Origin: a virus
IMG/VR virus record: IMGVR_UViG_3300046787_000103
Location: 1 to 31,831 of that record
Reading direction: 5' to 3' (one strand)
DNA: 31,831 nucleotides
Part shown: positions 1 to 31,831 of the stretch, piece after piece
How positions within the stretch are numbered: the stretch's first letter is position 1
Layout of the letters: each line of letters starts with the position of its first letter
Notes under the pieces: generated by a model
What the model saw: the letters and a program-made list of their open reading frames with translations, nothing else
Databases searched by the model: none
What the model was told of the DNA's origin: nothing
Program-made: the position numbers and the translations under genes

Positions 1-221
1 GTGTCGTACCACAACTGTCCTTTAATTGGTTTAGTTGGACGATCCGCAAATGCGCTGGCAAAATTTTCAAGTAAATGTAAAAAGTTCTCTCCAATTGACT
101 GCGAGTATCCAGGATAATTCTTTCCGACAAATGTTAAATCTGTAACTTGATTCAATGTCTGGTCTTCAATGGTAATACTACCTTCATTTGGTTGGTCAAA
201 GTGATCAATTTGATATGACAT
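1..221 (-). CDS. Virion structural protein with LWYDT motif (partial, C-terminus outside window)
   Basis: The N-terminal 73 codons of a minus-strand gene run off the left edge. The ATG is at 219-221 and overlaps the TAA of the preceding gene by one base (TAATG), which suggests translational coupling. The visible part reads MSYQIDHFDQPNEG, then a stretch with NYPGYSQSIGENFLHLLENF and ends PIKGQLWYDT. An ENF...P..GQLWYDT pattern is familiar from structural or tail-fibre-associated proteins of marine T4-like phages, where LWYDT units repeat along the protein. Position at the end of the baseplate operon fits a short-fibre or baseplate-periphery role. That role is inference; the family resemblance is from memory and only one motif copy is visible. 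Confidence 0.75.
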   Translation of the reverse strand, partial: MSYQIDHFDQPNEGSITIEDQTLNQVTDLTFVGKNYPGYSQSIGENFLHLLENFASAFADRPTKPIKGQLWYD

Positions 222-832
222 TATGCTACCTCACTTAGACCTGTTAGACTTTGAATACGCACTGTATAGTCCACTTGGATTAATCTGTTTAATGATTTCT
301 GTACTGGGTGGAATATAACATGAGTTAGCAATCGACTTGCGCCAGTAGAACTGTAAGATTTTAATCCTAATTCGTCAAAGATGTATGTTCCGTCTGTATT
401 CGTTGAGTTGTCAAATGCCTCTTGGTTGCTAGGCTCGCCGTAGTCTAGCAAGCAGGTGATAAAAACATCAGTGTAGTTAGTACCAGTAACGTGTCTTGTT
501 TCTATTTTGTTTCTAATAGGATCAAGGTTTACACTTGCTCTGTCATCAACTACCTTAGTGTATGTTTCGTTATACAAACTTGCATTTGTACCTGTACTGT
601 TAGGAGTAAGATACGTAATAATGCCGGTTGGATCAATTGTAGTTCCGCCGTTGCCGAACGCCATTTCGTAAATGAAGCCTTGGCCGGCGTTGGCAATACT
701 TTCAGCTAACGAAATACTCATGTTTTCGTAGTGGATAGCATTGCGCTTATTAATAAACACTTCTCCAGTTTCTGGATTGTGTATCTTAATGTGTCCTTCA
801 ATGTGGATTCCTGATAAGTCTTTACCTTGCAT
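221..832 (-). CDS. Virion structural protein, marine T4-like type (203 aa)
   Basis: Complete 203-residue ORF. The ATG is preceded by a purine-rich AGAGAG about seven bases upstream and a TAAATAC late-type element at 849-855. The N-terminal third contains GEVFINKRNAIHYENMS followed by a Gly-rich MAFGNGGT segment, then a beta-rich remainder with no catalytic motif, signal peptide or membrane segment. The GE...NAIHxENMS...FGNG arrangement recurs, as I recall it, in short structural proteins of marine myoviruses, but I cannot assign a T4 gene number. It sits between the giant gp7-position protein and the LWYDT protein, so a baseplate or fibre-attachment role is likely by context. It is separated from the upstream giant gene by a hairpin and may form its own transcript with the downstream partial gene. 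Confidence 0.85.
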   Translation of the reverse strand: MQGKDLSGIHIEGHIKIHNPETGEVFINKRNAIHYENMSISLAESIANAGQGFIYEMAFGNGGTTIDPTGIITYLTPNSTGTNASLYNETYTKVVDDRASVNLDPIRNKIETRHVTGTNYTDVFITCLLDYGEPSNQEAFDNSTNTDGTYIFDELGLKSYSSTGASRLLTHVIFHPVQKSLNRLIQVDYTVRIQSLTGLSEVA

Positions 833-848
833 ATTTGCTCTCTTTGAT

Positions 849-855
849 GTATTTA
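849..855 (-). promoter_or_regulatory. Late-promoter-like TAAATAC element for the 203-aa gene
   Basis: On the minus strand TAAATAC ends 16 bases before the ATG at 832. It matches the core of the T4 late promoter (TATAAATA), which is recognised by the gp55 sigma factor. The gap between it and the start codon holds a purine-rich possible ribosome site. Activity is inferred from the match, the intergenic position and recurrence of the same core before other genes in the window. Confidence 0.5.
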
Positions 856-888
856 CCTAATATTATTAAGTGCGTATATTATAAAATA

Positions 889-918
889 GATACTAGAATT
901 CCGTAAAACTCTAGTATC
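889..918 (-). terminator. Probable intrinsic terminator after the giant baseplate gene
   Basis: Perfect 9-bp inverted repeat: GATACTAGA at 889-897 and TCTAGTATC at 910-918, with a 12-base loop. Read on the minus strand, it lies about 50 bases after the stop codon of the giant gene and is followed by a T-rich tract (TATTTTAT). The stem is AT-rich, so termination may be partial. On the plus strand there is no matching gene end, so the minus direction is favoured. Confidence 0.5.
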
Positions 919-969
919 ATTTTCTAAAATTAGTGCTACACACTATCAGTATCTAGGACATAATGATAT

Positions 970-3900
970 TTATCTACCAAATACTGTCTGTGTATTTTTG
1001 ATAAAATTCGCTATGTCATTGTTAGAATTTGTTAAATCCATTCCTGGATCTTCCCAACCTCTGCCAATTTTCTTAACAACTACAACCTTACTATTCTCTA
1101 ATGCAGGAGTAGTTAATGTAATGCGGCCAACTGGAACTTCCGTTGTACCGTAGTTAGTACCGTCTGTTTCAAACTCAGCTGGCATATCACTATCGCCTTC
1201 TGGGCTATACGGATATCCGTTAGTCTCGTCGAACAATTGATAGTCAACCTTTTTCAATCGGTAGCCGCCGACAAATATGTCAACAGTGTCGCTATGATGT
1301 TGGCTAGATAACGGATCGTATACTTTCGGTACGTAGTTTAGATTAATGTCAGTATCTACACCATTACTTACTGTAGTTTCAACAATATGTCTGTCGGCAT
1401 ACGGAATTGTTTCAGTCGGACCAATATCTAATACTGTTGACGAAACACTGTGTTGAACAGGTGCGCCTGTGCCTAGTGTAGCTCTACGTAATTGTCCTAA
1501 TACATTGCCATTTTTAGAGAAGTACTCAATACGCTCTCCGTTGATTTCAATTACACCTGGTAAGTTCAAAGAAGGATTTGGCTGGCTTAGTACTGTGCCG
1601 TCGACTACAACAATTTCTGCGTCACGCTGACCTAGCACTTGAGCTAGAACAGTTGACTTATCCTTAGAAATTCTCTTGTAATGCATACGGTTCAACATGT
1701 CTTTAAACTGCATAAATCCGTAGCTAGTATGGACTGCATTGTCTCCGAATACAATAACATCAAGTACATCTGACGTGTCTAGAGGGGCCGATAATTTCAC
1801 TGTTACTAGATCAGAGTCTAAGTAATAGTCCACGCTATGTGTTAACATAACGTTATTTTTAATAACCCACACATAGTCATTAACTACTACCGATTTAGAT
1901 AGCGTAATGCTGCCGCCAAGCAACTGTTCGTATCTGTAATAATCATACGTACCTGGAACTAACGAACCAGTTAGATTAGTAAATTCAGATGTACGTTCAA
2001 TTTCTGCAACATCATGATTATAGAAAGATGTTACTTCAATATCAGTAACTGGCACTGTGGCAAACGTAATTTGATCTCCATCAATTGTATATTCTGCATC
2101 ACTAAAATTCACAACCGATAACAATGCGCCTTCAACATATGCTAGTGTTCTAAGTTCTATAGATACCACGGTCATATTAAACACATAATCAGATCCGTAA
2201 GTTAATTCAACTCCATCAAGATATACCTTGAAGTTAGTTGGATCAATTTGGTAAGGTTCTGCTTTATACCTTAACAATGAATAATCTAATATATCATCAG
2301 CTAAGGTAAAATACTCTGTGTTCGATGGACGTAGTACTTGGCCGTCTTGTATTACTAGTACGTTGTTTGCAACAGGCTGAGCATTACCTAGCACGTTAGT
2401 TAAGGTATATGTATCTGTAACACCGTCAACTTCAATAATCTCAGACTTAATAATTGAAGCTGATTGATTCTCGTCAACTGTAATCATATAAGTGATTAAT
2501 GCATCTAGTGGTTGAGGTACTGCAAATCGAATACCAACTTTACCTGGATACTCGTACGCTTCTGTTGTTCTAAACAACTCGTAGTTTACAGCCAGTCCGT
2601 CTACTAGTACTACTGATCCTAAGTTATCAACCCACGTTGCGTTAGTAATATACTCTAATGTACTTGCATCGGATACAAAGAAGTTTGTATCGATTAATGC
2701 TTGACTTGCAACACCAAAACTTATTATGCTAATAATTGACTTGTTAGCAGGGATATCTGTTAGTGTTACTGTCTTGTCTCTCCAATTAACAGTATAGTCT
2801 GTACCTTGCTTTAAAATAACTTCATTAGTCTTAACGAAGATAGCTGCAAAATTGCTAGGTATTTGTCCTAAGCTGAACTCATCAGTTACACCGTCACCAA
2901 TATAATTCTTAAACATAATTTTTGCAGAACCTGATGTAGGTAGTTGATACACTTTGATAGCAACTGCATCTGAGATATGTCCCGGCACAATTTCTTCAGG
3001 AGCAGCACTAGTCATAGGTGTTACAAACCCGTCACCGTCTAAAATAATATCATCTGGTGCAATGCCTGTAGCTGATGTTAATGCTGATCCTGTGAATGCT
3101 CCCCCGCTTAACTGAGTATCGTACTCGTTAGCTAGTGGAGTAAAACTTCCGTCGCTATTACTCTTGCGGAAAATTACCTTATCGTTCTCATCAATAGTTA
3201 AATTGGTGCTAGGCAATGTAAACACTTGTGTAACACCGTCGCCGATTATAGGAGTCATTACAGCAAATGGCTTGCCGGGCATTGGATAAGAAACAAAATC
3301 AGGGTCGTCAATTCGTTGACCTTCTACATAAACGTTAATTTCTTCTCCGACAGCAGGTGCATAATCTAAATCATACACATACTGACTAGCTGCTGCTGAG
3401 AAAATTCTATCATCAAACGCAGCATCAAATGCGTCCCATGATTCAGAGAACCACGGAAGACTATCCCATCCTCCGCTTACATTAAACCCTAAACCAGTAA
3501 CACTTGTTCCGCCGTAGTCAATACCAGTCATTAACTGTGCCAAGTCTTTTCCAAATTGTCCGCTTTCTGGATTATAATAGAAGTTGATCCTATCAGCAGC
3601 AGACAAGTGGTTGAAGTTCTTTGTGTATGTTACTACAACAGATGACCCAGAGGCTGGGGCAGTGTCAAAGGTTATTAGTCCGTAGTAACTAGTAAATCCT
3701 TTTGTTGTTGAGGTCTTAGTAGTTAATGTATACTCATTCTTAAGTACATCTAACCCGTCCACTGTTATAGAGCTTGTCCCAATTGTTGCATCTGGACTAA
3801 ACTTTAATGTGAACTGCAATCTAGACCCGGTACCTAAGAACGTTTCAGTTGATGTATGCTCAGTAACATAATAGCTTCTAGTAATACGATCAAACTTGAT

Positions 3901-6900
3901 ACTAATCTTATTTGCTCTAACAACTTCGCTTTCAATAACAACCGATGCACGAGCAGCTACTCCGTCTACACTTAGGCCACCGTCTAATACAATTGTTGGG
4001 GCTTTTAAATAACCTGTGCCTGGATTTAATAATTGTATTCTATTAACTTTTCCGTTAACAATATATGCCTTTGCTGTTGCGCCGGTTCCGAAACCGCCTT
4101 CAATTCTAACAACTGGGTTGGCAATATATCCGGACCCACCGTCAATTAAATTAATACTTTGTACTGTAAATCCAACATGATCATACCAGTGCTTCCAAGG
4201 ATAGTTAGTAATCTCAGTAGATGATGATTCGATATCTCCTAGTTCATTTACTGTTACGCTAATAGGCGTAACTTCAAATTTAGAATTAATCGTTGGTATT
4301 AAATCAAAGTCTGTTACAGAACTTTGTGAGTTGTCCATCCCAGTGTATGAGCTAATGTACTCACGCACTTGTGTTTTGTATGGTTTAACTTCGTTAATGT
4401 AATCTTCAAAGTTAGCCAAGTTATCGCTGTTATAGTTTATCTTCTGCTTCAAAGATCCAACATTATGAGTTGCTTTTACAAAACTAGTCTTGAACGCCCA
4501 GTCAATGAACGTTTGCTCGTGAAGTGCGTAGCGCAAACTTGCAAAGAATAATTTTAAGTACTCAACTCTAAATTCGTCAATTAAAATTTTATTTTTAATT
4601 GTGTTAATAATAATGTTTAATTCAGTAGATGCTAGATCATCATATAATGTAGAGTCAAACAATATGCTGTCATACCCAATAGTTTCATAATTATACAACG
4701 TACTAGAGAACTGGATTGTTCCATTTTCTCGTCCTACTACTTTATAATTTTGAGTATAGTCAATTGTTACTAGGTTGTTATATTTCTCTAATAGCACCCA
4801 GCCGCCTGACCCTATGTTCTTAACTTTTACTATCTGGCCGATTGTTGAATCTAATAAGGCAAGCTGGTATGTGTTATCAACTAAATGATCAATTTTTGTA
4901 AATTGTGTATATCCTGTTGCATACCAGTTGACGTAATTCCAGTACTTGGTGACATCGTAACCTTGTCCTTTTGCCCTGTCCCATAGCAATGTATCTTTAT
5001 TCCATTGATAAGTGCTCCACTTATCAAATGTGTTAGAATCGCTAAGAACTAGCACAGTAAATGGTCTTACTGTGAATGTAGTGCTGTCTTGATATCCTTC
5101 ACCAGTGCTAATAACATTTACACCTGTTACTTGTCCAAGCTCATTAATAACTGTTTTTACAACAGCTCCTTTGCCTGTAGTAGATATTGTAACATACGGT
5201 GCGTTAACGTATCCGCGGCCTGGATTGATAATGTCAACGCCGGTAATTCTGCCATCAGTAATAACTGGTGTTAGAACTGCTTGAACTAATGTTGCAACAC
5301 CTACGAAACGCAGTTCAGCATTCGTATCGATCGTAGTATCCCATACTCCTGACAACGCAGTTGGTGCTTCATTAAATGTTTGAAGGTCACTTAAATCATA
5401 ATCGTCAACAATTAAGTTAACTGCTAATACAGAGTTAACACGCTCAATGTATTGCTTCAACGCTTCTACACGGTTGATAAACATACTCTGACGAGGTCTG
5501 AATTTAATACCGTAACGCTGTTTGAACGGGAGTTTAATGTCTGGCACCACACGGTCATTATTATCTTTGCCTATTAAACTATGAATCCACTTGTTCTCTA
5601 ACTCAGTTGGGATAATAGTGTTTGGGTGCTCACTGATAATTTTCCACTGGCTATGAGCATTGGCTTCAATGTGTGCTAAATCAACTGTCCAATATTGTAC
5701 GTTTAGATTAAAATTAGTGCCGCTGATTAAGTTAGTAGCATTTACTAAACTAAAAGAATTTTGACCAGTTAGTGCAAGACACTGGTATCCTTCAGATGTA
5801 GGATCTGATATTAATCTAGAAACATTATACGCAGACAGTTTTCTACCTGTAGCATTTGGAGCTATTGTAGGATTTTTAACCCAGTAGTAGTATGTATTCT
5901 GGAAGTTCTTAGCAACTGCATCGTACTTCTTTTTAATACTGTACGCAGTGTCGCCGTATCGAGATGTTCCACTAATACCTATTGAGTCTCCTCGATCAGT
6001 GCCGGACAAATTGTCCCATTCTGACGGCAAATATTTTGATTCTACCCATTCGTAAATATCTATGCTAGCAGTCTCGTACAATGTGTTCCATGTAGTTGAA
6101 CGATATACAATGCCGCCGGCGCGGTTATCTAAAAACTTTGCGCGAGTTAAGTCCCACCATAATGTACCTACCTGTTGTTTAGACCAGTTCATGCCGTCAT
6201 CGACATTAACTGAACTATTACCAACTGAATATGTTGCAGGATCAAAGTATGTCTTATAACTAATTTCTTGATCTGCTGGCCCAGGAATCTTACCTTGAGC
6301 GGCGTCAACTACATCAATATATGCCGCTAGCACATTTTTAGTTCTGTCGTATATGTATGCTTTTTTAATTTTATATACATCTGGACGAGATACTTCTCGG
6401 TAGTCAACTTCCCATGAAGTGGCACCCATTTCTCGTGCGTATGTGTATACATATCCTCCATCTGCATAAGTGTTTGGAGCGCCGACTACAATATAGTCAT
6501 CTGACATAGCTATCGACGACCCGTATAAATCAACAATGCTTGGAACTTCTAGAGCCGGTGTTTCTACTGTATCGGGTGCAACTGAGTTTAAACTTTCTCC
6601 AAATATAAATTTTGTGTTGTAACGATCGTATATATCAATTCTACCAGTGTCAATTTGCTTGTCAACAATACGTAATGTGTTGTTGTCAAATGTAGTGACA
6701 CCACCGTCATTAAATGTTGTTTCTTGTTCAATGTCGCCGCTTGCAGAAAATATAACTAACGAAGCATCGTCATTCATAAAATTAACAGTATATCCGAATT
6801 TTTCAGCAGCTTCGTGTTTATTGCTAACAATTGTCTGGTGCAGGTCAACAGTTGAATCTATAGAGAATACAAATACTGTACCTGTGTCAGTATACGAAGC

Positions 6901-9900
6901 ATCATTAAACGGTGCGCCAACTGCAAGATAGTTTCCAGGTTTAGATATTGCAACAGATTCGCCAAAATTGCTTCTATTCGTTAACCCGGATACTGATGAA
7001 GTATCTAGTGTACTTACAAGTGTGTATGTTCCGCTTGTTCGGCGATATACATACACTGCACCTGGATAAGTATCTTCAAGATCATTAGTTTCAATAGGTG
7101 CAGAAATTGCTAAAATATCGCCTGCGGCTGACATTGCAATATCATATCCAAATATTTTATTAGACTCAGGAGCAGTAATAGTTCCGTAAACTGTCCATGC
7201 ATTGCTAGTGTATTCAAAAACATGAACGATGCCGGTGCTATCAGTATACCCAGGAGATGCAACTGTTAAGAAATATTGCGAACCTGTGTTGGCAAATTCT
7301 ATAGTAGAACCAAACAGTTGGTCTGACAATTCAATCGGACTTACTAGCAATTGAAAGAAATTATAACTAGTTTCATTTGCTTTCTGATATAGGGCAACAT
7401 AACCTTGATTTGTTAAATTACTGTTATCAATATCAGATGCATTAGGTGCAGAGATTGCTATCCACATCCCGTCTGACGAAAACTTAATTTGTGCACCAAA
7501 ATTATCTGATGTGCCAATTAGTGTCTGACTAGGTGCAAGCTCAAAAGACGGTAACCAATTATTAGTAGAGACGCCTTTGGCATATACTGTAACTACAGTA
7601 CTACTATTAGCCACTGCTACAAGTTGTCCGTTAGGAGATACAGCTACCTGTTTGCCAAAGTTTAGATTGTTCCCTAAATCAAAATTAGTTATAGACTGCT
7701 GATCGAAAACTTGATTATTAGTGTACACTGCATACAATCCGCTTCCGTCATTATCGGCCCAAACTCTTTCGTTGGTTTTTAATGTCGAAGGAATATGATC
7801 ATTTAACTCGTCAATGTTACTAATTCTACTTTCAATAAACTGATATAGTAATATTTGGTCTAAATCAGTAAATGGTGTTTGCCAGCCCGTAATTGTAGTA
7901 ATAATATTAATCTTACGACCAACAACTGATGTTACTACATAGAACCCTTTTATCGATTCTGAATTTTCGATACCGATTACATCGCCTGCTGCAATAGTAG
8001 GAATAGTATCGCAAGTAATAATTAATTTATTAGATGTGTATTCAACATTCTCAACAGTAATATTAGCTGTTGTAAAACGATATATGTTCCAATCTCTGCC
8101 TTCGAAGGCGCACCAAATATTGTCACCTTCAACAAGGTTTGAAATATCATGTGTTACAATATCTGTAATAGTATCAAGATTTAATGCTACATCTTCGTAC
8201 TTAACATACCCCGGAGTTCTTAAGTACTCAGAGCTATTTGAAGTAGGCCAGACATTATTATTATATCCTACAGGAGCAATATAAACATCAGCCGGTGTTT
8301 GTCTATATACAAAATCTACAAGAGATGTATCAATTGTTGAAACTAATTCAAAAGGTTGCGGATTTAATTTAAATAGGCTTTCGTCTAATTTAAATTCTAT
8401 TTCAGCAAACGAGTCGCTAGCACCATAGTTACCTACACGAACTGCCCACTCTTCGTTGAATGTTAGACTTTCTTGATCGTCTGCACTTAATACATCAAAC
8501 AACTTACTGAATACGTTTTGAGTACCTTTCTCGATGATCATGCCTTGGTAAAACTTGTACTGGCTCACATCGTCTTGAATAATGTTTTCAAGATACTGAC
8601 GTTTCTGATATCCAATTAAATGCTGGGCCATTTTTTGTTGGCCTGCGTCAAAGTTATCACTATCTAGGCTATAAAAATCTGTAAACTGATCTGCTTTGTA
8701 ATCCCAGTTAGGCAACATCTGAGAAGTAGGCTTCTCATCTAACTTAATCCAATTCTCAGTATTAAACGTTTCTGTACCAGGTAAGAACGAGTTTGCTGAA
8801 TAGTAAAATTCTTTGTATTTTACAGTGTCACCTAAATTATAATCAGTCCACGGTGCCCATGCAGTTATAACAGCTTGATCGTAAATAAAACCTGGGATGT
8901 TAAATCCGCCATTCCAATTTGTAGAAATATATCCAGATACCTTAATACGTTCTTGGCGGTAACCTGGTGCCTGGTCATATATTACGTCGTTAAACAGTGT
9001 AGTATTATCTAACAATAATACATGTTCTTTTTGTACTAAGTACAAGGTTGCGCCGTAGATGCCGTGGTTTGTATTTTCTGGTCGCAGTACAAATTGATTG
9101 TTTTCTCTGAATGAGTTTGTAAACTCGGCGGGCAGTTTCTGTCCGTCAACTCTGAAAATCTTATACTCAAAGAATTCGTCTCGAATATTATTAACTACTG
9201 AATCAGTACTTTGAAATACTAAATTATTTGCAGCAGGGCTTAGTGATATTACCGCACCTTCACTCCAATTCTGTGTAGACCAGAATAAAAATTCGTTTAT
9301 ACTAGTTTCCCAGTTATTGACGGTTTTTAAATCTGTGTTGAACTCATCAAACACAAACCCTTGTGCTTCTAAGTAGGCTGAATAGCCTTGCATAAAATCA
9401 ACTACTGACTGAATTGTTGAAAATTTTGTTCCGTAGTTAACTACTTGTTCGTTATTTGTATCCCATGCTTTACGCAACTCTGCAGAACGACCTCCGTTAA
9501 CTGGCAGCTCTGCTAGTTTAGCATAATTAGTTGCGTCAAACTTTTCACCGCTTTGATGAGATAATGTTACTCTATAATATAGTCCGTTGGCTTTAACTAA
9601 TTTTCCAACTGCATAATATTGATCTGGTTCCCATACAATGTAACTTTCTGAGATACCGCCTACATTGATAGTTCTCCCGGTTAATGTATAAGGATAGTAA
9701 GTGAAGTAAGGATGATCATTGTTGTATCCTCTTATTTCATATCCGTCTGCAAACTTGGTAATTACTACGCCGCTATATACTAACTTCTTTGTTGGCGAAG
9801 AAGTGTTTAAAATTATTTCATAGTTTTCTTCAGGCACAAAAACACCGCCTGAACTAGAGATGCTCTTACTATCTAGTAATAATCTAAATTTTTGTTTGCT

Positions 9901-12900
9901 AGTAAAACCGCCTAGTTTAGAACTTATTTTGTTAGTAATGTTTGCAAGATCCGACTCGTATTGTGTAACTAATAATGTTACATCGCTTGTAATATAATCA
10001 ATTATGTAATTGATCAAGCCTGAAGTGAATATCCTACTTGAGCTTAGTGCAGTTGATGGTATTACCATATCAGCTAATCTGATACGTAAGCCAGTTTCGG
10101 CGTACACTAATTGATTGTTCAAGTTACGTATAATTCTACTACGATCTAAACAAGTACCAAGCACAGTGTTGGGTTGCAATAATAGTGCTGTTTGAATCAC
10201 CGCGAATGCATAGTAAGAACTACGGCGCCATGCTGATTCAACTGGGCCAACATCACCAAAGGTGTAGTATCCTTCAGCAGTAGGTTTAATATATCCGTTA
10301 ACATGACCAGCATAGTAAGGAGAAATTAAATTGCCGTCTTCATCAACAGGTGCGCCATTTTCTAAAATAGATTTAGCAAACTTTTCTAGTGTCCTAATAG
10401 GCACGCCCGGTTGTCTAATTTGGCCGTTCTTAATATCATCCCATAAAATTAAGTTGTTACTTGTGTACGGAGCTGGTCCATATACTTCTTCCCACCACGA
10501 TGGTTTAATAGAATATCCTAAACACTCCCATGGGTGTGTATGTGGACGATCAGTGTCTAATGTCCAACGATATACACCTCTCCAGAATGCAGGAGAATCT
10601 GTGTTGTCTGGTAACGAGTTACCTCTATAGTTCCATGTAAATGAATTCAATCTGTCCCACAGGCTAGTGTCTTGCTGTGTATAGTCCTGTGCAATGTTAG
10701 TAGTCCATTGGTAGAAAAACTGACTCATTACTTGATCTATTTCATTCTTAGTGTATGCTGTAGGTCTACTATATCCTGCAATAAAATTGTAGATGTCAAA
10801 AATTTGCGGATCGTACTTAACTTTTACGTTGTTAAAAATACGCATTTCTAATTCTAAAATTAATGCATCTCTATAATCATCAAATGCCAACGTGATACTA
10901 CCGTCGTGTCCTTGGATTACCGTTGTAGGTTCAAGGTAAGTATTATCTACAAATATTTGTGGCTCAAAAAGAGGATACAAGCCTAACTTACTTGGGGAAG
11001 CTGGACAGAATGAACCGTCTGTGGTTCCGTACTCGTATGACTCTATAACATCCCCGTTTACTAAATCAACGAGAATCTCAAAGAATATATCTGTTCCAAA
11101 TACATAGTCTCTGCCGTGCAACAATTGATTTCCGTTTAAGTAGATATTAACTGCTTGGTTAGATAATGTATCTAAATTAAATGCAGTAGTTAACGGGTAT
11201 GTCTTAACTCTAGAGTCTAGTACAATATATTCATTGCGGACTGCTCCAGTGTATGCAAACATATCTGACAAGTAATACGGTTGTGTCTTAGTTTTATCTT
11301 TTGATAATTCTTGTAAAATATAATCAACGTGTTGTTTTGTATCAGTATCAATACCAGAATCGGCTGCTAAGGTAATAAATGCTCTTTTAAATTTTCCGTA
11401 GTCGTTTCTGGCCTTGTCTAATGCCTTGATCACATTTGCTGTTTGAGAACCTAAATGATATAAACTTAAATTCATTGGTCCGCTATGTTGTACAAATCGT
11501 GTGCCTAGTGGAGTAATATTTCCAATGTCACGCAAGTTGCTATAACCTGGATATACTCCGTCAAACGATGTTAAGTGTTCAACAATAATGTCAACGTGGT
11601 CGATAACTTCACCCAACGTGAATTGAGACAAGTTAGCATTTAACGGATTGTTTTGTAAGTTTAACGGAATCTCGTAATGACCGTTATTGTTTTTAGCTTG
11701 TGCTGAAAAACATTTTAATGTAACAACATCAGCCGTAGTCACATCTGCACTAAGCAACACTGACTTCCTTACAGTACCATCAACTATTGAGTATGTGTTT
11801 TTATTTTGTCTGCGACCGTTGACAAAAACATTAACAACTAAATCATCTAACTGATCTTTAAAATCATACATATCCAAAGGAAAGTTGTTAACTAAATTGC
11901 TTTCTTTAAAAATTCTAACAACTGGATTTGCATTAGTTAAGGTAGATGCTGTCCACCCGTTCTCATATGAGAATGTATCAATGCCGGATATAACTCGTAA
12001 GTACCCAACATCTGTAGATTTAGTAAGCACCGACGTTACTTGCTTATAAGCAAACGAATCACTTAGTATATTAAATTCAAAAACAATATCTCCAATATTG
12101 CTAATATTTTGATAGCTTAATGCAAACCCTAGTGCAGAATCTGCTGTACCGGTGCCTACTTTATAACTAAACAACTTAGTGCCAGTGAATGTAGATCCGT
12201 CGTATGTTGCATTATCGCCGTAGCTGTTACCATCGGCGTCAAAAATATCAAACAATGGTGCTTGATTAATTGTTTCTTTCTTTTGTCCTAGTTGCCATGT
12301 AGTACCATTGTACCAATACATAGAACCTTGATTAACTGCTCCTGTCTTAACTAAAACAGTTTCGTTTGTAATAGGAGTTGTGTCAACAGATTCAACTAAT
12401 GTAATCTGTCTGCGGTATCCGTTGAATGTTTCAAAAGCGTGTGTTCCAGCGCCAACACTTAGAATATCAACTAATGTGTTAAGTGTTTTGTCAGAGTATA
12501 ATTTAATAGACGTAGTACTAATAACAGATACAAAATAAATTTGCCTGTTAACTAATCCGTCAATGCTAGTATTTCCATTGTTCAAATATATAATCTGATT
12601 ACCCGTAGCTAAACCATGCGGTGTTGAAAAAGTTATTAGATCAGAAGTATCGTTAACTTCAGTGCTTGCTAATAATTCTAAACGACGACCTTGTTCAGTT
12701 ACTGAAACAAAATTAACATCAAATATTTTTCCGTTTACGAATCTGTCAGTGTCTGCGGTAAACAACACACGCATGCCATCAGCTAGGTCAACACCGTCGA
12801 CGTTATAACCGAGACTTCCTTCGATTGTTGAAAACACATCTGTTGTAAATGTGTCAATAACATCGACGTTTTTCTTTGACAAATGTCCAAAGTTAAATAA

Positions 12901-14187
12901 TTTCAAACCTGCATCAAATTCAATAATAGGACGAGTAGCACGTTGAAGTTGGTCGAGCTCTGGAACTTGACCTGCGGCTGTCGCTGTTGCTATTACAACA
13001 TCTTGATGGAACCAGCGATTATACCTAGACCATGGGTTTCTATCTGGACTAGACCTATTAATAACAATATAATCTTTATCTCTAGGAAACGAAGTTAGTG
13101 TGCTAAACGGAGCCTGGTCAAATGGTTCGTCATCAAACAATAGAGAAGTCTCTTGAGAATAAGAACTAATAATTTCAAGGTCGGCTTCTGCTACTAATTT
13201 TATAGCAGTACCAACTCCTTCAACATACCAGTACCCGGCAGCATACTCTTCAGGAGTGACCTTACCAGTAAATGTTAATTTCATGCCATTTGATAATGAC
13301 ACTCCGTTGCTAAGAGTATATGTCTTCTTGCCAACAATATCAGCATTTACATCTAAGAATGTATTTTCAGTAATGTCTTTTACTTCGAATACACCACCAG
13401 TATTTGCATCTGCTTCGCTAACATAGAATAATACATCAGGACAATTCTCTTGCACTGTAAAAGTAATAGTGCCTTCTTTAATGCCATTAGCACTTACTCC
13501 GTCAGTGTATCGTTCTAACTCTCCTGCAACTCTAATAGTTTTTATTGAGAATGGGTTATTTGGTGCAGTGATGGAAAAGTTATATGTTTGTCCTCTGTAC
13601 AATGTTATTACAGGGTTACGTGTTAGTCCGTCTGGGCTAAACACATATGCATAGTTGTCGCCTTCGTCTTCAATTGTAACAGTAAATGTACTATCAATTG
13701 CTTGCTGTTGTCCTGCTACTTCAATTGCAGAAGGTCCGTACGGCAACCAGTAGTACTGTTGAAAGTTAACAAACTTATCCCAATTAATATGCGGGTTCCA
13801 AGAATAAAATTCTTGTTTGTTTAGACGTTCGTGATTTAGAACATTGCCGCCGTTGGTGGAAATATGGTTAATATGATCAATGTAATCTTTATAGAAGCTG
13901 GTGTTACCCAAGTAGTCTTGAATAACTGCTGCTGGCTCTAATTGATAATTTTGTCGAGTTGTATCGGTGGCGGCAACAAATACATCAGTAGCCTTAACAG
14001 CTTTTGCATTTTTTCTACCAATAAAACCGGATACTTTTTTAACAGTTCCTGGTTGTGTTAACTGATCTAACGTTGCTGCTAGAAACTTTTTGTTACTGTC
14101 AGTTCTATAAAAGCGCGGCAACAAATCTGATGTTGTACGGCTTTCATTTTTTGACAGAGGCAATTTTGGTTCGTTTTGTGTAGGCAT
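970..14187 (-). CDS. Giant baseplate wedge/tail protein in the gp7 position (4405 aa)
   Basis: A single uninterrupted 4405-codon ORF, 41% of the window, begins at an ATG overlapping the gp6 stop (TAATG). In T4 the gene after gp6 is gp7 (1032 aa), so this is a positional counterpart more than four times longer. Visible parts: an N-terminal segment (about residues 20-160) with LLPRFYRT...FLAATLDQL and FYSWNPHINWDKFVNF; a Trp/Tyr-rich middle near 1195-1245 with FWRGVYRW and KPSWWEE; seven FG-GAP repeats at about 2177-2585; GxGYxxxP elements near 2990, 3350 and 3395; a conserved-looking stretch near 3210-3300 with EVKPYKTQVREY; and a C-terminal series of beta modules (about 3430-4390) of the form GVT..F.L...V.VDG....YT...I...P..G..I.V. 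No signal peptide or catalytic site was seen. The ORF and structural nature are certain; equivalence to gp7 is inferred from synteny. Confidence 0.9.
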   Translation of the reverse strand: MPTQNEPKLPLSKNESRTTSDLLPRFYRTDSNKKFLAATLDQLTQPGTVKKVSGFIGRKNAKAVKATDVFVAATDTTRQNYQLEPAAVIQDYLGNTSFYKDYIDHINHISTNGGNVLNHERLNKQEFYSWNPHINWDKFVNFQQYYWLPYGPSAIEVAGQQQAIDSTFTVTIEDEGDNYAYVFSPDGLTRNPVITLYRGQTYNFSITAPNNPFSIKTIRVAGELERYTDGVSANGIKEGTITFTVQENCPDVLFYVSEADANTGGVFEVKDITENTFLDVNADIVGKKTYTLSNGVSLSNGMKLTFTGKVTPEEYAAGYWYVEGVGTAIKLVAEADLEIISSYSQETSLLFDDEPFDQAPFSTLTSFPRDKDYIVINRSSPDRNPWSRYNRWFHQDVVIATATAAGQVPELDQLQRATRPIIEFDAGLKLFNFGHLSKKNVDVIDTFTTDVFSTIEGSLGYNVDGVDLADGMRVLFTADTDRFVNGKIFDVNFVSVTEQGRRLELLASTEVNDTSDLITFSTPHGLATGNQIIYLNNGNTSIDGLVNRQIYFVSVISTTSIKLYSDKTLNTLVDILSVGAGTHAFETFNGYRRQITLVESVDTTPITNETVLVKTGAVNQGSMYWYNGTTWQLGQKKETINQAPLFDIFDADGNSYGDNATYDGSTFTGTKLFSYKVGTGTADSALGFALSYQNISNIGDIVFEFNILSDSFAYKQVTSVLTKSTDVGYLRVISGIDTFSYENGWTASTLTNANPVVRIFKESNLVNNFPLDMYDFKDQLDDLVVNVFVNGRRQNKNTYSIVDGTVRKSVLLSADVTTADVVTLKCFSAQAKNNNGHYEIPLNLQNNPLNANLSQFTLGEVIDHVDIIVEHLTSFDGVYPGYSNLRDIGNITPLGTRFVQHSGPMNLSLYHLGSQTANVIKALDKARNDYGKFKRAFITLAADSGIDTDTKQHVDYILQELSKDKTKTQPYYLSDMFAYTGAVRNEYIVLDSRVKTYPLTTAFNLDTLSNQAVNIYLNGNQLLHGRDYVFGTDIFFEILVDLVNGDVIESYEYGTTDGSFCPASPSKLGLYPLFEPQIFVDNTYLEPTTVIQGHDGSITLAFDDYRDALILELEMRIFNNVKVKYDPQIFDIYNFIAGYSRPTAYTKNEIDQVMSQFFYQWTTNIAQDYTQQDTSLWDRLNSFTWNYRGNSLPDNTDSPAFWRGVYRWTLDTDRPHTHPWECLGYSIKPSWWEEVYGPAPYTSNNLILWDDIKNGQIRQPGVPIRTLEKFAKSILENGAPVDEDGNLISPYYAGHVNGYIKPTAEGYYTFGDVGPVESAWRRSSYYAFAVIQTALLLQPNTVLGTCLDRSRIIRNLNNQLVYAETGLRIRLADMVIPSTALSSSRIFTSGLINYIIDYITSDVTLLVTQYESDLANITNKISSKLGGFTSKQKFRLLLDSKSISSSGGVFVPEENYEIILNTSSPTKKLVYSGVVITKFADGYEIRGYNNDHPYFTYYPYTLTGRTINVGGISESYIVWEPDQYYAVGKLVKANGLYYRVTLSHQSGEKFDATNYAKLAELPVNGGRSAELRKAWDTNNEQVVNYGTKFSTIQSVVDFMQGYSAYLEAQGFVFDEFNTDLKTVNNWETSINEFLFWSTQNWSEGAVISLSPAANNLVFQSTDSVVNNIRDEFFEYKIFRVDGQKLPAEFTNSFRENNQFVLRPENTNHGIYGATLYLVQKEHVLLLDNTTLFNDVIYDQAPGYRQERIKVSGYISTNWNGGFNIPGFIYDQAVITAWAPWTDYNLGDTVKYKEFYYSANSFLPGTETFNTENWIKLDEKPTSQMLPNWDYKADQFTDFYSLDSDNFDAGQQKMAQHLIGYQKRQYLENIIQDDVSQYKFYQGMIIEKGTQNVFSKLFDVLSADDQESLTFNEEWAVRVGNYGASDSFAEIEFKLDESLFKLNPQPFELVSTIDTSLVDFVYRQTPADVYIAPVGYNNNVWPTSNSSEYLRTPGYVKYEDVALNLDTITDIVTHDISNLVEGDNIWCAFEGRDWNIYRFTTANITVENVEYTSNKLIITCDTIPTIAAGDVIGIENSESIKGFYVVTSVVGRKINIITTITGWQTPFTDLDQILLYQFIESRISNIDELNDHIPSTLKTNERVWADNDGSGLYAVYTNNQVFDQQSITNFDLGNNLNFGKQVAVSPNGQLVAVANSSTVVTVYAKGVSTNNWLPSFELAPSQTLIGTSDNFGAQIKFSSDGMWIAISAPNASDIDNSNLTNQGYVALYQKANETSYNFFQLLVSPIELSDQLFGSTIEFANTGSQYFLTVASPGYTDSTGIVHVFEYTSNAWTVYGTITAPESNKIFGYDIAMSAAGDILAISAPIETNDLEDTYPGAVYVYRRTSGTYTLVSTLDTSSVSGLTNRSNFGESVAISKPGNYLAVGAPFNDASYTDTGTVFVFSIDSTVDLHQTIVSNKHEAAEKFGYTVNFMNDDASLVIFSASGDIEQETTFNDGGVTTFDNNTLRIVDKQIDTGRIDIYDRYNTKFIFGESLNSVAPDTVETPALEVPSIVDLYGSSIAMSDDYIVVGAPNTYADGGYVYTYAREMGATSWEVDYREVSRPDVYKIKKAYIYDRTKNVLAAYIDVVDAAQGKIPGPADQEISYKTYFDPATYSVGNSSVNVDDGMNWSKQQVGTLWWDLTRAKFLDNRAGGIVYRSTTWNTLYETASIDIYEWVESKYLPSEWDNLSGTDRGDSIGISGTSRYGDTAYSIKKKYDAVAKNFQNTYYYWVKNPTIAPNATGRKLSAYNVSRLISDPTSEGYQCLALTGQNSFSLVNATNLISGTNFNLNVQYWTVDLAHIEANAHSQWKIISEHPNTIIPTELENKWIHSLIGKDNNDRVVPDIKLPFKQRYGIKFRPRQSMFINRVEALKQYIERVNSVLAVNLIVDDYDLSDLQTFNEAPTALSGVWDTTIDTNAELRFVGVATLVQAVLTPVITDGRITGVDIINPGRGYVNAPYVTISTTGKGAVVKTVINELGQVTGVNVISTGEGYQDSTTFTVRPFTVLVLSDSNTFDKWSTYQWNKDTLLWDRAKGQGYDVTKYWNYVNWYATGYTQFTKIDHLVDNTYQLALLDSTIGQIVKVKNIGSGGWVLLEKYNNLVTIDYTQNYKVVGRENGTIQFSSTLYNYETIGYDSILFDSTLYDDLASTELNIIINTIKNKILIDEFRVEYLKLFFASLRYALHEQTFIDWAFKTSFVKATHNVGSLKQKINYNSDNLANFEDYINEVKPYKTQVREYISSYTGMDNSQSSVTDFDLIPTINSKFEVTPISVTVNELGDIESSSTEITNYPWKHWYDHVGFTVQSINLIDGGSGYIANPVVRIEGGFGTGATAKAYIVNGKVNRIQLLNPGTGYLKAPTIVLDGGLSVDGVAARASVVIESEVVRANKISIKFDRITRSYYVTEHTSTETFLGTGSRLQFTLKFSPDATIGTSSITVDGLDVLKNEYTLTTKTSTTKGFTSYYGLITFDTAPASGSSVVVTYTKNFNHLSAADRINFYYNPESGQFGKDLAQLMTGIDYGGTSVTGLGFNVSGGWDSLPWFSESWDAFDAAFDDRIFSAAASQYVYDLDYAPAVGEEINVYVEGQRIDDPDFVSYPMPGKPFAVMTPIIGDGVTQVFTLPSTNLTIDENDKVIFRKSNSDGSFTPLANEYDTQLSGGAFTGSALTSATGIAPDDIILDGDGFVTPMTSAAPEEIVPGHISDAVAIKVYQLPTSGSAKIMFKNYIGDGVTDEFSLGQIPSNFAAIFVKTNEVILKQGTDYTVNWRDKTVTLTDIPANKSIISIISFGVASQALIDTNFFVSDASTLEYITNATWVDNLGSVVLVDGLAVNYELFRTTEAYEYPGKVGIRFAVPQPLDALITYMITVDENQSASIIKSEIIEVDGVTDTYTLTNVLGNAQPVANNVLVIQDGQVLRPSNTEYFTLADDILDYSLLRYKAEPYQIDPTNFKVYLDGVELTYGSDYVFNMTVVSIELRTLAYVEGALLSVVNFSDAEYTIDGDQITFATVPVTDIEVTSFYNHDVAEIERTSEFTNLTGSLVPGTYDYYRYEQLLGGSITLSKSVVVNDYVWVIKNNVMLTHSVDYYLDSDLVTVKLSAPLDTSDVLDVIVFGDNAVHTSYGFMQFKDMLNRMHYKRISKDKSTVLAQVLGQRDAEIVVVDGTVLSQPNPSLNLPGVIEINGERIEYFSKNGNVLGQLRRATLGTGAPVQHSVSSTVLDIGPTETIPYADRHIVETTVSNGVDTDINLNYVPKVYDPLSSQHHSDTVDIFVGGYRLKKVDYQLFDETNGYPYSPEGDSDMPAEFETDGTNYGTTEVPVGRITLTTPALENSKVVVVKKIGRGWEDPGMDLTNSNNDIANFIKNTQTVFGR
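6432..7659 (-). other. FG-GAP seven-bladed beta-propeller segment inside the giant protein
   Basis: Seven spaced copies of a (F/Y)G-x(4-5)-S..G....V..AP element can be read between about residues 2177 and 2585. They begin FGKQVAVSPNG, FGAQIKFSSDG, FGSTIEFANTG, FGYDIAMSAAG, FGESVAISKPG, FGYTVNFMNDD and YGSSIAMSDD. Several are followed by GxVxVY/F outer-strand motifs (GYVALY, GIVHVF, GAVYVY, GTVFVF, GYVYTY). This is the FG-GAP pattern of integrin-alpha-type propellers, and the count of seven matches a closed ring. Calcium-loop DxDxDG motifs were not seen. Confidence 0.8.
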
Positions 14188-17100
14188 TAGTTAGTTCCTG
14201 CGCTAGTTATTGTTTGTTGGCTAGTTGTTGTTGATGTTACTGTAATTGATCCAGAACTTCGAATCTTGCTTGCAGTAATTGCTGATATAATTTCAACGTC
14301 ATTAACTGTTGCACCGTTGATAAAAATTTGATCTTTTTCTGCACGAATTTCAAATAAACTACCAAACGATAACGTTGATTGCTTCGGTACAATTATGAAG
14401 TTCACAATGTTAGGAGCAAGTCTGTTCATTACATAGGTTAACAATTCACTGAAGAAGAAGTCGCCACCGAAGTCCCAATTCTCTAATGCAAAGAATTCGT
14501 TAACAGCGGATAGCACTTTTGATTTAACATCGTTATCACTAATTACTATTTCAGAATTCTTCACAATCTTAAACGTTGCTTGAACATCCGGGCTTGCTTT
14601 GTTTCCAAATAATACTTTGTATTTCACTGGATGATAAATGATTTCGTCTGATATCGATTTGATTTTATTTAAATCAGTTGACAGTAAGTTATATAAAAAG
14701 TCTGTGCTCGGCGGTAACGGTTCTGTAGTACGTGATCCGTCGATCCATTCTCTAAATGACTTATCGTAATCTTTAGTTAAAATAAACACATCAATTAAAT
14801 TTGTTAATCCCGGGTCAATCCTTGACTCGTAATCGGCGTTGTGTATGTATTGAAACTTAATATTCGATCGTCCTACAAATACTCTATAATCAAGACTAAC
14901 AACAAATCCCGCAGTATCAGAATACTTCTTAACTACGTTAGTATCAACAAAATAGTAATATTGATTATTAACACCGCTAATTGGTTGTGTATCTAAAATA
15001 ATTACAATATCGTTACTGTTATCAACCCAACGGTAATCTTCTTGTCCTTGGGCAATAACATATAGTTCCTGTACAACATACTGATCGCTAGTCGAAACAA
15101 TCTCATCAAATATAGATGGGTCGTCAACAATGCCATCGTCATCAGTGTCGCTAAATGTAACTTGTATCTTTTTAGTGTCAACATATCCGTCAAGACCTCG
15201 ATACTCTTCTGATACTTCCCAGTCACGATCATATGTAAACGGACTAGTTCCGCCGAGGCTCGATAAATCTGTGTTAATACCTAACACTTTAATTTTATCC
15301 TTCACTACAGTGTTTGATCTAGTATCATAAATTTTATCACTTGCATCAAAGAAGAATCGAATCTGCTGATCACTTTCAAATATAAAACGCAACAGTCTAG
15401 ATTTCACTGTATAAAATTCCGAGTCTGTGGTGAACAAAATTAACCAACTTGCATCTAACTGTTGATTGCTAATGTCGCCTTGCTTACCCGTACTAAAATT
15501 ACTTGCAGTATCTAAGTTAACCTCAAATACAATCTTCCAGGTGCGAGATTCGATATCATAGCGGAGACCAAATGGTTTGTTTGAGAATACTAAATCTACC
15601 ATTGTACTAACAGTGTTAGTGTCAATTGTTGTTCTCCATGCTGGAATTAATCTGTCAATGATTGCACCAGTTGGGATTATGTCGTTTAAAATGATAGTTC
15701 CTGAACCGTCAGTTAATGTTCCTGTACCATTGTTTGATCCGTCACCGTTTACTGACACGACTTTACACCATAATGATGTAGTAGCATTAGCAACAGTGGC
15801 CGATCCCGTGACTAATTCATTGCTATTAGCTTTGTTAAAATATTGACCTGCTGGTGCAACAAACTTAACTAGTGCGCCAGGAGTTAAGAAACGTAAAATA
15901 GTACTAGTGTACGAACCAACCTTAAACGGAACATAAGATTCATTTGCTACAAAACCTGTGCTTTGATTAACGTCGGTAGTTGCTCTATACCAGAAAATAT
16001 TATCTGTTGCAACTGCTATAAATTTAGAATAGTAGTAATCTCGTAATTGTTGAGACTTGAGTGTTTCAAGCAATTCATTGTATAATACTGCTTCAATGTC
16101 TGTACGGGTAGTGTAGTTAAATCTAAAACTATCAGTATATTCTTCTTTGTATAATGCGCCGTCGTCTGCAAACAGATTTGTTTTGGAATATTTGCCTGTT
16201 GGGTCTACTAGGTCAAAATAACGACTAATTCCGCTACTAGAACGATTAACTGCTTTCACTTTAACAACTTGTTGATTGATACCTAGCGGACTAATGTTAT
16301 AGTCCTCGCCTGTAATCATTCTATTTTGTGTATAATAAGTTGCAGGAGCATTTGCTTTGATGCTAGAATTTGATTCTGTTTCAGCAGCATTTGCTACAGA
16401 ACTTTGTAAATTCATAGTCACAGATAACGTTTCAATTTGATTTAAGTTTGAAACATATGGGATTTCGATAGCAATATTTCTGATATCTTTAGGATTAATC
16501 GTGTAGCTGATACCATTACTTTGTCTATAGTATGCACGGAACGTACCTAATGGTAAGTTACCAAATGTGCCATCGCTAAAAGATAAACTAACTTTGTCAT
16601 CTGCACGAGTTACAACACTGTAGATGTTTCTAATAGATTTCTTTAAACTATTATAGATAGTGTTGTTACCTTCAAGTGCAGGAATTTTTGCCCAGTATTC
16701 TGATTCTAGTCCTTGTGTATCTAACTTGTATAACCATACGTCGTCATTGTTAATATTTGTAGCATCAATGTCTACTGTTTCATTAGTCGATGGTTGATCA
16801 ATAGTGAACGTACCTTGATTCAAGATACCTTGACGGAAATGAATGAAGAAGCCTGTGTTAGCACTACCGTTACCTCTGCCGTCATTACGATAGACAAATG
16901 CTAGTCTATTACCAATTGCAGGAGGCTCTTCATAAATGTACGTTTGATCTTTAAATGTAGTACTAACTACTTCAAATGGTAAAACACGGCCGTCAACTGC
17001 CTTAGTAAATGCATACACTGGTACATCAGTATTGCTTGCTTGAAAGCGATATTGTTCTGTTGGAATTCCGTAAATATCGTTCTTATCGTCCGGGTTTCCG

Positions 17101-17609
17101 AACTGACGATTAACTGGCAATGCTGCGTTAATTACTTTGATGAATTGATCGTACCAGTTAGCATTACTCGGATCATTCCAACTAATAACTTGTCCTGATA
17201 AATTTCTACCGTTAGAATCGTAAACGTTTTGACTTGTAGAAACTGTAGTGAATTTTAATAAACCGCTGCCTGCGATATTTCTCTTAGGGTTATAGCTTAA
17301 TAAACGTGCAAGACGTAAAACACTTTCACGACGCTCAGCTAACTCTAAGAAGTTATCTCTAGCATTTAAATCAATACGGAAAGCAATACTTTGTCCTAAG
17401 AAGGCAATAAGATCAATCAGGGCAAGGTATTCACTAGATTCGATGTAGTCGTTAAAATCTTCAGGGTAATTTTCCCTGATGTAATTAACCATGACTCTGC
17501 GAAGATTTTCAAAATCGTAGCTCTGGAAATCTGCACTGCGGAAGCTTTGATATATACGCTTCCAATCTTCCGCTACTAGTAATCTATTTTGTCTATCAGT
17601 TGTTGACAT
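14187..17609 (-). CDS. 6: Baseplate wedge subunit gp6
   Basis: gp6 forms the ring-linking dimers of the T4 baseplate wedge. The 1140-residue product opens with MSTTDRQNRLL and has the gp6/gpJ-type N-terminal block: YIRENYPEDFNDYIESSE, LIDLIAFLGQ, RIDLNARDNFLELAERRESV and LARLLSYNP (about residues 40-110). A central FSDGTFGNLPLGTFRAYY segment near residue 340 is also characteristic. T4 gp6 is 660 aa, so this is a long marine-type version. The ATG at 17609 was chosen over an in-frame TTG four codons upstream because GGGAAAG lies just before it. It lies between gp25 and the giant gp7-position gene, as in T4, and its stop overlaps the next ATG. Confidence 0.92.
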   Translation of the reverse strand: MSTTDRQNRLLVAEDWKRIYQSFRSADFQSYDFENLRRVMVNYIRENYPEDFNDYIESSEYLALIDLIAFLGQSIAFRIDLNARDNFLELAERRESVLRLARLLSYNPKRNIAGSGLLKFTTVSTSQNVYDSNGRNLSGQVISWNDPSNANWYDQFIKVINAALPVNRQFGNPDDKNDIYGIPTEQYRFQASNTDVPVYAFTKAVDGRVLPFEVVSTTFKDQTYIYEEPPAIGNRLAFVYRNDGRGNGSANTGFFIHFRQGILNQGTFTIDQPSTNETVDIDATNINNDDVWLYKLDTQGLESEYWAKIPALEGNNTIYNSLKKSIRNIYSVVTRADDKVSLSFSDGTFGNLPLGTFRAYYRQSNGISYTINPKDIRNIAIEIPYVSNLNQIETLSVTMNLQSSVANAAETESNSSIKANAPATYYTQNRMITGEDYNISPLGINQQVVKVKAVNRSSSGISRYFDLVDPTGKYSKTNLFADDGALYKEEYTDSFRFNYTTRTDIEAVLYNELLETLKSQQLRDYYYSKFIAVATDNIFWYRATTDVNQSTGFVANESYVPFKVGSYTSTILRFLTPGALVKFVAPAGQYFNKANSNELVTGSATVANATTSLWCKVVSVNGDGSNNGTGTLTDGSGTIILNDIIPTGAIIDRLIPAWRTTIDTNTVSTMVDLVFSNKPFGLRYDIESRTWKIVFEVNLDTASNFSTGKQGDISNQQLDASWLILFTTDSEFYTVKSRLLRFIFESDQQIRFFFDASDKIYDTRSNTVVKDKIKVLGINTDLSSLGGTSPFTYDRDWEVSEEYRGLDGYVDTKKIQVTFSDTDDDGIVDDPSIFDEIVSTSDQYVVQELYVIAQGQEDYRWVDNSNDIVIILDTQPISGVNNQYYYFVDTNVVKKYSDTAGFVVSLDYRVFVGRSNIKFQYIHNADYESRIDPGLTNLIDVFILTKDYDKSFREWIDGSRTTEPLPPSTDFLYNLLSTDLNKIKSISDEIIYHPVKYKVLFGNKASPDVQATFKIVKNSEIVISDNDVKSKVLSAVNEFFALENWDFGGDFFFSELLTYVMNRLAPNIVNFIIVPKQSTLSFGSLFEIRAEKDQIFINGATVNDVEIISAITASKIRSSGSITVTSTTTSQQTITSAGTN

Positions 17610-17628
17610 ACGCTTTCCCAATTATTGA

Positions 17629-17635
17629 GTATTTA
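17629..17635 (-). promoter_or_regulatory. Late-promoter-like TAAATAC element before gp6
   Basis: GCTAAATAC on the minus strand, 19 bases before the chosen gp6 ATG, in the 52-base gap after gp25. It shares the T4 late core and is preceded by AATATACGC; a TATACGC string also occurs on the minus strand upstream of the 203-aa gene. It would give an internal late start within the baseplate operon. Confidence 0.45.
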
Positions 17636-17661
17636 GCGTATATTATTATGTGTGTACTTAA

Positions 17662-18105
17662 TTACATTCCTGACAAACCGTTAGCTTTGTCAAATTTTAA
17701 CTGTATAGATTCTTGGATGTTGTATGGGTAATACACCAGTGTACATTCTATTTGCAAGCCTGTATCATACGGTGTTACTGTTATTTGTTCTGCACGAGTT
17801 CTAGGATCATAGTTGATGATTGTTTCAACATCTTTTATAACCATATCTCGAATTTGATCAGTTAGAGGTTCAAAAATAACGTCCCAGATAATTGTACCAA
17901 AGTCTGGCTGTTCTAATCGCTCGCCTAGTCGAATATGAAAATGATTTAACAAGTCTTGCTTGATTAGATTTAAATCATATAGCGCAAAACTATCAGTTGA
18001 CGCTGCTATCGTACTGAAACCTTTGTACGTTTTAGTACCCGGAATTACTTGTCCTTGTACGCTGCCCTGTAAGACAATTTTATCATATAATCTAGATGTA
18101 GCCAT
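17662..18105 (-). CDS. 25: Baseplate wedge subunit gp25
   Basis: 147 residues, close to T4 gp25 (132 aa). gp25-family proteins (GPW_gp25) are the most conserved wedge component of contractile systems and contact the sheath-initiating end of the tube. Visible family features are the ALYDLNLIKQDLLNHFHIRLGERL helix region split around residues 43-66, FGTIIWDVIFEPLTDQI at about 70-86 and a conserved NYDPR near residue 98. The ATG at 18103-18105 lies nine bases after the gp5 stop and only four bases after a TAAATAC string whose TAA is that stop, with no clear Shine-Dalgarno sequence. Order gp5, gp25, gp6 supports the call. Confidence 0.92.
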   Translation of the reverse strand: MATSRLYDKIVLQGSVQGQVIPGTKTYKGFSTIAASTDSFALYDLNLIKQDLLNHFHIRLGERLEQPDFGTIIWDVIFEPLTDQIRDMVIKDVETIINYDPRTRAEQITVTPYDTGLQIECTLVYYPYNIQESIQLKFDKANGLSGM

Positions 18106-18109
18106 AGTA

Positions 18110-18116
18110 GTATTTA
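18110..18116 (-). promoter_or_regulatory. TAAATAC string overlapping the gp5 stop, next to the gp25 start
   Basis: Minus-strand TAAATAC whose TAA is the gp5 stop codon, followed by TACT and the gp25 ATG. It matches the late core, but a start site six or so bases downstream would fall in or after the ATG, so it would give a leaderless message or be non-functional. Recorded because nearly the same string precedes the gene at 27753. Confidence 0.25.
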
Positions 18117-19541
18117 CTCGTCAGAGCCTTGAATTTTACTGAACGTATCAGTAGCTGTTGTGTATTTTTTAAATGCAGCCGGTTCTGCTAACGTTGGAGT
18201 TTCAACTGCTTCTGTCTTGTCCGGAGTGTGGCTTAACGGATCTAAATTCTCGTGTCCTGCCCATGGCTCATGCATCGGAATACGGCCGGCTTTTGGTGCA
18301 TTAGCAGCTTCAGCAGCAGCTGGTCCGTTCATATGAATTTGTGCGGCAGTTTCTAAATGATTGCCGCCGGCCTTAATACTACTTGTTCCGCCCACTGTTA
18401 ATTTTCCGTCTGCACCGGCCTTAATTTCGTAATTAGTAGTTGCAGTAGCATTAAAATTAGCGGCAGCATTTAAATTTATATTCCTACCTGCTGTGAGATT
18501 TATATCTCGATCAGCGGTAAAATTTATATCATTCTTTGTATGTACGCTAATACTATCTTCTGCATAGATATCAATTTTTCCGTTGCTAGTTAATTCAATC
18601 CATGCAGTACCCTTAGCATTGCCAATATAGATTAAATCTTCACTGTTGTGCAGCAGTATTTGATGCCCTGTACGAGTTCTTAGACGAATCAACTCGTTGT
18701 GTAGGATGTCTTTTTGTCCGCCGGACTCGCCTTGTTCAATTGCAGCATATACTGGAGGACCTTCGCTAGCATGTGTCTTACGTAAAAACTTGTCGTCGCC
18801 GTCGTCCATGACAAATGACGATCCCCCTAATCTACTAACAAACGCATTAGGAATCTGGTGTTCGTACTTTCCAACTTTTCCAACTTTTCCACTTTTATCC
18901 ACCGGGCCCGGTGTGCTAATTCCAAATACCATACTCGGAACTTCGCGACGAGCACTAGATGTTGTAATACCCCGTATGTCATCTTTTAGCAGGCCTTGCT
19001 GTTCAAGAGCTTTTGCAAAAGGATGTTCTGGTTTTAATTTTTTAGTAGTGTCACTTTGATTCTCTGGATGGATAATCTTGTTGTACTCACTAGTGGGTAC
19101 TCGAGTGTTGCTTGCACTTGTCTGTCTACTATCATTAACTACATATTCAGTTGCTGCATATCCTGGTAGTGAGAAATTCATATCTTCGTTTTGAACACAC
19201 CCGATCCAGAATCCCTTACGAGTATCGCCGCCGATAAAAATAACAACTACTAGTGCGCCAACATCTGGAGGTACCATCCACATGCCATATGCCTTTTGTG
19301 TGTTATCGTGAGTATCTTGACTATCTGAGACATAATCAATGTGTGTAGAACCGTAGAACGGATTTAAGTATTTTACAGTTCTTAACTGGCCTTCTCTTGC
19401 TTCATCATTACCTGCTTCGTGTAACAACTGCACTTCTAATGTTCCCATATAACTCGGGTCAAGGTGGCTTACAATTTTAGCTAAAAAGGGGCCGGCATCC
19501 GGTTCTGCAGAGTTTGCACCGGATCTAATTTCTTCTGGCAT
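18114..19541 (-). CDS. 5: Baseplate hub/tail spike gp5, without lysozyme domain
   Basis: 475 residues. Residues about 15-150 form an OB-fold-like N-terminal domain of the gp5/VgrG type (GPFLAKIVSHLDP, MGTLEVQLL, MWMVPPDVGALVVVIF, GFWIGCVQ). Around residues 325-410 is a run of short beta-helix repeats (KNDINFTADRDINLTAGRNI pattern, then KLTVGG and QIHMNGPAA), which in T4 builds the trimeric spike needle. T4 gp5 (575 aa) carries a glycosidase domain between these; here the linker has no lysozyme-like catalytic block. The C-terminal tail contains MHEPWAGHENLDP, a marine-type ending. The gene lies three bases after the hub gene and eight before gp25. Role: membrane-piercing spike on the hub. Confidence 0.88.
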   Translation of the reverse strand: MPEEIRSGANSAEPDAGPFLAKIVSHLDPSYMGTLEVQLLHEAGNDEAREGQLRTVKYLNPFYGSTHIDYVSDSQDTHDNTQKAYGMWMVPPDVGALVVVIFIGGDTRKGFWIGCVQNEDMNFSLPGYAATEYVVNDSRQTSASNTRVPTSEYNKIIHPENQSDTTKKLKPEHPFAKALEQQGLLKDDIRGITTSSARREVPSMVFGISTPGPVDKSGKVGKVGKYEHQIPNAFVSRLGGSSFVMDDGDDKFLRKTHASEGPPVYAAIEQGESGGQKDILHNELIRLRTRTGHQILLHNSEDLIYIGNAKGTAWIELTSNGKIDIYAEDSISVHTKNDINFTADRDINLTAGRNINLNAAANFNATATTNYEIKAGADGKLTVGGTSSIKAGGNHLETAAQIHMNGPAAAEAANAPKAGRIPMHEPWAGHENLDPLSHTPDKTEAVETPTLAEPAAFKKYTTATDTFSKIQGSDE

Positions 19542-19544
19542 ATC

Positions 19545-21722
19545 TTATGCGCCTCCTATTGCGCTATCGTTCGGCATCGGCTGTTTCACTGGATAGTTAC
19601 CAGGAACTTTGCTGTCTTGGCCTTGTATTCTAATTAGCCCTAGAGTTTGTGTAAACTTGCCCTTAGTGAACTCGCTAGTTACTTCTTGGGCCCTAAATAA
19701 ACCAGAAAATTGTTTTACAATTGATGTATTCCCAAAATCGTAGAATCCAGTATCAGTATTAGCATCGTCTGGAGTTCTAAAATTTACTCTAACCATAACT
19801 TGGCCTTTTTGCCAATCGATGGAACCTTCTTCATTAATTCCATTTCCAGCCGACGGTATTGTAAAATTGCCTGCACCACTATCTCCAATGAAGTACGGAT
19901 CTCCGAGTATTTTCAATGTTAAGTTTTGCATATCGTAACCAGTAGTTGCTAGATCATGAAACTGCCTTGCTGCGGTAGTCGCAGCATCGTCTGGTCCAGA
20001 TGCGCCACCGTGTTTAGCAGTGCGGGTAGATGCAGCATCCCTACGTAATGCTTCTGGGCCAACACCGCCTGCTGGCTGGCTTTGAGGTTGTGCTGCACCG
20101 CTTGCTGCCGGATATGCGCTACTGTTAGCTGCTGCTAATTCTTTGTCTTCAGAATTCTTGCCGCCATCTGCTAACATTTGTTTAAAAAATCCTAACTTGT
20201 ATTCAATTTGAAAATCAAGTATATCGTGGTTTTGCCCAGTGTATATGTAATTAAATTCTCGCTTCGGCACTACTAAATCTACTTTCGATTTAGTGTTAGG
20301 CGGTAAGAAAATAGACGAATCAACTTGGTAAGGTACGACTCTAAAAATTACCTTTTTAGCTTTCTGTCCAGTCTTAGGATCTTCTGAAGAAATGTTGTGT
20401 AAGTGGGTTTCTACTCGCCACCAAACAACTTTGCCGTCGGGCGTTTGGTTTGCTTCTTCAAGTGCCTTTCTTCCGTAATCACTTGTCATGATTACCTGAT
20501 TTATAATATCTTGCACTTTTGCGCCTTGCGCAAATTTAAAATCTGCATTTTTAGTATCAATAGTAATGTCGCCGCGTTTATAGATACCAGTCGCAGGATC
20601 ATATGTTGCATTATCTTTTGAGAACGGTGCACCAGCTTTGTTATACACTCCAAGACCTAAGTCTGCTAAACCAATAGCATTGCCGTTTTCGTTAGATGTA
20701 TACGGCGCAGGAGGGAATACAATATCAATCTCATGTGCATAAGTAACGTTCTTCTTTCGATCCTTATCGTCTTTTAACTTTTTGTTTATAACTTCTTTTA
20801 AACTTTTTTCGCCTTTTGATAATAAGTCAGCAACAGTGTATGGACCATTCTTGTTACAAGCAATGCTCACATCAGTCTTAATTTCTGCAAAACTATCTGA
20901 CTGGCCTTGTTCACTCCACGGGTATGCTTCAATATCATATGTTGCGCCCTTGGCTGTAACTTTCATTTCAACTGTACGAATTTTAATATGGAAATATTTT
21001 GTAGTCTGCGGGATAGTTTGTAAAATCTGATCGGCATTGAAGTGCCCTTTGAATTCTAGCTGGAGCATATAAGGAGCATCTGCATAGTTTGCATGTCCTG
21101 CAAGCAACGCTGCTGTTTGCAATGTTTCCCAAAACTTGCCCATACTATATGGTTCTATAACTCTAAAACTTATATTTGATGAGTTCGAATTACCAGCTTG
21201 TTGATCTAATCCAATAACTCCGGACAATCTAACGTTATCAATGAATGTAGTATAACCCACTGTTGGGCCTGTTGGCATTTGAATTACTGTAGCGCCAACT
21301 GCGCCACGGGCTCCACTGTTTACTTCTTCGTCAGCAAGTGCATACAACCCAAACATATAAGTGTATGATGCATATTTGTGTAAGGGATTACCTTCTGTTG
21401 TGCCCGAGGTGTTTCCAGCAATATCAGCTCCGCTAAACAAACCTGCAATTGTACCTACAGCTTTTGCAATGCCGTTAACTCCTGCTACTATTCCGTTAAC
21501 TCCTGCTGCAATACCGTTAGCTGCATTAGCTACGCCTGCAAGGCTTCCTGCAACACCAGTTCCAACATTTGTTAACCCGTTAAGAGCAGAGCTTTTAATT
21601 GCAGCAGCGGACTGAGTTATTGCTGCAACGCTAGACGTTGCTTGGTTAACTCCACCAACAACAGTGTTTACTTTTACAGTTGCAGTTGTTGCTGCTCTAG
21701 AAACATTATCAAGATATCCCAT
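19545..21722 (-). CDS. Baseplate hub protein, gp27-like (tentative; 725 aa)
   Basis: 725 residues directly upstream of gp5, the place for the hub partner of the spike. Residues about 10-95 are an Ala/Gly/Val-rich low-complexity region with a repeated AAGVNGI unit. The folded part starts with NPLHKYASYTYMFGLYAL (about 112-130), followed by FIDNVRLSGVIGL, FRVIEPYSMG and YMLQLEFKGHF. An NPL..Y.SYTY opening is one I associate with hub-type structural proteins of marine and jumbo myoviruses. A Ser/Ala/Gln-rich linker near residues 530-585 separates a C-terminal domain. T4 gp27 is only 391 aa and I see no clear residue-level match, so assignment rests on position and style. A good AGGAAC ribosome site precedes the ATG. 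Confidence 0.65.
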   Translation of the reverse strand: MGYLDNVSRAATTATVKVNTVVGGVNQATSSVAAITQSAAAIKSSALNGLTNVGTGVAGSLAGVANAANGIAAGVNGIVAGVNGIAKAVGTIAGLFSGADIAGNTSGTTEGNPLHKYASYTYMFGLYALADEEVNSGARGAVGATVIQMPTGPTVGYTTFIDNVRLSGVIGLDQQAGNSNSSNISFRVIEPYSMGKFWETLQTAALLAGHANYADAPYMLQLEFKGHFNADQILQTIPQTTKYFHIKIRTVEMKVTAKGATYDIEAYPWSEQGQSDSFAEIKTDVSIACNKNGPYTVADLLSKGEKSLKEVINKKLKDDKDRKKNVTYAHEIDIVFPPAPYTSNENGNAIGLADLGLGVYNKAGAPFSKDNATYDPATGIYKRGDITIDTKNADFKFAQGAKVQDIINQVIMTSDYGRKALEEANQTPDGKVVWWRVETHLHNISSEDPKTGQKAKKVIFRVVPYQVDSSIFLPPNTKSKVDLVVPKREFNYIYTGQNHDILDFQIEYKLGFFKQMLADGGKNSEDKELAAANSSAYPAASGAAQPQSQPAGGVGPEALRRDAASTRTAKHGGASGPDDAATTAARQFHDLATTGYDMQNLTLKILGDPYFIGDSGAGNFTIPSAGNGINEEGSIDWQKGQVMVRVNFRTPDDANTDTGFYDFGNTSIVKQFSGLFRAQEVTSEFTKGKFTQTLGLIRIQGQDSKVPGNYPVKQPMPNDSAIGGA

Positions 21723-21723
21723 G

Positions 21724-22023
21724 TTACGTTCCTAATAATTTTGTTAAATTATTTCCCTTTGGAATATAAATTTGTACGCCTGGCACAAAATCGTATATAG
21801 GATCTTGCAAGACGTCTAAATTTCGTTGTGTAAATACCCACCAAAGTTTTGCATTTTTATACAAGTCAAACGCCAACAAGTCTGGTCTATGAGTGTACTG
21901 TGCTTCTATAGTATAGAGAAAATCGTCAGGCTCTGCCGGCACTGGTCTAATGTTTAAAAAACTTAGATAGTTATCAACTATCGCAGTGTCCTTCCACGGA
22001 CTGCTATTCTTATATTGTGCCAT
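21724..22023 (-). CDS. 53: Baseplate wedge gp53-like (LysM-like, 99 aa)
   Basis: 99 residues containing YTIEAQYTHRPDLLAFDLY, then KLWWVFTQRN, DPIYDFVPG and IYIPKGNNL. The DLLAxxLY..xxLWWVF..RN...DPI.D...G..I.IP pattern is that of the gp53 wedge family, resembling a LysM fold. T4 gp53 is about twice as long, so this is a compact form holding essentially the conserved domain. Its ATG overlaps the upstream gene's TAA by one base and its stop is one base from the hub start, so all three are probably translationally coupled. In T4, gp53 joins the inner wedges to the hub. Confidence 0.82.
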   Translation of the reverse strand: MAQYKNSSPWKDTAIVDNYLSFLNIRPVPAEPDDFLYTIEAQYTHRPDLLAFDLYKNAKLWWVFTQRNLDVLQDPIYDFVPGVQIYIPKGNNLTKLLGT

Positions 22024-22844
22024 TATACGAATCCTGCGGCGCCGCCGTTAACAAACGAGTATAGATTAAACGTTTTAATTTTTTCTCTGCTGTAAATTGG
22101 TTGTAGTGTTACGTTAATACTGCTCTTAATTGGTACATGACTTGCGCCAGCGGCAATATAATCAACGCCGTTTGGTAAGTCAATTGTGTAACTTTTTACA
22201 ATAACAGGAATATCATTAAACACACTATCGCCATAGGCATTGAATTTTAAAATAATTGGAGGATTGCCGTCTGGAAACATTTTTGTACTTGCTCTTAAAA
22301 AGTTTACAGCCTTAACCCATGCTTGGCCTTCTACCGAATCTGTTACATAAAATGGCGCACTTACTGAAATAGTTTCTGCTTTGCTGTGCTGGTATGCAAA
22401 AAATGAATAGTTACTATGAGTAATAGATTGTTCTTCATAACTTGCACCACCGCTTACGTTGATAGTCGGAGTAAATGGAAATACTAATGAGCCAATTGCT
22501 CCAGTTAATCGTGGGCGCCATTCACCACCACCGTTGCCGCCGAGTGCGCTGGCTAAGCCGCCAATAGCGCCCGCAAGATTACCGATAGTACCGAGCGCAT
22601 TAGTAAATAGTGCTGCGCCTGCTGTAAATTGGCTCATTGGATTTCCACCTGCAGGTAGGTTAAAACTCCTAAGTGCGGACACTGCACCAACTGCATTACC
22701 TACCTGCCCTAGGGCGCCAGAAATCCTACTAGCTGTTCCAGTAATATTGTTAAGTGTACCCATTGCTTGGGTAGCAGCCGAACCAACTGACGCAGCCGAC
22801 CCCGTGATTGTACGCAGTCCAGCGCCTATATCAAAATTTGCCAT
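22023..22844 (-). CDS. Baseplate-tail tube junction protein, gp48/gp54-like (tentative)
   Basis: First gene of the minus-strand baseplate operon, 273 residues, with a strong AAAGGAG ribosome site at 22851-22857. Residues 1-100 are Gly/Ala/Ser-rich (GSAASVGSAATQAMG, AGAIGGLASALGG). The folded part has LVFPFTPTINVSGGASYEEQ (about 119-138), THSNYSFFAYQHS, AWVKAVNFLRASTKMF and PPIILKFNAYGDSVFNDIPV, ending with a LQPIYSREKIKTFNL segment. This protein type sits next to gp53 in marine T4-like phages as I recall and is often treated as a tube-cap or tube-initiator (gp48/54) counterpart. Structural nature is firm; the specific T4 equivalence is not. Confidence 0.6.
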   Translation of the reverse strand: MANFDIGAGLRTITGSAASVGSAATQAMGTLNNITGTASRISGALGQVGNAVGAVSALRSFNLPAGGNPMSQFTAGAALFTNALGTIGNLAGAIGGLASALGGNGGGEWRPRLTGAIGSLVFPFTPTINVSGGASYEEQSITHSNYSFFAYQHSKAETISVSAPFYVTDSVEGQAWVKAVNFLRASTKMFPDGNPPIILKFNAYGDSVFNDIPVIVKSYTIDLPNGVDYIAAGASHVPIKSSINVTLQPIYSREKIKTFNLYSFVNGGAAGFV

Positions 22845-22850
22845 ATTGGA

Positions 22851-22870
22851 CTCCTTTGTTACTATATTTA
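22851..22870 (-). promoter_or_regulatory. Late-promoter-like element and strong RBS of the baseplate operon
   Basis: Minus strand: ACTAAATATA overlaps 22863-22872 and contains the late core TAAATA. It is followed by AAAGGAG (22851-22857) six bases before the ATG at 22844. This is the head of the long tail operon. The element abuts the -35 box of the divergent sigma-70 promoter. Confidence 0.6.
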
Positions 22871-22871
22871 G

Positions 22872-22900
22872 TTGACAAAATTAAGTACATAGTTTATAAT
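22872..22900 (+). promoter_or_regulatory. Perfect consensus sigma-70 promoter for gp55
   Basis: TTGACA at 22872-22877, a 17-base spacer, then TATAAT at 22895-22900: both hexamers and the spacing are exact consensus. The predicted start near 22907 gives a leader of about 13 bases containing AGGA (22911-22914) before the gp55 ATG at 22920. It would be read by unmodified host RNA polymerase early in infection. Confidence 0.88.
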
Positions 22901-22919
22901 AATACAAAATAGGACTACA

Positions 22920-23741
22920 ATGAAAGTTAACTACCTTAATAACAAAGATTTATTAGAAGAAATCCACAAAAGTAAAAATACGTTTTCTAGTTATACTAAG
23001 CCAGAATATCACCGATACGACCTTATATTACCCAGTGTTGATAAGATTAATATTCGAACTATTGCCGAAGCTAAACGTGCCCAAGCTAAACGATTAGGCC
23101 AAGAAGAGTACCAACGCAGAAAAGCATTAGGTGAAAAGGTTAAACAAGCAGATACAGAAGTCGATTACAAAAAAATTGCCAAAACTGATGTAGTCTTCCG
23201 GGTAATGACGTTTGATCATATTCCGCTTAACAATACTCGTAAAAAGAATCCGAAAACTCTTGCTGATCATCGTGACAAAGTAAACTTTCCCCCATTCCAA
23301 CACTGGAAGTTTGACGAAAACGATATCCTAGTCTGTGTTGGAAAAAGTCACTGGAAGGGCGATATAGAAAAAGGCAAGTTTAACAAAGACCACGGGCAGA
23401 TTACCAATACGCTAGCCCGTATGTACATTAAATTATGCGAGAGATACGCTACAAGAGGTAACGTTCGTGGATATACTTATAACGATGAAATGCGGGGCCA
23501 AGCTATACTTCAACTTACTCAAATTGGTCTTCAATTTGATGAAAGTAAGTCGGATAATCCTTTTGCTTATTTTACTGCCGCCGTTACTAACAGTTTTGTT
23601 AGAATCATCAACTTAGAAAAACGTAATCAAAATATACGTGATGACTTATTAGAAATTAACGGGATGAATCCTAGCTATTCAAGAACAGGGTCTGGTGAAC
23701 ATGCTGCTGCTGTCAAACGGTTCGACGAAACTACTGATTGA
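22920..23741 (+). CDS. 55: Late-transcription sigma factor gp55
   Basis: 273 residues. The opening MKVNYLNNKDLLEEIHKSK resembles the start of T4 gp55 (YNYVNNKELLQAI...). Residues about 150-255 carry the sigma region-2-like core: QITNTLARMYIKLCERYA, MRGQAILQLTQIGLQFDESK, NPFAYFTAAVTNSFVRIIN and LEKRNQNIRDDLLE. gp55 directs host RNA polymerase to TATAAATA late promoters, coupled to replication through the sliding clamp. T4 gp55 is 185 aa; the extra length here is mainly a Lys/Arg-rich region at about residues 30-150. The C-terminus (HAAAVKRFDETTD) lacks an obvious counterpart of the T4 hydrophobic clamp-binding tail (LDFLYE). The gene is led by a consensus host promoter and followed by gp47. 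Confidence 0.9.
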   Translation: MKVNYLNNKDLLEEIHKSKNTFSSYTKPEYHRYDLILPSVDKINIRTIAEAKRAQAKRLGQEEYQRRKALGEKVKQADTEVDYKKIAKTDVVFRVMTFDHIPLNNTRKKNPKTLADHRDKVNFPPFQHWKFDENDILVCVGKSHWKGDIEKGKFNKDHGQITNTLARMYIKLCERYATRGNVRGYTYNDEMRGQAILQLTQIGLQFDESKSDNPFAYFTAAVTNSFVRIINLEKRNQNIRDDLLEINGMNPSYSRTGSGEHAAAVKRFDETTD

Positions 23742-23766
23742 CCTGTAGGCTTAAAACAACTATACT
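23738..23766 (+). promoter_or_regulatory. Sigma-70 promoter for gp47/gp46
   Basis: TTGACC at 23738-23743 and TATACT at 23761-23766, spacer exactly 17 bases, each hexamer one mismatch from consensus. The -35 box overlaps the gp55 TGA stop. The distance from the -10 box to the start codon is 19 bases, identical to the gp55 promoter. This would allow gp47/46 to be read independently of gp55. Confidence 0.65.
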
Positions 23767-23774
23767 AGATCAAC

Positions 23775-23788
23775 GGAGACTAAATTTG
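23775..23788 (+). promoter_or_regulatory. RBS fixing a TTG start for gp47
   Basis: GGAG at 23775-23778, seven bases before TTG at 23786. The upstream in-frame TTG at 23738 is rejected because it lies at the gp55 stop, inside the promoter, has no ribosome site, and would add 16 residues ahead of the conserved FxDIHFG start of the enzyme. Confidence 0.7.
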
Positions 23789-24799
23789 AGTAATCTTTTT
23801 AAGAAAGCAGCTTGCTTCACAGACATACACTTTGGATTAAAATCAAACAGCCATGTTCACAATCAAGACTGTGAAGATTTTGTAGATTGGTACATTGCAA
23901 AAGCGAAAGAGGAGGAGTGTGATGTTGGAATTTTTCTCGGCGATTGGCACCATAACCGAAATAGTCTTAATATCACTACTATGGACTATAGCCTTAGGGC
24001 CTTGGAAAAGCTGGGTAAGGCGTTCGATCAATTTTATTTCTTTCCTGGTAATCACGATTTGTATTACAAAGATAAACGAGACATCCATTCCGTTGAATTC
24101 GGAAAATATATTCCCGGAATCACTGTTGTACATGAGCCTACCACTATTGGTAACGTTACTATGTGCCCGTGGCTCGTTGGAGACGAATGGAAAACTGTAG
24201 GAAGCAAAGGCGGCAAATATATCTTTGGCCATTTTGAACTACCTAACTTCTTCATGAACGCTATGGTACAGATGCCAGACCACGGTGAGATTCAACTCGA
24301 CAGTTTTCAATCTTATGAGTTAGGATTCAGCGGACACTTCCACAAACGTCAAAGTAAGGGTAATATGCACTACATCGGTAATGCATTTCCGCACAACTAT
24401 GCAGACAACTGGGACGATGATCGTGGGATGATGATATTAGAATGGGGCGGACAGCCCGAATATCATAGCTGGCCTCTTCAGCCAACATTCCGTACAGTAA
24501 AATTAAGTCAACTAATTGACGAAGCTGATACATTGATTAAGCCGAATCAACATCTCAGAGTTAGTCTAGACATTGATATTAGCTACGAAGAAGCTAGTTT
24601 CATCAAAGAAAAGTTTATGAGCGACTACGAGATTCGCGAACTAACACTTATTCCAGAAAAGAAAGAGATAGAAATCAATACAGACATTGATATCCAAGCA
24701 TTTGAGTCTGTGGATCAAATTGTTAGCAACCAACTTGTCAATATCGAAAGCGACACATTTGATAAAAAGATTCTGTTGGAGATTTACAACAGCCTATGA
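23786..24799 (+). CDS. 47: Recombination nuclease subunit gp47 (Mre11/SbcD type)
   Basis: 337 residues from the TTG start, matching T4 gp47 (339 aa). Metallophosphoesterase motifs appear in order: D13-I-H15 (CFTDIHFG), G52-D53 (FLGDWHHN), G88-N-H-D91 (FFPGNHD), GHFELP near residue 150 and SGHFHKR near 183. These bind two metal ions for 3'-5' exonuclease and endonuclease activity. gp47 works with the gp46 ATPase to resect DNA ends for recombination-dependent replication and to help degrade host DNA. The last four bases overlap the gp46 start (ATGA), so the subunits are translationally coupled. All catalytic motifs look intact. Confidence 0.95.
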   Translation: MSNLFKKAACFTDIHFGLKSNSHVHNQDCEDFVDWYIAKAKEEECDVGIFLGDWHHNRNSLNITTMDYSLRALEKLGKAFDQFYFFPGNHDLYYKDKRDIHSVEFGKYIPGITVVHEPTTIGNVTMCPWLVGDEWKTVGSKGGKYIFGHFELPNFFMNAMVQMPDHGEIQLDSFQSYELGFSGHFHKRQSKGNMHYIGNAFPHNYADNWDDDRGMMILEWGGQPEYHSWPLQPTFRTVKLSQLIDEADTLIKPNQHLRVSLDIDISYEEASFIKEKFMSDYEIRELTLIPEKKEIEINTDIDIQAFESVDQIVSNQLVNIESDTFDKKILLEIYNSL

Positions 24800-26574
24800 T
24801 TAAGATAAAAGATTTAACAGTTAAGAATTTTATGAGTGTGGGTAACCAGACTCAAGCAGTAGACTTTGGTCGTCAACAATTAACATTAGTACTAGGTGAA
24901 AACTTAGATCAAGGCGGGGACGACAGTGGTTCACGCAATGGTACAGGTAAAACTACTATTGTTAATGCGTTGAGCTTTGCATTGTTCGGTACTGCACTTA
25001 CTAGCATTAAGAAAGATAACTTAATCAATAAGATTAATAACAAGAACATGCTAGTCACTCTTACTTTTGAGAAGGACGGAAACAAATATAAAATCGAACG
25101 AGGTCGTAAACCGACAATCATGAAGTTTTATATTAACGATCAGGCCAAAGGCGAGTTAAATTCTGACGATAGTCAGGGTGACATGCGTGAAACGCAAAAG
25201 GATATCGACGAGTTGTTAGGTATGAGCCACGATATGTTTAAGCATATTGTAGCTCTTAACACATATACAGAACCGTTTCTGAGCTTGAAGGCAAATGAGC
25301 AACGAGAAATTATCGAACAACTGTTAGGTATTACTCTGCTTTCCGAGAAAGCTGATCTGCTAAAAGAGCAAATTCGTCTTACTAAAGAATCAATTGTTCA
25401 AGAGTCGGCTGATATCGAAGCTTCTAAAAAATCAAACGATAAGATTCGAGTCAGTATTTCAGGTTTAGAAACTAGACAAAGCGCATGGTATACTCAACGT
25501 AATGCAGATTGTGAAAAAATTGCTAAAAGTATTGCTGAACTACAAAGTGTTGACATTGACAATGAGTTAAATCAACATGCAAAATTAAAACAATACGATG
25601 AACACGCTGCAAAAATTAAAAGTTTAAACAAAGAAAAAGCAACATTAGAAACAGCAGTTATTCAAGCAGATAAGGCAGTAACCAAGTATACTAAAGAAGT
25701 AGAACAATTAAAAAATAAAACTTGTCCGGCTTGTGAACAAGGATTGCATAGTCATAAACACGAAGAAATGACCAGTCATGCTGAAAAGAATTTAGCAGAT
25801 GCACTAGTTTATTTGCAAGGTGTTAGTGATAGTTACGCAAGTGTCATTGAAGAACTTGATACTATCGGTGATATAAACGGTCGACCGAAAACATATTACG
25901 ATACTGTTGAAGAAGCACTAAAGCATCAAAACAACCTTACAAGTTTAGAAACTGCATTGAATAAGAGAGAAAACGAAGTTGATCCGTATCAAGAGCAGAT
26001 CGACGAATTGAAGCACACTGCAATTCAAGAAATCAATTGGGATAGTGTTAACGCACTAACTTCAATGAAGGACCATCAAGAATTCTTACTTAAATTGCTA
26101 ACAAACAAAGATAGTTTTATCCGTAAAAAGATCATAGATCAAAACCTTGCCTATCTGAATAACAGGCTTACGTACTATCTTGACAAAATGGGATTGCCGC
26201 ATCAAGTAAGTTTCTTAAATGACTTAAACGTCGAAATTACACAGTTAGGTCAAGATTTAGACTTTGATAACTTATCACGTGGCGAACGCAATCGTTTGAT
26301 CTTAGGGTTAAGCTGGAGCTTCCGTGATGTGTGGGAAAGTTTATACCAAAATATTAACTTGTTATTCATCGACGAACTTATTGATAATGGTTTAGATGCT
26401 AACGGTGTTGAGAATGCCTTAAGTGTTCTTAAGAAGATGGCACGTGAACGCAATAAGAACATTTATCTGATTAGTCACAAGGATGAATTAATCGGTCGTG
26501 TAAACAATGTACTAAAGGTTGTCAAAGAAAACGGATTTACCAGCTACTCGAACGATATCGAAATTACAGAATGA
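24796..26574 (+). CDS. 46: Recombination nuclease ATPase subunit gp46 (Rad50/SbcC type)
   Basis: 592 residues (T4 gp46 560). Walker A is GSRNGTGKTT at about 45-54, with a Gly/Asp-rich insertion before it (LGENLDQGGDD). A Q-loop region around 150-160 is followed by a long charged coiled coil, interrupted by the zinc hook C310-P-A-C313. The coil then returns to the ABC signature LSRGERNR near 494 and Walker B LLFIDELIDNG near 523-533, with a D-loop after it and SHKDE as the switch histidine. It forms the Mre11/Rad50-like complex with gp47. ATGA overlaps occur at both ends, with gp47 upstream and the small basic protein downstream. Confidence 0.95.
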   Translation: MIKIKDLTVKNFMSVGNQTQAVDFGRQQLTLVLGENLDQGGDDSGSRNGTGKTTIVNALSFALFGTALTSIKKDNLINKINNKNMLVTLTFEKDGNKYKIERGRKPTIMKFYINDQAKGELNSDDSQGDMRETQKDIDELLGMSHDMFKHIVALNTYTEPFLSLKANEQREIIEQLLGITLLSEKADLLKEQIRLTKESIVQESADIEASKKSNDKIRVSISGLETRQSAWYTQRNADCEKIAKSIAELQSVDIDNELNQHAKLKQYDEHAAKIKSLNKEKATLETAVIQADKAVTKYTKEVEQLKNKTCPACEQGLHSHKHEEMTSHAEKNLADALVYLQGVSDSYASVIEELDTIGDINGRPKTYYDTVEEALKHQNNLTSLETALNKRENEVDPYQEQIDELKHTAIQEINWDSVNALTSMKDHQEFLLKLLTNKDSFIRKKIIDQNLAYLNNRLTYYLDKMGLPHQVSFLNDLNVEITQLGQDLDFDNLSRGERNRLILGLSWSFRDVWESLYQNINLLFIDELIDNGLDANGVENALSVLKKMARERNKNIYLISHKDELIGRVNNVLKVVKENGFTSYSNDIEITE

Positions 26575-26846
26575 GCTACGAAGAGTCACATGACCAGCTG
26601 ATGAAGGAATTTCGAAAGTATTTCGAAAACTATCAGGACTGGGCTACAAATCAAACACATGCCGCAGGTATGCGGTGTCGTGCAAATTTATCAGAAATTA
26701 GGCGCATATCAAAGGCACTTAGGGCAGATATTATCGAAACTAGACGAACGTTTCCGAAAATTAAGTCACCGAAATATAGAGAAGCATTACTTAAAGAACA
26801 GCTCGCTCAAAAACAACAGGCAGAAAAAGGCACCGACACTAACTAA
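26571..26846 (+). CDS. Small basic protein, possibly histone-H1-like (91 aa)
   Basis: 91 residues starting inside the gp46 stop (ATGA). It is a predominantly helical, charged protein with AAGMRCRANLSEIRRISKAL at about 31-50 and a Lys/Gln-rich tail (KYREALLKEQLAQKQQAEKG). An AG.RaR..L.eirk motif occurs in small proteins of marine T4-like phages, sometimes annotated as histone-H1-like; the resemblance here is partial. Coupling to gp46/47 suggests a DNA-transaction role, but this is inference and no catalytic motif is present. Confidence 0.75.
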   Translation: MSYEESHDQLMKEFRKYFENYQDWATNQTHAAGMRCRANLSEIRRISKALRADIIETRRTFPKIKSPKYREALLKEQLAQKQQAEKGTDTN

Positions 26847-26849
26847 TTG

Positions 26850-27275
26850 ATGTCATGGACTTATGAGAATCAAATTGTCGAAACACTCCCCGAAGATTGT
26901 GTAGGCTTTGTATATCTCATAACAAATATCATCTCTGGACGCAAATATATAGGCAAAAAATTAGCTAAGTTCAGCAAGACTACAACTAAAACTGTAACCT
27001 TAAAGAACGGAACTAAAAAGAAAAAGAAGATTAGAAGCAAAGTCGACAGCGACTGGCGTGAGTATTACGGAAGTAGTCCTAATCTTCAAAAAGACATAGA
27101 CACCCTAGGCACAGAAAACTTCACTCGAGAAATACTATATTACTGCACATCAAAGGCGCAATGCTCTTACATCGAGGCCAGAGAACAATTTTCCCGCAAA
27201 GTATTAGAATCAGATGAGTACTACAACGGACATATTCAAGTTCGTGTACATGGCTCACATATATTAAAATCATAA
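26850..27275 (+). CDS. GIY-YIG-type nuclease (Seg-like), 141 aa
   Basis: From the ATG at 26850 (an in-frame TTG just before it is less likely), the product has a GIY-YIG core: VYLITN at 21-26 for GIY, then GRKYIGKK at 30-37 for YIG. A Lys-rich insert (NGTKKKKKIRSK) follows, then DWREYYGSS, ENFTREILYYC and SYIEAREQF, the last two being helix motifs where the family's metal-binding glutamate is expected. Free-standing GIY-YIG proteins in T4-like phages (Seg family) are homing endonucleases, but this short form has no obvious DNA-binding tail, so it may be a small conserved phage nuclease. It starts three bases after the stop of the 91-aa gene. A 477-base non-coding, structured region follows directly. 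Confidence 0.8.
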   Translation: MSWTYENQIVETLPEDCVGFVYLITNIISGRKYIGKKLAKFSKTTTKTVTLKNGTKKKKKIRSKVDSDWREYYGSSPNLQKDIDTLGTENFTREILYYCTSKAQCSYIEAREQFSRKVLESDEYYNGHIQVRVHGSHILKS

Positions 27276-27605
27276 TAGGCTCAACAAGCAGTATCAGCAA
27301 GCGCAAGCTAACATCGTGCGCCCTTATACCTGGATCTTGGATCGCAGGGACGGAAACTCTAGCTGCTAAGAGTACTCAACCACCATCCTTAACAGGACGA
27401 GGATCGCAAAGCTGCCGCGGTTTGGTTGTTTAAAGGAAAGTCAAAGGCAAAAAGAGGGAGAAATACCCACGTTTGCTAGCATGTTAGCGTATGTTAGTAA
27501 GCCGCCGTCATAATAAAGACACAGCTCGAGGTACCGGATGACCGCCTCTGTAATGCTGTAACGCTAAGTGATAAAAGTGCAACTCAGATAATGTTCTTTT
27601 TAACT

Positions 27606-27623
27606 TTTGCCCGCAAGGGCAAA
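27606..27623 (+). other. GCAA-tetraloop hairpin
   Basis: TTTGCCC, loop GCAA, GGGCAAA: seven perfect base pairs closed by a GNRA tetraloop. No T-run follows, so it is not a standard intrinsic terminator in the plus direction. It sits inside a larger TGTTC/GAACA pairing (27592-27596 with 27632-27636). Confidence 0.7.
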
Positions 27624-27716
27624 GTGTGACTGAACAATCTAGATAATATTTAAACTGCTTCGCAGCACTAACACTTTCAAATAAAAGAAAAATAGTTCGA
27701 GCGGTAGCGAAGAACA

Positions 27717-27734
27717 GATGTACGCAAGTACATC
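27717..27734 (+). other. GCAA-tetraloop hairpin just upstream of the 367-aa gene
   Basis: GATGTAC, loop GCAA, GTACATC: seven perfect base pairs with a GNRA loop, 18 bases before the ATG at 27753. No T-run follows. It could cap the 3' end of the structured RNA as a processing or stability element, or shape the 5' leader of the next gene. Confidence 0.65.
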
Positions 27735-27739
27735 ATAAC

Positions 27740-27747
27740 TAAATATA
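27740..27747 (+). promoter_or_regulatory. Late-like TAAATATA string before the 367-aa gene
   Basis: CTAAATATA at 27739-27747 ends five bases before the ATG at 27753. It contains the late core but is too near the start codon for a normal leader with a ribosome site; no Shine-Dalgarno sequence is visible. It closely resembles the arrangement before gp25. Confidence 0.3.
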
Positions 27748-27752
27748 CTACT

Positions 27753-28856
27753 ATGAAGATTACTGAAATTATTGCTAACCCTCCTAATAAAGAAGAAGTT
27801 ACTCTGGAATTCCTAGGAGCAGCTACAGGCGCATACAAAGCATTTCAGCGAGGAAAGGCATTAAAAGCAGCGCAAGCTGCTAGGAAAGCTAGACAAGCTA
27901 CCAATATATTTGGTATGGGCAAGTACTCCCTTAAAGGGCTTAAAGGTCAAGAACGCCTAGCTATGATCGCAAAACGAATTCAAGTAGGACAAGCCGCTGC
28001 TCGAGGACAACAGGTAATCAAAGGATTTAAATCCAAATACATTGATATACTATCAATGTTAGGAGTAGCATACTACGTTTATGACTATTGGACTAGTATT
28101 ACTGCTGTAGAAGATGATTTAGCAGAGTTTTCCGAAGCAATTAAGAACAAATCTAATGTAGCCGAAGACAATATGTTTAAAGGGTTTGCTAGCGAGCAAG
28201 AAGCTACCGACGAAGCTACGACTATTAGAGAAGAACTATTGGGCAAAGCTACACTAAGCATTTTAGCGTCAACAGGTTTTGTCGGTGCTTTTGTTAAAAA
28301 CTTTGGAAAGATAGTTGGCATGTTGCCCATGTTAGGTATTCCAGGAAAGATCATTTCAGTTCTAGGATCATTGGTCCAGAAAACTAGTATTGTCGGCGGC
28401 GCAGCTTTGCTAGCATGGTTCGAAACTGAAAGCGGTAAAGCATTCTTAAAAGAATGGGCATTTGCATTGATAATGTTAGGCAAAGGTGTATCAACTGCTA
28501 TAACATTAGGAACAGGACTTGTGGATGCTGCTGAAAAGTGGTTAGAAGATAAAACAGGCGTTAATGTCCCTGGCATTCCAGACGCAGCAAGATCTAAAAT
28601 TGAACCAAGTGCTGCACAAAATGTTGCTGCTAGCCAGAAAGAAATTGCAAATAGAAAGTTTATAGGATCAATCCAAGCTACTGATGCTGAAGGATATCTA
28701 AGAACAGATAGAGATTTCTTCAGCAATCCTTCTATTATCAATGCAGTAGGTAAGGCATTGTATAACAAACAGCCTAGTCCGCTGGACGCTTTTCCAAAGA
28801 AACCAGGTGCAAAGTATCCTACATTTACACCAGCGTTAGACCGCTTTTCTTGGTAG
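27753..28856 (+). CDS. Unrecognised Ala/Gly-rich protein with hydrophobic segments (367 aa)
   Basis: I do not recognise this family. The N-terminus is MKITEIIANPPNKEE, followed by TLEFLGAATGAY and a basic, Ala-rich helix region to about residue 90 (KALKAAQAARKARQA). Hydrophobic stretches lie at about 96-113 (IDILSMLGVAYYVYDYW), 166-207 (LSILASTGFVGAFV, IVGMLPMLGIPGKIISVLG), 211-222 (TSIVGGAALLAW) and 235-256 (AFALIMLGKGVSTA). The C-terminus is polar and ends in LDRFSW. A short MK.xEII-type leader is reminiscent of the capsid-targeting leaders of T4 internal proteins (MKTYQEFIAE), so a packaged, membrane-active virion protein is a hypothesis. Its 3' end overlaps the convergent 73-aa gene by 32 bases. 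Confidence 0.8.
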   Translation: MKITEIIANPPNKEEVTLEFLGAATGAYKAFQRGKALKAAQAARKARQATNIFGMGKYSLKGLKGQERLAMIAKRIQVGQAAARGQQVIKGFKSKYIDILSMLGVAYYVYDYWTSITAVEDDLAEFSEAIKNKSNVAEDNMFKGFASEQEATDEATTIREELLGKATLSILASTGFVGAFVKNFGKIVGMLPMLGIPGKIISVLGSLVQKTSIVGGAALLAWFETESGKAFLKEWAFALIMLGKGVSTAITLGTGLVDAAEKWLEDKTGVNVPGIPDAARSKIEPSAAQNVAASQKEIANRKFIGSIQATDAEGYLRTDRDFFSNPSIINAVGKALYNKQPSPLDAFPKKPGAKYPTFTPALDRFSW

Positions 28857-29046
28857 CCTCAATATTCTCTTTGATGATTGTATTCAAAATGGTACGATCT
28901 TCATACGAGTACACATGAAATAGATCTTGGCTACTCACACCGCCTCGCATGTACCAACTTATTCTAAATATTTCATCTTTGAGGCCCTTAACGTCGGTTT
29001 CGAGACTGGTAATATAGTTTGCAATCTCGTCGTTAGTTAGGCGCAA
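28825..29046 (-). CDS. Small WYMRGG protein next to gp26 (baseplate-hub assembly?)
   Basis: 73 residues from a TTG start five bases after the gp26 stop, with AAGG just upstream. Key segment: ISWYMRGGVSSQDLFHVYS near 29-47, then DRTILNTIIKENIEATKKSG to the C-terminus. WYMRGG...R.II...KENIE.TKK is a pattern I know from short proteins beside gp26 in marine T4-like phages, sometimes labelled gp51; I cannot confirm that label. Probably co-transcribed and coupled with gp26. The last 32 bases are also coding on the plus strand for the 367-aa protein, leaving no room for a terminator between the convergent genes. Confidence 0.75.
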   Translation of the reverse strand: MRLTNDEIANYITSLETDVKGLKDEIFRISWYMRGGVSSQDLFHVYSYEDRTILNTIIKENIEATKKSGLTLV

Positions 29047-29051
29047 GAGCC

Positions 29052-29879
29052 TTAAGCGAAAAAACTTGCTTGATCCAGTGTAACGTTAATGATATTCTCT
29101 GCTGTACAGTGACCACATGCTACTCGTTGCGGAGGCATATCCCAAACTGCCTTGTTTTCTTCTAACTTTTGTTTGATAAGTTGATATGATTCACGCTCTG
29201 TGTTACGCAACCATTCTTCAATATATGCTTTTTCAGCAACTAGCGCACCATCTACTTGTACAGATTCGATAGCAGTTAAAAATAATTGTACTTGAAGTTC
29301 TGATAAGCTCTTATAGATACCGTCAATTTGTTGTTGACGAACATCTTCTTCTTTGAGTTCAGTAGTTTGAAATAATGTTTTCTGTAGTTTAAAGTTTTCA
29401 ATACTAAAATAACTCATCTCTTCGTACTGCAATGGGCGAATTTTGATGATTAAGCTATCGTTGATTGCAATAGTATTAATAAATTTTAAGTTATTAAAGT
29501 ACTCTAATATATTACCTAACTCAATTTCATACTCGTTTTCTTCGCCGCATGACGTACAAACTTGATGTATATTCATTTTATCGCCAAAAGTTGCAATACG
29601 AATTGCAACTAACAGCGCATCAATGTCTATAGCAGGCATGTGTTTTGCGTTTTTAATGTAAGGGCAGCAACTTTCAATAACTTTTGCAGTAGCTTCTCCA
29701 GTAAACAGAGCATCAGGGGTCTTCATTATGATCTCGTCCATGCCGCTCATAGCAAACACTGGAACGTTATTATAATCGCCTTGTAACGCACCTGGCTCGT
29801 AGTATAGCCCTTTGCTAGGCAAAGACACAGAAATCTTTGGTTGTCTAAAGAATCTCTGTAGCGGATTAGGTTGATTCAT
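29052..29879 (-). CDS. 26: Baseplate hub protein gp26 (T4_baseplate family)
   Basis: 275 residues from the ATG at 29877-29879. The family opening is clear: NPLQRFFRQPKISVSLPSKG, then VFAMSGMDEIIMKTPDALFTG, ATAKVIESCCPYIKN and IDIDALLVAIRIATFGDKM. Two Cys pairs, C108-x2-C111 and C255-x2-C258, look like the halves of a zinc site. A longer reading from 29930 is rejected because it lacks a ribosome site and would place the TATAAATA promoter inside the coding region. In T4, gp26 belongs to the baseplate hub group. The neighbouring WYMRGG and tape-measure-like genes support hub context. Confidence 0.85.
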   Translation of the reverse strand: MNQPNPLQRFFRQPKISVSLPSKGLYYEPGALQGDYNNVPVFAMSGMDEIIMKTPDALFTGEATAKVIESCCPYIKNAKHMPAIDIDALLVAIRIATFGDKMNIHQVCTSCGEENEYEIELGNILEYFNNLKFINTIAINDSLIIKIRPLQYEEMSYFSIENFKLQKTLFQTTELKEEDVRQQQIDGIYKSLSELQVQLFLTAIESVQVDGALVAEKAYIEEWLRNTERESYQLIKQKLEENKAVWDMPPQRVACGHCTAENIINVTLDQASFFA

Positions 29880-29893
29880 ATTTTTAGTTCCGA

Positions 29894-29901
29894 TAAATAT
29901 A
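29894..29901 (+). promoter_or_regulatory. Late-promoter-like GATAAATATA for the tape-measure-like gene
   Basis: TAAATATA at 29894-29901, preceded by GA, so GATAAATA (29892-29899) matches TATAAATA at seven of eight positions. It lies about 40 bases before the ATG at 29941, with a weak GGAAA ribosome site at 29932-29936. It faces away from the gp26 late promoter. Confidence 0.5.
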
Positions 29902-29908
29902 TTACCCG

Positions 29909-29916
29909 TATTTATA
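29909..29916 (-). promoter_or_regulatory. Exact T4 late promoter for gp26
   Basis: TATAAATA on the minus strand, an exact match to the T4 late -10 element, 29 bases upstream of the gp26 ATG at 29879. It supports the ATG start and regulation by gp55. Confidence 0.75.
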
Positions 29917-29940
29917 TACGCAGATAACACCGGAAAAATA

Positions 29941-31831
29941 ATGGATACAATCGATTATAAAAGGCTAGCTGAAGAGCAGGCCAAGGCAAATGCCAAGTTA
30001 ATGAACAAAGGTCCTTCGACAGCCTTGCCAACTGGCCCGGTAAATCTGTTCACTCAAGCAATTGATTCTGCTAAAGGCGGAATGGATACCTTAGGGAAAG
30101 CATACAAAGAAATTGAATCTCAAATCAATGCCGGCATGGGCACATGGCGTGACCTAAGTAAGACAGGTATTTCTTTTGGTAATGATGTAGTAGGTATGGC
30201 CGTTGCTGCCAAAGGTACTAGAATGGACCTTGGTGAATTTGCTGATACTGTTAAGAATAACTCAGTATACCTTGCAGGATTTGGCGGAAGCATTAATAAA
30301 GGTGCTGAAGAATTTGCAAAGACTAGTAAGGTTATGTTTGATCAGTACGGAGAAACAACTGATCAGTTAAGAAATATGGGTCTTACTAACAAAGATCTTA
30401 ATGATGCACTGGCATTGCAAGCAGGCATGATAGGTAACAGTATGCGTTCAGGCAAGGAACGTGATGCAATTGCTATTGAATCAGCTACTGCACTAGCTAC
30501 TGAAATGGATTTAATGGCTAAGATGACGGGGAAGAGTCGTACTGAGCAAATGGAAAGTGCTAAAAAGTTGCAAGCAGATGCAGCATTCCAAGCAAAGCTA
30601 GAACAACAAACTCGCGGCATGAGCGAGAAAGAAGCTGCTGAATACAAAACTAAAATTATGGCCGAGTACGCTAAGTCTGAAGCAATCGGTATGGGTCAAT
30701 CGTTTAAAGAAACGTTTACATTTGGTCAAGTGATGACTAAAGCAGCAGCCAATGAAATGGTAATGGCTGGCAAAGCTGGAACAGAAACTGTTAAAGCAGC
30801 AGCCGCAGCATCAGCTGGTAATTTTGAAGAAGCGTCTAAGCGCAACGCAGGTGCGATGGAAGCAGCAGCAGCTAATAATAAAAATGCTTCATTTCAGAAT
30901 ATGGTTATCATGGGATCATTTAGCGGTGCAGCAGGTGAAGCCGCACAGAAACAATACATGGCTAACAAAGCATTAGCTGATAACATTGAGCTGTTAAAGA
31001 AAGATCCAGAAAACAAAGGTAAGACTGATGCAGAACTAATAGCATTAGCTAGACAAAAAGCAAAAGACGAACAAGAAGCATCGTCAGGATCAACTAAAGC
31101 AGTAGTTCAGGTTGAACAACGAATGAAAGATGCAAGCAGTGCTATTGCAAACGGGCTTGTAGGCCCAATTAACAAAGATGTTAGCCCTGCATTGACCAAG
31201 CTAGCTGACACAGTTCTTAACTCTAGATCGGCATTTATTCCGGGTGCAAGAGAAAAAGGCAACATTGCTGCAACAGAAGGAGAGTTGCTTTCTGGAAGAA
31301 AACGTTTTGAAGACGGCGGCAAAGCTGGTGGATCTGCATTAGAAGTTGCAGGCTATGGCGTAGCTAAGGTAGGATCAGAATTCAACAAGGCAGGCGTAGC
31401 AGCAGTTGATGCTGCTACTTCAACGCCTTCCCCAGTTAAGAAACGTGCAGGCGGAAGTTTAGGCATGACAGGATCTCTATTTGAAAATTGGGGTTCAGGG
31501 GAGCTAGTAGAATTACACGGCATGGAAGCAGTTATGCGCCCTGAAGATATGGCTAAAGTTGTACAAAATGCGTTAGGCGGCGCAAAGAAGACACTCCCAG
31601 ATTTGTCAACAGCCGGCTCACAAGCTAAATCAGGAATTGATCTTAGTAAGATGATTAATGATGTTAAAACTTCTATTAGCACAACTGTGTCAGGCGGGGG
31701 AAGTACTACTGTAAAAAATCCAGACATCGCTGAACTTACAAGACCATTTGAAAAATCGTTTGCACAAATGGCTTCGGGCACTAGTACTTCGTCATTAATG
31801 GACGCAGTAAAAGCATCTAGCCCATCTGCAA
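29941..31831 (+). CDS. Tail tape-measure-like virion protein (partial, C-terminus outside window)
   Basis: An open frame of 630 codons from ATG at 29941 to the right edge with no stop. The sequence is Ala/Lys/Gly-rich and helical (MDTIDYKRLAEEQAKANAKL start; many AAxxAK stretches). Near residues 500-540 it has RAGGSLGMTGSLFENWGSGE, then LVELHGMEAVMRPEDM. A GG..G..G...ENxGSG...LHGxEAV.P block is one I associate with C-terminal parts of tape-measure-like structural proteins in marine myoviruses. Position beside gp26 fits: T4 gp29, the tape measure, is a hub protein. Divergent from gp26 with its own late-like promoter. Final length is unknown. Confidence 0.8.
   Translation, partial: MDTIDYKRLAEEQAKANAKLMNKGPSTALPTGPVNLFTQAIDSAKGGMDTLGKAYKEIESQINAGMGTWRDLSKTGISFGNDVVGMAVAAKGTRMDLGEFADTVKNNSVYLAGFGGSINKGAEEFAKTSKVMFDQYGETTDQLRNMGLTNKDLNDALALQAGMIGNSMRSGKERDAIAIESATALATEMDLMAKMTGKSRTEQMESAKKLQADAAFQAKLEQQTRGMSEKEAAEYKTKIMAEYAKSEAIGMGQSFKETFTFGQVMTKAAANEMVMAGKAGTETVKAAAAASAGNFEEASKRNAGAMEAAAANNKNASFQNMVIMGSFSGAAGEAAQKQYMANKALADNIELLKKDPENKGKTDAELIALARQKAKDEQEASSGSTKAVVQVEQRMKDASSAIANGLVGPINKDVSPALTKLADTVLNSRSAFIPGAREKGNIAATEGELLSGRKRFEDGGKAGGSALEVAGYGVAKVGSEFNKAGVAAVDAATSTPSPVKKRAGGSLGMTGSLFENWGSGELVELHGMEAVMRPEDMAKVVQNALGGAKKTLPDLSTAGSQAKSGIDLSKMINDVKTSISTTVSGGGSTTVKNPDIAELTRPFEKSFAQMASGTSTSSLMDAVKASSPSA

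Follow-up and report, generated by a model that had tools for sequence, protein, structure and literature searches.

A giant virion protein encoded next to gp6 in an environmental virus is a probable gp7-class baseplate wedge protein

In T4-type tails gp7 packs with two gp6 copies in the wedge core, forming a (gp6)2-gp7 heterotrimer that contributes a single gp7 copy to each wedge. T4 gp7 (phrog_964, 1032 aa) is encoded after gp6, and the gene in this position encodes only 631 aa in Ochrobactrum phage OC and 896 aa in Melnitz-1. Giant gp7 proteins are already on record in marine cyanophages, where the annotated gp7 of P-HM2 has 4454 aa and the 'putative baseplate wedge initiator' of P-TIM68 has 4307 aa (record coordinates). 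These cyanophage proteins (phrog_2885, phrog_4406) are encoded directly after gp6, and a recognisable gp8 is also present. According to the study of phage XM1 (PMC10457771), a short helical motif of the gp7-type protein enters the gp6 core bundle, while the remainder holds spikes or fibres; this layout was adopted as the model for the protein described here. Other giants of jumbo phages, RaK2-like phages, Atu_ph07 and PA5oct among them, form phrog_10938, whose records read 'virion structural protein' and name no baseplate role.

The DNA analyzed, here called the window, comprises the 31,831 bases of an IMG/VR virus record; its minus strand carries one ATG-started frame of 4405 codons (Table 1). 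The sequence-only reading had described it as an intact frame of 13.2 kb, over four times the length of T4 gp7 and 41% of the window, and the computed values agree (4.27 times; 13,218 bases, 41.5%); its mass of ~480 kDa has to be corrected to 491 kDa, with a pI of 4.6. The frame is intact and under purifying selection. Over the whole gene, comparison with the nearest relative (L002) gives a pS of 0.70 and a pN of 0.17; the latter is higher in residues 2041-2600 (0.29) and 3751-4405 (0.26). Relatives were collected from IMG/VR: of 157 matching stretches the best 80 were retained, and these gave 76 loci. An assembly artefact or a chance open frame might be suspected because the contig is metagenomic and because the frame is broken once each in L060 and L069, two of the 76 loci from the best 80 of 157 stretches, inside the propeller region. 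However, a frame of this length has a chance probability of ~10^-141 with the composition of this strand, purifying selection is strong, the 42 complete environmental relatives (loci from the best 80 of 157 stretches) are single ORFs of 3884-5368 aa, and the isolates carry single long genes. Artefact and chance are already refuted by these conservation data, and we give them practically no credence. The two break sites (L060, ~14411-14454; L069, ~13076-13137) both lie in the propeller slot and are either sequencing errors or real splits.

Table 1. Features of the window, with residue numbers of the giant protein where they apply
Feature	Residues	Position	Strand	Remark
Giant gp7-class wedge gene (probable)		970..14187	-	ATG-started single frame, 4405 aa
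gp7-core-like helical segment	~1829-1910	8458..8703	-	profile-profile match
FY.G....KG motif	1879-1888	8524-8553	-	invariant in 49/49 sequences
Beta module shared with N-terminal part of cyanophage gp7 (GVI..INGERIEY...GQLRR)	4163-4258	1414..1701	-	E 1.3e-8
Variable cassette slot, FG-GAP beta-propeller here	2041-2610	6358..8067	-
Variable C-terminal region, fibre-like beta modules	3761-4405	973..2907	-
Cupredoxin-fold insert	161-277	13357..13707	-
CBM5/12-like small beta domain	1516-1560	9508..9642	-
CBM5/12-like small beta domain	1774-1818	8734..8868	-
GxGY module 1	2961-3050	5038..5307	-
GxGY module 2	3341-3420	3928..4167	-
gp6-like wedge gene, 1144 aa		14187..17621	-	phrog_219, E 7e-19
gp25-like wedge gene		17662..18105	-
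203-aa gene after giant		221..832	-	phrog_11259
Fibre-type gene start (anchor domain)		3..221	-	cut by window end

The window protein adds to a virion protein family that is already known, though unnamed. It matches phrog_10938 with 1032 bits (hmmscan, E 0), the segment matches spanning residue 19 to ~3300 and hence most of its length. The isolate homologues are single genes of 3857 aa in PA5oct, 4449 in Atu_ph07, 3326 in RaK2, 3807 in SCTP-2, 3323 in 121Q and 3340 in CBB. A tblastn search with residues 1-2000 matched 71 isolate records, those of jumbo phages with mostly 23-30% identity, those of cyanophages with low coverage, and a BFVD search with residues 1150-2060 returned known family members. 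IMG/VR searches started from the PA5oct and SCTP-2 homologues found no relatives, a near-DNA search among phages gave no match to the window, and the whole protein had no match among PDB sequences.

Members of phrog_10938 are present in virions, as printed and database records establish. Published proteomics lists CBB_236 with 21 unique peptides and 7.72% coverage in CBB virions (PMC5259590), and phAPEC6 gp245, of 381.88 kDa, with 17 peptides and 7.6% coverage beside the baseplate wedge protein gp244 (PMC7247149). Since the 121Q homologue has a computed mass of 381.87 kDa and the position agrees as well, phAPEC6 gp245 would be its counterpart. The database record of PA5oct gp355 carries the note ESI-MS/MS. 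Per-protein virion data for the Atu_ph07 and RaK2 proteins were not found in the accessible portions of the respective papers (PMC6102473, PMC3622015). The occurrence in virions on which the sequence-only reading depended is thus borne out through relatives, and an intact and a cut chain are alike compatible with these records.

Upstream of the giant, on the same strand, lie genes for gp6-like, gp25-like and gp5-like proteins, a phrog_11190 virion protein, a gp53-like protein and a phrog_12050 virion protein; in the sequence TAATG the start codon of the giant gene shares bases with the stop codon of the gp6-like gene. Among loci from the best 80 of 157 stretches, gp6 adjoins the giant in all 67 environmental loci that hold its 5' end and enough upstream DNA; the gp7 position proposed for the frame is supported by the order gp25-gp6-giant. 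The isolates examined have gp6 next to the giant, as in the window, in five of six cases, the exception being Salicola phage SCTP-2. The gp6-like protein of the window, with a TTG start, is ~480 aa longer than T4 gp6. In SCTP-2 (L082) a protein of 3096 aa occupies the gp6 place (14272-23562), and the gp6 match of this record was located at 231 kb. Downstream of the giant, the phrog_11259 gene is followed by a truncated gene with a fibre-anchor domain at its start, and the 203-aa gene with at least one anchor gene occurs in 44/44 environmental loci with enough downstream DNA (best 80 of 157 stretches). In one locus (L025, 19882-24224) three consecutive genes behind the giant have a common N-terminal anchor domain and differ behind it, one of them with tail-collar-fibre similarity; this arrangement suggests that several fibre types may share one docking site. 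PHROGs files phrog_10938 under head and packaging, whereas the genes around the giant and their order indicate the tail baseplate.

An alignment of 49 full-length sequences shows variable inserts that interrupt a scaffold conserved over residues 1-2040 and 2611-3760. The N-terminus is conserved, as had been proposed, but the most conserved part lies elsewhere, at residues ~1701-2000. Mean identity over 42 relatives is 0.73 in the core, 0.59 in the scaffold, 0.44 in the C-terminus and 0.35 in the slot. The beta-propeller read from the sequence is confirmed in the slot by Pfam FG-GAP_2 (E 1e-16, 61.3 bits against a curated cut-off of 23, three stretches). Among the 33 members left when 16 rows more than 90% identical are dropped, which were also used in the window-wise profile tests, the slot measures 120-1313 aa and contains FG-GAP_2 in 22 and CBM_5_12 in nine. 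It is nearly empty (120-143 aa) in CBB, 121Q, RaK2 and L038; the RaK2, 121Q and CBB proteins have 3323-3340 aa and the window member, with a propeller in the slot, 4405 aa. The C-terminal array of beta modules is plausible from the sequence, and the relatives give weak Pfam fibre and CBM matches there (Phage_T7_tail in 7/33, CBM_5_12 in 5/33, E up to 0.01).

Partial structure models were obtained for residues 1-1200 (pLDDT 81) and 1150-2060 (pLDDT 68.5). In PDB fold searches with both models the matches listed included cupredoxins, aligned to residues 161-277, together with domains of pilin-like or chitin-binding type, one domain filling the lists. The modelled residues 161-277 adopt a cupredoxin fold (2dv6_A, Z 11.2, rmsd 2.4, 100 residues aligned). 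Cupredoxins usually bind copper through His/Cys/His/Met. Residues resembling these ligands are absent from the insert in the window, and only a minority of the 38 rows retain the first His; the copper ligands have apparently been lost. A related cupredoxin domain in the fibre-connector protein of S-N03 keeps the ligand-like pattern HPF...YYQC..H..MGG. The two small beta domains resemble chitin-binding-type domains (Z ~6-7, clean local matches), and the GxGY modules are also found in many cyanophage virion proteins.

Direct comparison with T4 gp7 gave no detectable similarity. The T4 gp7 HMM (phrog_964) was found in none of 12 records, and the gp6 HMM (phrog_219) in 12/12; the core segments of 33 members matched neither phrog_964 nor a Pfam gp7-type family, although one of them matched phrog_26741, a family whose own link to gp7 is weak (E 0.0037). 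A comparison of T4 gp7, gp6, gp8-gp12, gp5, gp53 and wac with 18 segments of the giant detected nothing, and because the gp6 positive control was weak, it was redone with bridging profiles. The bridge is provided by the cyanophages: residues 600-800 of T4 gp7 and the N-terminus of cyanophage gp7 match each other (E 1.2e-9) in a helix that contains a KG(T) motif. When the giant was divided into 36 windows and compared with the cyanophage profile, residues 4163-4258 matched with E 1.3e-8 and the KG helix at 1855-1908 with E 0.0015. In this helix F1879, Y1880, G1882, K1887 and G1888 are invariant in 49/49 sequences; at position 1889, 42 sequences have T and seven have S.

Profiles were then enriched with the gp7 proteins of OC, Melnitz-1, P-HM2 and P-TIM68. 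Residues 1855-1906 matched the combined cyanophage, Ochrobactrum and T4 core profile with E 5.3e-5 and a score of 30.7, the maximum of 100 shuffles being 18.8; the E-values of the core segment were 1.9e-4 with the cyanophage-core profile and 4.9e-4 with the OC profile (each 0/100 shuffles), all of them single comparisons within a scan of 36 windows by five profiles. With the cyanophage-core, the Ochrobactrum and the combined profile alike, two overlapping core windows ranked first of 36, and the reversed windows reached at most 17.0, 17.7 and 14.0, respectively. With the T4 gp7 profile alone, the match lacked significance, as 6/100 shuffles of the family reached the score, yet the core site ranked first of 36; for the isolates only, 28/60 shuffles reached it. 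The six isolates alone aligned at the core site with the OC profile (0.0015, 0/60 shuffles), and their combined-profile score of 21.8 was below that of gp6-family windows (22.6). Because the match spans only ~50 columns, its strength is moderate. Residues 1828-1927 are predicted to be helical in the AlphaFold model with pLDDT <50. The PDB fold matches listed contained no gp7 chain, which excludes nothing; against PDB sequences the core segments gave one chance-level match. The N-terminal helix of the giant (LLPRF...) was also tried as gp7 core and rejected, its scores lying within those of the shuffles. Therefore, the proposed gp7 character finds backing in a gp7-core-like segment detected by profile-profile comparison, but not in a direct match to T4 gp7.

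The comparison places the giant near the cyanophage gp7s, with which it shares the position directly after gp6, a comparable size, beta modules (E 1.3e-8) and the core-like segment (E ~1e-3 to 2e-4). However, the core is N-terminal in cyanophage gp7 and mid-protein in the giant, and the remaining sequences are not alignable. With T4 gp7 the giant has in common the position after gp6 and, through the cyanophage bridge, the KG(T)-motif helical core; it differs in being four times longer and in its propeller and CBM-like modules.

The size of the giant had raised the idea that it absorbed functions divided in T4 among gp7, gp8, gp10 and fibre proteins, whether it stays a single chain or is cut after synthesis. 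It could be invoked for this idea that HMMs find no gp7 or gp8 homologue elsewhere except two weak gp8 matches, one of them inside a giant (G003, E 5e-4, at the extreme C-terminus). However, the window scans gave no gp8- or gp10-specific signal above controls. The T4-anchored gp8 profile reached 18.6 at best against a reversed maximum of 19.2, and the S-N03-anchored cyanophage profile matched only the GxGY modules, whose sharing with cyanophage gp8 is promiscuous. For gp10 the best score of 27.8 (0/100 shuffles) is below the reversed-window maximum of 29.7, and in PA5oct a gp10-like gene of its own lies three places downstream of the giant. An absorption of fibre proteins finds no support either, since separate fibre genes with a common anchor domain follow the giant in 44/44 loci (best 80 of 157 stretches). 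Such a fusion is therefore very improbable. In the absence of gp8 or gp10 signals above controls, and with separate fibre genes, the extra length corresponds to added modules and not to swallowed wedge genes: a conserved scaffold has taken up accessory beta modules, an arrangement also seen in cyanophage gp7.

A more serious competitor, although still an unlikely one, is that the giant is a large peripheral adhesin or a wedge-attached scaffold beside gp6 and no gp7 homologue, the true gp7 being another, unrecognised gene and the KG match the product of chance or convergence. The lack of HMM similarity to T4 gp7, the shortness of the core match, the many adhesin-like modules and the broken gp6 neighbourhood of SCTP-2 agree with such a protein. 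They are opposed by the strict gp25-gp6-giant order, with gp6 in 67/67 loci (best 80 of 157 stretches), by the location of the gp7-core signal at the best conserved place, reached by 0/100 shuffles, and by cyanophage gp7s of the same size with the same gene position and related modules. Hence, on the core profile match, the position and the presence in virions, we consider it likely that the gene encodes a giant gp7-class baseplate wedge protein.

As a gp7-class protein, the giant would build the wedge core by packing its helical segment (~1829-1910) against two gp6 copies; gp6 contact, copy number and host binding we infer for it. The conserved scaffold on either side (about 1-2040 and 2611-3760) would make up the body of the wedge and keep its peripheral parts in place. 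From the slot right behind the core and from the C-terminal array, beta modules of the propeller, CBM5/12 and fibre-like kinds, all changing fast, would protrude; these probably contact the host surface or serve to hold fibres. A bolder proposal, which we regard as doubtful, is that the wedge protein is itself a host sensor, with a swappable propeller or carbohydrate-binding cassette directly behind the gp6-binding core; surface binding could then trigger the baseplate change without the fibre relay of T4.

The phrog_10938 family itself is known; what is new here is where its gp7 core lies and that it has a cassette slot, and neither point was found in the openly available article text searched. 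No paper in that text calls this family gp7. A function, that of gp7-class wedge core, is hereby proposed for a family that ranks among the largest virion protein families of jumbo phages still lacking a name. The extra length lies in one slot behind the core and in the C-terminus, the two fastest-evolving parts, where the carbohydrate-binding and propeller modules are found. If the assignment is true, RaK2-like phages do possess the gp7 that seemed 'missing' from them, and host-range determinants may be sought in the slot.

Some minor features of the window deserve mention. The T4-type late promoter TATAAATA has a single match in the window, below chance expectation. The gap after the giant gene contains, at 889-918 on the minus strand, a 13-pair stem-loop with a T-rich tail, possibly a terminator. 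An ORF of 142 aa (26847-27275) is, by the look of its start, a candidate GIY-YIG endonuclease.

Follow-up and report, generated by a model that had tools for sequence, protein, structure and literature searches.

Two promoters that point away from each other upstream of gene 55 raise the question of whether both can be used on one molecule, or whether one shuts out the other. The DNA analysed here (the window) is positions 1-31,831 (31,831 nt) of IMG/VR record IMGVR_UViG_3300046787_000103, a viral fragment whose kin are jumbo myoviruses such as PA5oct, MIJ3 and the RaK2-like phages. The gp55 gene and a leftward cluster of virion and baseplate genes are separated by an intergenic gap of ~75 bp. 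The features of the region are collected in Table 1.

Table 1. Position of promoter elements and genes in the window
Feature	Position	Strand	Basis or remark
Late box TAAATA of ORF 221-832 (putative)	850..855	-	upstream element at 865-882
Remaining leftward cluster: baseplate wedge, virion protein, hub/lysozyme, wedge and gp6-like genes	14187..22023	-
Late box TAAATA of gp6-like gene (putative)	17630..17635	-	upstream element at 17645-17662
Virion structural protein gene, heading the leftward cluster	22023..22844	-	phrog_12050
gp55-type late box TAAATA (putative)	22865..22870	-	start predicted at ~22859 by T4 geometry (PMC2988020)
sigma70 -35 hexamer TTGACA, gene 55 promoter	22872..22877	+	TTGAC invariant in nearly all relatives
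Upstream late-promoter element ATAAACTATGTACTTAAT (putative)	22880..22897	-	profile match, 9 nt from TAAATA
sigma70 -10 hexamer TATAAT	22895..22900	+	pattern match, relatives; start predicted at ~22907
gp55-type late sigma factor gene	22920..23741	+	phrog_12791 E=1.5e-76; phrog_234 E=1.4e-24
SbcD-like nuclease subunit gene, downstream of gp55	23738..24799	+
SbcC-like nuclease subunit gene	24796..26574	+

Two divergent promoters upstream of gene 55

The initial annotation had placed a perfect sigma70 promoter before gp55, and this was found at 22872-22900 (+); the identity of the gene was supported by phrog and structure matches. The two consensus hexamers are separated by 17 nt, within the 16-18 nt expected of such promoters. 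No other perfect sigma70 promoter occurs in the window, while 0.08 per window would be expected from a first-order Markov model and the reversed-pattern control yielded none. These figures, together with conservation in the relatives, rule out a chance match.

On the opposite strand the late box forms part of the octamer ACTAAATA (22872-22865, -). This corresponds to the TATAAATA-like box that T4-type late promoters carry at the -10 position, its TAAATA is invariant in the relatives, and the phage encodes a sigma factor of the gp55 type. The lack of -35 conservation that is also typical of T4-type promoters was not seen, as a phased upstream element is present at the gp55 and gp6-like sites.

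The best structural match of the gp55 model was T4 gp55 itself (7d7c_F, Z 10.6, rmsd 4.2 over 120 residues), and the structures matched are those of sigma region 2; the protein also resembles T4 gp55 of 7d7c in sequence. A region 4, the reader of a -35, was not evident among these matches, although an absent match proves nothing, and no hydrophobic clamp-binding motif was obvious at the gp55 C-terminus. No gp33-like domain, nor any other known one, was recognised in the N-terminus, where the sole significant match was the gp55-like family. Pfam searches for the sliding clamp gp45 gave no match, and nor did the control searches. For CBB, homologues of gp33 and gp45 were reported not to have been found (PMC5259590). 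Just past the SbcC-like region lies a SegE-like GIY-YIG endonuclease gene (26847-27275, +; PF19835, E=4.1e-33), which is possibly a homing endonuclease.

Conservation of the promoter block among close relatives

Relatives were taken from IMG/VR as the best 80 by gp55 protein (70-96% identity). The testable set comprised 77 sequences with intact upstream DNA, the window and 76 relatives, some of which are closely related and do not represent 77 independent events. In 77/77 a sigma70-like -10 came after TATTTA-(0/1 nt)-TTGA[C/T], the gap in which was 1 nt in 74 and 0 nt in three. Over 67 distinct sequences TATTTA, TTGAC and the greater part of TATAAT reached ~2 bits of information per column; the columns of the sigma70 spacer mostly carried 1 to 2 bits, and the positions immediately flanking the block on either side <1 bit. 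The conserved block measures 36 bp and has sharp borders inside a diverged intergenic region; its distances to the start codons vary on both the left and the right side. At its sixth position the -35 has T in 70% of cases, most relatives reading TTGACT, and the perfect -35 consensus is therefore not the conserved feature. Conservation throughout the testable set argues that the layout is maintained, and the back-to-back geometry, promoter classes and gene identities given in the initial annotation are supported.

Among nine contigs, the back-to-back sites comprised the gp55 site and one clear further candidate, which lies away from gp55 in the 372-kb relative (contig G002 of L058). Near position 225713 (-) of that contig TATTTA abuts a perfect TTGACA...TATAAT; this is perhaps a coincidence, perhaps another superimposed site.

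An upstream late-promoter element within the sigma70 spacer

The complement of the sigma70 spacer was found to match an upstream element (~ATTAAnTACGCACATAAT, 9 nt before TAAATA) that had been learned from the gp6-like late promoter only. With a first profile trained solely on 28 gp6-like sites, the gp55 sites scored a mean of +13.5 bits, whereas TAAATA copies within ORFs averaged -21.7 (sd 9.8) and shuffled sequences -13.9 (sd 7.2). A further test added 73 gp6-like sites obtained by another search; in 65/65 distinct gp55 sites the best fit of the element lay exactly 9 nt from TAAATA, and the mean score of these sites was 15.1 (shuffles -10.9, sd 6.4). The minus-strand consensus at the gp55 block is ATAAACTACGCACTTAAT-N9-TAAATA, and the element falls within the sigma70 spacer and the beginning of the -10. 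If T4 geometry applies (TAAATA at -11 to -6, PMC2988020), it would span ~-38 to -21, with TACGCA at ~-32 to -27. The same arrangement of element and TAAATA is seen at the gp6-like gene (17635) and at ORF 221-832 (855); 18 of the 64 ORF 832 sites scored >=6, a value reached by 0.2% of shuffles.

As an element trained on gp6-like sites fits the spacer complement at a fixed 9 nt, the gp55 and late promoters look, from these alignments, to be superimposed on opposite strands, beyond mere adjacency. The initial annotation described the two elements as separated by a single base. This is correct for the hexamers, between which only base 22871 lies, but it understates the arrangement, in which the late promoter appears to span the whole sigma70 core.

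The conserved spacer is not a general trait of early promoters. The 372-kb relative has 29 perfect sigma70 sites (two control matches), most of them within 158-319 kb on a single strand, and their spacers are unrelated. Use by sigma70 alone consequently does not explain why the gene 55 spacer is conserved. Presence of the element in every late promoter was also ruled out, as few TAAATA sites with a downstream ATG scored >0, and so was a free-standing promoter, as without TAAATA the element showed no excess over the reversed control. Being absent from most TAAATA sites and showing no enrichment where TAAATA is missing, the element behaves, in these scans, as a phased part of a late-promoter subset.

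The element might instead be bound by some separate protein, or act as a second, tandem leftward promoter, phased with TAAATA by happenstance. This has a real claim to attention, if somewhat short of an even chance. Most late boxes have no such element, its TAAT half is -10-like, the gp55 model has no evident region 4 with which to read a -35, and T4 DsbA provides a precedent for a protein that binds at late promoters (PMC2988020). Happenstance fits less well with a spacing to TAAATA that stays at 9 nt (in some cases 8) across several genes unrelated to one another, or with the lack of excess of the element away from TAAATA.

Arrangement in cultured jumbo phages

In MIJ3, PA5oct, KP13-7, BF, GAP32 and SD-15_S21 the gp55 gene is divergent from the virion/baseplate cluster, and TAAATA is directed leftward in all. 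Judged by eye, the late box lies ~3-5 nt from the gp55 -35-like element in Alcyoneus-, Asterius-, Eneladus- and Mimasvirus, where this element reads TTGAAT, TGGGACA or TGGAACG. The arrangement is looser in Wroclawvirus (MIJ3, PA5oct), with ~23 nt between late box and -35 (also by eye), so close overlap is not essential everywhere. For CBB and GAP32, the published description predicts ATAAATA late promoters and places a TGAAACG-type promoter before gp55 (PMC5259590).

Tolerance of the 23-nt gap in Wroclawvirus is what would be expected if the overlap were compact packing: both promoters would be real, early transcription would be ended otherwise, and occlusion would have no role. The intergenic gap of the window is short, and the use of common bases would by itself fix how the two promoters are phased. 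Against this, the overlap was kept in all 77 sequences despite gp55 identities as low as 70%, and adjacency was kept in four other genera despite different -35-like elements. Packing of this kind is a possible explanation, though less likely than not.

Late boxes elsewhere in the window

The initial annotation assigned TAAATA to the baseplate operon. The box at 22870 does precede the virion/baseplate genes, but further candidates, likewise TAAATA (-) just upstream of late genes, are present at 18116, 17635 and 855. The window contains 20 copies of TAAATA, whereas 50.8 were expected from shuffles, a depletion of ~2.5-fold that affects both strands. This possibly reflects avoidance of stray late promoters, with a contribution from in-frame TAA stops.

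In the nine contigs, the distance from TAAATA to the ATG of long ORFs is bimodal, with classes at 10-11 nt and 22-30 nt, and control words gave no such peaks before ATG. Clustering of this kind, absent from the control words, speaks for TAAATA being a real promoter with a rigid start. The 10-11 nt class comprises 32 genes in the nine contigs, including those for tail tube proteins, and almost none has a Shine-Dalgarno motif; an example in the window is 18116-18103 (-). If T4 geometry holds, the late mRNAs of these genes would lack a leader, which would set them apart from the 22-30 nt class. The leaderless-type arrangement TAAATA-N5-ATG showed no excess over the reversed control in PA5oct, GAP32 and KP13-7.

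Several other observations were made on the late genes. The conserved start of the gp6-like ORF (14187-17621, -) is an ATG near 17609 (MSTTDRQNRLLV), 26 nt past TAAATA, and the TTG start listed for this ORF is probably wrong. At 29930-29895 (-) TGCGTA directly precedes the late box TATAAATA of a T4_baseplate-like gene and is conserved in several relatives; its complement, TACGCA, recalls the upstream element, though the position differs. A GCAA-tetraloop hairpin (GATGTAC-GCAA-GTACATC) followed by TAAATA is located at 27717-27752 (+), 5' of ORF 27753-28856, and many relatives have a similar structure, perhaps a terminator plus late promoter. A single ORF of 4405 aa occupies 970-14187 (-) in the structural cluster, and its only Pfam match is an FG-GAP repeat.

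A proposed switch between two sigma factors

We propose that host sigma70 polymerase would act early on TTGACA/TATAAT and transcribe gene 55 and the SbcD/SbcC-like genes rightward. After gp55 had built up, gp55-polymerase would bind the TAAATA late box, aided by the upstream element in the sigma70 spacer, and transcribe the virion/baseplate genes leftward. Late complexes would then block access to the gene 55 promoter, so that gene 55 would limit its own expression. On the sequence evidence we put the chances at about even that one 36-bp block holds two opposing promoters, used first by sigma70 and then by gp55, with occlusion between them.

In a sigma70 open complex the DNA from about -55 to +20 is occupied. 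With the predicted starts 48 bp apart, the footprints would, by geometry alone, clash, and simultaneous binding of two complexes to one molecule is not expected. Probably only one promoter is usable at a time, and this geometry is most readily taken to mean mutual exclusion, in which gp55-polymerase would switch gene 55 off. Two considerations weigh against a switch: bases common to both promoters would fix their phase whether or not their regulation is coupled, and other phage factors may shut off host sigma70 late, which would render occlusion redundant. The fuller proposal is that this jumbo-phage clade has late promoters of two parts, dependent on gp55 and including a -35-like element, and that gp55-polymerase directly represses gp55 synthesis from one of them as the tail genes start; on present evidence this is rather unlikely.

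It is improbable that the rightward promoter is a middle promoter whose conserved spacer is read by a phage activator: a TGAAACG-type promoter does precede gp55 in CBB, TGGAACG occurs in GAP32 and BF, and the gene 55 spacer is more conserved than early-promoter spacers, but the hexamers fit the sigma70 consensus and the element recurs at the gp6-like late promoter, where no rightward gene begins and the TATAAT columns are unconserved.

If the fuller proposal holds, the switch would be an autoregulatory one with two sigma factors and one site, the sigma70 promoter lying antisense over the late promoter, and would need no separate repressor. An upstream element placed over the early promoter of the late sigma gene itself would make it compact and self-timing. 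The locus would also allow study of what strengthens late promoters in phages that apparently lack the clamp-binding motif. The parts are ordinary; their superposition and the upstream element are unusual, and the element is the new part.

Comparison with known systems

In bacterial bidirectional promoters one DNA segment initiates transcription both ways, with one sigma factor and shared -10 bases; here there would be two sigma factors, and the predicted starts are ~48 bp apart. The classic example of a phage sigma factor confined to reading a -10 box is the T4 late system. The locus shares with it the gp55-type sigma and the TAAATA core (PMC2988020, PMC7892883), and ACTAAATA fits the Aeh1 variant of the late promoter, with (a/g)C at -13/-12 (PMC2988020). 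T4-type late promoters have been described without a conserved -35 region (PMC2988020, PMC7892883), and the present locus, where a phased element at ~-38 to -21 marks a subset of promoters, is therefore a variant rather than a plain T4-type late promoter. It also differs from T4 in that the gp55 C-terminus has no obvious hydrophobic clamp-binding motif and the late box overlaps the gene 55 promoter.

CBB and GAP32 resemble the window in their ATAAATA late promoters, in the late box near the gp55 promoter and, for GAP32, in the divergent order of gp55 and baseplate genes; they differ in that their gp55 lies behind a TGAAACG/TGGAACG-type promoter and not a sigma70 consensus. Neither an overlap nor an upstream late element is among the features reported in the available part of that work (PMC5259590). 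The A2b/A2c-A3 region of phi29 offers a functional parallel, as early and late promoters lie on opposite strands of one region and activation of the late promoter represses the early ones. In phi29 this depends on the regulators p4 and p6 (PMC3100819), whereas direct competition of two holoenzymes is proposed here.
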